This document shows positions 1 to 64,000 of a DNA stretch of 64,000 bases, piece after piece. The stretch spans positions 1,111,001-1,175,000 of the forward strand of contig NZ_OY760916.1 of the NCBI RefSeq assembly GCF_963664075.1, in the 5' to 3' direction. A program made the position numbers and the translations under genes. Every line of letters starts with the position of its first letter. Within the stretch, counting starts at the first letter, position 1. The notes below the pieces were generated by a model. That model ran no database searches. It saw only the letters and a program-made list of their open reading frames with translations, and had not been told where the DNA came from. This stretch comes from an uncultured Desulfobulbus sp. (GTDB lineage Bacteria > Desulfobacterota > Desulfobulbia > Desulfobulbales > Desulfobulbaceae).

Positions 1-430
1 GCATGCAGGGCCCAATACGTCCTGGAAAAATTCGGTGCAGTAGAATGGAGAGGGAAAAACCTGCAAGACCAATAACGATTGAGGGTAATCCTGCGATAAT
101 ATCAAAAAGCAGGCCAAGAATTTTTTGCTCCGTAGCCGAGGCATATTCAGAGAGATAGATACCGCCACAGATGCCAGGGATCAGGGCCAATGCCAAGGCA
201 AGTACAACCAGCATGGCCGTACCACAGAGCGCTGGAAAGAGACCATCAAAAACCTGGCGTTTCCCCATGAGCGCATCGATAACCGGGACGTTATCAAAAA
301 TCAATGCAAGGCTCAGGCTGCTGCCGCCCCGAACCAGCAGGTAACCAATAACCAGCACAAGTAGAGCCAAAGGTAGCAGGCCGAAGATCCAGAAAAGCAG
401 GGACAGACCACGTTCAGTTGTTCGGTTCAT
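1..430 (-). CDS. pstA: Phosphate ABC transporter permease PstA, C-terminus cut by window edge
   Basis: Inner-membrane permease of the high-affinity phosphate importer, pairing with PstC. Read on the minus strand it begins MNRTTERGLSLLFW, with a first membrane helix at about residues 8-28, a second region around residues 68-92, and the PstA-like stretch with GGIYLSEYA followed by an IIAGLPSIVIGL helix. Only about 143 residues are inside the window; the rest, and presumably pstB, lie to the left. The ATG overlaps the pstC stop (ATGA), which implies translational coupling. The permease identity is firm from context and motif style; full length cannot be judged. Confidence 0.9.
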   Translation of the reverse strand, partial: MNRTTERGLSLLFWIFGLLPLALLVLVIGYLLVRGGSSLSLALIFDNVPVIDALMGKRQVFDGLFPALCGTAMLVVLALALALIPGICGGIYLSEYASATEQKILGLLFDIIAGLPSIVIGLAGFSLSILLHRIFPGRIGPCM

Positions 431-1317
431 TCTTTTCTCGCCTTGGGCATTGCTTGTGCTCCTCCTCGTTGGTTTCCCACACGCTCCAGCACTCTGATGG
501 AAAGGGTGAGGCAGACGGTAAAAAAGGAGAGCATCAACCCGCAGGCAAAGATGGTGGTGAACTCCATGGAGGAAAAATCCGCGGCGATGACCAGAGCGAT
601 ATGTCCCGTCAGGGTACGTCCCGACTGGGCAACCGACTCGGGCAGGGCAACACTGTTACCCGCGAGCATAAGGGATATCAGGGTATCTCCCATGGCGCGG
701 CCAAGGCCAAGGATCAGGCCGATGAGTAGGGACGGATAAGCCTGGGGCAGCAGCAGATAGAGAAGCTTCTGCATGGGCCGAGCGCCAAGGCTCTCCACTG
801 CTCTGGTGTACGAGCGCGGTACGGATTGGAGCCCATTGACAAAGAAGATGATCATGGTTGGGGCAATGAGTACAGCCAGGACCAACGATGCCGTCAGGAT
901 GGAAAAGCCGGAACCGTAGATGAGATACTCCCGCATAAAAGGAACCAGCAGGAACACGGCCACAAATCCGTAGACCACTGTGGGAACACCGGCCATGAAG
1001 CGTATGGTCGTAAAGAGGACGCGACGCAGAGGACGGGGGGCAAGCACTTCGGTAAGGCAGGCCGTGGCAATACTCATCGGCAGGCTAAAGAGCAGGGCAA
1101 GAAAGGTGATACGCAGGCTACCCAGCATCATCGGCAGGATGCCATAGCCCTGGTCGCGTGGATTCCAGTAGGTGGAAAAGAGCACTGAAAGGCGACCATT
1201 TTCCACAAGTGGCCAGCCGAGAATGGCCATCATAAGCAAAATGGCAATGAGCAGGAATCCACTGCCCATTGCCATGGCCCGACAAAAGAACGCAAAGTTT
1301 TTTTCGCGATCAAACAC
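427..1317 (-). CDS. pstC: Phosphate ABC transporter permease PstC
   Basis: Inner-membrane permease of the Pst phosphate importer, 296 residues, about the usual length. A first helix lies near residues 17-36 (GSGFLLIAILLMMAILGWPL), several more follow, and the cytoplasmic coupling loop is seen at about residues 168-190 (YTRAVESLGARPMQKLLYLLLPQA), the EAA-type motif that docks on the ATPase. RAMGDTLISLMLAG follows, a stretch typical of PstC. It sits between pstS (32 bases upstream) and pstA (4-base overlap), so pstS-pstC-pstA form one operon read leftwards. Likely induced by phosphate starvation as in known pst operons, but no Pho box was clear to me. Confidence 0.95.
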   Translation of the reverse strand: MFDREKNFAFFCRAMAMGSGFLLIAILLMMAILGWPLVENGRLSVLFSTYWNPRDQGYGILPMMLGSLRITFLALLFSLPMSIATACLTEVLAPRPLRRVLFTTIRFMAGVPTVVYGFVAVFLLVPFMREYLIYGSGFSILTASLVLAVLIAPTMIIFFVNGLQSVPRSYTRAVESLGARPMQKLLYLLLPQAYPSLLIGLILGLGRAMGDTLISLMLAGNSVALPESVAQSGRTLTGHIALVIAADFSSMEFTTIFACGLMLSFFTVCLTLSIRVLERVGNQRGGAQAMPKARKE

Positions 1318-1349
1318 GATGGAAGAAATACTCCTGGTGACTCAGGCCG

Positions 1350-2177
1350 TCATTTGACAGCCACAAAACCTTTGGCCTTGACCAGCTCCTGACCGGTGGG
1401 GCTGAAGATAAAATCGATAAAGAGTTTCCCCAGCCCTTGAGCCTCACCCTTGGTCAGCGAATAGAGACCACGGGAAACTTTGAAGGCACCACTTTTCACA
1501 TTTTCCAGACTGGGAGCAACTCCGTCGAGGATAACCGGGGCAACAGATGCATCAATGTGGCCAACCGAAACAAAGCCAATACCATACGGGTCACCGGCGA
1601 TAGCGGTCTTCATGGCGCCGTTTGAGGCGACGACATTGGCCTTGGGGGAAACCGCTGCTTTCAGCAGCCCCTTTTTCCAAAAAACAGAGCGGGTACCGCT
1701 GGCTGCGTCACGGTCGTACAAGTTGATGGCGCGATCTGCTCCGCCCAGCTCTTTCCAGTTGCTGATTTTGCCTGAGAAGATGTCCTGCAGCTGGGCCGTG
1801 GTCAGTTTGGTCACCGGGTTTTTGGGATTGACCACCACGCCGACACCGTCAACAGCCCATTTGTACATGACAAGCCCGTAGGTTGCCACTTCCTTTTCCG
1901 TCGCCTTGCGACCGGCGTTCCCAATATCGATAAGGCCCTCACCGACCTGTTTGATCCCCACTCCGGAACCACCACCGGCGATGGTGATGCGAATATTCGG
2001 ATTTGCCTGCATGATGAGTTTGGCTGCCTCCTTCATCACGGGGATATGGGCGGTTCCACCGGCAATTTTAAGGGTACCGTTTTGAGATGTAAAGGCATCG
2101 AGGTCACCTGCGTGGGCGGAAAGGGCAAGCGTACAGACAAAAAGCGTTGAGAGGATAATTCTATAAAATTTGGTCAT
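1350..2177 (-). CDS. pstS: Periplasmic phosphate-binding protein PstS
   Basis: Solute-binding protein that captures phosphate in the periplasm for PstCAB. 275 residues. A Sec signal peptide is visible (MTKFYRIILSTLFVCTLALS, cleavage probably after AHA at about residue 23). Family motifs: GTAHIPVMKEAAKLI near the N-terminus, IAGGGSGVGIKQV with the phosphate-binding serine/glycine loop at about residues 66-78, VNPKNPVTKLT, and YDRDAASGTRSVF around residue 155, the second half of the binding site. The ATG is preceded by a good Shine-Dalgarno sequence (AAGGAGA) at about 2183-2189. It is the first gene of the pst operon; its upstream region carries the repeats listed separately. Confidence 0.95.
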   Translation of the reverse strand: MTKFYRIILSTLFVCTLALSAHAGDLDAFTSQNGTLKIAGGTAHIPVMKEAAKLIMQANPNIRITIAGGGSGVGIKQVGEGLIDIGNAGRKATEKEVATYGLVMYKWAVDGVGVVVNPKNPVTKLTTAQLQDIFSGKISNWKELGGADRAINLYDRDAASGTRSVFWKKGLLKAAVSPKANVVASNGAMKTAIAGDPYGIGFVSVGHIDASVAPVILDGVAPSLENVKSGAFKVSRGLYSLTKGEAQGLGKLFIDFIFSPTGQELVKAKGFVAVK

Positions 2178-2189
2178 GGTTTCTCCTTA

Positions 2190-2401
2190 GTCAAATGTGA
2201 TGGCATCGTAAAAAGTTAAAAGACAAAATCTGGGCTCAAAAAATTCAATATGTTACGAAGCTCGGAACGTCGTTCTCGGGGCTTTTTACGAGAACGACAA
2301 ATGTGACAACCTCGTAAAAAATGAATTGCTGAAAAACACCCATCGTGAAATCAGCAGGTTACGAAGCTCGAAACGTCGTTTTTTACGAGAACGGCAAATG
2401 T
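2190..2401. repeat. Short interspersed direct/inverted repeats upstream of pstS
   Basis: Two copies of the unit gttacgaagctcg(g/a)aacgtcgtt ... ttttacgagaacg(a/g)caaatgt are seen at about 2252-2304 and 2359-2401. Related fragments caaatgtgaNNNcNtcgtaaaaa occur at about 2191-2215 and 2298-2320. The first copy folds into a hairpin: cgttctcg (2271-2278) pairs with cgagaacg (2289-2296). The tcgtaaaaa / tttttacga halves are also complementary between copies. This looks like a REP-like intergenic repeat family; it carries no coding sequence. Confidence 0.7.
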
Positions 2402-2688
2402 ATTTAGTCAACGTGTAATGATATGATTCAGCATGAATATGTGTAAGGGATCTCAAGAGAGTTCAAGATAATAAATGGATTGCTTGAATAGCACAGCACG
2501 GCAGGAGAAGCAAATCGGTTCTATCTGTAGCTTTGCAAGGAGCGATAGGAAATTGAAATAGGGGGCTTTGCGGCTGGATCCGTGCAGATACCCGCAAGGG
2601 ATCACGGAGAACTGGAGCTGGGTCTATTCCGGCATGGTGCAAAAGCAGTGTTGAGAGCCGGGGGGCGAGGGCTCATATAAGCTCTCCG
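2402..2688. other. Non-coding gap between the pst repeats and the EAL gene
   Basis: No convincing gene, RNA or insertion sequence was seen. The part nearest the repeats is A/T-rich and could hold the pstS promoter on the minus strand, but no consensus boxes could be assigned. Confidence 0.4.
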
Positions 2689-3741
2689 CTACACCTGCAA
2701 CACCGGTTCAGCAGAAGGCTTGGAAAAATAATACCCTTGGACAAAATCAATCCCCTTTTCTTGTAACCAGGAAAATTCTTCAGCTGTTTCTACCCCTTCA
2801 GCAAGGATAGAGGTCCCCACCTCTTTGGCCATGGCAATCAGGGCTTTCACCACTGTTTGCTTCACCTCGTTTTTGTGGACATCCCGGATGAGGTCCATGT
2901 CGATTTTGACAATGTCCGGGTGGAGTGTGACAAATAAACTCAGGGAAGAGTAGCCGTTGCCCATGTCATCAAGTGCAGTTCGAAAACCTTTTTCCTTGTA
3001 AAAACGGAGTATTTTTATGAGGTGTTGGGTGTCTGTTACTTTTTCGGTTTCCACGACTTCAAACACGATGGAGAGCGGGTCATAGTTAAGTTTTTTGCTC
3101 CAGCGGACGGTGTCTTGGAGGCAGTAGACAGGGTTATAAATCGCGGAGGGGAGAAAATTGACAAAGATATTGCGTTGTATTTTCTTCTGCGCGGCTATTC
3201 TAATAGAGGCTTCCCTGCATTGGCGGTCAAGATTGAAGAGCAGGTCTGTTTTTTTGGCTGTTTCGAACATGACCAGGGGGCTTTGGAGGTCGCCATTTTC
3301 TTTCACCCCACGAGCGAGACACTCGTAGGCATATATGGACATATCAGCAACCCTGACAATGGGCTGGAAGAGAACGGTAATGGTATTGTTCTCGAGAATC
3401 CAGATTAAATCTTCAGCATTGTAAAGCGTGTACCATGACTCCAGGGTTCGCGTGGTTGCAAATTTCCCAAAATCGAGAACTTCTCCCTCTACCAGAGGAA
3501 GTAAATGTATATTCGCTTTTTCGATTGCAGAAATTGAACGTTCTGCGCCAATAGAGCGGATGAATACGGCATAATCATCTACATGAACCTGTATGTAGCT
3601 GCTGATTCTCTTAAATGAAATTTCAGTAGCGTCAAATATCTCGGCGAGTTTATCCAACATATACACATGAGAGGCACTGACAAATACCAGGCAGGGACCC
3701 TGCAAAAGGTCCGGGGTTGTGGTGCATTTCTCACATTTCAT
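2689..3741 (-). CDS. EAL-domain protein, probable cyclic-di-GMP phosphodiesterase
   Basis: Predicted cytosolic EAL protein that would hydrolyse c-di-GMP to pGpG. About 350 residues from the ATG at 3741, which has a strong Shine-Dalgarno (AAGGAGG) 6-7 bases upstream; an in-frame start at 3774 lacks one. Residues 1-110 match nothing I recognise and begin with a CEKC pair. The EAL domain follows: the signature reads ECLARG (ECL, not EAL), then NFLPSAIYN, VFEVVETE, ALDDMGNGYSS, DIVKIDM, LAEGVETAEE and QGYYFSKP. The metal- and substrate-binding Glu, Asn, Glu, Asp-Asp, Lys, Glu and Gln are all present, so it is probably active. No GGDEF domain or membrane segment. Monocistronic by spacing. Confidence 0.88.
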   Translation of the reverse strand: MKCEKCTTTPDLLQGPCLVFVSASHVYMLDKLAEIFDATEISFKRISSYIQVHVDDYAVFIRSIGAERSISAIEKANIHLLPLVEGEVLDFGKFATTRTLESWYTLYNAEDLIWILENNTITVLFQPIVRVADMSIYAYECLARGVKENGDLQSPLVMFETAKKTDLLFNLDRQCREASIRIAAQKKIQRNIFVNFLPSAIYNPVYCLQDTVRWSKKLNYDPLSIVFEVVETEKVTDTQHLIKILRFYKEKGFRTALDDMGNGYSSLSLFVTLHPDIVKIDMDLIRDVHKNEVKQTVVKALIAMAKEVGTSILAEGVETAEEFSWLQEKGIDFVQGYYFSKPSAEPVLQV

Positions 3742-3925
3742 CGATTCCTCCTTGATCGGTTTGACCTTGCTCAACGCTGCACAACTCTATGTATTTTGTA
3801 TCATAGGTGCGGCTCTTGTGAAAAGATCTGAATAGGATGCAGTGAAATAGGGAATCCTGCTGGTCTTATGCACTCATGTGTTCAACTGTTTTTGATGTCG
3901 TGCGGCGTGCGTTATGCTGTTTATC

Positions 3926-5059
3926 TTACTCAGGGGTGATTCGAAGCAACCGACCGTTGTGCCCATCTTCAAGCACCCAGATGGCACCTTGTGGTCCTTG
4001 CTCGACTTCACGGATCCGTTTCCCCATGGAAAAACGTTCTGCTTCCTTTGCCTGGCTCCCTGTGATCTTGATGCGGACTAATGCCTTGGAGCGCAGACCG
4101 CCAAGCAGGGCATTTCCCTTCCAAGCTGGAAACATCGTCCCATGGTAAATGATCAGGCCGGAAGGGGCCACTGTGGGAACCCAATAGAGTTCGGGGGCAT
4201 TGAATTCCGGCTGAGTATCATGATCGGGTATTGGAATCCCCGAATACTGATCCCCCCAGGAAACCACCGGCCAACCGTAATTATCTCCGCCGATGGTCAA
4301 GTTGAGTTCATCCCCATCCCTGGGGCCCATTTCATGTGTCCATAGTCGTCCTTGACGATCAAAGGCAATACCAAGAAGGTTGCGATGTCCCAGAGACCAA
4401 AAGGTTTTGGCGAGTTCGCCTTTATCCTGAAACGGATTGTCCGGGGGGACTGAGCCATCTCCATTGAGCCTGATAACCTTCCCCAGATTTTGTGTCCAAC
4501 TTTGTGCTGGTGCCTGTTTTTGCCGATCACCGGAGGTGATGAAGAGATGACCGTCCGCACTGAAGGCCAATCGGTGGGAGTAATGGCCAGAGCCAAAGAC
4601 TTTGGGAGTTTGCCGCCAGAGTACTTGTTGCTCTTCTAATCTGGGATCGTTTGCCGTGGGGAGGAATCGGGCTCGGGCTACAACTGCCCCTCGTTTTCCA
4701 AATATATCTTGTTCCGCGTAGGAAAAATATATCCAATGATTTTCCTTAAACTGGGGATGAAGGATTATATCCCCCAGTCCGCCCTGGCCGCCATAAGCAA
4801 CATCAGGCAGACCACTCACGGCAATGTGTGCGTTTTTTTTGACATCAACAAGGAGTAATGCCCCTTTTTTTTCGGTGACGAGTAGATCCCCGCTGGGAAG
4901 AAAGGTCATTGCCCAAGGTTCATTGAAGGTATCGACGGACTGAGTACGTATCTTGGACCCATCGGTACCAGTAATAACATTGACAGCGGATTCACTGATG
5001 CCACTGCTGGCAAAGAGGACGCCTAGAATAAAGGAGGAGAATAAAAGTGGGTATTTCAT
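3926..5059 (-). CDS. Periplasmic PQQ-dependent sugar dehydrogenase (soluble aldose dehydrogenase family)
   Basis: Predicted periplasmic six-bladed beta-propeller oxidoreductase of the soluble glucose/aldose sugar dehydrogenase family (E. coli YliI type), using PQQ and calcium. 377 residues with a signal peptide ([20 protein letters not shown], cleavage near residue 20-25). Family motifs: [109 protein letters not shown] and [10 protein letters not shown]. The His in SLGHRN and the DGDELN stretch correspond to substrate and calcium/PQQ contacts in the family. No PQQ synthesis genes are in the window, so whether the cofactor is made is unknown. Substrate not predictable. Confidence 0.88.
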
Positions 5060-5114
5060 AACGTTGCTCCTGCTCGTTTAATTAAGACTTGTGCCCACAT
5101 TTTTCTATACCAGG

Positions 5115-5612
5115 TCAATAACGGAAGAGCAGGATAAGCAGCAAGATCGTCGTCAGGATTGCACAGAGGGTCCTGATTGTGTTCCACCGAAGCCAACGGG
5201 AGGTAAATGCTGCCTTGATGTTCAAAAGTTCTGAGCTGGACAGTGTTTCCAGGGCAAGAGTTTGTAATCTATTATTTAAGGGAACGTTTATCGTCATTGT
5301 CGGGACTTGAACCCCAAGAAGATAGACCGTGCAGGCTAGAACAAGAAGCGCCAGTTCGATACCCTCCACTTGGAAGAAAGCAAGCAGTGTGGAGATTGGA
5401 AGTATAATCGCAGAGCCAAGCCAGACGCCGACGAAGATCGGTTGGTTCCTCTGTATAATTCCATCTATGGCTTGAAAAGCCTGTAAAAAGGCGCGGTCTC
5501 CCAGATTTTGGAGACCTGGCATAACGACAATCGTGAAACTGAAAACAAAACCTGCCACCAGGGAGCAGAGTAGGGTGGAAAGCACAATTGCATATTCAAA
5601 AAGAAACGCCAT
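5115..5612 (-). CDS. DUF1772 integral membrane protein
   Basis: 165-residue membrane protein with four likely helices: about residues 5-30, 58-80, 83-104 and 143-163. The layout (helix with GFVFSFTIVVMPGL, then AFQAIDGIIQRNQPIF, a V-PTMTINVPLNNRL loop and RWLRWNTIRT before the last helix) fits the DUF1772 / anthrone-oxygenase-like family. A Shine-Dalgarno GGAGG lies just before the ATG. Function in bacteria is unknown to me. It lies with the cupin and DUF4126 genes in a minus-strand run and could be cotranscribed with them. Confidence 0.75.
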   Translation of the reverse strand: MAFLFEYAIVLSTLLCSLVAGFVFSFTIVVMPGLQNLGDRAFLQAFQAIDGIIQRNQPIFVGVWLGSAIILPISTLLAFFQVEGIELALLVLACTVYLLGVQVPTMTINVPLNNRLQTLALETLSSSELLNIKAAFTSRWLRWNTIRTLCAILTTILLLILLFRY

Positions 5613-5658
5613 GGAAACCTCCGTCCTGCATTGCTTACCTCATTGTTTTCAGAAAACC

Positions 5659-5931
5659 TCAGCACAACTTTTTTTCAGGGTCTTCTAGATTTACCTGTTC
5701 CCAGCGATCGGCAAGATGAATATCCGTTGTCTCCAGTCTCCCAGGCCCAACATTATGGAATTTATGAGGAATGTTGGCCGGACCAAGTACAATATCACCT
5801 GCCTCTGCCTCGATTTTGCTTTCTCCAATGGTAAAAAGGGCTTTTCCCTCACGGATAATAAAAATTTCATCATAGGTATGGACATGCCAGCTGGGGCCTA
5901 CGCCTGATTCTTCGGTTGTAAAAAAGAGCAC
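5659..5931 (-). CDS. Small cupin-domain protein, N-terminal start uncertain
   Basis: Single-domain cupin. From the GTG at 5931 it is 90 residues and contains cupin motif 1 (WHVHTYDEIFIIREGKA, with metal-type His/His/Glu) and motif 2 (PANIPHKFHNVG). GAGGT stands 4 bases before the GTG. Cupin-like sequence (SRLWKGFFQGKDIGTEVT) continues in frame upstream to about 5988 and then reaches a TAA at 5995-5997, which is the stop of the DUF4126 gene in the same frame. No ATG, GTG or TTG lies between, so either the protein starts at this GTG and lacks a strand, or it starts at a rare codon (CTG or ATA), or there is a sequence error. Substrate unknown. Confidence 0.72.
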   Translation of the reverse strand: MLFFTTEESGVGPSWHVHTYDEIFIIREGKALFTIGESKIEAEAGDIVLGPANIPHKFHNVGPGRLETTDIHLADRWEQVNLEDPEKKLC

Positions 5932-5994
5932 GGTTACCTCTGTGCCGATATCCTTCCCCTGAAAAAATCCTTTCCACAGCCGGGAATCTGATAT

Positions 5995-6579
5995 TTATTG
6001 CTTGCGAAGGGAAGAAAATATTTTTTGTGCAAAGGGGAAAAGTTTTTTCAAGAGCCAGGCTGAAAGGACGATAAGGACAAGGACGACTACGGTGGCGAGG
6101 GCCGGATGAGCGATCATGAGGTATAGAAGTCCTGTAACGCTCAGGTCTTCGCTGATGCTGGCCACCGAGTTGGTGACCGGCTCTGGGCTGGTATTGATGG
6201 CTGCCCGGGCGGAAGCTTTGGCCAAGTGGGCCCCCATTGTAACGCTTCCCGTCGTCAAGGCCGTGAGAAATTGTGGCAATGTCCCAGCTTCTGATGCGGC
6301 CAAAAAACCGAGTGTCGCACTTGCCAATGGGCGAATAACGGTATGAATGGAGTCCCATGCGGAATCAATAAGGGGAATTTTATCTGCCACGAATTCAACG
6401 ACAAACAAGGCCGTGGCAATGGCCATAATATGTGGTTCGGCCAGGACGGTCATGTTGCCAGGAAGGTTGATCCACTCCATGCGTTGAGCAAGTCCAAGTC
6501 CTGCCGTACACAGGTAGAGATTGAGGCCGGAGGCCCAGGAGCTTCCCAGGAGGATGCTGGCAGCGTTGAGTAGATCCAT
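5995..6579 (-). CDS. DUF4126 membrane protein
   Basis: About 194 residues from the ATG at 6579 (MDLLNAASILLGSSWASGLN), the usual DUF4126 beginning; a GTG at 6612 would add 11 residues. Membrane helices are visible near residues 3-25, 45-65, 85-105 and 155-178. The family stretch VVEFVADKIPLIDSAWDSIHT followed by IRPLASATLGFLAA is present. No clear Shine-Dalgarno precedes either start. The stop TAA is immediately followed, in the same frame, by the cupin coding sequence. Function of the family is not known. Confidence 0.8.
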   Translation of the reverse strand: MDLLNAASILLGSSWASGLNLYLCTAGLGLAQRMEWINLPGNMTVLAEPHIMAIATALFVVEFVADKIPLIDSAWDSIHTVIRPLASATLGFLAASEAGTLPQFLTALTTGSVTMGAHLAKASARAAINTSPEPVTNSVASISEDLSVTGLLYLMIAHPALATVVVLVLIVLSAWLLKKLFPFAQKIFSSLRKQ

Positions 6580-6643
6580 AGCAACGGTAAGGTATTGAGG
6601 GTAGGCGATCACGGGGCACCGAAGTTCCCGCTGCAGGCATCGT

Positions 6644-9600
6644 TCAGCCCTGATGGTTCAGCAGTTCAAGTTCCTCATACTCCTCTTGAATTTCCTCCAG
6701 GGTTATCAAGGCCTCAGTGTAAATTCCCTGTTCAAGCTGCTCCTTCAGGAGGTCATAGTCGCAGGCTTCAAGGACCTTGCAAAAGATTGGCTCGATTGTC
6801 TGCCAGGTATCAGCTGCCTCTGGATTTTTATTGGTCAGCTGCTGGTGGAGTTTAAGGACTAAGCTCTGCAGGTGAGGGAGGTCAATACTGTCGTTTTCTT
6901 GGGAGTAGCTCTGAGATATTTCATTCGCTTCTTTGAGCACAACCCCCAGTTCAGTGGTGAGTAGGTGTAAACCTGTGGCTATCTCTATCTCTTTTTGCTC
7001 CGTATGGTGGCGAAGGAGTTGCTCAAGTGAGAGCGCCAGTTCTCGCAGCTCCTTCATCCCTAACATTGCCGCAACTCCTTTAAGCGAGTGGGCATTTCGT
7101 TGAGCGGTTTCAAAATCCTCGGATTGAATAGCCCTCCCTATACGCTCGGGGAGGTCAGCCTGCTGCTCAATAAATTTACCAAGCATATGTTGGAAGGTGG
7201 ATTGGCTGCCAGTGAACTTGATACCGGTTTCCTGATCGATGTGTTCTGTTGAGGATGCCGATTTCTCCACTTCTACTGGAGTCACTGCAGTTTCTTCTGA
7301 GGCAGGTTTGGGATAGGGGCAACTTGTATCAGCCAGCCAGCGCGCCAGGGTAAGACGCAGTTGATCGGGTTCGACGGGCTTGGCAACAAAACCATTCATG
7401 CCAGCATCTTCGCAATGTTTTCTGTCATCTTCAAAGGCATTAGCCGTCATGGCCACGATGGGAATATCCCCTTTCCCCGGCATGGTGCGAATCCGTCGGG
7501 TGGCCGCAACCCCATCGAGTACGGGCATCTGCATGTCCATCAAGATGAGATCATACTCGTTGTTCGTCACCTTATGACAGGCCCTCTCCCCATTGTCGGC
7601 TATTTCCACCGAGAGGCCGAACCGCTCAAGAATCTCGGTGGCTACTTCCTGGTTGATTTCATTGTCTTCAACCAGCAGGACACGCGCACCCTGGCGCAGC
7701 CCCACAAGGGAAGAAGGCATGTTGGTTTCACTCTGCAGCTCCGTTGCCTCCCCAAGCGGAAGGCGCGCGGTGAACCAGAAGGTACTTCCCTGACCCAGGG
7801 TGCTGATAATTCCAGTTTCTCCTCCCATCATCTCTGCCAACCGTTTGGAGATGGCCAGGCCAAGTCCGGTTCCGCCGTATTTACGGACAGTGGAGGCTTC
7901 TGCCTGCTCAAAGGCATTGAAAAGTTTATCCTGCTGCCCCTCTGCAATACCGATTCCCGTGTCCTCCACTTCAAAACGCAGTAAGGCATTTTCATCATTG
8001 AGCTCAGCAAGTTGGGTGCGAATGGTGATGCTTCCACGTTCTGTGAACTTAACCGCGTTGCCTAAATAATTGACCAATATCTGACGCAAGCGTAACTCAT
8101 CCCCTTTCACTGGCAGCTTAGCGAAGCGGGGATCATGTTCAATCAGCAAATCGAGTCCTTTTTCAACCACCCGCTCGCGCATCATGCTGCTGGTCTGATC
8201 TAAGGTGGTGGAGACCAAAAAGGTTCTCTCCTCCAGTTGCATGCTTTTGGCCTCTATCTTTGAAAGGTCAAGGATGTCATTGATAATCTCTAGCAGGTGT
8301 TTGCCCGAATCGATGATCTTGCCAACCTTGCTTTGTTGCTCAGGGGTATGAACCTGGTTACCAATCAGATGCGCAAAGCCAATAATCGCATTGAGCGGAG
8401 TACGTATCTCGTGACTCATATTGGCAAGGAAGGTGCTTTTTGCATGGTTGGCGGTTTCTGCTACTTGTTTGGCTTCTTCGAGCTCTTTGGTGCGAATAGT
8501 AACCAGATCTTCCAGGTGGAGACGATAGTTTTCCAGCTCCAGTTCTATTTGTTTCTGAGCAGTGATGTCTTTGACAATGCCAATAGCCACCCATTTGCCT
8601 TCCATTTGCACTGATGAAAGCGAGAGCTCGATGGGAAAGAGCTCCCCCTCTTTTTTCACTGCTTCCAACTCAAGGGTCTGGTCAATCGCGTCGCCCCGGC
8701 CGGTTTTCTGCCATAGGGGAAAGGCTTGATAGGCAGGCTCCCGATACTGAGGTGCTGCAAGGATAGCGTGGACCTCCTTCCCTAAAATTTCTTTGGCAGA
8801 ATAGCCAAAAATCGAGGCAGCAGCGGGGTTCCAAAAGGAAATTTTTCCCGCATTATCAATCATTATGACACCATTTCTGGCCGCGTTGGTAATGGTCCGT
8901 AATTTTTTTTCACTGTCCTCAATGGTCTCTTGGGCCTGTTTTTGCTCGGTAATATCCAGGGCTATTCCGTCCCAAATGAGCCTGCCGTCGGGGGTGGTTT
9001 GCGGGTAGGCATTAAAGAGCAGCCAACATTTCTGCTCTGTGGGAAGATAGAGTGGAATTTCCTGGGAAAAACCGGTGGCCGCCAGGCGGGGATCACTTTT
9101 GGCTGCAAGAAAATTTTTTCTGTCCTGACTTGGCATCATCATGAGCAGGAGGGAGGCGTCTGCTGAGATCTGTTCCGGCAGATAGCCAAGGACGGATTCA
9201 CATCCTCGACTGATGTAAGTAAAACTGTAGCCCCCGGAAGGTGAGCATGACAACTGATAGACAAAGCCCCCTGGCAGGTTGTCACTCAGTGTTTCAAGTC
9301 GCTGAACTGCAAGGAATTGTTTTTGTTCATGCTCCAGACGCTGAATCTCTTGCTGCTGGTGAAACATTCGCAGAAGGATAACAGCGATGACGGCCAGGGA
9401 CGCAACAAGGATACTTGAGACGCGTAAAACCATCGTCATAACCGGGGTGTGAATTTCACCAAGCTGGACCTCTGCGGTTAGATGCCAGGGGGTTCCTGTG
9501 ATGGGGGACTGCGCAAAGAGGACCTCAGCCCCTTGCGGGTTTATGGCCATACCGGTGGAAGAGTGGGGCGAAGATGGCTGGGGTAGCTCACTGGAGAAGG

Positions 9601-10300
9601 CCGAGCGGAACGCAGGAGGGAGATCGTGTGGTTTGGGTCCACCTGGAGCAGTGATCCAGAGCGAATGGTTTCCTCTGATTGCGTAGAGTTCAACTTTTTG
9701 GCTTGTATAAAAGCTGGGGTGGTCTTGAATGAGGGGAAAGAGGTAATGGCTGGTATCTACTTGCAAAACGACAGCTGCTATCGGCTGCTGGGGATGGTTT
9801 TGCTCGCGAAAAAGCGGGGCGACCCAGTCAATACAAACTGTTCCTGATGGTGAGAGGTAGAATGCCGTGCGCTCGATGGTGCCCTTATTCAGAGTTTGCT
9901 GGATTTTGTGGGCCGTGACCTCTGTGGCAGCCTGTTTTGAGCCGGTGCTGAGCAAGAGCTGTCCTTGGCTGTCAAAGAGCTGTACAGAACTGTAGTCATA
10001 CGCCTTGAGCATGAGCTCCATGCGTGAGAGGAGAAGGCTTTTGTATTTGAGAGTATCCGGCTGGAGAAGATACTGCTCGAGCCGAGCGGAGAGATCTTTT
10101 GATGCACTCCAGATATGCGCATCTCCCTGGCGTTCATGTATCCAGTGCAGCAGGGCTTTGGAAGTAGTCTCGGTCAGATTTTTCAGGTTGAGGGCAGTGT
10201 TCTTTTCTTCTTTGGAGATTTCGGTGCGGTAGTAGAGGGAGGAGCTCAGAGCAAGCAGGCACAAGAAGACGATTGTAAAGAGTGCATATCGCTTGTTCAT
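6644..10300 (-). CDS. Membrane hybrid sensor histidine kinase (sensor-PAS-PAS-HisKA-HATPase-REC-Hpt)
   Basis: A 1218-residue phosphorelay kinase from the ATG at 10300 (AGGGG about 10 bases upstream); an in-frame TTG at 10360 is less likely. Order: TM helix about 4-24; periplasmic sensor domain about 25-290; second TM about 294-312; PAS about 330-455; PAS about 465-585 (IDNAGKISFWNPAAASIFGY); HisKA with FLANMSHEIRTPLN, phospho-His about 630; HATPase with N box (NYLGNAVKF), DTGIGI and GGTGLGLAIS; receiver with LLVEDN and LMDMQMPVLDG, phospho-Asp about 922, and AKP Lys; Hpt with NAHSLKGVAAM, His about 1071. All phosphotransfer residues are intact, as in BarA/TorS-type kinases. The signal and output regulator are not in the window. 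Confidence 0.93.
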   Translation of the reverse strand: MNKRYALFTIVFLCLLALSSSLYYRTEISKEEKNTALNLKNLTETTSKALLHWIHERQGDAHIWSASKDLSARLEQYLLQPDTLKYKSLLLSRMELMLKAYDYSSVQLFDSQGQLLLSTGSKQAATEVTAHKIQQTLNKGTIERTAFYLSPSGTVCIDWVAPLFREQNHPQQPIAAVVLQVDTSHYLFPLIQDHPSFYTSQKVELYAIRGNHSLWITAPGGPKPHDLPPAFRSAFSSELPQPSSPHSSTGMAINPQGAEVLFAQSPITGTPWHLTAEVQLGEIHTPVMTMVLRVSSILVASLAVIAVILLRMFHQQQEIQRLEHEQKQFLAVQRLETLSDNLPGGFVYQLSCSPSGGYSFTYISRGCESVLGYLPEQISADASLLLMMMPSQDRKNFLAAKSDPRLAATGFSQEIPLYLPTEQKCWLLFNAYPQTTPDGRLIWDGIALDITEQKQAQETIEDSEKKLRTITNAARNGVIMIDNAGKISFWNPAAASIFGYSAKEILGKEVHAILAAPQYREPAYQAFPLWQKTGRGDAIDQTLELEAVKKEGELFPIELSLSSVQMEGKWVAIGIVKDITAQKQIELELENYRLHLEDLVTIRTKELEEAKQVAETANHAKSTFLANMSHEIRTPLNAIIGFAHLIGNQVHTPEQQSKVGKIIDSGKHLLEIINDILDLSKIEAKSMQLEERTFLVSTTLDQTSSMMRERVVEKGLDLLIEHDPRFAKLPVKGDELRLRQILVNYLGNAVKFTERGSITIRTQLAELNDENALLRFEVEDTGIGIAEGQQDKLFNAFEQAEASTVRKYGGTGLGLAISKRLAEMMGGETGIISTLGQGSTFWFTARLPLGEATELQSETNMPSSLVGLRQGARVLLVEDNEINQEVATEILERFGLSVEIADNGERACHKVTNNEYDLILMDMQMPVLDGVAATRRIRTMPGKGDIPIVAMTANAFEDDRKHCEDAGMNGFVAKPVEPDQLRLTLARWLADTSCPYPKPASEETAVTPVEVEKSASSTEHIDQETGIKFTGSQSTFQHMLGKFIEQQADLPERIGRAIQSEDFETAQRNAHSLKGVAAMLGMKELRELALSLEQLLRHHTEQKEIEIATGLHLLTTELGVVLKEANEISQSYSQENDSIDLPHLQSLVLKLHQQLTNKNPEAADTWQTIEPIFCKVLEACDYDLLKEQLEQGIYTEALITLEEIQEEYEELELLNHQG

Positions 10301-10650
10301 GCGTTTGGTTCCCCTGACTTGATCAATGGATTCTTGTGAGTACCCATCTTGGGAAATCAAGCTGGATACGCTCGCAAGGAATACGAAACAATAGGCGCCA
10401 CAATCAGCTTATCATAGGAACCCTTGGGGAAAAAAGAAGAATTCCCAGGTTGTGAAGAATCGAGGAGCGAGGGGTAACGTAATGCAATATCTACTTGTCG
10501 TAAAAAGGCTTTATCTATGTGAAAACAAGAAAATCTTGAGTTTGTATGAAATTACATTGCATAATAGTACAAGATGAATACAGCAAGCGTTGTTTCATTG
10601 ACTTGTTCTGTTTGCTATTTTTTTCTCCTTTGAAGAGCTTCTAATATACC
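10301..10650. other. Divergent intergenic region between the kinase and the PPTase gene
   Basis: About 350 bases without a gene. The half near the PPTase is A/T-rich and must hold that gene's promoter, but no pair of boxes at proper spacing is convincing. An imperfect inverted pair taatgcaat / attgcataa occurs at about 10481 and 10556. Nothing else noted. Confidence 0.4.
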
Positions 10651-11367
10651 ATGTCTTCTGTGGAAAATTGCGTCCGCGTTTTATATACAAGGTTCTCGGC
10701 TCCACTCCCCGCAAATCTTGAAAATTCCTACCTGGAAGCGATACCACAGGCCTTTCAAGGCAGGATTCTGGCGTTTCGACGGTGGCAAGACAGGCAGGCC
10801 TCATTGCTGGGGAAAATGCTTTTGCTCCGATTGTTGCAAACCTATGACCCCGTACGGTTTGGCCGGGAAAAATTAACCAACCTGCAGCAGACCTCCATGG
10901 GGAAGCCCTTTCTTCCTGCAGGGCCCGAGTTCAGTATCTCGCATTCTGGAGAAATGGTTGTCGTTGCTTTGGCTCCAGAAGGGAAAATAGGGATCGATAT
11001 CGAACAAATGGTTGAGCTCAACGTCCAGGATTTACGCGGTTTCGTTCCTGAAATTGATCGATATGACCAAGGGCATGAGGAGGGAATACGCTCATTTTTT
11101 TATCATCATTGGACCCAAAGGGAAGCGGTTGCCAAGGCAAGTGGCATGGGGCTGCTTGGACCAATCGAGACCCTCGTTGTAGATGGAGACAAGGCGTTGT
11201 ATGATGCGACCACCTGGTCTCTACAAAAGATTCCATTGCAGCAGGAGGGGTATGTCAGCCATCTGGCGCTGGACACTCCTCATTATAGTTTTACCCTTGG
11301 AAAGGCTGACTTGATGACACTACTTGCACCCGAGATGATGTCTTTGGCACTGGAGAATGGGCGATGA
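10651..11367 (+). CDS. Sfp-type 4'-phosphopantetheinyl transferase
   Basis: Transfers the phosphopantetheine arm of CoA to the serine of carrier domains; needed for the seven ACP/PCP domains of the adjacent synthetases. 238 residues, normal for the Sfp class. Motifs: GKPFLP followed by FSISHSGEMVVVAL at about residues 91-104, IGIDIEQ at about 112-118 (magnesium-binding Asp and Glu) and HHWTQREAVAKASGMGL at about 151-168, the W-x-x-(K/R)-E-A-x-x-K signature; the usual first Lys is Arg, but the catalytic Glu and last Lys are present. Its stop overlaps the start of the next gene (ATGA), so the two are coupled. First gene of the left arm of the cluster. Confidence 0.93.
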   Translation: MSSVENCVRVLYTRFSAPLPANLENSYLEAIPQAFQGRILAFRRWQDRQASLLGKMLLLRLLQTYDPVRFGREKLTNLQQTSMGKPFLPAGPEFSISHSGEMVVVALAPEGKIGIDIEQMVELNVQDLRGFVPEIDRYDQGHEEGIRSFFYHHWTQREAVAKASGMGLLGPIETLVVDGDKALYDATTWSLQKIPLQQEGYVSHLALDTPHYSFTLGKADLMTLLAPEMMSLALENGR

Positions 11368-11834
11368 GTTCTTTAGACGAGCGAGTCAAGGCGGAGCAGT
11401 GTATTAAAAATTACGTCATTGTCGCCATGGGATTAGGATTTTTCCCCTCTGCCTTGGTGAATACGGTGGCCGTCGTCGCTTTAGAGGTGAAGATGATCGG
11501 GGATTTAGCCCGAATCTACGATTTTCCCGTACCCAAAAAACTTGTCATGTACAAGATGCTTATATCGCTGATCAGTAGCCTGGGTGCAGTCTATCTTACC
11601 GTGAAATCACGAGTCCTCTTTAAAGGGGTTCCCCTGCTTGGCCATGCCGTCTATGTGGGGACGATGTCAGTGGCCGGAGGTGCTGCCATGTATGCTGTCG
11701 GCAAGATATTCCAGGAGCATTATGCCTCAGGCGGGACCTTTCTCAGCAGTGAAAATTCCCTGCTCAAAAAATATTTCCAAGAGAAATATAACGAGGGCAA
11801 ACCTCTCGTCGCCTCCTTTTCTGCCGGATCGTGA
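11364..11834 (+). CDS. DUF697 membrane protein (copy 1)
   Basis: 156-residue protein with hydrophobic helices at about residues 15-42, 62-80 and 90-110. The motif GLGFFPSALVNTVAVVALEVKMIGDLARIYDF, then a GTMSVAGGAAMYAVGKIFQEHYASGG region, marks the DUF697 family (also found as the tail of some GTPases). It overlaps the PPTase stop by 4 bases. A second member at 47867-48421 borders the other side of the cluster: both share a K-(L/I)-x-x-(I/V)-YD(I/F)P block and an AxGKIFxxHxxxGG(T) block. Role unknown; the overlap with a PPTase and the two-sided arrangement suggest a job linked to the lipopeptide cluster, perhaps at the membrane. Confidence 0.75.
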   Translation: MSSLDERVKAEQCIKNYVIVAMGLGFFPSALVNTVAVVALEVKMIGDLARIYDFPVPKKLVMYKMLISLISSLGAVYLTVKSRVLFKGVPLLGHAVYVGTMSVAGGAAMYAVGKIFQEHYASGGTFLSSENSLLKKYFQEKYNEGKPLVASFSAGS

Positions 11835-12045
11835 TGTCATTTTTTTACAGTTTTTTGTTTTTTCTCAACGGTTTGTTTCTATGCTGAGCGCTGTTTTTGT
11901 TGACGTAAAATTCAGGTTCTGTAAGAGAAAGCAGTCCGCCGGACGTTCCATATATTGATACGATTCTCTTGTCGTTCTTTGCAGAACAGCGCTCTTGGTA
12001 AGGCAAGGAGACCTTTGGGGCATCCATCCTACAAGGAGCAAAGTT

Positions 12046-15000
12046 ATGTCGCCAGATCAATATTATATTTTTTCAAAAATCCTGGGTGCTTCGCTTGCAT
12101 TGATGACAGTCTTGGATCCTTCCTGCGTTACAGCAAGTGATGCCGACGAATACAGTGCAATCAGCCAGGTCACCCTTGACGCCTTTGTTGGTAAAACCGG
12201 CATATTCGGGGCGACTGCCGGAGTGCAGTTTTCAGACGGCAGTCGCTGGTTTGGTGCCAGCGGTGTCACCGGGCCGGAGAGTGCCAGTGAAGGTGGACGT
12301 CACCTTACGGTTGATGATCGTTTTCACATCGGCAGCCAAACCAAGACCTATACCGGAGCGGTGATTCTTAAATACGTTGATGCTGATATCCTGGATCTGG
12401 ATCAGTCCATTCAAACTTGGCTTCCGGATTTGACGGTCATGAGCAAGGAGCTGCGCGAGCAAGTGACGATTCGCGATTTGATTAGCCAACGTTCCGGAAT
12501 TGCAGAATATCTCAATGCCCAAGATCCCGGCACCCCCGGTCAAACAATCCTTGATAGTTGGAATGCAGCCAATGGTCGTTATGACCTGAGCCCCAGCCAG
12601 TTGGTCGAGGCTGCGCTTACCTTAGGGCCTACCATGACGCCGGGAGACGTCAACACCTATCAATACTCCAATACCAATTTTCTTCTCTTGGGAATGATTG
12701 CCGAACGAGCCAGCTGTACCACGGCTGCAGGCTGTCAGAGCTTCAAGCAAATTGTTCAGCAGGAAATTTTGATTCCTCTGGGGCTGAGTGAAACTACGTA
12801 CCCTACCGGAATCACATATGATGGTGTCCATACCAATGCCACCTGGAATGACTATGGCGCGCTGAGTGACTTTACCTACCCCAGCCCCGCTATTCCGAAC
12901 ACTGCCGGGGCCATGATTTCAACCGTTGGTGATCAGCTGAACTGGTTGATCGAACTCACCACTAACGCCGAGGGGACTCTTTCACCGGCAACCTTTGCCG
13001 AACGGCTGCAGTGGACTACAAATCTCGATTCCGGGAATGTGGCCGGAGCAAAGGCCGGATACGGCATGGCCATTTATGGGAGCACCAGCCCCACCACAGG
13101 TCAGCCCACTTTAGGGCATGGGGGGGAGATCAGCGGTGTGCAGACCCTGATGTTTCAATTTCCGGAATCCAACCTTTTTATTGTAGGCGATGTCAATACC
13201 TTCCTCTCTATTCCCAATGACCGAACCCTTCCGGCGAGCAGGATTACCGATCTCTACTATGGTTTGGAACGCTCGATCATGACTTTGACTGCAGCAACGG
13301 TCTATGGCGGATCCTGTGTCGGTGGCTATGACCTCACCTGTAGCGGCACGACAGTTCTCCCTCAAGGGGTAACGGCCTCGGGGGATGTCATAATCGAGGC
13401 CTCCGGTAATTACTGGACCAATACTTCGCTGAATTTTTCAGAGCCTATCCCTACCCTTACTGCCTATGGGGAAGACATCACCGCATTGAGCGTAAGCAAT
13501 GGGACCGTCACAATAAAGGGAAATGCTATTGTGGAATCCATCGGTAACGGTTCCACAGCGCTCCATCTAAGCGGTACCCAAAATACGGTGGCTATCAGCG
13601 GGCAATTAAACGCGACCGGATACGGGACAACGGCCCTTGATGGCAGTAGCATCTCCGATGATACGGTTGTCATCCAGCCGACAGGTTCGGTTACAGGCAA
13701 GATTGCGCTTACCAATGGCTCTGATCAAATAATCGCCAACGGCACTGTCACGGGGGATGTGCTCTTGGGGCCCAATGCCACTTTGTGCGGTTCCGGTAAA
13801 ATTTTGGGCCTGCTGACCGGTGGCACGGTAGCTCCAGGAAATTCCATCGGCCTGCTAACAGTCAGTTCATACAATGGCTTTGACTCGACTCTGCAGATGG
13901 AAATAAATGGTGATGCAGTTGCCAGCGATTTATTGAAGGTGGTGGAACAGCAATCCGAGGGGATTCCAGTCGTTGATACGGGGACAGCGTATCTGGGGGG
14001 AGCGATTCTAGAGCTTTCCGGAACCCGCCCCGCAGTGGATAGCCGTTTCCTGTTGCTGGATGCCGATAACAGTCTTTCCGGAAGTTTTAGCACCATCTTG
14101 GATAAGGACCAGCTCCTCCAGGCAACAGGTCGTATTTCCGGAGCGCTTTTGACAGGAACAAAGTCCGTGGTTGCTTCCTGGTCCAGTCCGGCGCCTTTTG
14201 ATGCAGCTATAGATATGCAATACCTCACAAGCCTTGATCGGGCCGACCACAACCTCCAGCGGATGAACCATACCAATACGGGATTGATCGAAAGAAAAGG
14301 GATAACCCCTTTTGCCATGCTCCTGGGGAATTATGCCAATTTTTCCACTGAGGATTCGGTCAGTGGCTACACGATAAAGAGCGAAGGGCTGATGCTGGGG
14401 GTTGATGTTCCCATTGGTCAAGATATGTTCATCGGGATGAATTTTTCTTCGATAATCGGGGCCGCCAAGGTGGATGTGGATGGGGAAGAACAGGAAAGCT
14501 CGGTGCAGAGTCTTGGCCTTTACGGTGCACTTAAAGCTGGTTCCTACACTATTGGGGCCGACTTCAGCATTGGCTATGGAGACATTGATTACAGCAATAA
14601 GGTGACCATTGGTCAGGACCTTGCAACAGCCAAAGGTACATATGACGTCCTGCCACTCACCCTCGGGCTGAGCATGAGCCGAGCTTTCAAAGGGGACGCC
14701 TGGACCACCGATATCACGGGTGATTTAATTTATATGTCGGGGAAGACAAAAGGATTTACGGAAACGGGCATTGCGGAGAATGCAGCATTCACTTTTGAGG
14801 AATACACCTGTGAACGGTTGCGCGCCGGGGTGACGGCAACGCTTTCCAGAAATATGCCGATCGCGCAATGGTACCCCTGGATGTCACTGGGGGTGTTTCA
14901 GCATTTTGACCTTCATTCGCCGGGTATCCAGTATCATTTGGAAAATGGTGCAGCAGCACGGCTCGACATCCGTGATGTCAATGGATTTGAGCCGCGACTG

Positions 15001-15129
15001 GCCGTTGGCTTTCGCCATCAGTTGCAGAATAAGGTGAATATGAATTTCAGTATTGACGGGAGCTTGCGTGACGACACTGTTGCAACGAGGATGATGCTGT
15101 GGTTGAGTGTTCCTTTAGGAGATGAATGA
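12046..15129 (+). CDS. S12-type serine peptidase/beta-lactamase-like domain fused to an autotransporter barrel
   Basis: 1027 residues from the ATG at 12046, which has AAGGAG 7 bases upstream. Signal peptide about residues 1-30. Residues about 35-405 form a class C beta-lactamase / DD-peptidase (S12) domain: SQTK (Ser about 97, Lys about 100), YSN (about 207-209) and HGG (about 358-360), so the active site is complete. Residues about 415-730 are Thr/Ser/Gly-rich beta-helix sequence with GSGKI...GTVAPGNSIGLLTV, typical of autotransporter passengers. Residues about 750-1027 are an outer-membrane barrel with alternating strands, ending in WLSVPLGDE. It should display the enzyme on the cell surface. 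Possible jobs: cell-wall or beta-lactam hydrolysis, or cleavage of a peptide prodrug. Substrate not predictable. Confidence 0.88.
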   Translation: MSPDQYYIFSKILGASLALMTVLDPSCVTASDADEYSAISQVTLDAFVGKTGIFGATAGVQFSDGSRWFGASGVTGPESASEGGRHLTVDDRFHIGSQTKTYTGAVILKYVDADILDLDQSIQTWLPDLTVMSKELREQVTIRDLISQRSGIAEYLNAQDPGTPGQTILDSWNAANGRYDLSPSQLVEAALTLGPTMTPGDVNTYQYSNTNFLLLGMIAERASCTTAAGCQSFKQIVQQEILIPLGLSETTYPTGITYDGVHTNATWNDYGALSDFTYPSPAIPNTAGAMISTVGDQLNWLIELTTNAEGTLSPATFAERLQWTTNLDSGNVAGAKAGYGMAIYGSTSPTTGQPTLGHGGEISGVQTLMFQFPESNLFIVGDVNTFLSIPNDRTLPASRITDLYYGLERSIMTLTAATVYGGSCVGGYDLTCSGTTVLPQGVTASGDVIIEASGNYWTNTSLNFSEPIPTLTAYGEDITALSVSNGTVTIKGNAIVESIGNGSTALHLSGTQNTVAISGQLNATGYGTTALDGSSISDDTVVIQPTGSVTGKIALTNGSDQIIANGTVTGDVLLGPNATLCGSGKILGLLTGGTVAPGNSIGLLTVSSYNGFDSTLQMEINGDAVASDLLKVVEQQSEGIPVVDTGTAYLGGAILELSGTRPAVDSRFLLLDADNSLSGSFSTILDKDQLLQATGRISGALLTGTKSVVASWSSPAPFDAAIDMQYLTSLDRADHNLQRMNHTNTGLIERKGITPFAMLLGNYANFSTEDSVSGYTIKSEGLMLGVDVPIGQDMFIGMNFSSIIGAAKVDVDGEEQESSVQSLGLYGALKAGSYTIGADFSIGYGDIDYSNKVTIGQDLATAKGTYDVLPLTLGLSMSRAFKGDAWTTDITGDLIYMSGKTKGFTETGIAENAAFTFEEYTCERLRAGVTATLSRNMPIAQWYPWMSLGVFQHFDLHSPGIQYHLENGAAARLDIRDVNGFEPRLAVGFRHQLQNKVNMNFSIDGSLRDDTVATRMMLWLSVPLGDE

Positions 15130-15190
15130 TATTCTATATTCAGCGTAGGTAAACGAGACCCTTATTCAAGATTTCCTTAAGACACGGTCT

Positions 15191-15931
15191 ATGTATATTC
15201 CATCCTCAGAAAGAGTTGTTGAACAGCACACCATTGATCTGATCTGTCTGCCCTATGCTGGCGGTAACAGCTGTCTTTTGTTTCGGCAGTGGCAACGAAG
15301 TGCGGAAAAGGGCCTGCGTATTCATCCGGTTGCCCTGCCCGGACGTGACAGGTATTTTCATCTGGCGCCACTTGCCGACATGCCATCCATGCTTAACTGG
15401 CTTGATCGGGAAGTAACCCCTCTGCTTACCGGTGATTTTGCCTTGTTTGGCCATTCCATGGGGGCTGTCGTTGCCTATGCCTACGCCTTGAATCTGCAAG
15501 CGGCAAACAGGACTGGGCCCCGCCATCTTTTTGTATCCGCCTCAACCCCACCTTCGACGCCGCGTACGCACCAGCTTCATAAAAAAACTTCGGAGCAGAT
15601 GCGTCAGTATCTCAAGGAGTACGATCCCAAGGGCTACTGTTTTGATGAACATCCGGAGTTGTGGGAGGTCTTTGAACCGGTTTTGCGGGCGGATTTCCAG
15701 TTGGTGGAAACCTATGTACCTCCCGTGGGGGAGAGAACCATTGATTGTCCGATTACCGCCCTATGCGGGACAAGAGACACGGTCGTTGATGCAACGACGA
15801 TGGCGGGCTGGCGTTCTCACACCTCAGGAGCTTTTGCGGCTATTTCGATGGAGGGGGGGCATCTTTTTCTCCGTGACAACCCGTTGGCGGTTTTTGATTG
15901 TGTGAGCAAGCGGTTACCTCGTACGTTGTAA
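15191..15931 (+). CDS. Type II thioesterase (editing enzyme for NRPS/PKS)
   Basis: Stand-alone alpha/beta hydrolase that removes wrong or stalled acyl groups from carrier domains. 246 residues, the normal GrsT/SrfAD size. It has the N-terminal LICLPYAGGNSCLLFRQW, nucleophile elbow GHSMGAV (Ser about 92), ALCGTRDTVV with the catalytic Asp, and GGHLFLRDN with the catalytic His. No signal peptide. It is the last plus-strand gene of the left arm and meets the NRPS operon tail to tail, separated by a terminator hairpin. The 60-base gap after the autotransporter gene allows cotranscription. Confidence 0.92.
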   Translation: MYIPSSERVVEQHTIDLICLPYAGGNSCLLFRQWQRSAEKGLRIHPVALPGRDRYFHLAPLADMPSMLNWLDREVTPLLTGDFALFGHSMGAVVAYAYALNLQAANRTGPRHLFVSASTPPSTPRTHQLHKKTSEQMRQYLKEYDPKGYCFDEHPELWEVFEPVLRADFQLVETYVPPVGERTIDCPITALCGTRDTVVDATTMAGWRSHTSGAFAAISMEGGHLFLRDNPLAVFDCVSKRLPRTL

Positions 15932-15981
15932 GTACCTCTTTTTCTTCACCGCATTTCTTGGCTGCCCTCCCCTCTGAGGTT

Positions 15982-16008
15982 GGCTCTGCCAGGTAGGCTG
16001 GCAGAGCC
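15982..16008 (+). terminator. Hairpin terminator between the convergent thioesterase and NRPS genes
   Basis: ggctctgccag (15982-15992) and ctggcagagcc (15998-16008) pair perfectly over 11 bases around a 5-base loop, followed on the plus strand by a T-rich stretch (ctttctttt). It fits a factor-independent terminator for the thioesterase gene. Confidence 0.75.
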
Positions 16009-16047
16009 GGTAGCGCTTTCTTTTGCCGCTTATGGGATAGACGGCTG

Positions 16048-19000
16048 TCAGCCAGAGATTCCCAGGCTCGCGGCAAGCATATCCATGTCGATCTCCTCGT
16101 TTTCATGAGGGAGTTCCCGGGCTGTATGCAATTCCTGGCAAAAAGTATCTACAAAGTTTTTTGCCGCTTCCTTCTCCATTGCACCGTAATCAATCGTTAC
16201 CGAGATAAACATGCCATCATCTTCAAAATGGGCGAGAATGGCGATGGGGTGTTGTGGTGTGGCTGCTGAGGAGTGTGGTTCCCCCAGTCCATTCCAATCC
16301 ACGGTAAATGGAGTATTAACCTGCTTGTTCTGGGGAGTGGTTGGGCTATTGAGTTGCCCCAAAAAATTGAGAGCAATTGGAGCTACGGCGGAACGTAACT
16401 CCGGATGATCGGAACGCATCCAGGCAAGCAATCCAAAACCAATACCATTGCGGGGAAGATCTGCCATCGGGTCATGGAAGTGACCTGCCGGCACCCAAAC
16501 GGGAACGATCTGGGTAAACCAACCCACGGTTCGTTCGCAGGGGGGAATGGTTGTTGGCAGTTCACGTCCATTGGTCTCGACGGCAATGGGAGCTCCCGGC
16601 CAGCCAAAGGCTTCGGCAGCAGCCGAACCTATCGCCCGTAGGAGAAAGGCCTGCGGTCCACCCGACACGGTCTCCGCCGATTTGAGCAGCGCACTGGTTG
16701 CTGTTGGATCAAGGTCAAGACGATGCATTCGGACCTGGCTGTCGCCATTTTTGGCACGGGGAAGGGGGCAAATGGCGATGCTGCGCGTAATTTCCCGCCA
16801 ATAGGGAAGTTCCGTGGTGGTCACGGGCGACTCTGCCTCGCGGGCAAGGGCTGCGATGATTTCCCCATAGGGGGCTGTGCGTGGGGGCAGGGAACAATCG
16901 GGGTTATTGAGAATCTTTTCCAGATCGGAGAGGAGAATAGTCCAGGACAGGATATCCATCACCATATGGTGTGCCACCAGCAGGAGGCTATTTCCATCGT
17001 CACGTGAGAAATGCAGCCCGCGAAAGAGAGGGGGACGCATCAGGTCGAATCCTCTGTGGGTGGCATTGGCCAGGCGTACCAACTCGTTATCGGCAGTCGA
17101 ACTATCTTGTCCCCTGAGATCATGGAAAGAAACAACCGCAGCCGCGAGTTTCTCAGGTATTTCAAAAAAAGGAGTCTCGGTGCCCGGTTGCAGGTATCCG
17201 CGTAGGACATCGTGTTGCTCCAGCAGCCGGTCAACCGCAGCTGTGAGCGTGTCCTCTGAGACCGGATTTGTGAGTCTGAGGAGAATAGATTGATTGAAAT
17301 GGTTACCTATAGGTAAACCATAGTGATGCAGGAACCACTGCTGGATGGGAGCAAGGTTGGCAGGCCCACTCCATGAGCTGTAGCCTGTAGTCTTTGTCGT
17401 ACGAGCGATTCGGGCAAGTTCCCCTATGCTCTGATAGCGAAAAATCTCAGCCACGGTAAGGCGAATACCCAGGTCTTGCAGGCGGGCAACCGCTTTAATG
17501 GCTGCGATGGAATCACCGCCGCTGGCAAAGAATGAGGTGTCCGCGTCAATCTGCTCCAGATGCAGCAGCTCCCGAAACACGGAGCCAATCACTTCAGCCG
17601 TTCCCTCGAGGGGGGGAGAGCATTCAAGCGATCTGTTGGAAATTGCAGGAAGGAGCAATGAGGGGAGCTCAGCAAAGGCTATTTTCCTGTTGACGGTGAG
17701 TGGGATTGTTTCAATTTCACGGAGCAGATGCGGTGTGGCGAAGCGGGGTAAATGACTGGCCGCGTAGCTGCGAACATCGTCAAGGAAGGTGTCTGCTATC
17801 TGATTTGAGGTGCCGTCCCCGGCGAAGAGATGGCAATGCAAGGGCGTTGTCCTAAAGGTCTCGCTGACATGAGGCAGCTCTACCCGGCAAGTATGCATGC
17901 TTCCGTCGTCAGTCTGCAGGGTGCAGTCAATCCTATAATCCTGGTGGCGTCCGTCACGTCCTGGAAAACGGCTGACGCTCCCCCGCAGGCGATCGCCTTT
18001 GGTGACGGCAAGGCCATTTGGAGAAAAAGCTGCGTACACCGGAAGCCAACTGGAGGAACCCGTTAAAATATCAATGTCTCGATTTGCGCCCACATCCAGT
18101 GTCAGCCAGAGTAAAAAGCCCGTGACTCTGCCGTTGCGCTGGATGGTTAACTCAATTTCATGTTCACTGGCCAGCGCCATCTCCTGGGTGAAGTCCAGGT
18201 GTTCAAAGATATCGCTGGAGGAGAGAATGCTGTTGCGGTCAAGATGACGGACGCAGAGACGCAGATCAAAGGGGCGACCGACCTGGGCGAAGATACGGTT
18301 GATGTACTCTTGGGCAAGTGGGGTAAAACCTGAATCCAGCGCGGACAGCGGGAGTTCAACGGCAGCTATCTTGGTCAGGCTGGTGCGTGGGAGGATATGT
18401 TCAGGAGCGGCAAGCTGGTGGCGGATACCATTGATGATAGCGGCCGCCCCCTCTGAGCCACCGATGGCCCCAACGATCTCGGAGATGCACCAGTCGACCT
18501 TTTCGGGAAGCGCGGTTTCCACCGCATCACCGGTGAGAATGGTGATACGATCTTGGAGATGATGAGCGGCGACACAGTTGCGCGCATGTTGAGCCACCTC
18601 TGGGTTGATCTCCACGGCGTACACATGATGCGCGCCTGCTTCGATTGCCAGGCGTGAGAGTATGGCAAAGGGGCCTGGTCCGATCTCAAGAACTGTGGCT
18701 CCGGGGAGATAACGGCGAAACCCTTCCAGGTAGCGGGCGTTGCGGATGTTATCTGTGGCCATGGCACCATAGACCACCTCATCATAGACGAAAAATTCCG
18801 CCACGGAGGGCCAGAGCGAGACCTTGTTCGGTCGTTTTTTGACCCAGGCCCCAACACCGGTGGGCGCTCCCGGCTCACCCAATACAGAGACAACCGCCTC
18901 CTCAACCTCGGGAGCACTGCGCAAAACATGCAGGACATCGGCCAATTCCAGCCGTTGCCCCGCAATCTTTACCTGATTGTCACGCCTGCCGACATAACTG

Positions 19001-22000
19001 AGGCTACCGTCCTCGTTGAGAAGACAGAAGTCGCCGCTATGATAGATGCGACGATTCTGCTGGCGTGGATCGAGGCCAAAGGCCTGCTGGGTCAGGTCAG
19101 GGCGACCGATGTAGCCACGAGCAAGCCCCGCACCATGCAGGATCAACTCTCCCGGAACCCCAAGGGGAACAGGGCGCGACTGGGCATCGACCAGGCTGAT
19201 TCCGACACCGGGCAGAGGCTTGCCAATGGGGACCGCATGGGCTTGAGCATCCTTTTTCAGGATTCGGTGAAAGGTAGAGCAGACCGAGTTTTCCGCGGGA
19301 CCATAGGCGTTGATGTAGCAGAGGGCGTCGGCAAAACGGTTGACGTCTTCATGGCGAGCGGCTTCTCCAGCGGTGATCAATGTTGTTAACCGTGGAGGTA
19401 AGGGGGCTTGCAAGGCTCCGAGATAACTTGGAGGCAGGGTAATGGTGGTGATCGCTTCTGACTCGAGGAGCTCTTGGAAAGCCGTGGTATCTTCAATGAT
19501 TTCCTGGCTGGTCAGAACCAAAAGTCCTCCGGAGAGCAAGGCCATGAAAATTTCGGAGAGTGCGCCGTCAAAGACAGGGGCGGCAAATTGTAGAACCCGG
19601 GAGGAGGATGTCAGGCCAAAGCCTCTGATCTGGTCGCTGATCATATTGCAAAAACCCGCATGTTCCACCATGACCCCTTTGGGCTCTCCCGTTGAGCCGG
19701 AGGTGAATATAATATAGGCCAAGTTGTCGGGGGCGGGATCTGCAAGGAGTGAGCCGCCGTCTTTTTTGATATCAGTGATTTGGATCAGCTCGCTTTTTGG
19801 GAAAACAAAGGGGGCCTCTGCAGCGGAGAGGACCCAACGGGCACCGCTGAGTTGCAGCACCTGATCGATGCGTGCCTGCGGCCAGCGTTCATCGAGCGGG
19901 ACATAGGTGCCACCGGCCTGCATTATGCCAAGGATTGCGGCCACGGCCTCTATCTTGCGGGCGCCAAATACCGCTATCCTGTCTTCTCTGGACATGCCAC
20001 GTTGCAGTAGTTCTGTTCCAATAATGCGGGCACGCTCGTCTAACTGGCGATAGGTTAAGGTTTGTGAGCCCTCCTTGACAGCCGGTCGGTCGGGGGCCTC
20101 TCTCACCTGAGAGGCGAACATCTGCGGTATGGTGGAGGGGGCATTTGCCTCGGCTGAGCGGTCCAGGGCGGCATGGAAGCTACGCTCTTCAGCGGTGAGG
20201 CAATCCATTTGTTTGACAGGTAACTCCGGGCCTTGAGCCATGAGACTCAGAACCTGTGCGAGGTGCAGGCCCAGCCGATCTATCTGAGCAGCAGTGAATA
20301 AGTCACTGTCATAGTTCAGGTCCAGCTGCAAGGATCTCTCCTCGTTATCCGTGCGGACATGCACCACAAGATCAAACCGGCTGAATTTCCATTCGCTGTC
20401 GTTGCCAAAGGGGGTAATCTCGACCCCGGGGAGTTCAATGCCTGAAAAGGGCTTGTCCATTACCACCAACAGTACATCGCAGATCGGATTGCGCGAGAGA
20501 TTGCGGGGAAGATCAAATAACTGCACCAACTGATCAAAGGGTAGTTCCTGATGATCCAGAGCGGTTTTAGTGGTTTCCGTAACCTGGTTCAGCAGGGTCG
20601 CCAGGGGCTGGGCCAGATCGATCTGATTGCGGAGAACCAGGGTATTTGCAAAAAATCCAATCTGGTTCTGCAGCAGGGGATGGTTCCGCCCCAGGACCGG
20701 GGTGCCGACAACAATATCGTTCTGGCCGGAGTGCCGCTCCAGTACCAGGAGCAGTCCGGTCAAAAGCACGTTGAATAGGGTGGTTTGTCTGGACTGAGCC
20801 AGCATGCGCAGCTCTTCACTTAGATAAGGATCAAGCAGCAATGCCCTGGTATCGCCCTGAAAACGCTGGGCCGCCGGGCGCGGTCCAGCTTCGGCAAGGT
20901 CAAGGACCGGAGGGGTAGGGCCAAGGGTTTCTTTCCAAAAACGATGCAGGCCTTCAAGGTGTTCAGGGTTCTCAAGCCGTTTTTGCTGCCAGGCGGAGAC
21001 ATCGCGGTGTTGAAAATCAAGGGGATGCAGGCGCAGTGCACCGTCTGCGGCGTAGGCTTGGGCCAGTTCTTCTGCAAAGACAGCAAGTGATTCGCCATCA
21101 CAGATGATGTGGTGAAAAGAAAAGAGCAGCAAAATGCCATCCTTTGGTTGCTCGCCTTGCGCGGCAATGATCCTCAAGAGCGGCGCACTGGTCAGGTCAA
21201 AGGGCCGTTGCCGCTCCTTCTCAAGCGCCTTGGTGCAGCGCTCTGCAAAGGAACCGTTCCCCGCTAGAAGGGTACGTTCCACCTTGAGCCCCAGATGGGT
21301 CACCGGCTGTTGGCGTGGTTCTCCATTAACCTTGATAAAACGGGTGCGCAGGATTTCATGCCGTTCAACAACACTGGATATGGCCCGTTCCAACAGTTTC
21401 AGATCAATGTTCCCCTGTGCGAGGAAAGCAAAGGTGAGGTTGTAGGCCACCGGATTCATCCCGAGTTCCTGCAGGGCCCAGAGTCGTCGCTGGGCCGAGG
21501 AGAGTGGATAATGGTCTGTTTCAGGCAGGCGGGGGATGGGGTCAACCGCCTTGTTCTCGGTCTGTTCCAGAAGTTGTGCATGGGCGCGAATCGTAGGCGT
21601 TTTGAAAAAGTTGGCCAGGCTGATATCGCGACCAAATTCTAGGTGCATCCGGGCAATGACCTGGATCGCCTTGAGCGAATCGCCGCCCAGGTGGGCAAAG
21701 GGGGTTTCGACCCCGACCCGTTCCATATCGAGTATTGCAGCCCAGATGCGGGCCAAGCGTTTTTCCGTCGCTCCTTGAGGAGGTGTCGGACCGGCGTCAC
21801 CATGGATCAGTTCGTCCGGTTTGGGGAGGGCCCGGCGGTTAATCTTGCCGTTCATCAGGAGCGGCAACTCTTTGAGCTGTACCAGAAAGCGGGGAATCAT
21901 GTAGGGCGGTAAGGTTTCCCCGAGGTGGGCCCGCACATTATCTACCGTGGCTGGCTGCTCCTCTTTGACGGTGAAGTAGCCAATTAAAAAGGGTTCAGTC

Positions 22001-23343
22001 GTGTTGCTGCGGTCAATAACCACCGCGCATTGCTTTACCCCCTCACAGCGAAGGGCCGCGGCCTCAACATCGCCTCCTTCGACCCTGTTACCCGCTATCT
22101 TGACCTGATTATCTAGGCGGCCCAGACATTCGATGGCACCGTCGGGCAAGGTGCGACCAAGGTCGCCGCTACGGTAGATGATGTCGTTTTGCTGCTCGCC
22201 CAAGGGGTTACGGACAAAGACCGTGCGGGTGGCGGCTTGATCGTTGATATAGCCAAGCGAAGGATAGGCAGTGCGAATACAAATCTCGCCAATTTCACCG
22301 ACCGCGGCTTGCCGGTCTCCTTTGAGGATAAAGGCGGCGGTGTCGGGAAGGGGACGACCGATGGGCAACAGACCGTCATCCAATGATTCGGGGGTGTCGA
22401 TTTCGTGATAGAGCTTGGCTAAAGTAGTTTCCGAGGGGCCATAAAGATTGATAAGGCGGGCGGAAATCCCCGCCACCTGTTGCCAAGCCTTGATGTCACG
22501 GCCAAAGAGCGGTTCTCCCGCAAGAAAGATGTGGGACAGGCCACTCAGATCCGGCGATGTTTCGTTCGTGGCCGCAGCCAGGGTTTGGGTGAGAAGACGA
22601 AAGATGGTGGGCACGCAATGGAGCAGGCTGATCTGTTTTTCCGCCAGCCAACGAGCCAGCAGGCGGGGATTGCCTGCGGTTTCCTCATCAGGGACACAGA
22701 CCGTACCGCCGTGGACAAGGGGGCTGAAGATATCACGTAAGCTGACATCAAAGGTGACCGGTGCCAGTTGTGCCGTCCGTGTTGTAGCATCGAGGGCAAA
22801 GGTCTTGCTCTGCCAGGTGATGAAATGGTTGAGACTCTTAAAGCGGCCAAGCACCCCCTTGGGCGCTCCTGTGGAGCCGGAGGTGAACATCAGGTAACTT
22901 GGGCTGTTCGGTTGCAGTTCCGCAACATCCTTGGAGGGGGATTCGTCCATGCCAATGGTGAGTATTGGTAATGTTCCAGCGATCTTCTTCGCCAGGTCCC
23001 TGTGCCGGGGTGTCGTAAGCAACACCAGCGGTTGTGCCTGTTCGAGCATGGCTAAAATCCGCGATGGAGGCAGTTGCGGGTCAATGGGCATGAAGGCTGC
23101 GCCTGCTCGGGCAACCGCGAGCAGGGCTGTAATATGTGCTCCTCCTCGAGGGGCCAGAATGGCTATTGGTTTGCCAGCGACTGGTTTTTTTGCGCAGGAG
23201 GACAGCCGACTACTTAAGGCAGAGGATCGTGCTGCCAGGGTGGCATAGGAGAGTTGTTCGTCAGGGCAGTCTACTGCGATGGTTTGACCATTGTTTTCAG
23301 CCTGGGCAAGAACCGCGAGGCGTACATCAAAGAGGTTTGTCAT
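16048..23343 (-). CDS. NRPS: A-PCP-C-A(PRMT-like insert)-PCP-E
   Basis: 2431 residues, two modules. A1 about 1-500 (TSGSTGAPKG near 158; pocket D-V-R-H-F-A-L-L-A-K, unassigned); PCP about 530-600 (GGDSL, Ser near 554); C about 615-1050 (HHIICDG near 748); A2 from about 1080 (TSGSTGEPKG near 1218; pocket D-G-S-T-I-A-A-V-C-K, close to Phe/Tyr codes). Between A8 and A10 of A2 lies a methyltransferase of about 320 residues with VLEIGPGPFAILSRLA near 1558, SEIVGAIGGSEG and a C-terminal barrel, resembling protein arginine methyltransferases. Then A10, PCP (GGDSI near 1943) and an epimerisation domain (HHMVMDILSW near 2128, TVGWFTQIVPV, LNFLGQLN). It starts with A, so its first condensation must come from the C domain ending the 4655-residue protein. 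Last gene of the operon. Confidence 0.93.
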   Translation of the reverse strand: MTNLFDVRLAVLAQAENNGQTIAVDCPDEQLSYATLAARSSALSSRLSSCAKKPVAGKPIAILAPRGGAHITALLAVARAGAAFMPIDPQLPPSRILAMLEQAQPLVLLTTPRHRDLAKKIAGTLPILTIGMDESPSKDVAELQPNSPSYLMFTSGSTGAPKGVLGRFKSLNHFITWQSKTFALDATTRTAQLAPVTFDVSLRDIFSPLVHGGTVCVPDEETAGNPRLLARWLAEKQISLLHCVPTIFRLLTQTLAAATNETSPDLSGLSHIFLAGEPLFGRDIKAWQQVAGISARLINLYGPSETTLAKLYHEIDTPESLDDGLLPIGRPLPDTAAFILKGDRQAAVGEIGEICIRTAYPSLGYINDQAATRTVFVRNPLGEQQNDIIYRSGDLGRTLPDGAIECLGRLDNQVKIAGNRVEGGDVEAAALRCEGVKQCAVVIDRSNTTEPFLIGYFTVKEEQPATVDNVRAHLGETLPPYMIPRFLVQLKELPLLMNGKINRRALPKPDELIHGDAGPTPPQGATEKRLARIWAAILDMERVGVETPFAHLGGDSLKAIQVIARMHLEFGRDISLANFFKTPTIRAHAQLLEQTENKAVDPIPRLPETDHYPLSSAQRRLWALQELGMNPVAYNLTFAFLAQGNIDLKLLERAISSVVERHEILRTRFIKVNGEPRQQPVTHLGLKVERTLLAGNGSFAERCTKALEKERQRPFDLTSAPLLRIIAAQGEQPKDGILLLFSFHHIICDGESLAVFAEELAQAYAADGALRLHPLDFQHRDVSAWQQKRLENPEHLEGLHRFWKETLGPTPPVLDLAEAGPRPAAQRFQGDTRALLLDPYLSEELRMLAQSRQTTLFNVLLTGLLLVLERHSGQNDIVVGTPVLGRNHPLLQNQIGFFANTLVLRNQIDLAQPLATLLNQVTETTKTALDHQELPFDQLVQLFDLPRNLSRNPICDVLLVVMDKPFSGIELPGVEITPFGNDSEWKFSRFDLVVHVRTDNEERSLQLDLNYDSDLFTAAQIDRLGLHLAQVLSLMAQGPELPVKQMDCLTAEERSFHAALDRSAEANAPSTIPQMFASQVREAPDRPAVKEGSQTLTYRQLDERARIIGTELLQRGMSREDRIAVFGARKIEAVAAILGIMQAGGTYVPLDERWPQARIDQVLQLSGARWVLSAAEAPFVFPKSELIQITDIKKDGGSLLADPAPDNLAYIIFTSGSTGEPKGVMVEHAGFCNMISDQIRGFGLTSSSRVLQFAAPVFDGALSEIFMALLSGGLLVLTSQEIIEDTTAFQELLESEAITTITLPPSYLGALQAPLPPRLTTLITAGEAARHEDVNRFADALCYINAYGPAENSVCSTFHRILKKDAQAHAVPIGKPLPGVGISLVDAQSRPVPLGVPGELILHGAGLARGYIGRPDLTQQAFGLDPRQQNRRIYHSGDFCLLNEDGSLSYVGRRDNQVKIAGQRLELADVLHVLRSAPEVEEAVVSVLGEPGAPTGVGAWVKKRPNKVSLWPSVAEFFVYDEVVYGAMATDNIRNARYLEGFRRYLPGATVLEIGPGPFAILSRLAIEAGAHHVYAVEINPEVAQHARNCVAAHHLQDRITILTGDAVETALPEKVDWCISEIVGAIGGSEGAAAIINGIRHQLAAPEHILPRTSLTKIAAVELPLSALDSGFTPLAQEYINRIFAQVGRPFDLRLCVRHLDRNSILSSSDIFEHLDFTQEMALASEHEIELTIQRNGRVTGFLLWLTLDVGANRDIDILTGSSSWLPVYAAFSPNGLAVTKGDRLRGSVSRFPGRDGRHQDYRIDCTLQTDDGSMHTCRVELPHVSETFRTTPLHCHLFAGDGTSNQIADTFLDDVRSYAASHLPRFATPHLLREIETIPLTVNRKIAFAELPSLLLPAISNRSLECSPPLEGTAEVIGSVFRELLHLEQIDADTSFFASGGDSIAAIKAVARLQDLGIRLTVAEIFRYQSIGELARIARTTKTTGYSSWSGPANLAPIQQWFLHHYGLPIGNHFNQSILLRLTNPVSEDTLTAAVDRLLEQHDVLRGYLQPGTETPFFEIPEKLAAAVVSFHDLRGQDSSTADNELVRLANATHRGFDLMRPPLFRGLHFSRDDGNSLLLVAHHMVMDILSWTILLSDLEKILNNPDCSLPPRTAPYGEIIAALAREAESPVTTTELPYWREITRSIAICPLPRAKNGDSQVRMHRLDLDPTATSALLKSAETVSGGPQAFLLRAIGSAAAEAFGWPGAPIAVETNGRELPTTIPPCERTVGWFTQIVPVWVPAGHFHDPMADLPRNGIGFGLLAWMRSDHPELRSAVAPIALNFLGQLNSPTTPQNKQVNTPFTVDWNGLGEPHSSAATPQHPIAILAHFEDDGMFISVTIDYGAMEKEAAKNFVDTFCQELHTARELPHENEEIDMDMLAASLGISG

Positions 23344-23384
23344 AGTGCTGCTCCCTTATCGGCAGATATCGTATTCGGGAAAAT

Positions 23385-25256
23385 TCAAGTGGGTGAGGAC
23401 AAGCTAAAGGCATCCATCAACAGTTCTGTGGTGAGAACGATCATAAGGTAGTCGTCTTCATAGGTCTGGTTTACAGAGCAATCAGGTCGGAGGGCGCGTG
23501 CTGTCAGGCTGGCAACGGTGTCAGGGTTGAAAATGCCCCGCTGCCGTATGCGCTCCGGTGAAAGGAGATCCATAACCCAGTCCTGGCCCTGGCGGAGGAG
23601 ATGGGGGCTGCCATGGGCAACGAAGCTGAATTTTCTGCGCTGAACCAATTCCTGAGGCAGGAGTTTGGCCCCCAGTTTTTTGAGGAGGTATTTTTCTTCC
23701 CCATCCTTGACCATGATATGCTGAGGAATGCGCCGGGCCACCGCAATGACATCCGGATCAAGAAAGGGATAGCGCGCTTCGACTTGGGCGGCGTAGGCAA
23801 CTCGGTCGGAGTGGTCGGCAAGCAGGTGATCAGCCAGGCGAAGTTTGCAATCGATGTAGGATCGTTTATGGGCCAGGCTGCGGCCTGTCAGTTGATCGTG
23901 GTTGAGGGGGGAACGGGCAAGCGCGGAGAATGCCGCTCGGTTGGCGGCAAGTTCCGGAGAGAGGAGGGCCAGGGTCAGCTCGGCGTGGTTGTTGTAGTTG
24001 CGTTCATAAAAAAAGGAGGCGTCTCCCCAGAGTCGTTCGCGGGTTTCCTCCTCCAACATGGCCTCAAGGTCGTCCAGTTCCTCAAGCCCATTCCCAGTTC
24101 GGGTTTCGTCAAAGCGGTAGCCAACGTAGCCAGCAAACAATTCGTCTGCACCTTCTCCGGTCAAAGTCACTCGCATGTCGTTTTTATGTACTAACTGGGC
24201 CAGGAGCATGGTGCAGGCGTTATAACTTTCCTTGAGCACGGTTTCTCCGTGCCAGACAATGTCTTGCAGGTGAGCAAGAATGCGATCTTGGTCGAAGATG
24301 GCCTCATGATGGCGGGAGCCAATGGCTTGGGTTATTTGGGACTGCCAGGGACGTTCATCGATTTCGGGGATGTTGAAGCCGATGGAAAAGGTGTCGCGGA
24401 TGGTGGCGGAATCAACTTTATGGGCCAGGGTGGCGATCAGTGCTGAGTCAAGTCCACCACTGACATAAAACCCCACAGGAACATCCGCACGCAGCCGTCG
24501 GCTCACAGCTGTGGTCAGGGCAGCTTCCAGCTCTTCAAGGAGCTTCTCTTCCGTGCTTTCTTCCATGTCTGCAGCCTGGGGGAAGTCAAAATCCCAGTAC
24601 TGTTGCACCTCAATCTGCTCTCCTTCAATCCGTAGCCAATGACCGGGAGGGAGGGCGTGAATGCCTTTAAACATAGTCTGGGGGCTGATCAAGCCGGGAA
24701 AAGTGATGACCTGGTCAAGCCCAGCCGGATCGAGTCGGCGTGGCGTCTCAGGGTGTGGCATAAGGGCCTTGATTTCTGAGGCAAAGAGAATGCCGCCGTG
24801 AATTTTGCTCCAGAACAGAGGGGCGATGCCGGTTTGGTCTCGGCCCAGAAACAAGGCCTTACGTTTGGTGTCGTAAACGGCAAAGGCAAATTGTCCGTTG
24901 AGGCGGCCTATGCAGTCCGGTCCCTCCGTGCGAAAGAGATGGGGAATGACCTCAACATCGCAGGAGGTTTGGAAACAGACACCCCGTTTGATGAGTTCCT
25001 GACGCAGCTCCTGGTGATTGTATATTTCGGCGTTTGCCACCGAAACCATGGTCTCATCGTTGGAGTACATGGGTTGATGCCCATGGGCAATATCGACGAT
25101 CGAGAGTCTGCGGCACCCCAGGCCAACCTGTGGGGCCCGGAAATAGGTTTCCTCATCTGGGCCCCGATGTGCTAGAGCCGCGGTCATTGCGTTCAGGGCT
25201 TTCTGGTCGGTTTCTGTGAGGCCGTTGTGGCGATAAATTCCTGCTATTCCACACAT
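23385..25256 (-). CDS. asnB: Asparagine synthetase (glutamine-hydrolysing), AsnB type
   Basis: ATP-dependent amidation of aspartate, or of a related carboxylate, with glutamine as nitrogen donor. 623 residues. The N-terminal glutaminase domain begins MCGIAGIYRHN (catalytic Cys2) and has HRGPDEETYF, GCRRLSIVD and NAEIYNH. The synthetase domain shows VGFYVSGGLDSALIATLA, the pyrophosphatase loop, at about residues 256-273, then SIGFNIPEIDE and LTGEGADELFAGY. It lies 9 bases after the hybrid synthetase gene and 41 bases before the NRPS gene, so it belongs to the same transcript. It could raise the Asn pool for the peptide or amidate an Asp side chain; the last A domain has an Asp-like pocket, which favours later amidation or a pool effect. 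Not decided. Confidence 0.92.
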   Translation of the reverse strand: MCGIAGIYRHNGLTETDQKALNAMTAALAHRGPDEETYFRAPQVGLGCRRLSIVDIAHGHQPMYSNDETMVSVANAEIYNHQELRQELIKRGVCFQTSCDVEVIPHLFRTEGPDCIGRLNGQFAFAVYDTKRKALFLGRDQTGIAPLFWSKIHGGILFASEIKALMPHPETPRRLDPAGLDQVITFPGLISPQTMFKGIHALPPGHWLRIEGEQIEVQQYWDFDFPQAADMEESTEEKLLEELEAALTTAVSRRLRADVPVGFYVSGGLDSALIATLAHKVDSATIRDTFSIGFNIPEIDERPWQSQITQAIGSRHHEAIFDQDRILAHLQDIVWHGETVLKESYNACTMLLAQLVHKNDMRVTLTGEGADELFAGYVGYRFDETRTGNGLEELDDLEAMLEEETRERLWGDASFFYERNYNNHAELTLALLSPELAANRAAFSALARSPLNHDQLTGRSLAHKRSYIDCKLRLADHLLADHSDRVAYAAQVEARYPFLDPDVIAVARRIPQHIMVKDGEEKYLLKKLGAKLLPQELVQRRKFSFVAHGSPHLLRQGQDWVMDLLSPERIRQRGIFNPDTVASLTARALRPDCSVNQTYEDDYLMIVLTTELLMDAFSLSSPT

Positions 25257-25265
25257 AATCTGCCT

Positions 25266-28200
25266 TTACTCCATCCCCAGCAAGGGGTCATCGTTATCGA
25301 GCATGCCAACTGCCTCAATTATTGGTTGTTGTGCGGCCGCCTGCAGAACCTGAATTGGTGAGAGATCCTCCTTTCCGGCCAGTGCTTCTACCAGGCAAGT
25401 CAGATCATCCAGGAACCATTGCGCCGTTTCCCGGCGAAAGAGCGTGGTGTCGTACTCCAGGATCAACTCGATTGCAGGTCGATCTTCCACCATGAGGTTG
25501 AGGTCGTATTTTGCCGAAACTGTCTGGTCGGCGAGGGACTCAATGTGTAGATCGGCAAACTGCCCCGAGGGGGTGGCATTGTTTTGGAGCAGCAGCAGGA
25601 CATCAAAAAGAGGTGAGTGACCGGGGGCTGTGGTGATCTCCAGTTGTTCTATGAGCAGGTCAAAGGGGTAGGATTTTTGGGCAAGAACAGCGACTGCCTC
25701 CTCTTTTGCCGCGAGCAGCCACTGGGACAGGGGGGCTGCCAGATCACAGGCGAGAGGGAAGGGGATGAGGTTGAGATAAAATCCAACCTGGTCCTCGACC
25801 TCCAGCATGTCGCGCCCAGCGTCGGCTGTTCCTATGATCGTCTGGGCTGCACCACTTCTGATGTGCAACAGGGCATGGACCAGAGCGCTGAAGGCCGCAA
25901 AAAGGGTTGTGCCCATCTGGGCTGTAACCTGTCGCATGGCTGTGCTGGTGGTTTCGCTGAGTGTGTAGCGTACCATGGCGCCCTTACCGCTTCGATGTTC
26001 GGGGCGGGGGAAATCGACAGGAATTGTCGTTTCACCAGTGTGGTTTGACAACCGATTCTGCCAAAAGGTATGTTCCGTAGGTGTTGTCCCTTCGGAAAAG
26101 GCCTGGGATTGCCAATAGGCAAAATCTTTGTATTGTCGTGGCAGCGGAGGCAAGGCAGGGGGAGTTTGGTCGTAAAAATGAGCCAGGTTCTCCATGAGCA
26201 CCGCAACCGACCAGCCGTCGGCTATGATATGATGCATATTGAGCACCAGCAGGGCCCGAGGTTCACCTTCCGGGCTTGGATGTAAGGAAACGAGTCGAGC
26301 CCTGAGCAACTGGCCCTGGCTCAGATCGAAGACATGGTTGAACTCTGCTGCCAAGAGACGGGAAATGGTCTTCTCCTCAGGTCCTTCTGATCGTGGGTGC
26401 GTCAGGGGAAGGAAAAAGCTTTGCTCGGGAGGATCGATCAGTTGTGCCGGTTGGCCGTTGACCAGGCAGAAACGGGTACGAAGAATCTCGTGTCGCTCTC
26501 TTAAGTGAACAAAGGCCTGGGCCAGGCGTGCCGGATCCAGTTGTCCGGTAATAATAAAGCCACCCACCATGTTGTAGGCAACCGTTTTGGGATCTGCAAG
26601 CTGCAGGGCAAAGAGTCTGCGCTGGGGCGATGACAGGGGGTAGGCATCAAGGGATGGTGCTGCTGCTAATTCTCGGTCAGTCGGTGATTTTTTATCTTTG
26701 ACTAGGGCTGCCAGTGCGGCAATCGATTGGGCCGAAAAGAAATCTTTAAGGGTTAAATCAAGCCCTAGGGTGCGCCGAATGCGCAGGACTGCCTGATTAG
26801 CCTTGAGGCTGTGCCCACCGAGTGCAAAAAAGTTATCCTCGCGCCCCACCTGTTCGATAGCTAGCAGATTGCACCAGATGGAGGCGATCTTTTGCTCTAG
26901 GCCCGGTTTGGGGGCGGATCCGTTTTCGTTGCGGCCCAGTGGCGTGGTGCACATGGTGGAGAGCTGCCTCCTGTCAGCCTTGCCGTTGGCGGTTAAAGGA
27001 ATGGTATCAACCAGGTAGACATGGGCGGGGATCATGTAGGCCGGCAGGGTGCGGGCCAGATGATTGGCGGCCTCATCGGGATCTGGTGGAGTTGCCGTTA
27101 CCAGCCAGGCGACCACCTTGTCGGCCTTGCCATCGGCACCGGGGATGGTTCCCACCACGGCTGCGCGTACCCCCGGCAGTTGCATGAGGCTGTTTTCTAT
27201 TTCCCCTGGTTCGATGCGAAATCCTCGCAGCTTGATCTGCTCGTCGATGCGCCCCAAATAAACAAGCTCTCCGTCCAGCGTGGTGCGGGCCAGATCACCG
27301 GAGCGATAGACACGGTTTCCTGGAGCCAGGGGATCATCGACAAAACGCTCTGCGCTCAGTTGTGCTTGCCCCAGATAACCTCGTGCAACCCCTGATCCCC
27401 CGACGACGATCTCGCCGGCAACGCCTACGGGGACCGGGCGCAGCTGGGTATCACGGATGGTTACGCTATAGCTTGGCAGAGCACGCCCGATGAGACTGTC
27501 TCCACGTCCAAGATCGGCAGGGGAGAGTTCTCGAAAGGTGACGTGCACGGTTGTCTCGGTGATGCCGTAAAGGTTCAGCAGACGGCAGGACGGGTAACGT
27601 GCAGCCCAGCCTTTGAGTTTGCTTGGCGTTAAGGCCTCGCCTCCTAGCCAGAGAGAGCGAACGGCGAGATTGGCCCTGGGGTGTTCCTCTTCGTAGGCCA
27701 AGAGGGCAGAGATGGCCGAGGGCGTAAGGCTGAGTAGGGTGATGCGCTCTTGGTGCAGAAGCGCACGCAGTTCAGCCATGTCGCCTTGCGCCGATTCAGG
27801 CACCACCACCAGACGGCCACCTGTGAGCAGTGGCCCCCAGATTTCCCAGATCGAAAAATCAAAGGCTGGGGAATGGAACCAGCTCCAGACCTCATCCTTA
27901 GCAAAGTTGAAAAGCGCCCCCTGGCCCAGGATAAGGGCAAGGACATTGTGGTGTTCGATCATGACGCCCTTAGGTGTCCCGGTGGAGCCTGAGGTGAAAA
28001 GGACATATGCCAAGAGATGGTCATGGAGGGGAATCTGTGGTGATAGAGCGCTCTCTTGCGCAAGCGCCTCCCCACTGAGGTTCACGAGCAGCAGATTGGG
28101 TGGGATGAGTTTGTCGTCGATACTGTCGTCAATCACCAGGGCCTTCACTGCTGCTGTGGCTAGAATGATCTGCCCCCGTTCCACAGCAGTGTGGGGATCC

Positions 28201-31200
28201 AGGGGAACAAAGGCGGCCCCGGCTTTGAGGACACCCAGCATGGCTATGGGCCAGTCAAGACTTCGTGGCAGCAGAATAGCCACCCGATCCTCCTGGCCAA
28301 TGCCTGAACTGAGCAGCCGATTGGCGATACGGTTGGCCTGTTGCTCCATCTCGCGGTAGCTGAGTCGGCGAGCTCCATCAATTAGAGCGATGGCATCTGG
28401 TGTTTGCGCGACCTGGGCCGCGAAGGCTTCAGGGAGGCTGTTGGCGGCATAGGTGGCCTCCTGTTGACGAGACTGGGCAGTTTCGATCAACTGTTGTTGC
28501 AGCGCAGGTGTCAGTAGGGGCCAATCAGCCACTGGAAGCGTACTTGCCTCAGTCAGGCCACGCAGCAGCACAACCAGGATGTCAAGCCAGTGTTGGGCGG
28601 TTTGCTGATCAAGAATATCCTGGTTAAAGGCAAGGGCTAGATTTCTCGGACCGCTGGCATCTCCGTTACTGGCCAGGGTGAGGTCGTACTTGCCCCAACC
28701 GAGAGCAGGAGGAAGCAGAGCATCGTTTGCAGAACCATCGTCCCGGACATACAGCACGTCAAAGAGAGCGGTGCGGCTCATATCGTTTTTGGGTTTGAGG
28801 TCCAGCACCACTGTATCAAAGGGAATTGCGCTATGCAGCAAGGCCTCATGGCTATGCTCTGCAATTTGCTTAATAAAGGTGGCAATTTGCAGGCTGGTAT
28901 CGCAGGTTATCTGTAAGGTGACAAGGTTGGTCACTGGCCCAATCAGGGAACGTTCGTGCTCGAGCTGACTGGGTGCGGTTGTTCCGAGCACGATGGTGTC
29001 CTGGCGCGATAAGCGCTGAAGCAGGGCGACAAAGGCCGCAAGGAGAAGATCATCAAAGCTAAGCGATCGGGTCTGGGCCCAGGTGTGTAGGGAACGCGTC
29101 TCCTCGGTGCTGAGTCGGGCGTTGGCCAGGCCTAAGGTAAAGGTGTGAATTGCCGGGCGGGGGCGATCCATGGGAAGCAAGAGCCGGGGCAGCTCGCCAG
29201 CGAGTTGCTGTCGCCAATAGCGCAGGTCCTCGGGCCAGGCCGTGGCCGGGCGACGACTGCTTTTTGCAAAGGGATCAAACTGTTGCGCGAATTTACCGGG
29301 GAGGGTCCCTGCAAGCAAAAGCCTGGCGATTTCGTTGAGTGACCAAAAATCAAGCACAATGTGATGGGCCACTAAAACCAGGAGTTGCCCACCGTTTTCT
29401 TGTGTGAAAATACCTGCTCGCAGCAAAAGGTCCCGGGAAAGATCAAAGGGTTTCTCTATAAATGAGGCGAGTTCGTTATTCAAGTCCGGTGGGAAATGAA
29501 TGCTCTGCCTGGCCTCAAATACAGCTTGGCTGGCGGGGGGCTGTTTTTTAAAGCTGGGCAGTTCTCCCTCCATGTTCATGGTTCGGTTCAGCAGGGGGAG
29601 TACCTGGGCTACGGCATTGAGTCGATGTTCCAGCTCCGTTGGTTGGAGCGGCTGCTCAATTTCTCGAACCAGGGCCATGTTGTAATAGAAAGGAGCATTG
29701 GCATAGAGTTGCCCGTTTTCGAATCGATCAACAAACCAGAGACGCTCCTGATGGGGCGAGGGGAGTGGTTCTGTAGTCAGAGGAACAAGGGGGTGATTCG
29801 GATCGATGGTGAGGCGAGCCAGTGTAGTGACGATGTCACTCAAAATCGATTTCACCGTCGCTTGTTCATAGAGGGCGGTGGCATAGGTCACCTCGAGAAG
29901 GAGCGCATCGTCAGTTTCTGTTACATAGAGGGAAAAATCGAATTGGGTGGTCGGCGTGACTACCTCTTCACAGACAGCTCCATGCTCAGTTGCGATACGT
30001 AGGATGCCGCGACGGTCGTCATGGGTAACACAGATTTCAAAGAGAGGGTTGCTGTCGCCCCTTCGCGGAAGAGCCAGGGCTCCGATGATGTCATCCAGCG
30101 AGGCCAGGTCATGGACAGTGGCAGCCAATAGTCGATCGCGGGTTGTCTGGAGCAGATCACCGAGGCTTTGGTTCTCTTGCATAGAGAACCGTACGGGCAG
30201 GGTATTGGCAAAAAGGCCGACTATATCTTCCAGGCCGGGATGATTCCGAGAGCCACTCACTGTTCCCAGCACCAGATCATCTTGCCCGCTACGCTGAGAA
30301 GTAACCACAGCAACAGCGGCCATCACCGCCTGGAAGAGACTGCTCCGTTGCTGCCTAACCAGAGATCGGAGTTTGACGAGCTGCTCTCCATCAATCAGCG
30401 TTAGCGCTCGGGCACCGGCAAACGATTTGACCAACGGGCGGGGATAGTCAGGGGGAAAGGTGGTCAGGTGGGGGGCACCGGAAAGGTTGTGTATCCAGTA
30501 GGCCAGCGCTTTTTGTTGGTCAGGTGCGGCAGAGGTCGCCAGCCAGCGGCAGTAATCGCCGTATTGCAGCGGCAATTTCGCTTGCAGCGGGGCAATTCCC
30601 AGACAGGCACTGCGATAGGCATCCAGCAGGTCACGCAGGAGAACTTCGATGGACCAGACATCGGAGATGCTGTGGTGGATGGTCAGTGCCAGGCAGTCTC
30701 CTTGCGGGAGCTGCAGCAGCAGAACCCGCCAGAGCGGCAGCTGATCCAGTGAAATCGTAGTGGTGGCTGCAGCTTTTAGTAGGTTGTCTCGTAGCTCCGA
30801 CCAGTTGGCCTCGTTTCGTAGATCTTTCACGGTCATGTGCGGTTTAACCCTCTCCGCTATCATCTGCACGGGGATTTCATCGCGTACCGTGATCGCTGTC
30901 CGTAGGCTGTCGTGGCGTGCTGCGAGGCTGCTTAAGGCCACTTTCAATGTTTCGTGGTCAAGGCGCCAGAGAAAATCGAGGGCGATGGTGATGTTGTAGG
31001 CCGCGCTGGTTTCCTCCAGTTGCTCCAGGAACCAGAGCCTGCGCTGTTGCGGGGAGACCGGCGCGGTGCTGCGGTCCCCGGCAGCGAGAAGTGACGTACC
31101 TCCGGTTTCGCGACTATCGATCAATGAGGCCATCTCGGCAAGACCTGGTGCGGTGAAGATGTCAGTGAGTCGAAGAGTAACAGCAAAAGAGTTTTCAATG

Positions 31201-34200
31201 GCCGCCAGCAGACGAACACCGGCCAGACTGCCGCCGCCGGATGCAAAGAAGTCATCCTCCGCCGATTTGATGGTTGTATTTAAGAGATCCTGCCAGAGGT
31301 TTGCCAGGCGCTGTTCGGTCGGGGTGCGAAGGCCAACTGGTTTTGCTGATTTTTCTCGTTGTATTGGGGGACATTGGAGCCCTAGAGCATCAGCTTCCCC
31401 CAACCAATCGCTGAGCTTGTCTGTGGGGTGCCGAATTGGGGAGGCAGATCCAATAGTGCCGACAGTCTTGTCACCTGCCTCTGGGCTACAGAGAAGTTGG
31501 GCGAGCAAAAGAAAAGAGTCGGTCCAGGAGCTTATTTGGTCAGCTGAAAATTTTTCCTTTGGCCAATCGACATCGAGCACCAGCTGATCGTTGACAATGA
31601 GCAGGTTGACAAAGAGATCTGCTCGTGCCCCCACAATAGGGACTGGTCGAACCCCGATCTCCAGTCCTGTAACCGCGAGCTGCAGCGGACCGTCGAGGTT
31701 AAAGAGTACATGAGGATGGGGCAGGGATTCTTGAGGTAGAGAGCTTGCCTCCGCAACCACCTGACGTTGCAAGCGTTTGAGAAAGTCGTCCAATCGCTCT
31801 TGTGGATCAAGCTCCAGTGTCAAGGGACGGATAAAGGAGACATTGCCCACTAGGGTATGGGTTCCGGCCGCTGCCTGTCCCGCACAGGGGAGGCCAATGG
31901 TAATGACCCGTTGCTGCAGCAGTTGCGATAAAAAAATGGCATAGGCCGCAAGCATGAGGATAAAGCCTGTTGTTTCCCCCTCCTGCCCTCGTGTTTTGAG
32001 TGCTGCCCTCAGTTGCCTGAGATCGGTGCGGGTGATGCGGCTGCCGGCTGGGGCGATGCTCGTTGTTCGATGCTGAGCCCCGGGGAGTTGCATGGCAACC
32101 GGCGCTAAAGCCCCTGCAGTCGGCTGGGCGAATTCTTCCCAGTGGAGGTATGTCTCCAGTCGATCGGGCGCAGGAAGGGAGGTTCCCTGGTAGGCGGTCA
32201 GAATTTCCCGAATGATCAGGGCAAGGGACCAGCCATCAAAGCAGAGGTGATGCCCCAAAACGATCAGTGTGGTGCGCATTGTTTCGAGGCGGGCTGCGTA
32301 CAAACGGATCGGTGCCAGGAAGGGTTCGAAGGGGCGGCGTAGCGAAGTCTCCAACCATTGGCGCAGATCCGATTCCGGATCAATGGCGAGAGAAAAATCC
32401 AGCCAGGTCAGGCCGGTGCGGGCCTGCTTGGCGCAGACTTGACTGGTTTCCGAGAGTAGAACCGTGCTCAATGCCGGGTGGCGATCCACAACACGCTCCA
32501 CCGCTTTGTGCAATTGCTCTTCCTGGATGGTTCCGTTGAGGTCCAGGGCGATCATATCCGTCCAGAGACCTTGGGCAGCGGGGGACTGTGCCTGGTGCCA
32601 CATAGCTTTCTGTGCCCGGCTGGTGGAGAGGAAGGGGGAATTGTCTTCTGGCGGACTTGTCTGTTGGTTGCCGGGAAACCAACCCTCACGCTTCATTGCT
32701 GCAATGCTCCGCTTGGTGGCGTGGATGATTTTTTCTATATCCTCCTGGGTATGGGCGGTGGAAAGAAAGCAGTTACGTTGTTCCCAGACAAAGATACCGT
32801 TGTTGAGTAGATGGGTATTGAGGATTTCGGTCTCCTCGCCAAACCCGAAACGAAAAAGTGAACCATAGCGCTCCATGTGCACAGGAACGTTTTCTTGGCG
32901 AAAAAGTTGATCCAGCCGTTGGCACATGGCTTCGTTTTTCGCCGCTAAATCTTCCTGCAGGGCTCCGTTGTCTGTGGCGATACGTTCAAGTACCGTGCGT
33001 GCTGCTGCAAGGGAGAGGGGGTGACCGTTAAAGGTCCCTGCGACAAAGGCGGTGCGAACACCTGGAGCGCTGTCGTCTCCGTAGGACCATTGCCCCCCAT
33101 CGACGGCATCCATGAAGCGGGCCTTGCCCGCCACGACTCCAAAGGGTTGGCCATGACCCAGAACTTTGCCGTAGGTGACGATATCCGCCTCAATGCCCAG
33201 AAGTGCCTGCATGCCGCCGGGTGCAAAGCGGAAGCCAGAGATAATCTCGTCAAAGAGTAGGGGGATGTCACGCTCTAGGGTCAGCCGGCGAAGAGCATGC
33301 AAAAAATCAATGGGCAGGTTGCCCGGATTGCGACTTTGTACTGGTTCCACCAGGACCAGGGCGATCTCTTCTGCATATTGGTCAATGACGTCAAGACCAT
33401 TCATATCTCCATAATCAAGCACGATAAGAGAATCGACCATGGCTTCTGGGGTGCCATCGGTCATGGGAATGGTTTCGGGCTTTCCTTGGGCGTTCAGCCA
33501 TCCGGTCGCGAGCACTCCATCAAAACTGCCGTGGTAGGCTCCCTTGAAGATGACCAATCTAGTACGTCCGGTCACGGCACGCGCCAGGCGGACCGCACAC
33601 ATGATTGCCTCGGTTCCGGTGGAGAAAAAGGCACACCGTTCCACTCCGGTCAGTTGGTGAATCCGCTCAGCCACCTCTCCGGCGAGGGGGGACATCGGTC
33701 CGATGGCTGCCCCCTGTTCCAATTCGGACAGGAGTGCTTCCTTAATGAAGGGAGGATTGTGGCCAAACAGGTAGACGCCAAACCCCATGGTGATGTCGAT
33801 ATATTCATTGCCGTCCACATCACAGATTTTGGAGCCCTGTGCCCGATTGGCGACAAGGGGGTAGGTCAGCTCCTTGTATTCCTGACGAAAACCAAAGACT
33901 GATCGGCTGTTGGCCACATGCAGTCGGTTGGCGGTTGCCTCCTTCTTGGAGCCTGCACTCTTTGTGTTCCAGGTTGTGGCCAGCCGGGCAATATGGGCCA
34001 ACTGTTCCGGGCGTAGTCCTTTGCTTTGCTTGTTGGGTTGTGCAAAGAGTCCTTTGATTTCCCCTCCGGAAGTTTTTGGAGTGGGCTTTGGGGATGCGGG
34101 AGAAGGGATCACTGCCTGTACCGGAGTGTTCATGCCACTTGCGCTCAGCGTCTCAAGTTGACGATTGATTACATCCTGCACCGTCTGCAATTGGGCCCGC

Positions 34201-37200
34201 ATCAGGGCCGCAATGGATGTTTCGTCGGCAGCGATCGCCTCACTGCTGGGGACTGCAGCAATGGCAACGGGCGGACCTTGCTCTGGTTCTTGAGGGAGAT
34301 TTTTGTGGAGTCGCTCGGCCAGGCGCAGGGGCGTTTCAGTGCCGTCGTAGAACTCTGCCACTGGAATATCCAAACCGATTTCCGTTTTCACCGCGTGTTT
34401 GAGTTGGACAATGACAAGAGAATCTAGACCATGGGCAAGGAAGGATTGTTTGGCATTGATTTCTTTCTCTTTGCGGCCGGAAACCCTGGCAAAGAGAGGC
34501 ACGACAGTACGCGCAAGAACATCCTCGGGACTGTGCGACGGGGCAGGGGAAGGCGCGGCTGTCGTTGGTTGTGGCGTGGAGACTGAAGTATGGAGGTTCT
34601 CCCAGGAGAGACGTGGGATGGCTTGAGGAGTTAAAGGATGCCGGGGCAAGGAGTCCCCGGAAAGACCACGATGGCCGTAGTACCTGCGCCAATCCACCTT
34701 GCTGCCTGCCTGCCAGACTCGAGCCAGAGCGCTTGCCAGAGGGACGAGGCCTTCTCCGTCTTCTGGATCATAGCCAGCCAGCCACGTCGCTTCCGGAACG
34801 GAGGCAGGCCCCAGCCGCGAGAGCAGTGGCCGGGGGCCTATTTCAAGCATGAGGTTGAACCCGGCCTGGCCCGCTGCGGCGGCTGCCTGGGAAAAACGTA
34901 CTGGCGCCATCATTTGCTCCTGCCAGTACTTCATATCCATAAGGGCATCCTCTTGAAGAGCACCACCCGTCAGGGTGGAAAACATGGGCAGCCCCAGTGG
35001 GTGAGTGGCCAAGGCGGCGCAGCGCTCAGTCAGTTTTTCAGCGGCAGTGCCCATGGTGGGACTGTGGAAGGCTTGGAGAGTTGTCAGCAAGCGTGTTTTT
35101 ATGCCGGCATCCAGGCAACGGCGGACAACGGTTTCGATTTCTCCTGTCGACCCGGAGAGCGTGATCGACTCAGGACCATTGAATCCGGCAATAACCGTGT
35201 TGTCGAGTCCTTCGATAAGAGGGGAAATTGTCGAGGCAGAACCACTGATAGCGAGCATATTCCCAGCAGGGGCCTGGCTCTGCATCACTTCACCTCGCAG
35301 CGCAGCAAAGCGCATGGCTGTTTCCAGATCAATAGCCCCTGCAACCAGGGCTGCAGTGATTTCGCCGCTGCTATGCCCGATAACGCCCTCTGGCCGTATT
35401 CCCCATTCTGCCAGCAGGCGAACCAGCCCCCAGGCTGTGGCGACCAGGGCTGGCTGAGCCAGATCGGTCTGATCCATACGTTTTTGATCAGCGCGGTGCT
35501 CGCCATAGAGCCAGTCATTGAGCAGACGACCTGCAATGGGGCCGGCAAACGCTGCTGCCTCGTCAACGGCTGCTCGAAAGACCGGCTGTTTGAGGTAGAC
35601 ATCGGCCAGCATGCCTGGCGACTGGGCCCCTTGACCGGTAAAGGCAAACAGGATTACAGATCTTGCTGCCGCCTGTCGTCCCTGGGCCGAGTGTAAACGT
35701 TCAAGGCTCTTTTCCCGGAAAGTTGGATCAAGTGGCAGCGCCAGTCGGTAACTATGCCCGCCTCGTCGGTTGCAGGAACCGGCGAGGAGCCCATTCCATT
35801 GGCCAGCTTCCCGGTGGGATAGAATCTCCTCCCAGGTAGCCTGCAGCTGGGCCAGCGCGTCTGCATTGCGAGCGCCAATAGCCAGGATAGGAGGATTGCT
35901 GTCTTGCTCCAGTTGCAAAGAGACGGGGGGGGGAGCTTCTCCGATCAGCAGATGGGCATTGGTGCCGCTCATGCCAAAGGCACTTACCCCGACGATACGG
36001 CGATGACCGGGCCGGATGGGCCAAGCAAGCGCTTCATTGACGGGACGCGCCCCAATATCCTCCCAAAGGACATTAGGGTTGGCTACCTGCGCGGGGCTAT
36101 TTTTGGGGATGCGCTGGTGGGCCAAGGCGAGCAACACCTTGATAATCCCGGCAATGCCAGCGGCAGCCTCAAGGTGCCCGATGCGGCTTTTAACCGCGCC
36201 TAGTGGCAAGGTATCTGCTCCTTTGCGGGGAAAGACATCCATGAGCGCCGTCACTTCGATGGGGTCACCTAGCGGGGTGCCCGTGCCGTGGGTCTCGATC
36301 CAGTCTACATCGCGGCTGCCGAGGTCGGCAGCAAGCAGGGCGCGGCGAAGCAGTTGCCGTTGTGCTTGCCCATTGGGGGCGGTGATTGTTTGACTGGCAC
36401 CATCATGATTTTGGGCGTAACCGATCAGAATACCGTGAATGCAGTCGCCATCACCTCTCGCCTGATCATAGCCTTTAAGGACTATCATTCCGGCTCCTTC
36501 GCCTCGGCCATAGCCGTCCGCCTCGGCGGAAAAGGTCTTACAGCGGCCATCGGTGGAGAGCGTTCCCATATGGGCCAGAGCTGCATGCAGGTCCGGGGAG
36601 AGCAGGAGATTGGCACCACCGGCAATGGCAAGTTCGCATTCACCGCTGCGAAGCGCCTGCATGGCTAGATTGGTGGCAACAAGAGAAGAGGAACATGCCG
36701 TGTCGATAGCGAGGGCCGGACCGCGAAAATCAAAGATATGGGCAAGTCGTCCCACAGCGATGCTGGTTGCATTGGAGGTTAGGCCGTAGGTGCGGGCAGC
36801 GGCTTCATCTGCAATGAGACGAGTATCGCCAACCGGTACTCCGGATTCGCTCAAGCCTATGAAGAGCCCCACGCGGCGTCCACGCAGTTGTTCGGGATCG
36901 AGCCCTGCGTGCTCAAGACTTTGCCAGACAACATCCAAAAGCAGACGCTGGCGAGGATCGAGGGTGCGTGCTTCTGTCGCAGGCAGAGTAAAGAATGCGT
37001 GATCAAAACTATCGATATCGTCAAGAAAAGCTGCCCGCTCAGGAATCCCATCCTGGCTATCGTTCTTGCACCAGCGATCAGAGGGGATAGGAATAGTTAT
37101 GTCATCGGTATTACTTTCTAAAAGCTGCCAAAAAGCTTCTGGATCATTGGCTCCTCCGGGAAAGCGGCAGCCGTATCCGATAACTGCAATCTCCATGGAG

Positions 37201-39233
37201 GGGCTATTGGAAAGGGCGACAGCTTCTTCCGGCTGCTCCTTTGTATTGTTTGTGAGGAAGGCGGCCAGATCGTGGGCACAGGGATGATCGAAAATATCGG
37301 CAATTGTTAGGGCTCGTCCGGTCATGGTGGCCAAGCGTTGGCACAGGGCCACGGTATGGAGAGAACTCATCCCCTGTTCCATCAAGGGGTCGATCTGGTT
37401 GATGGAACTACTGGTCAAACGTTCAGCCTCATTTGCAATCAAGCGAGCAGCCAGAGCGGTATTCCCCAACCGGATGGCAGTGGCAAGTGGTTCGCCCTTG
37501 TCGATCTGGATCTGGCGGGTTGTTTCTATTTGCGGGTCGAATTCGCCGCTGGTAAATCGATTGCCCAATTCAAAACGCTGAATCTTACCGCTTGTTGTCT
37601 TAGGGATGTTTCGCACCGCAATACAATAATCGATGGCCAGGCCTGTTTTCTCAAGGATGGTTTCTTCGATTTTCCAGGCGATTGAAGCAAATTCCTCATC
37701 GCTGCCACGATAACGGACAAAAACCACCACGGCCTCACCGTCACCATCGGGTTTTCGAGCCTGGGTAATGGCTAGGGTGTTGGTCCAGGAGAGTCCGGGG
37801 GTGGATTCGGCAGCCAGTTCAATATCCATGGGATAGTAATTGACCCCATGAACGATGATGAGTTCCTTGGCCCGGCAGCTGGCGATCAGCTCATCTTGAT
37901 CCATGAAGCCTATATCACCGGTATCGAGCCAGTTTTCGGCAAGGAGGGCCTCTTGAGTTGCCTGGGGATTGTTGATGTAGCCTTGCATAACCGCAGGACT
38001 GCGTACCTGAATTCGGCCAATGAGGTTTTCCGCTAAAATATTGCCGTCGTTATCGGCGATACGCACCTCAACTTTTTTCAGTGGCGGACCTAAGGCAACC
38101 AGCGGCATTGATCGTGGATCATCTGCGGCAAGCTGGGCAACCATGGCTCCTATAGCGAGGTTTGTTCTGTCGATATGCAGGGTTCGTATGTCGGAGCCCG
38201 GCGTAGCCATGGTCACGACAAGGGTGGCCTCAGCCAGACCGTAGGCTGGTTTCAGGGACAGCGGATTGAGCTTTGTCGGTTGCATGGCAGCCAAAAAATC
38301 CCCTATGGTCCTGGCGGAGATCGGTTCGGCACCATTGGAAATTTGGCGGACCGAACTGAGATCGAATTGGGCCGCCCGTTTGGGCTTCATCACCGTGGTT
38401 ATAAGGCGTAGAGCAAAATCAGGAGCGCCAGAGATGGTGGCTTTGTGTTTGTCCATTGCCCGAATCCAGGAGACCGGTTTGCGGGCAAAGGTCGGGGCCG
38501 CCATCAGAACCTGATTAATCCCGGTGACCATGGGGAGAATATGAAAATGGAACAAACCAAAATCGTGGGACAGGGGCAACCAACTAACAAAGGTATCCTT
38601 TGGGGTGAGCATTAAACGGTCCGTCAGAGCCACCATGTTGGCCCAAACCTCGTTGTGTCGTAATTGCACTCCTTTAGGACGTCCGGTAGATCCCGAAGAA
38701 AACTGAATGATAACAGAATCCTCAGCTTTGCAAGCCGGGGAGGGCTCTGGAGCGTCGGATACGTTTTCTATTCGATCATAATTCGGCCCCGTAATGGTCC
38801 ATCTGCCGCGAATGAGAGCGTCTATGGCATCATCGTCAGTCAGGACTGTATCGGATACAACCCACGGATTTTGTAAAACCTCCATGGCACCTATCGTCCT
38901 TTCTCGCTGGGCCGGTGTGTCCATAGGGGGCAGGGGAACAGCGACAAAACCACCCAAAATGCAGGCCCAAAATCCACAGGCGAAGGCTAGGGGATCCTCC
39001 ATGAGTAAAATGACCGCATCACCGGGGCGTATCCCCGCGGCAGTGAGCTGTCCTGCAATACGAGCGGATCGGCGTCGGAGTTCCTTATAGGAAACACAAT
39101 GCTCTTCTTCATTGGCATCTATGCGTGTTAAAGTGCCCTCTCCTTGCGCCGCATGAAGAAAAGCGTCCCGTAATGTTTGTCGTGTGGAGGGGAGTAAGTC
39201 CGCGCCAAAGCAAAGTTCCCATTTTTTACCCAT
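25266..39233 (-). CDS. Hybrid FAAL-PKS-aminotransferase-NRPS starting the lipopeptide
   Basis: 4655 residues. FAAL about 1-590 (FSSGSTGRPKGVQ, SNGAEPI, DTGDIGF); ACP1 (GMSSL near 621); KS about 690-1115 (DTACSSSL near 844, HGTGTPLGDP, GHLEAAAG); AT about 1155-1470 (GHSSGE near 1288, AFHS, malonyl-like); ACP2 (GLDSL near 1602); class III aminotransferase about 1740-2140 (YGKVLGHGQP, PLP-Lys near 2023); C1 (HHLCFDGWS near 2331); PCP (GGGSL near 2669) without its own A domain; C2 (HHSISDVWS near 2856); C3 (HHIVLDFWS near 3293); A about 3590-4090 (TSGSTGTPKG near 3751, pocket D-F-W-S-W-G-L-V-H-K, Thr-like); PCP (GGHSL near 4140); C4 (HHIIADGWS near 4337). There is no KR/DH/ER, so the beta-keto group is available to the aminotransferase, as in MycA/ItuA. 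Expected start unit: a beta-amino fatty acid. AAAGGA precedes the ATG. Confidence 0.93.
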   Translation of the reverse strand: MGKKWELCFGADLLPSTRQTLRDAFLHAAQGEGTLTRIDANEEEHCVSYKELRRRSARIAGQLTAAGIRPGDAVILLMEDPLAFACGFWACILGGFVAVPLPPMDTPAQRERTIGAMEVLQNPWVVSDTVLTDDDAIDALIRGRWTITGPNYDRIENVSDAPEPSPACKAEDSVIIQFSSGSTGRPKGVQLRHNEVWANMVALTDRLMLTPKDTFVSWLPLSHDFGLFHFHILPMVTGINQVLMAAPTFARKPVSWIRAMDKHKATISGAPDFALRLITTVMKPKRAAQFDLSSVRQISNGAEPISARTIGDFLAAMQPTKLNPLSLKPAYGLAEATLVVTMATPGSDIRTLHIDRTNLAIGAMVAQLAADDPRSMPLVALGPPLKKVEVRIADNDGNILAENLIGRIQVRSPAVMQGYINNPQATQEALLAENWLDTGDIGFMDQDELIASCRAKELIIVHGVNYYPMDIELAAESTPGLSWTNTLAITQARKPDGDGEAVVVFVRYRGSDEEFASIAWKIEETILEKTGLAIDYCIAVRNIPKTTSGKIQRFELGNRFTSGEFDPQIETTRQIQIDKGEPLATAIRLGNTALAARLIANEAERLTSSSINQIDPLMEQGMSSLHTVALCQRLATMTGRALTIADIFDHPCAHDLAAFLTNNTKEQPEEAVALSNSPSMEIAVIGYGCRFPGGANDPEAFWQLLESNTDDITIPIPSDRWCKNDSQDGIPERAAFLDDIDSFDHAFFTLPATEARTLDPRQRLLLDVVWQSLEHAGLDPEQLRGRRVGLFIGLSESGVPVGDTRLIADEAAARTYGLTSNATSIAVGRLAHIFDFRGPALAIDTACSSSLVATNLAMQALRSGECELAIAGGANLLLSPDLHAALAHMGTLSTDGRCKTFSAEADGYGRGEGAGMIVLKGYDQARGDGDCIHGILIGYAQNHDGASQTITAPNGQAQRQLLRRALLAADLGSRDVDWIETHGTGTPLGDPIEVTALMDVFPRKGADTLPLGAVKSRIGHLEAAAGIAGIIKVLLALAHQRIPKNSPAQVANPNVLWEDIGARPVNEALAWPIRPGHRRIVGVSAFGMSGTNAHLLIGEAPPPVSLQLEQDSNPPILAIGARNADALAQLQATWEEILSHREAGQWNGLLAGSCNRRGGHSYRLALPLDPTFREKSLERLHSAQGRQAAARSVILFAFTGQGAQSPGMLADVYLKQPVFRAAVDEAAAFAGPIAGRLLNDWLYGEHRADQKRMDQTDLAQPALVATAWGLVRLLAEWGIRPEGVIGHSSGEITAALVAGAIDLETAMRFAALRGEVMQSQAPAGNMLAISGSASTISPLIEGLDNTVIAGFNGPESITLSGSTGEIETVVRRCLDAGIKTRLLTTLQAFHSPTMGTAAEKLTERCAALATHPLGLPMFSTLTGGALQEDALMDMKYWQEQMMAPVRFSQAAAAAGQAGFNLMLEIGPRPLLSRLGPASVPEATWLAGYDPEDGEGLVPLASALARVWQAGSKVDWRRYYGHRGLSGDSLPRHPLTPQAIPRLSWENLHTSVSTPQPTTAAPSPAPSHSPEDVLARTVVPLFARVSGRKEKEINAKQSFLAHGLDSLVIVQLKHAVKTEIGLDIPVAEFYDGTETPLRLAERLHKNLPQEPEQGPPVAIAAVPSSEAIAADETSIAALMRAQLQTVQDVINRQLETLSASGMNTPVQAVIPSPASPKPTPKTSGGEIKGLFAQPNKQSKGLRPEQLAHIARLATTWNTKSAGSKKEATANRLHVANSRSVFGFRQEYKELTYPLVANRAQGSKICDVDGNEYIDITMGFGVYLFGHNPPFIKEALLSELEQGAAIGPMSPLAGEVAERIHQLTGVERCAFFSTGTEAIMCAVRLARAVTGRTRLVIFKGAYHGSFDGVLATGWLNAQGKPETIPMTDGTPEAMVDSLIVLDYGDMNGLDVIDQYAEEIALVLVEPVQSRNPGNLPIDFLHALRRLTLERDIPLLFDEIISGFRFAPGGMQALLGIEADIVTYGKVLGHGQPFGVVAGKARFMDAVDGGQWSYGDDSAPGVRTAFVAGTFNGHPLSLAAARTVLERIATDNGALQEDLAAKNEAMCQRLDQLFRQENVPVHMERYGSLFRFGFGEETEILNTHLLNNGIFVWEQRNCFLSTAHTQEDIEKIIHATKRSIAAMKREGWFPGNQQTSPPEDNSPFLSTSRAQKAMWHQAQSPAAQGLWTDMIALDLNGTIQEEQLHKAVERVVDRHPALSTVLLSETSQVCAKQARTGLTWLDFSLAIDPESDLRQWLETSLRRPFEPFLAPIRLYAARLETMRTTLIVLGHHLCFDGWSLALIIREILTAYQGTSLPAPDRLETYLHWEEFAQPTAGALAPVAMQLPGAQHRTTSIAPAGSRITRTDLRQLRAALKTRGQEGETTGFILMLAAYAIFLSQLLQQRVITIGLPCAGQAAAGTHTLVGNVSFIRPLTLELDPQERLDDFLKRLQRQVVAEASSLPQESLPHPHVLFNLDGPLQLAVTGLEIGVRPVPIVGARADLFVNLLIVNDQLVLDVDWPKEKFSADQISSWTDSFLLLAQLLCSPEAGDKTVGTIGSASPIRHPTDKLSDWLGEADALGLQCPPIQREKSAKPVGLRTPTEQRLANLWQDLLNTTIKSAEDDFFASGGGSLAGVRLLAAIENSFAVTLRLTDIFTAPGLAEMASLIDSRETGGTSLLAAGDRSTAPVSPQQRRLWFLEQLEETSAAYNITIALDFLWRLDHETLKVALSSLAARHDSLRTAITVRDEIPVQMIAERVKPHMTVKDLRNEANWSELRDNLLKAAATTTISLDQLPLWRVLLLQLPQGDCLALTIHHSISDVWSIEVLLRDLLDAYRSACLGIAPLQAKLPLQYGDYCRWLATSAAPDQQKALAYWIHNLSGAPHLTTFPPDYPRPLVKSFAGARALTLIDGEQLVKLRSLVRQQRSSLFQAVMAAVAVVTSQRSGQDDLVLGTVSGSRNHPGLEDIVGLFANTLPVRFSMQENQSLGDLLQTTRDRLLAATVHDLASLDDIIGALALPRRGDSNPLFEICVTHDDRRGILRIATEHGAVCEEVVTPTTQFDFSLYVTETDDALLLEVTYATALYEQATVKSILSDIVTTLARLTIDPNHPLVPLTTEPLPSPHQERLWFVDRFENGQLYANAPFYYNMALVREIEQPLQPTELEHRLNAVAQVLPLLNRTMNMEGELPSFKKQPPASQAVFEARQSIHFPPDLNNELASFIEKPFDLSRDLLLRAGIFTQENGGQLLVLVAHHIVLDFWSLNEIARLLLAGTLPGKFAQQFDPFAKSSRRPATAWPEDLRYWRQQLAGELPRLLLPMDRPRPAIHTFTLGLANARLSTEETRSLHTWAQTRSLSFDDLLLAAFVALLQRLSRQDTIVLGTTAPSQLEHERSLIGPVTNLVTLQITCDTSLQIATFIKQIAEHSHEALLHSAIPFDTVVLDLKPKNDMSRTALFDVLYVRDDGSANDALLPPALGWGKYDLTLASNGDASGPRNLALAFNQDILDQQTAQHWLDILVVLLRGLTEASTLPVADWPLLTPALQQQLIETAQSRQQEATYAANSLPEAFAAQVAQTPDAIALIDGARRLSYREMEQQANRIANRLLSSGIGQEDRVAILLPRSLDWPIAMLGVLKAGAAFVPLDPHTAVERGQIILATAAVKALVIDDSIDDKLIPPNLLLVNLSGEALAQESALSPQIPLHDHLLAYVLFTSGSTGTPKGVMIEHHNVLALILGQGALFNFAKDEVWSWFHSPAFDFSIWEIWGPLLTGGRLVVVPESAQGDMAELRALLHQERITLLSLTPSAISALLAYEEEHPRANLAVRSLWLGGEALTPSKLKGWAARYPSCRLLNLYGITETTVHVTFRELSPADLGRGDSLIGRALPSYSVTIRDTQLRPVPVGVAGEIVVGGSGVARGYLGQAQLSAERFVDDPLAPGNRVYRSGDLARTTLDGELVYLGRIDEQIKLRGFRIEPGEIENSLMQLPGVRAAVVGTIPGADGKADKVVAWLVTATPPDPDEAANHLARTLPAYMIPAHVYLVDTIPLTANGKADRRQLSTMCTTPLGRNENGSAPKPGLEQKIASIWCNLLAIEQVGREDNFFALGGHSLKANQAVLRIRRTLGLDLTLKDFFSAQSIAALAALVKDKKSPTDRELAAAPSLDAYPLSSPQRRLFALQLADPKTVAYNMVGGFIITGQLDPARLAQAFVHLRERHEILRTRFCLVNGQPAQLIDPPEQSFFLPLTHPRSEGPEEKTISRLLAAEFNHVFDLSQGQLLRARLVSLHPSPEGEPRALLVLNMHHIIADGWSVAVLMENLAHFYDQTPPALPPLPRQYKDFAYWQSQAFSEGTTPTEHTFWQNRLSNHTGETTIPVDFPRPEHRSGKGAMVRYTLSETTSTAMRQVTAQMGTTLFAAFSALVHALLHIRSGAAQTIIGTADAGRDMLEVEDQVGFYLNLIPFPLACDLAAPLSQWLLAAKEEAVAVLAQKSYPFDLLIEQLEITTAPGHSPLFDVLLLLQNNATPSGQFADLHIESLADQTVSAKYDLNLMVEDRPAIELILEYDTTLFRRETAQWFLDDLTCLVEALAGKEDLSPIQVLQAAAQQPIIEAVGMLDNDDPLLGME

Positions 39234-39254
39234 GATGCGATCCTTTCTGTGAAT

Positions 39255-42200
39255 TCAATGACACGCCTTGCGCATGAAGGTGCGTGCGGAGTTGAGCCAA
39301 TGTGCTCTATGTTGGGGATGAAACATGCTATAGTGGTCACCGGAGACGGTGATAACCGTGCAACTGCCCCGGGTGAGTGACTCCAGTCCTTTTTGAATGC
39401 CCTTGTCTGCAGATGCTTGAGAGGTTTGAGTGAGAAAAGCCAGGATGTCGCCGTGGAGGTGAAATCTGGCTTCGTATCTGTTCCATAAGAATTTGTTATT
39501 ATAGGCAATGCTTTCAAGGTGAGCGAACTGGGCCACACTCATGGTACGCCGTAAGATGGTTATGACCTGTGACCAGTAGCGTCGATTTGTAAGGGCACTG
39601 AGTCCTTCAAAAAACAGTGGTTGTTGCGCGGTCTCTGCTTGACGCGGTGCGCCGTCAAAGAGCAACAGAGAGGGGATGCGGCCCTTTTCTTCGAGTTGGC
39701 GTGCCATTTCAACGGCGAGAGTTGCCCCAAAGGACCAGCCAAGCAACACTTGATACTGCATGCCCTGGTCAGGGAGCACAGCAAGCATCTGTTCGACCAT
39801 GTTTTCAAGGGAGGGAGCCAGGGAGCCGTCAGTAAGGCCTGGGCAATCGATACCATCAACGCCCAGGTCCAGATTCATGGCATCAAGTAATTCTTTGTAG
39901 ACAGAGGCAACGCCCAATGCCGGAGGCAGGCACAAGACGCTCGCACATTCCTGATTTCGGCAGAGTACGGTGTAGGACCTTTCTTGAAGCGGGCCAGTAT
40001 CAATGCGCCGAGCCAAATCCAAGAGTGTGGGATATTCAAAGAAGGTTTGAATGGTGAGGGCCGAATCGAATTCCCTGCGGACTTCAGCAGCCACCTGAAG
40101 GGCTCGAAGACTGTTGCCCCCAAGTGCGAAAAAGTCATCATCCCGACCAATCCGCTCCACCTTAAGGACCCGCTGCCATATCGCAGCCAGGCGCTGTTCC
40201 GTTGAGGTTTGTGGAGGTATGTTCGAGAACGTTTCCCGGGATCGGTTAATAGCGCTGCGCAGCATGGCTTCCCGATCTGGTTTGCCATTTTCTTTGATCA
40301 GCAGGCGATGGACAAAAAAGAGCTGTGCCGGAATCTGGGCGGGTAAAAGGCGGGAGGAAAGTTGTTTTTTAATGTCAGCTGGTTGCAACTCTGCTGCAGC
40401 TGATTGGACAAAGGCGAGCAGCTGGGCTTCGGTTGTTGCGCTTTGGCGATCGAAAACAACCACAGCATCGTCGACTCCTGGAACCTGGCGAAGTGCTGCC
40501 TCGGTTTCTCCCGCATTGACCCGAAAACCACGGATCTTGATCATGTCATCGCTTCTTCCCAAGTACTCCAGTTGGCCATGCTCGGTGATACGGGCCCGGT
40601 CTCCTGTACGGTAAGTGGTTGTCTTGTCTGTGTGGGTGAAACCACCGGTACCGCCGTTGATGTATCCCCTGGCTGCAGCGCGTCCCTCGACCACCAATTC
40701 CCCCTCAATACCCTGGGGTACTGGCGACCCGTGGCGATCACGGATGTGAACGCTCGTATTGGCAACAGGGGTTCCGATGTATTGGCCGCTAATTTTGCTG
40801 ACCTCTTTCACCTGCCCCAGGGACATCATGGCGCAGCCGATGGTCGTTTCCGTGGGGCCGTAATGGTTGACCACCTGAAGCCATGGGCAATAGAGGGAGA
40901 GGAGTCCCAGATCGCGGCGGTCGAACATCTCTCCACCCAAAATCAAAAGGCGCCAATGATGCAGACTTGAAAGTGCATGGAGTTCTGGACTTGAGAGCAA
41001 GAGGCGAAGGTACGAAGGGGTGCATTTCAGAGTGGTTACCTGTCGTGTGGCCATGGTCTCGATGACGCGAAATGGGTCCACCAGAATGTGTTGTTGGGTC
41101 CAATGGAGTGTCCCTCCTGCCAGCAGGATGGGAAAGAGGGTCGTATAGCCCAGGTCAAAGGCCGGTGAGCTGACTTGCAATGCTGCATCTGTTGCTTGCA
41201 ATCCCAGAACATTCACTGCGTGGTGGCAATAGTTACTCAATGCCTCCATGCCCACGGCAACCCCTTTGGGCCGGCCGGTTGATCCGGAGGTGTAGATAAT
41301 ATAGGCAATATCGGGCGTGATTGGCTCTGGCGGCGAAGATGTGCAGTTTTCCTGGTTATATCTGATTGCACCTTGGGGGCAGGGATAAGTGGTCTGTTCG
41401 GGCCGGAGGGCTGGTGTCAAAAGGCACTTCACCCTACTGTCTGTAAGAGCAAAGGCTGCTCGCTCTGCTGGCCAGTCTGGAGCAATGGGCACAAAGCTTG
41501 CGCCGATGCGCCAGGCTGCCAGTATCCCTATCAGGACATCGTTTCCGGGTTCAACAAGAATACCGACATGATCGCCCTCACCAATGTTGTGTGTGTGTGT
41601 GAGCATAACTGCCGTGGCGTTGACAGCTTTTTCCAAGGCGGTCGCAGAGAGGGCGGAATGCGCGTCCACAGTGATCGTACGGGTGCCGTTTCCCGCCAAG
41701 ATGTTGGTGAGGAGAGAGGGCAGAGGGACAATGGACTTGGCACGAGGGCCTTTCAGTGTGGCTGTGGCCAACACAGCGGACGGGAAAATGGGTGCAGTGT
41801 TGGGATCGAGATTCGGTGTTGCGACGGCGAGTTGTAAAGCTGAGTTCAGCATTTCGAGAAGCTTGGCAATGTCTCTCGGCTGAAAGCGGCCGTGGCGGAA
41901 CTTGGCTTCGAAGTAGGCCTCGCTTCCCAGAGAAAAGCCTATTTGGAAATCATAGTGGTCCCAGGATTCAAAATGAAAGTTTGCAAGGCAGAGGCCAACA
42001 CTGGGAAAGCTCAGTTGTTCCGTGTCCTCGCCGGAGAGCAGGGCCGTTCGACCGATAATCGTGTGATCGATATGACCGGCGTTTATGTTGCCTGCCAAAA
42101 GCATCTCTGCAAGGGAGGCTGCAGACCAGACCGCAGTTTTCTGCAGATCTTCGTGTACTTGGCCAAAGAGAGCTTCAATGCTTTTGGCCTCGCCGATATC

Positions 42201-43148
42201 CACTCTGAGCAGGACCGTGGAGATAAACATGCCGATGACGCGATCGATATCCGGAAATTCGGCAGGACGGTTGGCACGGACCACGGACAGAAGGACTTCG
42301 CTGCGATCCTGCAATCGTGCCAGCACCCAGCCCCAGAGTGCGTGCAGAATGGACGTTGTGGGAATGGAAAGTTTCCCTGACAGCTGCGTCAAGGCCTGCA
42401 TGGTTGCAGGATCGATTAACCGAGCTGCTCGATCATAACCACCCGGGGGGGCATTTTTGTTAAGATAGGGTAGGGGAGACATCCCCTCAACTCCCGCCAG
42501 GTAGTCTCGCCAGAAAGCGGTGTTTGCTCCCCCTCGTCGATCGTTCTGTGCCCGAATGACGTCCCCGAACTGCGTTCGCGGAGGAGGATGAAGTTCATTG
42601 GCCTGGCCCATGGCATGTGCATAAAGGGCCATGAGATCTTCAAGGAGAAGGGGGGTGCACCATGCATCAAAAATGAGATGGTGCAAGGTGACAATGAGGC
42701 GATATTTCGTTGACGCGGTTTGAAGAAGGCTGATTCGTACCAGGGGCTCACGCGCGAGGTCAAAGGGGGCCTGGCGATCTGACCTCGCCCGCTCGGCGCA
42801 GATTTTTTCTTTATCGCTACAGCCTGTAAGGTTTTGGGAAAAAAAACGGAGCGGTCGGGTTTTCAAGACCACCTGCCTTGGACCTTTCCCGGGAATTTCG
42901 GTAAAGGCAGTTCGTAGCATGGGGTGCCGCTTGGCTAGAGCGTTCCAGGCACCTTGAAAGTGATCAGGTTGCAATGTGCCATCCACCGTGCAGGAAAATT
43001 GTTCATTATAGACAGGGGGGGAATCGGTGGATCCGGTGCTCTCTATATGAAGCTTGTATTCAGTATAGATGCCTTCCTGCAGGCCTGTGAGCGGAAAGAT
43101 ATCTTCTATCGCTGCACTGGCTTTGTTTTGAGGTGTATCAGTAACCAT
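39255..43148 (-). CDS. Terminating NRPS: C-A-PCP-TE
   Basis: 1297 residues, one full module plus release. C about 1-440 with IFPLTGLQEGIYTEY and HHLIFDAWC near 159, the form seen in condensation domains that accept a D-residue donor; this fits the epimerase ending the 2431-residue NRPS. A about 470-970 (YTSGSTGRPKG near 620; pocket D-L-T-K-I-G-H-I-G-K, nearly identical to known Asp codes such as DLTKVGHIGK). PCP (GGNSL near 1009). Thioesterase with GWSFGATLA (Ser near 1138), an FDGAP region and GDHYSM His: hydrolysis or ring closure. It acts last but is the first synthetase gene transcribed. AGAGGACAT precedes the ATG; 21 bases separate it from the next gene. Confidence 0.93.
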   Translation of the reverse strand: MVTDTPQNKASAAIEDIFPLTGLQEGIYTEYKLHIESTGSTDSPPVYNEQFSCTVDGTLQPDHFQGAWNALAKRHPMLRTAFTEIPGKGPRQVVLKTRPLRFFSQNLTGCSDKEKICAERARSDRQAPFDLAREPLVRISLLQTASTKYRLIVTLHHLIFDAWCTPLLLEDLMALYAHAMGQANELHPPPRTQFGDVIRAQNDRRGGANTAFWRDYLAGVEGMSPLPYLNKNAPPGGYDRAARLIDPATMQALTQLSGKLSIPTTSILHALWGWVLARLQDRSEVLLSVVRANRPAEFPDIDRVIGMFISTVLLRVDIGEAKSIEALFGQVHEDLQKTAVWSAASLAEMLLAGNINAGHIDHTIIGRTALLSGEDTEQLSFPSVGLCLANFHFESWDHYDFQIGFSLGSEAYFEAKFRHGRFQPRDIAKLLEMLNSALQLAVATPNLDPNTAPIFPSAVLATATLKGPRAKSIVPLPSLLTNILAGNGTRTITVDAHSALSATALEKAVNATAVMLTHTHNIGEGDHVGILVEPGNDVLIGILAAWRIGASFVPIAPDWPAERAAFALTDSRVKCLLTPALRPEQTTYPCPQGAIRYNQENCTSSPPEPITPDIAYIIYTSGSTGRPKGVAVGMEALSNYCHHAVNVLGLQATDAALQVSSPAFDLGYTTLFPILLAGGTLHWTQQHILVDPFRVIETMATRQVTTLKCTPSYLRLLLSSPELHALSSLHHWRLLILGGEMFDRRDLGLLSLYCPWLQVVNHYGPTETTIGCAMMSLGQVKEVSKISGQYIGTPVANTSVHIRDRHGSPVPQGIEGELVVEGRAAARGYINGGTGGFTHTDKTTTYRTGDRARITEHGQLEYLGRSDDMIKIRGFRVNAGETEAALRQVPGVDDAVVVFDRQSATTEAQLLAFVQSAAAELQPADIKKQLSSRLLPAQIPAQLFFVHRLLIKENGKPDREAMLRSAINRSRETFSNIPPQTSTEQRLAAIWQRVLKVERIGRDDDFFALGGNSLRALQVAAEVRREFDSALTIQTFFEYPTLLDLARRIDTGPLQERSYTVLCRNQECASVLCLPPALGVASVYKELLDAMNLDLGVDGIDCPGLTDGSLAPSLENMVEQMLAVLPDQGMQYQVLLGWSFGATLAVEMARQLEEKGRIPSLLLFDGAPRQAETAQQPLFFEGLSALTNRRYWSQVITILRRTMSVAQFAHLESIAYNNKFLWNRYEARFHLHGDILAFLTQTSQASADKGIQKGLESLTRGSCTVITVSGDHYSMFHPQHRAHWLNSARTFMRKACH

Positions 43149-43247
43149 ATGTCCTCTTGGTAAAAAACATGAAGCTGCTCATAACAAATCCGACATACCA
43201 GCAGGGACTGCTCGAGGTGCCTGCGGGAAGCGAGTGAGTGCAGGATA

Positions 43248-44882
43248 TTAAGCTACATAGGGGACACAGCGGCCATACTCCATTTTATAAATGCGGTCTG
43301 CCGCATCAAAGTAGGTGTCATCATGGGTCACCGCGATAATCGTTTTTCCCTTGGCTTTGAGTTCCGGTAGGAGCACCTTGTAGAAAAATTTTCGAAAGAT
43401 AGGGTCCTGGTCCGCTGCCCATTCGTCAAAGATCATCACAGGCTTATCCTCCAGGACACTGATGATCAGCGCCAGTCGCTTTTTCTGGCCGGTTGAAAGA
43501 TCACGATTGGTGACCACTCCCTCTGCAATGGAGGTTTTGTGGGAGAGTTCCATCTGAGCCAGCAGGGTGTCGAGCTTTTCGCTGTCTGGCTCTTCAATGC
43601 CTATCAGGCGGCCGAAAAGGTAGTAGTCCGAAAAAATGGTGGAGAAAAGGTTGCGGTAACTTGCCTTGTTGAATGGTGTAATTTCGGTGGTATCAAGCAG
43701 GATTCGGCCACTGTCGGGTGGATAGAGACTGGTGAGCACTTTAAGAAAGGTTGATTTGCCGGAACCGTTGCCGCCAACAATAAAGGTGATTTCTCCTTTG
43801 TGAAACTCAAGTTGCATTGGGCCGATGTGGAAAGGCCTGCCGTTTGCTCTAAGCGGAAACTGAAAAAAAATATCGTCCAAGCAAATGCGACTCCAATTCA
43901 GATCCGTTATGGGCTGTTGGCCGCTGATCTGTTCCTGTTGATTTTGTCCCTGGTCGATCAGGTTTTCCAATGTACGAATGTTGTTAATCGCCGCCTCTGC
44001 CCGTGAGACTGCTGGAATGGCGGTAGCCAGGTTACCCACTGGGTCGGAGGTGAAGATGATAAGTGCAATCAGTTTGGGAATAAGTGAGATTTGGTTCTGA
44101 TCTATCTGGGGAAGGAGAAAGAGGATGCCGCTGATCGAGAACAGTAAAAAAGACTGGGAAAGGAGAATAGTCACATTGAGCTTGAGCCCTGCCTCCACAC
44201 GGAGGTTGGTGGAGGTGTCAATGGTGGTGTGCAGCTCATCCTGGCTGAAATCTTGATACTTGCGTCGGTTTAATTTCAGTTCTTTGAATCCGTTGAGCAG
44301 GCCGTTGAGGTTATCCATAAAGACATTTTCGTTGGCCGCTGACTTTTGTAACAACGCTGTGATCTGCTTCTCATTTTTAAGATAGAGGATCACGATAAAG
44401 CTGACGATTCCAATTGTAATCAGGACCGCCTCAACGGACATAAACGCGATGTAGATAATGATAAAGCTCAGCATCACCGCCGAAGAGATAGCGTTGATGG
44501 CAACATTGGTGGACAGTGAGATGGTGGCCGTATCCGCAGCCAAAGCCGAATAAAAGATGCCTTTGTCGATGGATTCCAGGCCAAGGAGGTCGGTATCGTT
44601 GAGTTTTCCTAAAATTCTTAAACGGAGAACACGGACAATGTTTTCAACCAGGCGGGTGGATTCGTTGATGGAATAGCGTTTACAGTACCAGAACAGGGCC
44701 ATGAGCGAGACAAAGAGGAAGAACTCTTGGAAATGGAGGCTGCCCGGCTGCAGTTTTCCGGCGGTGTGGATGGCAGTCGCCACCGCAAGGCCATTGGCTA
44801 TTCCAGCCGCGATGGTCATAAAGATCATGCTTTTGCTCAGCGGCCCGGCCTCTTTTCTGAGGAATGCGAAGTAATTTTTCAC
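43248..44882 (-). CDS. SyrD/PvdE-type ABC exporter (membrane plus ATPase)
   Basis: 544-residue half-transporter of the cyclic-peptide/siderophore exporter family, expected to move the lipopeptide across the inner membrane. Six helices lie within about residues 15-300, without the N-terminal peptidase of bacteriocin exporters. ATPase domain: Walker A VGGNGSGKST at about residues 370-379, signature LSTGQKKRLAL, Walker B VMIFDEWAADQDP and switch His in VTHDD; the site is complete. Its ATG overlaps the stop of the binding-protein gene by 4 bases and the NRPS gene starts 99 bases downstream, tying export to synthesis. It is expected to work as a homodimer. The product link is inferred from family and position. 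Confidence 0.9.
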   Translation of the reverse strand: MKNYFAFLRKEAGPLSKSMIFMTIAAGIANGLAVATAIHTAGKLQPGSLHFQEFFLFVSLMALFWYCKRYSINESTRLVENIVRVLRLRILGKLNDTDLLGLESIDKGIFYSALAADTATISLSTNVAINAISSAVMLSFIIIYIAFMSVEAVLITIGIVSFIVILYLKNEKQITALLQKSAANENVFMDNLNGLLNGFKELKLNRRKYQDFSQDELHTTIDTSTNLRVEAGLKLNVTILLSQSFLLFSISGILFLLPQIDQNQISLIPKLIALIIFTSDPVGNLATAIPAVSRAEAAINNIRTLENLIDQGQNQQEQISGQQPITDLNWSRICLDDIFFQFPLRANGRPFHIGPMQLEFHKGEITFIVGGNGSGKSTFLKVLTSLYPPDSGRILLDTTEITPFNKASYRNLFSTIFSDYYLFGRLIGIEEPDSEKLDTLLAQMELSHKTSIAEGVVTNRDLSTGQKKRLALIISVLEDKPVMIFDEWAADQDPIFRKFFYKVLLPELKAKGKTIIAVTHDDTYFDAADRIYKMEYGRCVPYVA

Positions 44883-46126
44883 TGGGCCCCTTGTCCATTG
44901 GTTTGCTTCTCATCGATAAAATCTTTTGTGAAATCCTCCATCTGAGGGTCTCCTCTGAAAAAACCACCTTTGGGCAGGGGGAGTTTGACCAACGTCTCAG
45001 GCGCTTTTGTTTGCAGAACCTGGGCCCAGGCCTCCTCATAGAGTTTAGTCGCCGGTCCCAGATCTTTTAAAAACAGGCGGTCTTCTTCCTCCGGAAAGAG
45101 AAAGCCCGGACCAGTCCGAATATTTCTTTTTACCAGGGGGAGCGAGGTACTCATACTGTTGGGGTAGTAATTGTAATTGGTCATTTGCGCCATGACCTGG
45201 GGGTATAAGAGGTAGTTGATGAGCAGTTCCGCCGTACGGATTTTTTTACTCTGAGCGTTGATAACGGCATTGTCGATGGTCACCATGACCTTGCCTTCGG
45301 GCAAGAGGAAACGAATATTGGAATTCTGATTTAAGGCACTTGCCGCCGAGCCGTTCCATATGACACCAAGAAGAATGTTGTTGTTGATGAATTCTTGGTC
45401 ACTGTTCTCCTCGCTCATGAAGGTGAGCCCGCAGGTTTTGATCGTGTCAATGAGTAGGTCGCGAGCCTTGGCAATTTCATCGGGGTTGGTGGTGTTGGGT
45501 GAATAACCACCGAGTTGCAGCGCAATACCAAGGGCAAATCGCATTTCTTTAGTTATCCCAAGGCGATATACGAGGTAGCTGTTGCGTGCCTGTTCGACGA
45601 GGTAATTCCAGTTTCTCGGTATACCGACGATGTAGTCAATGTTGAAACCTATACCAAGGCTGGTACGAAATAACGGGACAGAGTAACGAAGTCCGGTGTC
45701 GTAGGGAACTCGGCGCAGGTCTTCGTCGAGATTTTCTATGTTGGGCAGGTTGAGATGATCAAGGCGATAAAGCAGATTGTTTTTAATCAGCTTAGAGACC
45801 ATGTAATCGCTGGGGGTGAGCAAATCGTATTTATCGGGATGGCTCTGCACAAGCTGAAACATCTCTTCATTGCTGTGGATGTAGGTCGGGACGATCTGGG
45901 TTCCGTAGGTTTTGCTGAAAAAATCGAAAACCTCCTGGGGAATATAATAATGCCAGGTGAGGATATGAAGCTGAGCGGCGGGAGTGAACTGCGCTTTAGG
46001 CAACTTGAGATGCTTGGTCCAATCTGTTGTCTCGTTTTTGCCAACACGGGTTCTGTTGTCACATCCGCTGATACAGAAAATGAAGAGGGGGAGTATAAGA
46101 AAGAGTGTTATATGTGTATGCTTCAT
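44879..46126 (-). CDS. PotD-like periplasmic solute-binding lipoprotein
   Basis: 415 residues. The signal peptide ends in a lipobox, FCISGC, so Cys22 is the likely lipid-bearing residue. The body matches the polyamine-binding (PotD/PotF) class of solute-binding proteins: LTWHYYIPQEVFDFF, then YDLLTPSDYMVSKLIKNNLL, VPLFRTSLGIGFN, GVIWNGSAASAL and a FLLPEG block. It overlaps the SPFH gene upstream and the exporter gene downstream by 4 bases each, so the three are translationally coupled. No importer permease or ATPase is nearby, which is odd for a binding protein; it may serve the lipopeptide exporter, a sensing job, or polyamine capture. Ligand unknown. Confidence 0.82.
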   Translation of the reverse strand: MKHTHITLFLILPLFIFCISGCDNRTRVGKNETTDWTKHLKLPKAQFTPAAQLHILTWHYYIPQEVFDFFSKTYGTQIVPTYIHSNEEMFQLVQSHPDKYDLLTPSDYMVSKLIKNNLLYRLDHLNLPNIENLDEDLRRVPYDTGLRYSVPLFRTSLGIGFNIDYIVGIPRNWNYLVEQARNSYLVYRLGITKEMRFALGIALQLGGYSPNTTNPDEIAKARDLLIDTIKTCGLTFMSEENSDQEFINNNILLGVIWNGSAASALNQNSNIRFLLPEGKVMVTIDNAVINAQSKKIRTAELLINYLLYPQVMAQMTNYNYYPNSMSTSLPLVKRNIRTGPGFLFPEEEDRLFLKDLGPATKLYEEAWAQVLQTKAPETLVKLPLPKGGFFRGDPQMEDFTKDFIDEKQTNGQGAQ

Positions 46127-47238
46127 CGACTCTTTGTTGCCTCGTTGGGGAATAACTGTGGAGTCGTTTCAGGAAGATGGCCGTTGATGAGGTAGTTCTC
46201 TAATCGTGAAAGAAAAGACTCCCACGATTCAGTGATCTCTTGCTGCCCGGAGGTGGGGTGTTCTTTTGTGGGCTGTATTTTTTCCGGGGAAGAGGATTGG
46301 GGCAAAGAATTGGATTTTTCAGCAGGTTCTGGGAGCTCTGCCTGTAGTTTTTCCGAATCCATGTTCATGATAAGAGGAAGGTTGCCTTCTCCGCCTCCTA
46401 TGACCACGACCTTGGAATTGTTTGATTTGGCAAGTGCCACCGTGGCATCGATGCCCTTGAACTGAAGATACTTGTCAAAGAAATTACCAGCTTTGACGAT
46501 GTCCTCGAAACGTTTGATTCCTTCCGCCTCAATAGCCTTTCGCTTGGCTTCCTTGATGGCCGTTTGAAGTAGGTAGTCGTACTGCTGAACATATTGTTCC
46601 TGGGTGAGTTTTCGTTCGATGGCCTGGACGATGGTTTTGGGGAGAATCATCCTGCGAATGAGAAGGTTATCGAGAATGATATGCTTTTCTGCAAAGGCAC
46701 CCATGGATCCCTGCATGATTATCTGCAGCAGATAGCCCTCAGATGTATAGATTTCTGCGGGTAGATAGTTGGCAACCACTTTTCTCAGATGTGCCTGAAC
46801 CTCTGGTTTGACAACTTTGCGGACGTAATCCGGGCCAACAAGGGTGTGAAGCTGAGGCAGGTATTCTCGATCTGGAAGGTATCGCACCGAAACTTCAAAA
46901 TCGATCGGAAGACCATCTTTGGAGAGCGCTTCGAACTCAAAAGGCGTGTGGTGAATACGGGTGTCGTAGATATACATCTTGTTCCACGGAGGAATGACAT
47001 GAAGTCCTTCATTATAGACATAGTCCATATCGGTGCCGCCGTGAAAACGTTTCCAGAGAACGCCTGCTTCACCGGGATAGATGTTGATAAAAATACGGTT
47101 GAAAAAATAGGCGAAGAGAACGAAAGCCACTAGAAGAAAAAACTTGAGAAAAAGTGCAAGTCGGTGCCTGAGGTAAGGCCAATTCTTTCGGAAGTTTTCA
47201 TAGATAGTGTTGGCGGATTCCTGCTCCGATGGGGCCAT
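46123..47238 (-). CDS. SPFH/prohibitin-family membrane protein
   Basis: 371 residues from the ATG at 47238, with TTGGAG about 5 bases upstream; a GTG two codons earlier is less likely. One membrane anchor at about residues 29-52 (LFLKFFLLVAFVLFAYFFNR), then an SPFH domain at about 55-250: NIYPGEAGVLWKRFHGGT, YNEGLHVIPPWNKMYIYDTRIH, SVRYLPDREYLPQLH and VVANYLPAEIYTSEG. A charged, probably coiled-coil stretch follows (about 210-265, REAKRKAIEAEG type), then a Pro/Ser/Glu-rich tail. Such proteins form membrane microdomain scaffolds. It is the first gene of the export-NRPS operon. It could shield or organise the membrane where the lipopeptide is made; this is inference. Confidence 0.85.
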   Translation of the reverse strand: MAPSEQESANTIYENFRKNWPYLRHRLALFLKFFLLVAFVLFAYFFNRIFINIYPGEAGVLWKRFHGGTDMDYVYNEGLHVIPPWNKMYIYDTRIHHTPFEFEALSKDGLPIDFEVSVRYLPDREYLPQLHTLVGPDYVRKVVKPEVQAHLRKVVANYLPAEIYTSEGYLLQIIMQGSMGAFAEKHIILDNLLIRRMILPKTIVQAIERKLTQEQYVQQYDYLLQTAIKEAKRKAIEAEGIKRFEDIVKAGNFFDKYLQFKGIDATVALAKSNNSKVVVIGGGEGNLPLIMNMDSEKLQAELPEPAEKSNSLPQSSSPEKIQPTKEHPTSGQQEITESWESFLSRLENYLINGHLPETTPQLFPNEATKSR

Positions 47239-47866
47239 ATGCACTCCAACTACTTGAATGAGTAAGGTCGCACCAAGTGCAGCAAGAATGGATAAGACCT
47301 AAGGTTGTGATCCTGAGGGGTGGAACGTGTACGTCGTATAGGCAGAAAGGAAAGGAAATATTGAGAAAAATTACTGCCAATAATTTGAAAGACAACGAAA
47401 CTATACATCGTCGAACAAAAAAGATTCAAGGTGTTTATGTGATTTTGTATTTCTAAAGTCATAGAAGATGTAGGCGTGAAAAAAATTTGAATTGATTGAT
47501 GGGGAGTCACTTGAGGCGTATGCAGAACGATAACGCTATTGGGAGTAAATCTGTAAAATAATTTTCAGAGTTTAGTGTGCTGAATCTATAGTTTTGAAAA
47601 GAGAATGAATATGATTTCTATCACGGTCTTCACGTTTTTATCAATTTTTCCCCGAAAAAGTCTTGGTGTAACAAAATTTTTTCCTCGATCCCCATCGTTT
47701 TTACCTTTTTATTTGATTGAAATTTCGTAAAATCATGCTTGTTTTGAGAAATTTCATTGGAAGCCTTTTTTCAAAACGGGTAGATTAAAAAGTGTCTTAC
47801 CGGTAAGAAATCAAGCAGATGAAAAAAAGTTGCAATTACAAGAATCATTACAGGGAGGGCAAGGTC
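47239..47866. other. Divergent intergenic region at the right edge of the cluster
   Basis: About 630 bases, very A/T-rich, between the divergent SPFH operon and the second DUF697 gene. It must hold the promoter for the 31-kb minus-strand operon and that of the plus-strand pair. I found no confident -35/-10 pair. The one clear element is the 14-base palindrome listed separately. An in-frame ATG at 47819 precedes the chosen DUF697 start but has no good ribosome site. Confidence 0.5.
47795..47808. promoter_or_regulatory. Perfect 14-base palindrome, candidate operator
   Basis: tcttaccggtaaga is its own reverse complement over all 14 bases. It lies 58 bases before the DUF697 start codon at 47867 and in the divergent promoter region of the cluster, where a dimeric repressor or activator might bind. 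No regulator gene with a DNA-binding domain is in the cluster. Confidence 0.45.
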
Positions 47867-48421
47867 ATGGAAACCAATAAAAACGAAGATGTTAAGGCTA
47901 AAGAAAACTTGAATACGGCTGGGCCTGAGGTTGCGGAAGCAGAACTTGAGGGGCTTTCTCCTCTTGAACAGGCAAATAAGATAACCCGGAATTTTGTGCT
48001 ATGGAGCGCGGGTGGTGGCCTTATCCCCATGCCCCTTGCAGACATAGCAGCTATCTATGCCGCCCAGGTTACGATGATTGCCAAGTTGAGTAAGGTGTAT
48101 GATATCCCTTTTTCCGAGCATAAATTTAAAAATACTCTTCTCCCTCTCTTCGGTTCTTTAGGCGTTGTCCCCTTAGGAACCGGGCTACTTGCTTCCTTCG
48201 TCAAGATTATTCCAGGGGTTGGGCAGCTTGTCGGTGGACTGAGCATGCCGGTTATGGCAGGTGCTATAACCTATGCGACAGGAAAAATCTTCACCAGTCA
48301 TTTTGAGGCGGGCGGGACACTCTTGGACTTTAATCCAGACACCATGAAAGAGTATTATAAGGAATTGTTTGAAAAAGGAAAAACCGTTGCCAAAGAAGCT
48401 GCTGGCGCAGCAAAGATGTAA
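47867..48421 (+). CDS. DUF697 membrane protein (copy 2)
   Basis: 184 residues from the ATG at 47867, chosen because GGGAGG stands about 8 bases upstream. A charged N-terminal 45 residues (METNKNEDVKAKENL...) is followed by ITRNFVLWSAGGGLIPMPLADIAAIYAAQVTMIAKLSKVYDIPFSE, a central glycine-rich hydrophobic region and AGAITYATGKIFTSHFEAGGTLL, the DUF697 pattern, then a Lys/Glu-rich amphipathic tail. It is a homologue of the protein at 11364-11834. It may be coupled to the small membrane-protein gene 5 bases downstream. Function unknown. Confidence 0.82.
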   Translation: METNKNEDVKAKENLNTAGPEVAEAELEGLSPLEQANKITRNFVLWSAGGGLIPMPLADIAAIYAAQVTMIAKLSKVYDIPFSEHKFKNTLLPLFGSLGVVPLGTGLLASFVKIIPGVGQLVGGLSMPVMAGAITYATGKIFTSHFEAGGTLLDFNPDTMKEYYKELFEKGKTVAKEAAGAAKM

Positions 48422-48426
48422 ACAAA

Positions 48427-48615
48427 ATGGTTTTGCCCATCACGCCATACCTATTGTATTTACTTTTGCTCATAGGTTTTTCTTGGCTCATTGGATTGCT
48501 CGGGCGAGACTTTAAGTTTGGCTTCTGGGGCAACTTTCTGGTGAGCTTAATTTTTACGCCAATTGTCGGCATATTGGTCCTGCTTGCTCAAGATCGCCGG
48601 ATAAATGCTGGGTGA
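48427..48615 (+). CDS. Small two-helix membrane protein
   Basis: 62 residues: MVLPITPYLLYLLLLIGFSW forms one helix, a short loop GLLGRDFKFGFWG follows, then a second helix FLVSLIFTPIVGILVLLA, ending DRRINAG. It starts 5 bases after the DUF697 stop, so cotranscription is likely. The ribosome site is weak. No family recognised; the tight spacing and good hydrophobic pattern support a real gene. Confidence 0.6.
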   Translation: MVLPITPYLLYLLLLIGFSWLIGLLGRDFKFGFWGNFLVSLIFTPIVGILVLLAQDRRINAG

Positions 48616-48763
48616 TACGAATATCTCCTTTCTTGTAAGCGATCACGGGGTACTGAATCTGAGCGTTGTCGGCCTGTTTGCGTACAGATGTGCGTTATGC
48701 AGGCCGAGGCATTCTTATATATTCATTTTTTTCCTTGAACAGACTGATCTGTTTGCAAACTCG

Positions 48764-51586
48764 CTATCTGGTTGCTTCCTCGACCAGGTAAAGAACATTG
48801 CGATAGAGTATTTCACCATGCAGCGTCAGGCCAATCTCACAGGTTCGGGAAACGCTATAGCCTTCATCGCAGTCAGCAATCTGCTCCTTGAGATGTTCTA
48901 GGGAAGATGCATTGAGCTCTGGCCTGTGAAACCCCTTATCGCCGGAAAAACCACAGCAGTGTATTCCACGTGGGATTACGACTGTTTTGGCGCAGCGTTC
49001 GGCCAAGTCCCGAAACGATTGCACCAGTCCCATGGTCTGGGTGGAGCAGGTGGGATGGAGCGCAATTTTCTTGGGAAGCTTGCGAAACTGAAGATGATCA
49101 ACCAGGTACCGGCTCGTAAATTCGATGGGATCCATGAGGGTGAGCCGAGCGTCCAGAGTCTTTTTCATGCGAGCCAGGCAGGGGCTGGTGTCACAGAGAA
49201 TGGGACATGCTCCGTAGTTACTGGCCGCAATCAGCGCCTCGTTAAGCCGGGAGGCAAGTAGATCTGCTTGTTCCATAAGTCCTTTGGTTTCCATGGCCTT
49301 GCCACAGCAAAGACTTTTTAATCCTTCAGGAAAAAGAGTTTCATACCCCGCGCGTGCAAGCAGACGCAGGGTGATCTCCATCAGTGGCTCCGAGGGATCC
49401 CCTTTGCTTGCTCCCATACTACGGATAGCGCAGGAAGGAAAGTAAACGACCTTGCTTGCCGCTGAAGAGTACTGGTCTAATCGTGGAATTTTGTCACCAC
49501 CCTTGGGCATGGCTTTGTTCCACAGGGGGAGGTGGTTTGCAGAGAGCGTGCGGCAGGCCTGGGCCATTTTCCCCATGGTGGAATCCCCAATAATGCGCTG
49601 GGCATGGGAGAGACCACTGAGCGCCAGTGAGGCTCCTCGTAGTACTCCCTCCATGTGGGCTGTGACAGAGTCAGCCAGTTTGCGTGCCCGAGGTGAGGCC
49701 TGTTTGCCGCGAATATCCCGGATCATGGAGGCGACATCAACGCCCAGGGGGCAACGGGTGGCGCAGAGGCCGTCTGTTGCGCAGAGCTCTTCACCGTAGG
49801 TTCGAAAAATAGTGGACCACTCCTGGGCTACCTCCGTCTTGCCGAGGGCGCGGTATTTCGAGATCGCCCGGGAAAGGCTGATTCTCTGCCGGGGAGTGAG
49901 ACCTATATTGCGTGAGGAGCAGACAGGTTCGCAAAAACCGCAGTCGACACAGCGGTCGACCTCCGGATGGGTGGCGATGGGATGTTTCAGGCCCTGCACA
50001 TGGGCTTTGGGATCCTCATTGATGAGTATCCCGGGATTGAGAATATTTTCAGGATCAAAGAGTTCTTTCACCCGCTGCATCACAGCATAGAGAAAATCAC
50101 CCCACTCCTTACGCACAAAGGGCGCCATGGCCAGCCCGGTTCCGTGCTCGGCCTTGAGTGAGCCATCAAACTCTTCGGTGATCAGCGCAACCAGGTCGAT
50201 CATGAAATGGTGCAGGGTTTCGACGGCGGCAGGTTCTGCTATTTTTACCGGAATGGAAAAGTGCAGGTTGCCGTGAAAGGCATGGCCCATGATACCGGCG
50301 TTGTAGCCATAACGGTCAAATAGTGTTTGAAACGCGGCGCAACCTTCGGCCAATCGGTCCACTGGAATGTTGATGTCCTCGGTCAGAACGTATTCATCAG
50401 CTTCTCGAAAGTTGGCAATGGCCGGAAACAGTGCCCGCCGGACATTCCAGAGGCGTTCGCATTCCTGCTCCTCAGTACTGAAGTGCTGCTCGCCCAGAGA
50501 GGGAAAGCGGGCCATGACCTCAAGAATGGCGCTCACCTTGGCCTCGACATCTGTTACATCCCATCCTTTGGTCTGAATGAGCATTGCACAGGCCCCCGAA
50601 GGCAGATCCTTCATCCTCTGGGGCAAACCCTTAATTTTCTGCAGGGCCTGGATGGCGTGGCTGTCAAATATTTCAGCTGCGTCAATGCTGCAGCGCTCCT
50701 GCATGGCGACAACCAGGTCTGTGGCAATGGAAAGTGAGGGAAAGAGCATCAAACCAACAGCCCGTGAGGGGAGGGTGGGCATGGTTTCCATCAGCACTTC
50801 ATGAATGAAGCCAAGCGTTCCCTCGGAGCCAATCATCAGGTGGATGAGGATATCAATGGGATCCTCATGGTCCACAAAGGAGTTAACCGTGTAGCCAATG
50901 GTGTTTTTGATGGAGTATTTACGCTTGATTCGGGCAACGACCTCCCTATTGGCCACTATCTCGTTGCGCAGCGTGCTCAGTTTTGCCAGCAGCTCAGCAT
51001 GGGAGTGGCGAAAGGCGGCAACATTTGCGCTGTCCGTGGTATCCAGATAGGTACCGTCAGCCAGCATAACCCGCATCCCCTTGATGGCATGATAGCAGTT
51101 TTCTTCCACCATACAGCACATGCCAGCAGAGTTATCTGCGATGATTCCCCCCATGGTGGCGGAGGTGATCGAAGCCGGGTCGGCCCCCATTTTTCGTTGG
51201 TAGGGGGCAAGAGCCTGGTTGACCTCAACACCGATGACCGCACTTCCCGACCAGAAGGTTTTGCCCTCTTCCAGCACTTCAAGACGTTTCCAGGTAGATC
51301 CTTTCAGGCGAACAAGTACCCCGTCGCCACAGGCCTGACCACTGACAGCGGTACCAGCGCCACGAAAGGTAATTCCAATCTTGTGTGCTGCACAGATATG
51401 CAGAACCTTGCGGACTTCCTCTACAGTGTGCACATCGACCACAAGGCAGGCCCGAGGCTCGTAATAGCTGGCATCCACTGCATAGGTGGCCACCAGGGCC
51501 GGATGATCATAGATACGTTCTGCAGGGAGTACCTGCCGTAATGCCTTGGTTACTGCATCGACTGCTGAACTACTTGTTTGCACCAT
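48764..51586 (-). CDS. FAD-linked oxidase fused to Fe-S/CCG domains (D-lactate dehydrogenase type)
   Basis: 940 residues, probably a membrane-associated D-lactate or 2-hydroxyacid:acceptor oxidoreductase. FAD-binding 4 domain at about residues 35-215 (ITFRGAGTAVSGQACGDGVLV, GADPASITSATMGGIIADNSAG), FAD-oxidase C domain to about 530 ending LKAEHGTGLAMAPF and FDPENILNPG. Two 4Fe-4S Cys clusters: CVDCGFCEPVC near 550 and CATDGLCATRCP near 605. Two CCG domains (SLCCGKAM near 758, GIHCCGFSGDKG near 877) as in heterodisulfide reductase/GlpC/LldE. The fused layout matches the YdiJ/Dld-II kind. The start codon is 20 bases after the end of the transporter gene upstream, so the two are likely an operon. 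Substrate inferred from family only. Confidence 0.87.
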   Translation of the reverse strand: MVQTSSSAVDAVTKALRQVLPAERIYDHPALVATYAVDASYYEPRACLVVDVHTVEEVRKVLHICAAHKIGITFRGAGTAVSGQACGDGVLVRLKGSTWKRLEVLEEGKTFWSGSAVIGVEVNQALAPYQRKMGADPASITSATMGGIIADNSAGMCCMVEENCYHAIKGMRVMLADGTYLDTTDSANVAAFRHSHAELLAKLSTLRNEIVANREVVARIKRKYSIKNTIGYTVNSFVDHEDPIDILIHLMIGSEGTLGFIHEVLMETMPTLPSRAVGLMLFPSLSIATDLVVAMQERCSIDAAEIFDSHAIQALQKIKGLPQRMKDLPSGACAMLIQTKGWDVTDVEAKVSAILEVMARFPSLGEQHFSTEEQECERLWNVRRALFPAIANFREADEYVLTEDINIPVDRLAEGCAAFQTLFDRYGYNAGIMGHAFHGNLHFSIPVKIAEPAAVETLHHFMIDLVALITEEFDGSLKAEHGTGLAMAPFVRKEWGDFLYAVMQRVKELFDPENILNPGILINEDPKAHVQGLKHPIATHPEVDRCVDCGFCEPVCSSRNIGLTPRQRISLSRAISKYRALGKTEVAQEWSTIFRTYGEELCATDGLCATRCPLGVDVASMIRDIRGKQASPRARKLADSVTAHMEGVLRGASLALSGLSHAQRIIGDSTMGKMAQACRTLSANHLPLWNKAMPKGGDKIPRLDQYSSAASKVVYFPSCAIRSMGASKGDPSEPLMEITLRLLARAGYETLFPEGLKSLCCGKAMETKGLMEQADLLASRLNEALIAASNYGACPILCDTSPCLARMKKTLDARLTLMDPIEFTSRYLVDHLQFRKLPKKIALHPTCSTQTMGLVQSFRDLAERCAKTVVIPRGIHCCGFSGDKGFHRPELNASSLEHLKEQIADCDEGYSVSRTCEIGLTLHGEILYRNVLYLVEEATR

Positions 51587-51606
51587 TACTGCCTACCGTA
51601 CATCCA

Positions 51607-52761
51607 TCATGAGTTAGGGGAATCGTTTTGAAAACGCCACCATCCAAAGCCACGAAGCAGGGTCGGGATGGCGATGAGAAAAAGGGTTACCCATCCCATG
51701 GAACCGTAGCCTTTACCAACCAGGGGAATGAGTCCAAAAAGGGCGACCAGCCAGCACAGAGTGATCAGCATAAGAGAGGCTCCCATGGCATGGATTCGCT
51801 GTTTGCGGGCCTTTTGCGAGGTATCGAGATGGCGTCCCATAAAAGTCACGAGCCGGTTGGTTGTTCCAAACACCAGGGCCACGCCTGTGGAGATGGCGCC
51901 GATAACGATGCATACGGAAATAAGGGTGGTCATCCAGGGGCCGCCCACACCATGTTGGACAACAAAGAGTGCAGGGACAGCCTCTTTGAGGATACCTTGA
52001 TCAACAAAAGCAAGAATACCAAAATAGGCCAGATACATGATCACACAGTTGATCACAATACCTATGCCGATCGCCTTTTTTAGGCAGGGGGTGGTGGGGC
52101 AGACCTGGGCATGGACAATGTATGCGCCAATGGCAGCGGTGTGCAGGGTACCATATTTTACCCCCCACCAGAGCGCGTCCCAGAAAGAAGGAGGATTGCC
52201 GATCGCGATGGCTCCAGATTTAATCGCTGCAGTGTTTTCCAGGATTTTCGGGAAAAATTTTATGATATTCGGGAGGTAGATAATACACATGCTGACAAAC
52301 AGAATGACGGAGACGACGGCCGCTGTTTTCCGAACAAGCTCGGAGCCATAGATGGTCAGCACAAAAATCACAGAGGCAATCGCCAGTGTGTTAAGCATAT
52401 AGTGGGTGTGGAGCAACTGGGTAAGAATAGTGCCGCCGGTTGCAAAGGCCACCGATGTGGCGAGCAGCAAAATTGCGTTGACCAGTATTTCGTAAATGGG
52501 AACGGCAAAAAAACCTATTCTGCCGTACATCTTTTTCGACCAGTTACTGTAATCAAAGGTTTGGTAGCGATTTGCCACAACCATAGAAAAATACATGCAA
52601 CTCCCCATGATAGCCATGGATACCGCAGGCATGAAGAGGGAAGTCCAATGGTGATTCAGGTAAAAAGCAACGATCTGGCGTCCTGAGGCAAATCCTCCAC
52701 CAAAATGGCCACTGAACCAGACGAGTGCAATGGCCAGGTATCCGGGGATATATCTATTCAT
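51607..52761 (-). CDS. YkvI-family membrane transporter
   Basis: 384 residues, about ten membrane helices, begins MNRYIPGYLAIALVWFSGHFGGGFASGRQIVAFYL; the GGGFASGRQ block in an early, broken helix is typical of YkvI (COG3949), a distant branch of the LeuT-fold transporters. Further helices are visible throughout, e.g. ILVNAILLLATSVAFATGGTI, TLAIASVIFVLTIYG and LMLITLCWLVALFGLIPL. The substrate is unknown in the family. It precedes the D-lactate-dehydrogenase-type gene by 20 bases on the same strand, so import of an organic acid is possible, but this rests on position alone. Confidence 0.8.
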   Translation of the reverse strand: MNRYIPGYLAIALVWFSGHFGGGFASGRQIVAFYLNHHWTSLFMPAVSMAIMGSCMYFSMVVANRYQTFDYSNWSKKMYGRIGFFAVPIYEILVNAILLLATSVAFATGGTILTQLLHTHYMLNTLAIASVIFVLTIYGSELVRKTAAVVSVILFVSMCIIYLPNIIKFFPKILENTAAIKSGAIAIGNPPSFWDALWWGVKYGTLHTAAIGAYIVHAQVCPTTPCLKKAIGIGIVINCVIMYLAYFGILAFVDQGILKEAVPALFVVQHGVGGPWMTTLISVCIVIGAISTGVALVFGTTNRLVTFMGRHLDTSQKARKQRIHAMGASLMLITLCWLVALFGLIPLVGKGYGSMGWVTLFLIAIPTLLRGFGWWRFQNDSPNS

Positions 52762-53330
52762 GAAAATTTTCTTTGGCTGGCGGTTATCGTCTCCGTAAAA
52801 AAACGGAGTGCTGCAGACCAGCCTTTGTTACCTGTTGATTATACAAAGCAAAATATTCAGGCTTTGTGTTGAGTACGAGCTCATTCCTGGTGAAGCGGGA
52901 TTTCTACCAAAAATACGTGAATCCTGCCCGTGTTAAAACAGGGGCAGTGGGGGGAGGGGACTGGACGTTGCTCTTTCAATGGTTTGGTGCCCATTACTGT
53001 TTTTCCAGATTTTTTGCGTAGGAAAAGAGGCAAGATATCAGCTGCTTTCTTGGAAAGGGTTGACTTTTGCCCTGAATAAAAGAATACTTATTACCTAATG
53101 TAAGTGGTTTTTAATCTTGGTTATTCTTTAGTATGTCTCAACGTTGCACGTTGGACAGCATGTTTTCAGCAACGCTTCTCAGCGTAAAAGCATTACGCTT
53201 GCGGTTTGCCCCGAGCTAATGTCTTGATTTTTCTTTTTGTGCGGGAATTATTCCGCATGTTTCCTACACGACACTGGTTCACGCCATGGTCTTCATGGCC
53301 CAATGCCCCCCAGATTAAGGAAGGTGGACA
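52762..53330. other. Divergent intergenic region before apbE-nqr, with leader hairpins
   Basis: About 570 bases without a gene. It holds a candidate promoter (53060-53088) and two perfect inverted repeats in the presumed leader: agcgtaa (53181-53187) with ttacgct (53193-53199), and gccatg (53283-53288) with catggc (53294-53299). The second sits about 30 bases before the apbE start. No tRNA, CRISPR or insertion sequence seen. Confidence 0.5.
53060..53088 (+). promoter_or_regulatory. Candidate sigma-70 promoter for apbE-nqr
   Basis: TTGACT (53060-53065), a 17-base spacer, and AATACT (53083-53088): 5/6 and 4/6 matches to the consensus at ideal spacing. It would give a leader of about 240 bases before apbE. 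Read by eye only. Confidence 0.45.
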
Positions 53331-54347
53331 ATGAGTGAAACAGGCTTCAATCGTCAGTACATCGGACGTCGAAAATTCCTCCAAATTCTAGCTGTAGCCG
53401 GTGCTGCCGGCGCACTCTACGGGTATGGTGTGCTGCGGGCTGAGAAACCGGCTCAGGTTGTGCGTCAAAGCAGGAGTTTGATGGGGACGCAAATCAACCT
53501 GATTGCCTACGGTCCTGATGAGGATCAATGCCTGCGGGCAATCCATGATACCTTTTCCCGTATGGAAACGCTGGAAGGGGTTTTTAGCCGATATTTGCCC
53601 GAGAGCGCAGTCAGTTTACTCAATGCGCAGGGACATCTTGAGGTTGCTCCAGAGGATTTAATGCAGGTCCTGAACCTGGCTGAAACAATTAGCCAGGCGA
53701 CAGAGGGAGCCTTTGATGTCTCGGTGCTTCCGCTGCTTCGACTCTACGATCAGGGCCAGCTGCCTTCTGCTGGCAAAATTGCAGAAGTCCTGCCGCTTGT
53801 CGATTACCAAAGGATCAAACGAGAGGGGCAGGGGGTGTATTTCTCCCGCAAGGGCATGGGCGTGACCTTTGATGGTATTGCCAAAGGCTATATCGTGGAT
53901 CAAGGGGTGGATGCGTTACAAAAGGCTGGTTTTGCAAACGTCTATGTGGAGGCGGGCGGTGATTTGATGGTTAGCGGGACGAAACCCGCGCATCTCCCCT
54001 GGCGCATTGGTGTCCAGAACCCAAGAGCGGAGTCCACCCAGGCAATGACAGTTCTTGAGTTGGGCAAGCCTTTGGCAGTCGCCACCTCAGGAGACTATAT
54101 GCAGCCTTTCTCAAAGGATCTGCGGAATCACCACATTCTTGACCCGAGAAAGGGGCTCTCGCCGCCGGAGTTGGCCAGTGCCACGGTGACTGCTCCCTCT
54201 GTCGCCCTGGCTGATGGACTGGCAACAGCCGCGATGGTCCTTGGGCATGCTCAGGCAATCGCTCTTTTGCAGCAGTTTGATGATTGTGAGGGGCTCTTTA
54301 TCGACAAGCAACTCAACACCTTTAAAACTTCCGGATTTCAGGGCTGA
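53331..54347 (+). CDS. apbE: FMN transferase ApbE (flavinylates NqrB/NqrC)
   Basis: Periplasmic FAD:protein FMN transferase that attaches FMN to threonines of NqrB and NqrC. 338 residues; AAGGAAGGTGG precedes the ATG. The N-terminus has RRKFLQILAVAGAAGALYGY, a twin-arginine-like or Sec export signal with a hydrophobic core. Family motifs: SLMGTQINLIAYG, FDVSVLPLL, VTFDGIAKGYIVDQ, NVYVEAGGDLMVSG, LAVATSGDY and HHILDPRKG, then ASATVTAPSVALADGLATA with the metal-binding Asp. It directly precedes nqrA (1 base between stop and start), the usual genomic partner. Acceptor threonines are present in the downstream NqrB (about 228) and NqrC (about 218). Confidence 0.94.
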   Translation: MSETGFNRQYIGRRKFLQILAVAGAAGALYGYGVLRAEKPAQVVRQSRSLMGTQINLIAYGPDEDQCLRAIHDTFSRMETLEGVFSRYLPESAVSLLNAQGHLEVAPEDLMQVLNLAETISQATEGAFDVSVLPLLRLYDQGQLPSAGKIAEVLPLVDYQRIKREGQGVYFSRKGMGVTFDGIAKGYIVDQGVDALQKAGFANVYVEAGGDLMVSGTKPAHLPWRIGVQNPRAESTQAMTVLELGKPLAVATSGDYMQPFSKDLRNHHILDPRKGLSPPELASATVTAPSVALADGLATAAMVLGHAQAIALLQQFDDCEGLFIDKQLNTFKTSGFQG

Positions 54348-54348
54348 T

Positions 54349-55698
54349 ATGGATACTATTACCATTCGTCGCGGTCTCGATATTCCAATAACAGGTGGGC
54401 CGGAGCAGCGCATAGGAACGGGGCCACCGGTGGGGGAAGTCGCCTTGGTCGGTGACGACTATCCCGGCATGAAACCGACTATGCTGGTCAAAGAGGGAGA
54501 ACGGGTGCGTTTGGGACAGCCCCTGTTTTCCGATAAAAAAAATGAAGCAGTTCTCTTTACAGCCCCTGCTGCCGGCACTGTTCGGGCGATTCATCGTGGT
54601 GCCAAACGACGTTTTGAATCGGTGGTTATCACTCTCGACGGTGATGAGGCGGTTGAGTTTGGCTCTTCCTTTTCCTCCCCTGCCTCGCAATCTCGCGAGG
54701 ATCTGCGCTCTCTCCTCCTGCGTTCCGGCCTCTGGACCAGTTTTCGAACCCGACCTTTCGGTAAGATTCCAGCTGCGGATGCCACGCCTCATTCACTTTT
54801 TATCACCGCACTGGATACTGCTCCCCTGGCAGCCGATCCCTTGGTGCTTGTGCAGCAGGATCCGGCACTTCTCACCATCGGGCTGGAGTGTTTGCAGCGC
54901 CTCCTTGACGTCCCCATGCATCTCTGTGTTCGTCCACATGCTGAACTGGAGCCGTTGCTGATCCCTGGTGTGAGTGTGCATGGTTTTGCAGGGCCACATC
55001 CCGCCGGACTCCCTTCTACGCATATCCATTACCTTGACCCGGTTCATGCACAGAAACAGGTCTGGCACCTGGATGTTCAGGATCTGCTTGCCATAGGTCA
55101 TCTCTGTAAAACCGGAACGTTAGCCACCCAAAAGGTTATTGCCCTAGCCGGGCCCGGGGTCAAGAAACCACGTTTGCTGACGACACGGCCCGGGGCCTCA
55201 CTTGAACAGCTCACCCGAGATGAGCTGCATCCGCAGGGAAAATGGCGTCTTCTCTCCGGTTCTGTGCTGGATGGCCGCATTGCTGGAGGAACCGTCGATT
55301 ATCTGGGACGCTATCACCGCCAGGTTGCGGTGCTGGAAGAGGGCGCTGGAAGGAGTCTCTTTGGCTGGCTAGCCCCGGGGCGTGATCGTTTTTCAACAAC
55401 CGGTTTATTTGCCTCCAGGTGGTCCCCAGCGAAACGGTTCGAGATGATAACCGCCGCCTGGGGGGGGAGACGGGCAATTTATCCCCTGGGTGTCTATGAG
55501 AAGGTGCTCGACCTGGATATCATTGCCACTTCGCTGCTCAAAAGCCTTGCCGTTGGCGATCCGGAAAAAGCAGCAGCTCTTGGCTGCCTAGAATTGATAG
55601 AGGAAGATCTCGCCCTGTGCAGCTTTGTCTGTCCTGGAAAAAACGAATTCGGGCCCATGCTGCGCTCGGTACTGACAGCGATAGAGGCGGGTGAATAA
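54349..55698 (+). CDS. nqrA: Na+-translocating NADH:quinone reductase subunit A
   Basis: Cytoplasmic-side, quinone-associated subunit of Na+-NQR, which couples NADH oxidation to sodium export. 449 residues from the ATG at 54349, one base after the apbE stop; it begins MDTITIRRGLDIPITGGPEQ, the standard NqrA start. Upstream in-frame starts inside apbE are not needed. Motifs: VALVGDDYPGMKPTMLVKEGERV, LFTAPAAGTVRAIHRGAKR (biotinyl-like hammerhead fold), and the C-terminal LELIEEDLALCSFVCPGKNEFG, where quinone-site and Fe-S-like Rnf/Nqr homology lies. No membrane segments, as expected. Confidence 0.95.
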   Translation: MDTITIRRGLDIPITGGPEQRIGTGPPVGEVALVGDDYPGMKPTMLVKEGERVRLGQPLFSDKKNEAVLFTAPAAGTVRAIHRGAKRRFESVVITLDGDEAVEFGSSFSSPASQSREDLRSLLLRSGLWTSFRTRPFGKIPAADATPHSLFITALDTAPLAADPLVLVQQDPALLTIGLECLQRLLDVPMHLCVRPHAELEPLLIPGVSVHGFAGPHPAGLPSTHIHYLDPVHAQKQVWHLDVQDLLAIGHLCKTGTLATQKVIALAGPGVKKPRLLTTRPGASLEQLTRDELHPQGKWRLLSGSVLDGRIAGGTVDYLGRYHRQVAVLEEGAGRSLFGWLAPGRDRFSTTGLFASRWSPAKRFEMITAAWGGRRAIYPLGVYEKVLDLDIIATSLLKSLAVGDPEKAAALGCLELIEEDLALCSFVCPGKNEFGPMLRSVLTAIEAGE

Positions 55699-55731
55699 GA
55701 GCCTAAAGGTGTTTCATAAGGTGCGATAACC

Positions 55732-56940
55732 ATGAAATTTCTTCGCGATTTTTTCGACAGATTGGAACCAAAATTTGCCAAGGGCGGGCCCTGGCAGAGG
55801 TGGCATGCTCTGTTTGAAGCGACTGATTCCTTTTTGTTTCACAGCAGGCGAATAACGCAGGTGGCTCCCCATGTGCGAGATGGAGTTGATTACAAGCGAA
55901 TCATGATCACCGTGATAATCGCTTTGATTCCCTGTGTCATCATGGCCCTGTGGAATACTGGCTACCAGGCCAACAGCGGGCTGGAGCAACTTGGGCTTAC
56001 GAGTCCTCCTGGTTGGCGCGGGGCGGTGATGGCCTCGATCGGTTGCGACTCGCACAGCCTGCTTTCCAATATGCTGCATGGAGCGCTCTATTTTGTTCCT
56101 ATTTATCTTGTCACCGTTGTGGTGGGGAGTATCTGGGAAGGGTTGTTTAACCTTATCCGGGGACACGAGATCTCCGAGGCCTTTCTTGTCACCAGTTTGC
56201 TCTTTCCTCTGACCTTGCCGCCAACCATTCCCCTCTGGCAGGTTGCACTGGGCATCAGTTTTGGAATCATCTTTGCCAAAGAGGTCTTTGGGGGGGTCGG
56301 TCGTAATTTTATGAATCCGGCGTTGGTGTCCAGGGCGTTTCTCTACTTTGCTTACCCCGTTGCCATCACAGGAGATGCGGTCTGGGTTCCAGTGGATGGG
56401 ATCACAAGCGCCACACCACTTTCAGCCCTTGCATCGGCTCCGGCAGGGATCAACCCGACAGCGCTGCCATTAACGTGGACAGATGCCTTTATCGGAATCA
56501 TGCCGGGTTCCATGGGGGAAACATCGGCCCTTGCCTGCTTGCTTGGCGCCGGGTTCCTGCTCTATACAGGGATTGCCTCCTGGCGGGTTATGGGGTCCAT
56601 GCTCCTGGGAGGAGTTCTTGCCGCCCTGCTCATGGCAAACCTGCCAACGCCAGTCAATGGCCTCCAGACGCTGCCAGCCCATTGGCACCTGGTTCTGGGT
56701 GGCTTCGCCTTTGGCCTGGTGTTTATGGCGACAGATCCGGTATCGGCTGCACAAACACCCCTGGGGCAATGGATCTACGGTGTACTCATCGGTATCCTGG
56801 CCATTGTCATTCGCGCAATGAACCCGGCTTTTCCCGAAGGTGTGATGCTGGCCATACTCCTGGGCAACGTTTGTGCCCCTCTGCTGGATCATTTTGTTAT
56901 CCAGGCCAATATTAAAAGAAGGAGGCTGCGCCATGGCTGA
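55732..56940 (+). CDS. nqrB: Na+-NQR subunit B
   Basis: Main membrane subunit carrying covalent FMN and riboflavin and part of the sodium path. 402 residues, begins MKFLRDFFDRLEPKFAKGG; nine or ten helices. The flavinylation site reads DGITSATPL with Thr about 228 as the expected FMN carrier. Also visible: MITVIIALIPCVIMALWN, EVFGGVGRNFMNPALVSRAFLYFAYP and FMATDPVSAAQTPLGQW, all NqrB/RnfD hallmarks. Its end overlaps the nqrC start by 8 bases, so translation is coupled. Confidence 0.95.
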   Translation: MKFLRDFFDRLEPKFAKGGPWQRWHALFEATDSFLFHSRRITQVAPHVRDGVDYKRIMITVIIALIPCVIMALWNTGYQANSGLEQLGLTSPPGWRGAVMASIGCDSHSLLSNMLHGALYFVPIYLVTVVVGSIWEGLFNLIRGHEISEAFLVTSLLFPLTLPPTIPLWQVALGISFGIIFAKEVFGGVGRNFMNPALVSRAFLYFAYPVAITGDAVWVPVDGITSATPLSALASAPAGINPTALPLTWTDAFIGIMPGSMGETSALACLLGAGFLLYTGIASWRVMGSMLLGGVLAALLMANLPTPVNGLQTLPAHWHLVLGGFAFGLVFMATDPVSAAQTPLGQWIYGVLIGILAIVIRAMNPAFPEGVMLAILLGNVCAPLLDHFVIQANIKRRRLRHG

Positions 56941-57703
56941 AGAATCCGTCGCCAGACCCTTTTATACGGTCCTGGTTTTGGCCCTTGTTTGCTCGGCTCT
57001 TGTGGCTGGAACAGCAGTTGGCCTGCGTCCCTTTCAAGAGGCCAATCGTAAAATAGATAAGCAAAAAAATATTCTTCGTGCCGCTGGTTTGTTTAATCCC
57101 GACGAGAAGGTCGTGGAGCAGTTTCAACGACTGATTCAAACACGTTTGGTCGATCTGACAACAGGCAGGTTTGTCGACCAGGAGCAAGAAGCCAGTGAGA
57201 ATCTTGAAGAAAAAAGAACCTTGGCGCGCGATGAGGACCCCGCCGGTCTTTTTCAACTCGAGCGGTTTACTCTCGTCTACCTTGTTCGGCAGGGGGGCAG
57301 TTTCAGTCAGATTATCCTGCCTGTGCGGGGGAAAGGCCTTTGGTCAACGATGTATGCCTATGTGGCTGTGGATGCTGATCTAAACACCATTCGTGGCATC
57401 AGCTTTTATGAGCACGGAGAAACCCCAGGGCTTGGTGGCGAGATAGAAAATCCCTCCTGGCAGGCAGGCTGGAAGGGAAAACACATCTATGGTGCCCAAA
57501 ACACTGTCGCCTTAAAAGTTGTAAAGAATGGCAAGACGGGCGGCGTGAGCGAGGATCACCGTATCGATGGTATCTCCGGAGCGACCATGACTGGAAACGG
57601 GGTGTCGGCAATGCTGCGCTTCTGGTTTGGTGACAATGGTTTTGGCCCCTTGCTTCAAGTACTGCAGCAACAGGGAGGACTCAATGAAAGATCGAAAACG
57701 TGA
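56933..57703 (+). CDS. nqrC: Na+-NQR subunit C
   Basis: Membrane-anchored periplasmic flavoprotein subunit. 256 residues from the ATG at 56933 with GGAGG 8 bases before it. One N-terminal helix ([20 protein letters not shown], about residues 12-31), then a soluble domain with [31 protein letters not shown] and the FMN-attachment motif [13 protein letters not shown], Thr about 218. All are typical of NqrC/RnfG. It overlaps nqrB by 8 bases and nqrD by 20. Confidence 0.95.
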
Positions 57704-58307
57704 TCTCCTGCTTCGTTCGATTATCGAGCGTAATCCAATCGCTCTTCTGGTGCTTGGTATCTGCTCGGCCCTGGCGGTTACCTCCCAGATGCAGACAGCC
57801 TTTGTGATGTCTGTCTGTGTTACTCTGGTTGTCGCCTGCTCAAGCTGTATTATCTCCCTGGTGCGGGCGCAAATTCCCAACTCGGTACGTATCGGCATCC
57901 AGATTACGGTCATTGCGACCCTGGTGATTCTGGTCGATCAGGTGCTCAAAGCCTTTTACTTTGATCTGGCCAAGCAGCTCTCCATCTATATAGGGCTGAT
58001 TATTACCAACTGTATCGTCATGGGACGAGCGGAAGGCTTTGCCATGTCGAACCCTCCACTGAACAGTTTTTTGGATGGTATTGGCAATGGACTGGGCTAT
58101 GGATTCGTGTTGCTGAGCGTTTCTTTTATCAGAGAACTCTTTGGCTCCGGGACACTTTTTGGGTGGGAGGTCTTGCCGTTGACAACCAATGGCGGTTGGT
58201 ATGTACGCAATGGTCTCTTGCTGTTACCGGTGAGCGCTTTTTTTATCATCGCGTTGATCATCTGGCTTCTACGTACCATTGATCCGGTGCAACAGGAGAA
58301 AGACTGA
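57684..58307 (+). CDS. nqrD: Na+-NQR subunit D
   Basis: Six-helix membrane subunit homologous to NqrE; the pair encloses the intramembrane iron site. 207 residues from the ATG at 57684, with GGGAGG 6 bases upstream and a 20-base overlap with nqrC. Begins [19 protein letters not shown]. Conserved stretches: [38 protein letters not shown] (with the Cys expected to bind the iron centre) and [10 protein letters not shown]. The stop overlaps the nqrE start by one base (TGATG). Confidence 0.95.
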
Positions 58308-58909
58308 TGGCACACTATTTTGATATCATCATTCGATCGTTATTCATAGAGAACCTGCCCCTGAGTTTTTTTCTAGGCATGTGTACCTTTCTTGCCATTT
58401 CGAAGAAGGTGAAGAGTGCTGTCGGACTCGGAGCTGCGGTGCTGGTGCTCATGGTGATCACGGTTCCGGTGAACAATCTTCTTCTCACCAGGTTGCTTGA
58501 ACCAGGTGCGCTTGCCTGGGCAGGGCATCCGGAGCTGGATCTGAGTTTTCTGGGGCTGCTCACCTATATCGGTGTGATCGCAGCTATTGTTCAGGTCCTT
58601 GAAATGGCACTTGATCGTTTCATGCCCACGCTCTATGGGACTTTGGGAATATTTCTCCCTCTGTTGACAGTGAACTGCGCCATTCTCGGAGGCAGCCTCT
58701 TTATGGTGGAAAGGAAATACAGTTTTGCGGAAAGCATCGCCTATGGCCTGGGAGCAGGCGGAGGCTTCTTCCTTGCGGTGGTGCTGCTGGCCGGAATTCG
58801 TGAAAAACTGGAATATGCTGATCCGCCAGCTGGGCTACGGGGGCTGGGGATGACCTTTATCTGTGCCGGGCTGATGGCTTTAGCCTTTATGGGACTTGGC
58901 GGCTTTTAA
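58307..58909 (+). CDS. nqrE: Na+-NQR subunit E
   Basis: 200-residue membrane subunit, partner of NqrD. Six helices; begins [20 protein letters not shown]. Family hallmarks: [31 protein letters not shown] (Cys26 region, an iron ligand candidate), [20 protein letters not shown] (second ligand Cys) and [12 protein letters not shown]. The start shares a base with the nqrD stop. A gap of 130 bases to nqrF holds no gene and no clear terminator. Confidence 0.95.
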
Positions 58910-59039
58910 CCCCTGGGACTGGGGAGACTGTAAAGAATGTCTACAGTGATCTGAATCCGTGGGCGGGTGTTATCTCCGCAAATGGCAAGAGGATATACGC
59001 CGGTTTTGAGCACGACGGTGGAATAGAGGAGTTGGAACA

Positions 59040-60263
59040 ATGACAGAAATTATCGGTGCAGTTCTTACCTTTCTGGCCATCCAGCTGGTTCTGGTCACCT
59101 TGATTGTCATGGCAAAGCGGTTGCTGTTGCCCTCTGGCGAGGTGATCATTACTGTCAATGAGGATAAAGAACTTTCAGTTAAGCCTGGGGGCAAGCTTCT
59201 GACCTCCCTTGCACAGGAAGGCATATTTCTTTCCTCCGCCTGTGGAGGTGGTGGAAGTTGCGGCCAGTGCCGCTGTCTGGTGGAAGAAGGCGGCGGGGCC
59301 ATTCTGCCAACCGAGCAGGGCAAGATTAAACCCGCCGAAGCCAGACGGGGGATGCGCCTCTCCTGTCAGGTTCCGGTGAAACGAGATCTTAAGATTCAGG
59401 TGCCTCCAGAGATGCTGGAGACTAAAAAATGGCAGTGTACGGTTCGTTCAAATAACAATGTCGCCACATTCATTAAAGAACTGGTGTTGGAACTACCGCA
59501 GGGAGAGGAGGTGAACTTCAAGCCGGGAGGCTATATTCAGATTGAAGTACCCCCCCATGCTCTGGAATATAAAAGTTTTGATATCGACGAGAAATTTCTG
59601 GGCGACTGGACCAAATTTAAAATGTTCCAGTACCAGTCCAGGGTTCCTCAGCCAGTGAGTCGAGCCTACTCCATGGCCAATTATCCTGGTGAGAAAGGGA
59701 TCATCAAGCTTAATGTTCGTATTGCCAGCCCACCCCCACGCGGTCCTCTGGGAATCCCTCCCGGGCAGGCTTCTTCCTATATATTTAACCTCAAGGAAGG
59801 AGACGAGGTAACCATTGCCGGTCCTTTTGGTGAGTTTTTTATCGAAGAATCAGACTCGGAGATGATCTATATTGGTGGAGGTGCGGGAATGGCTCCATTG
59901 CGGAGCCACATTTTTGAGTTGTTCAAGGCTCGCAACACAAAACGCAAGGTGTCCTTTTGGTACGGTGGACGAAGCGTCCAGGAACTCTTTTATATAGAGG
60001 AGTTTGAAGCGCTGGCCAAGGAACATGAGAATTTCAGTATGCACGTGGCCCTTTCTGACCCTCAACCGGAAGACAACTGGCAGGGGCTGACCGGATTTAT
60101 TCATCAGGTACTCTATGAAAACTATCTTAAAGAGCACGAAGCTCCGGAAGATATTAATTACTACATGTGTGGACCACCGGTGATGACCCAGGCTGTACTT
60201 GAAATGCTCGATAACCTTGGGGTCGAATCTTCCAATATTCATTATGATGATTTTGGAGGTTGA
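59040..60263 (+). CDS. nqrF: Na+-NQR subunit F (NADH dehydrogenase, FAD and 2Fe-2S)
   Basis: Electron entry subunit: oxidises NADH via FAD and passes electrons to a 2Fe-2S centre. 407 residues; GAGGAGT precedes the ATG. One N-terminal helix (ILAIQL-type, about residues 4-25), a ferredoxin domain with [13 protein letters not shown] and a later Cys in LSCQVPV (four Cys ligands), FAD-binding RAYSMANYP, phosphate-binding region [19 protein letters not shown], and NAD-binding WYGGRS...[10 protein letters not shown] ending IHYDDFGG. Complete for the family. Last of the core nqr genes and followed by the NqrM-like gene. Confidence 0.96.
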
Positions 60264-60268
60264 GACCA

Positions 60269-60466
60269 ATGCTGCAGTTTGGAATACTCTTTCTCATCAC
60301 ATTGTGCACTATGTTGGCGTTCTCTGGGCTCATTATCTACGTACGCAATCGATCTCATCGGGGGAACAAAGTACTGGGGGATGGGGGCCAGAGACACGAA
60401 GGTTGCTGCTGTGAGATGCACGGGGCTCCGAAAAATAGTTCGGAATTTCCCATGTATCGTCCTTGA
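60269..60466 (+). CDS. Probable NqrM-like (DUF539) maturation protein, divergent
   Basis: 65 residues beginning MLQFGILFLITLCTMLAFSG, one helix at about residues 3-25, then a basic loop RNRSHRGNK and a cytoplasmic Cys cluster GCCCEMHG near residue 48. The position, 5 bases after nqrF, and the form (one helix plus a Cys-rich tail) match NqrM, which is needed to insert the iron centre in Na+-NQR. The Cys pattern (CCC) differs from the NqrM spacing I remember, so homology is not certain. A start at a TTG three codons earlier is possible but unneeded. A terminator hairpin follows. Confidence 0.65.
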   Translation: MLQFGILFLITLCTMLAFSGLIIYVRNRSHRGNKVLGDGGQRHEGCCCEMHGAPKNSSEFPMYRP

Positions 60467-60516
60467 ATGGAAACAGCTACAGAGCGAGTAAGTGCCTTCA
60501 AACAAAAGGAAACGAA

Positions 60517-60551
60517 AGCCCCCCTGCCACCATAAGGCGGGCAGGGGGGCT
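60517..60551. terminator. Perfect 12-bp hairpin between convergent genes
   Basis: agccccccctgcc-type arm agcccccctgcc (60517-60528) pairs perfectly with ggcaggggggct (60540-60551), 11-base loop. On the minus strand the arm is followed by a T-rich run (tttcgtttccttttgttt), fitting a terminator for the small gene at 60569-60772. On the plus strand, ending the nqr operon, there is no T tract but the hairpin is strong. Confidence 0.75.
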
Positions 60552-60568
60552 GTTGAGAGAGATCTTGC

Positions 60569-60772
60569 TTAGTATTCTTCGTTACTCAGTATGTCACTCA
60601 CATCCACACAACGATTTGATTCTTCCTCGCTCAAATCTTCTTTTTTCTTAATTACTTTAATGTCGTTGAACTGGCAGGCGTACTGTTTGCCGTCTTTGTC
60701 TCGAATCCAAACCATCTCTTCATAGCCTAGACCGGTTTTACCCTCGGGTGAAGCTTTTGCATTTTCACTCAT
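60569..60772 (-). CDS. Small hydrophilic protein of unknown function
   Basis: 67 residues, MSENAKASPEGKTGLGYEEMVWIRDKDGKQYACQ... rich in charged residues (DIKVIKKKEDLSEEESN), with two Cys. A strong Shine-Dalgarno AAGGAGG stands 5 bases before the ATG, and a hairpin terminator follows the stop, so it is a real, single-gene unit. The middle (MVWIRDKDGKQYACQFNDIK) looks like a small beta-sheet fold. No family recognised. It lies between the nqr operon and the rRNA operon. Confidence 0.75.
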   Translation of the reverse strand: MSENAKASPEGKTGLGYEEMVWIRDKDGKQYACQFNDIKVIKKKEDLSEEESNRCVDVSDILSNEEY

Positions 60773-61150
60773 CTAGTCCTCCTTGTGGGGTTGAGTCAGT
60801 AACTCCAGTGCGATAATGAAATTATAGGTACGATACCCTACAGTTGGCAAGTCTCATCCCCCCTTTTTACCTAGATTTTTTAACAAAAATGCGTCCAGAA
60901 CAGAGGGGCGTATACCCTTTCACAGGTCTCAGTGTTTGCAAAACTTAGGGGAAAAAGGTACCAGGAGGCTTGAATTATGGGACTCAATGGTGCCCAAAGG
61001 GCGGTGGGAGATCCTCCTTTGAGTTTTTTGGCATTTAAGGAGACTGGAAGACGCCACACTATCGTGATATATCTGACTGCTCTCAGGTTGTTTTATAAAA
61101 AAGGCCTGTGAATGGGGCCAAGGAAAGTGAGCATAGAGCGCAAAAAGAAC

Positions 61151-61179
61151 TTGCCATCGTCCTCGATCCATGGTCTAAT
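61151..61179 (+). promoter_or_regulatory. Candidate rrn promoter
   Basis: TTGCCA (61151-61156), 17-base spacer, TCTAAT (61174-61179): 5/6 and 5/6 to consensus. A G/C-rich discriminator (gcccctcgcc) follows, as in stringently controlled rRNA promoters. 149 bases before the mature 16S start. Confidence 0.65.
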
Positions 61180-61234
61180 TGCCCCTCGCCGCTGACAAGC
61201 GGCAACGGAGCAGCTTGCGGGTAACGCAAGCGCT

Positions 61235-61265
61235 TTTGATCTTTGAAAACTGAACAGTAAGAGCG
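61235..61265 (+). other. 5' arm of the 16S precursor processing stem
   Basis: ttgatctttgaaaactgaac... (61235-61265) is nearly complementary to 62931-62964 (ccgctctatactgttcagtt...gatcaa), placed on either side of 16S. This is the usual RNase III processing stem of rRNA precursors. Confidence 0.75.
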
Positions 61266-61327
61266 GGCCAAGTAATTTTGGTTTTTTGATTGATTAGCAC
61301 CAATCATTTGTGATTGGTCAGGATATT

Positions 61328-62891
<1,564 letters not shown>

Positions 62892-62969
62892 TAAGGATAG
62901 ATGCAGCGATGACTGCATAAGGGATCAACCCCGCTCTATACTGTTCAGTTTTGAGAGATCAAAGGCATT

Positions 62970-63047
<78 letters not shown>

Positions 63048-63072
63048 GGCTTAGCTTTGATTTGTAAGGGTT

Positions 63073-63148
63073 GGGGGTGTAGCTCAGCTGGGAGAGCGCC
63101 TGCCTTGCACGCAGGAGGTCATCGGTTCGATCCCGTTCACCTCCACCA
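63073..63148 (+). tRNA. tRNA-Ala (anticodon TGC)
   Basis: gggggtg acceptor pairs with cacctcc; D arm agctcagctgggagagc; anticodon loop cttgcac (TGC) in stem ctgcc/... gcag; T arm tcggttcgatcccg with one mismatch; encoded CCA. Second tRNA of the spacer. Confidence 0.96.
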
Positions 63149-63167
63149 GTCTTTAGAAGCTTAAGAC

Positions 63168-63196
63168 AAGAATGTGATCCTCTGGATCATATTCTT
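63168..63196 (+). other. Hairpin in the tRNA-Ala to 23S spacer
   Basis: aagaatgtgatcc (63168-63180) pairs with ggatcatattctt (63184-63196) with one G-T wobble and a 3-base loop, then a T-rich run. It looks terminator-like but lies inside the rrn transcript, so it is probably a processing signal or an antiterminated site. Confidence 0.55.
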
Positions 63197-63368
63197 CTTT
63201 TAAACTTTTAAAAACATAGAAAGTTTATAGATCTTTGACAATTGAATAGCAGGGTATCTAAATCGTAGATACCAACTGGTGCTTGCAAGGCCAAGGCTTT
63301 GTGCACAACACAGTTGGTGTACTACAGAATTAAGCGTTTAGAGTTAACTTAGTTTATAAAAGACTTAT

Positions 63369-64000
<632 letters not shown>

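Follow-up and report, generated by a model that had tools for sequence, protein, structure and literature searches.

An interrupted adenylation domain in a hybrid PKS/NRPS gene cluster

The window, that is the whole 64,000-nucleotide stretch of DNA analysed here, from an uncultured Desulfobulbus sp., carries an NRPS gene, P0001, as an open reading frame at 16048-23343 on the minus strand. It encodes a protein of 2431 aa with the domain order A-PCP-C-A-PCP-C/E, as read from Pfam matches and motifs. Its second A domain is interrupted by about 356 residues between the A8 motif and the A9/A10 end. The landmarks of P0001 and the genes around it are as follows.

10651..11367, plus strand: phosphopantetheinyl transferase (Pfam)
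11995-15129, plus strand: serine beta-lactamase-family passenger fused to an autotransporter beta-domain (PF00144, PF03797)
15191..15931, plus strand: stand-alone thioesterase (Pfam)
16051..17400, borders approximate, minus strand: P0001 C-terminal condensation-superfamily domain, probably of epimerisation type (second Pfam Condensation stretch; HHMVMDILS 2125-2133)
17410..17586, minus strand: P0001 PCP of the insert-bearing module (Pfam PP-binding 1920-1978)
17662..17754, minus strand: A9/A10 end of the host adenylation domain with the A10 Lys (NRK) (residues 1864-1894)
17779..18846, minus strand: PRMT-like methyltransferase insert (about residues 1500-1855 of P0001)
18448..18483, minus strand: double-Glu loop SEIVGAIGGSEG (residues 1621-1632; Glu 1622 and 1631)
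18934..18972, minus strand: A8 motif VKIAGQRLELADV, which borders the insert on its upstream side (P0001 residues 1458-1470)
19111..20118, minus strand: P0001 host adenylation core, pocket DGSSIAAVC, tyrosine-like (Pfam AMP-binding 1076-1411; pocket by motif anchoring)
20182..21519, minus strand: P0001 condensation domain of the insert-bearing module (Pfam Condensation 609-1054)
21826..23307, minus strand: P0001 first adenylation domain, without insert (Pfam AMP-binding in two stretches, AMP-binding_C 426-500; NCBIfam matches 13-507)
23385..25256, minus strand: asparagine-synthetase-like amidotransferase (NCBIfam asn_synth_AEB)
25266..39233, minus strand: P0003, hybrid fatty-acyl ligase/PKS/aminotransferase/NRPS, upstream part of the assembly line (Pfam, motifs; putative ligase type)
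39255..43148, minus strand: C-A-PCP-thioesterase NRPS, probable last module (Pfam)

The initial annotation had located an insert at the A8-A10 point of an A domain, and it indeed lies between the A8 motif VKIAGQRLELADV and the A9/A10 end, the latter marked by HLPRFATPHLL (1864-1874) and NRK (1885-1887). The A10 motif thus reads NRK, the usual form being NGK. The interrupted A domain looks intact, with the core motifs and the A10 Lys kept in 6/6 aligned sequences. The terminal domain of P0001 is probably an epimerase, judging by its motifs.

P0003 combines an AMP-binding domain, FAAL-like by position, with KS, AT, class III aminotransferase and NRPS domains (Pfam). Together with the C-A-PCP-thioesterase protein, these domains suggest that the cluster product is a beta-amino-fatty-acyl lipopeptide, built by a logic that we assume to be mycosubtilin-like. 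A C domain closes P0003 and an A domain opens P0001, which suggests the assembly order P0003, P0001, P0004. Motifs in P0003 also reveal a C-PCP stretch without an A domain and, ahead of the single amino-acid A domain that could be read, two more consecutive condensation domains; modules may be skipped here, or loaded in trans. The asparagine-synthetase-like amidotransferase may convert an acid of the peptide into its amide. Its gene adjoins the P0001 orthologue in Desulfobulbus rhabdoformis, Thiorhodococcus drewsii and Imhoffiella purpurea (loci L011, L012 and L018), which makes four genomes with the window's. The beta-lactamase/autotransporter gene also adjoins the NRPS cluster, and in D. rhabdoformis (L011) the corresponding DNA shows about 75% identity.

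Relation of the insert to arginine methyltransferases and N-methyltransferases

The insert had been described from the outset as a complete arginine-methyltransferase-like domain inside an A domain, and both phmmer and profile searches bear this out for the core, the double-Glu loop and the barrel. The motifs quoted for it are all present in P0001: VLEIGPGP at 1551-1558, SEIVGAIGGSEG at 1621-1632, SWLPVYAAFSPN at 1765-1776 and KGDRL at 1782-1786. Searched singly against PDB sequences with phmmer, the insert matched PRMT6 at 9.3e-12 and yeast Hmt1 (1g6q) near full length (query 27-316, 4.4e-9), and a 14-member insert profile gave E-values down to 5e-26. This similarity to PRMTs is far above chance and extends over the core and the C-terminal barrel. 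Pfam PRMT5 scored 25.7 bits on the insert alone, above the cut-off of 22.9, and 22.3 bits in the whole of P0001, just under it; PRMT_C reached 19.5 on the insert, under its cut-off of 27. No NRPS chain was found among the best 60 of 102 PDB sequences for the family profile, nor among the 55 PDB sequences that it matched at E up to 1e-15. The PRMT relation was judged from these profile scores and from the predicted fold.

Both Glu residues of the loop (1622 and 1631) are invariant in 14/14 aligned members and are also kept in six more strong, distinct members (L038, L040, L041, L043, L044 and L045). They align with Glu residues of PRMT6 and PRMT9 at matching spacing, in a loop that the structure model predicts with low confidence (pLDDT below 50 for insert residues 135-142). 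The SAM-site glycines are likewise invariant across the 14 divergent members. The insert shares the core, the double-Glu spacing and the barrel with PRMT6, PRMT7, PRMT9, CARM1 and Hmt1. In contrast to these enzymes, it is embedded in an NRPS and has no evident arginine substrate, and its SAM motif I is longer by one residue. Furthermore, the THW loop, a PRMT feature, is absent from the insert, which has SSW instead; only the Trp is invariant in the insert family. Where a dimerisation arm would lie, the insert has a region of similar length aligned to PRMT6, with model confidence partly low there.

The insert occupies the usual site of NRPS N-methyltransferases (N-MTs), and an hhalign comparison against three N-MTs gave a weak match over a shared core (probability 37%, E 0.00035). 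Annotation software can lead in the same direction: antiSMASH first labelled two N-MTs in HcaA, the counterpart of the insert among them, according to an excerpt of PMC10949194. It is nevertheless very unlikely that the insert is an ordinary backbone N-MT whose PRMT likeness reflects only a shared Rossmann core. At L015, L019 and L020, a second methyltransferase follows the PRMT-like insert in the same module. These N-MTs match the NRPS structure 5wmm, which we take to be TioS, at 8.5e-67, with nothing named PRMT among the 51 sequences matched. On the insert profile they score 5.5, 2.7 and -1.7 bits. Seven bacterial PRMT-like proteins that stand alone reach 74.2-130.9 bits, but this comparison set is biased because it was found with the insert as query. 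In a 24-row tree, the N-MTs split off with support 100/100 and a branch length of 2.86, and the seven stand-alone proteins came together next to the inserts as a separate group (98/96). The tree gave no resolved order within the inserts, and the composition test was failed by six of its rows. Neither the profile nor the tree grouped the insert with canonical N-MTs of the TioS kind, and the PRMT match takes in the barrel. On the profile scores, the 5wmm comparison and the tree separation, we rejected an ordinary N-MT for the insert, in line with its original placement outside that group.

The presence of PRMT-like inserts together with N-MTs at these three loci means that two distinct methyltransferase types can share one NRPS module. 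L020 is the only one of the three in which both lie within one A domain; in the translations of L015 and L019, the A10 motif separates them. After A10, a second A-domain-C-terminal-like stretch begins in L015 (3166-11787) and L019 (3160-11802) and holds the N-MT. The C-terminal subdomain is apparently duplicated at these two loci, with one methyltransferase in each copy.

Host pockets, known relatives and proposed function

The host pocket, which the initial annotation had called aromatic and not arginine-like, reads DGSSIAAVC by motif anchoring, in agreement with that call. It resembles the pockets obtained in the same way for the hosts in Tistrella (L020, DASTLAAVC) and Nostoc (L021, DASSIAGIG). 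The window host A domain probably selects tyrosine, an assignment of DGSSIAAVC that leans on general tyrosine pocket codes; a pocket-code search of papers found nothing. Of the 16 distinct hosts that could be read, 14 have Ser at pocket position 239; the 16 are not independent, because L043 and L044 look close to L020, L011 to the window, and L015 to L019. The 14 comprise 11 from the first reading plus L038, L043 and L044. The exceptions, read by eye, are L040 (Phe) and L045 (Ala), and they weaken a strict need for Ser at this position. The sequence of L041 ends before the pocket, L042, almost certainly a repeat of L020, was left out, and the free-standing L016 and L017 contribute no host pocket. 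Among 16 other adenylate-forming domains in the same loci, 11 were readable and none of these (0/11) has Ser at 239, with several close orthologues in both the host and the non-host rows.

Known relatives homologous to the insert over its full length are in Nostoc sp. ATCC 53789 (L021; 40.3% identity over 90% of the query) and on Tistrella mobilis plasmid pTM3 (L020; 37.7% over 94%). The L021 protein reads docking-C-A(insert)-PCP plus a second condensation-type stretch. Its gene is flanked by a type I PKS and by an annotated SDR oxidoreductase gene, and further on lie a P450, a TauD-type dioxygenase, an aspartate decarboxylase and an FAD-dependent oxidoreductase. Strain, position, neighbours and architecture fit CrpC, the cryptophycin O-methyl-tyrosine module; the cluster comprises crpA-H, and unit B is 3-chloro-O-methyl-D-tyrosine (PMC6835634, in excerpt). 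L021 is like the window's module in its C-A(insert)-PCP order and second condensation-type stretch, the cryptophycin residue being O-methyl-D-tyrosine, and unlike it in the TubC docking domain, the chlorinated product, the cyanobacterial origin and the pocket DASSIAGIG.

The L020 protein, C-A(insert, N-MT)-PCP-TE, is a terminal NRPS on a plasmid of the didemnin producer T. mobilis KA081020-065. Didemnin contains N,O-dimethyl-tyrosine, and the genes didA-didJ are presumably located on pTM3. L020 resembles the window's module in its insert (38% identity) and its tyrosine-like pocket DASTLAAVC, and differs in the canonical N-MT that follows the insert and in the thioesterase at its end. The strain carries didA-didJ according to the available part of PMC9964501; we avoid the name DidJ for the L020 protein because an excerpt of PMC10811503 gives it to a type II thioesterase.

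Similar domains appear in the literature. LynB3-OMT, a methyltransferase within an A domain of the lyngbyapeptin B synthetase, is presumed, from its likeness to arginine methyltransferases, to act as a tyrosine phenol O-methyltransferase (PMC10127204, in part). By this published description it is A-domain-embedded and arginine-methyltransferase-like, as is the window insert; unlike the latter, it is paired with an N-MT, and the same part of the paper does not mention an epimerase. VatN OMT (vatiamide) and HcaA-MT1 (hectoramide B) are predicted to methylate the tyrosine phenol, and HcaA-MT1 groups with VatN OMT apart from N-MTs in the authors' tree (excerpt of PMC10949194). By description they are like the window insert in this predicted target, PRMT likeness being unstated in the excerpt. 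KtzH and ColG are likewise described as methylating a side-chain oxygen by an insert at the a8-a9 site, but on serine (PMC11355689; for ColG also PMC10127204; both in part). In the portions of the literature searched, the assignments for the insert subfamily are predictions from product structures, no in-vitro assay of one of its enzymes was found, and the parts of PMC5577590 and PMC10051162 available held nothing on the point.

The insert thus belongs to an already known, little-studied kind, the PRMT-like tyrosine O-methyltransferase inserts of the cryptophycin, didemnin and lyngbyapeptin systems. To the initial annotation the modified atom was not obvious; the relatives in the cryptophycin module and on the didemnin plasmid, together with LynB3-OMT, now make the phenol oxygen of tyrosine likely. 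We propose, with a probability of roughly 0.85, that the insert is a PRMT-related side-chain O-methyltransferase in a tyrosine-activating A domain, giving O-methyl-D-tyrosine in a lipopeptide. It most likely acts on tyrosine because its closest relatives sit in O-methyl-tyrosine-making enzymes. The host A domain would load tyrosine onto the PCP, and the insert would use SAM to methylate the phenol oxygen of the PCP-bound residue, the two conserved Glu probably helping to position or deprotonate the phenol. The terminal domain would then epimerise the methylated residue, as in cryptophycin, and O-methyl-D-tyrosine would enter the lipopeptide of the neighbouring FAAL/PKS/aminotransferase/NRPS proteins.

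The PRMT fold and both catalytic-type Glu might instead serve a true arginine methyltransferase acting on the guanidino nitrogen of an arginine-like residue in the growing peptide. This is extremely unlikely: the SSW in place of THW speaks against it, and the other readable window pockets begin DVR.. (unassigned), DFW.. and DLT.., none of which is known as an arginine pocket. We rejected arginine methylation on the aromatic-like host pocket and on the O-methyl-tyrosine of cryptophycin. The two deviating host pockets (L040 and L045) leave some room for an insert that is catalytically dead, or that methylates a ring carbon or a hydroxylated or otherwise altered aromatic residue. Against this stand the invariant SAM-site glycines and Glu pair, and the conservation of the gene pair, with an orthologous NRPS 79% identical over 2431 columns in D. 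rhabdoformis and orthologues at 47-48% in the purple sulfur bacteria T. drewsii and I. purpurea; we consider it unlikely.

The proposed O-methylation of tyrosine by the insert corrects the reading of one lipopeptide cluster, whose predicted product residue becomes O-methyl-D-tyrosine, and the inserts form a testable set in which a PRMT scaffold appears to serve oxygen methylation. As a wider and rather doubtful conjecture, NRPS A domains may have taken up a whole branch of the PRMT family and shifted its target from the nitrogen of guanidine to the oxygen of a phenol. Both catalytic Glu would have stayed in place, perhaps along with the dimerisation arm, in which case the insert may also pair two synthetase chains. 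Such a branch would be uncommon, yet it would occur in Desulfobulbus-like anaerobes and purple sulfur bacteria as well as in Alphaproteobacteria, Cyanobacteria and Chloroflexota, and annotation pipelines could mistake it for an N-MT.

Distribution of the insert family

Relatives of the insert at E up to 1e-8 occur in 9 of 72,556 plasmid records, namely in Nostoc sp. ATCC 53789, on T. mobilis pTM3 and on seven Streptomyces plasmids. For three of these seven the surroundings were examined, and no annotated NRPS gene lay within about 8 kb. The Streptomyces plasmid loci L022 (7926-9029), L023 and L024 carry a stand-alone homologue of about 32% identity with a conserved set of an amidinotransferase, an arginine-deiminase-family protein and a nitroreductase; the methyltransferase match is split across two frames in L023 and L024.

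The phylum sample of 395 genomes contained 9, own genome included, with a match at E 1e-7. Besides the own genome, one copy was NRPS-embedded (G170, 50%), and the remaining seven, in open frames 331-571 aa long, showed 25-36% identity. Among relatives the count was 3/95 at E 1e-8, own genome included. At E 1e-50, at least 3 of 386 genomes from the phylum of the Scytonema genome and at least 5 of 385 from the class of the Acidisphaera genome were positive, centre genomes included; both are lower bounds because up to five candidates were scored per genome. The own genome had no second clear insert copy, with three further matches at 21-25 bits. The weak loci L027, L028, L029 and L039 were not counted as members, having neither the double-Glu pattern nor the pocket.

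A pattern scan of genome contigs yielded nine loci, seven of them NRPS-embedded and two free-standing (L016 and L017). The free-standing methyltransferases, L016 (5716-7071) and L017, are cyanobacterial, and their N-terminal stretch looks TubC-type-docking-like by eye. Acidisphaera sp. S103, the genome of L015, holds a second, divergent PRMT-like insert (L038), again in an A domain.
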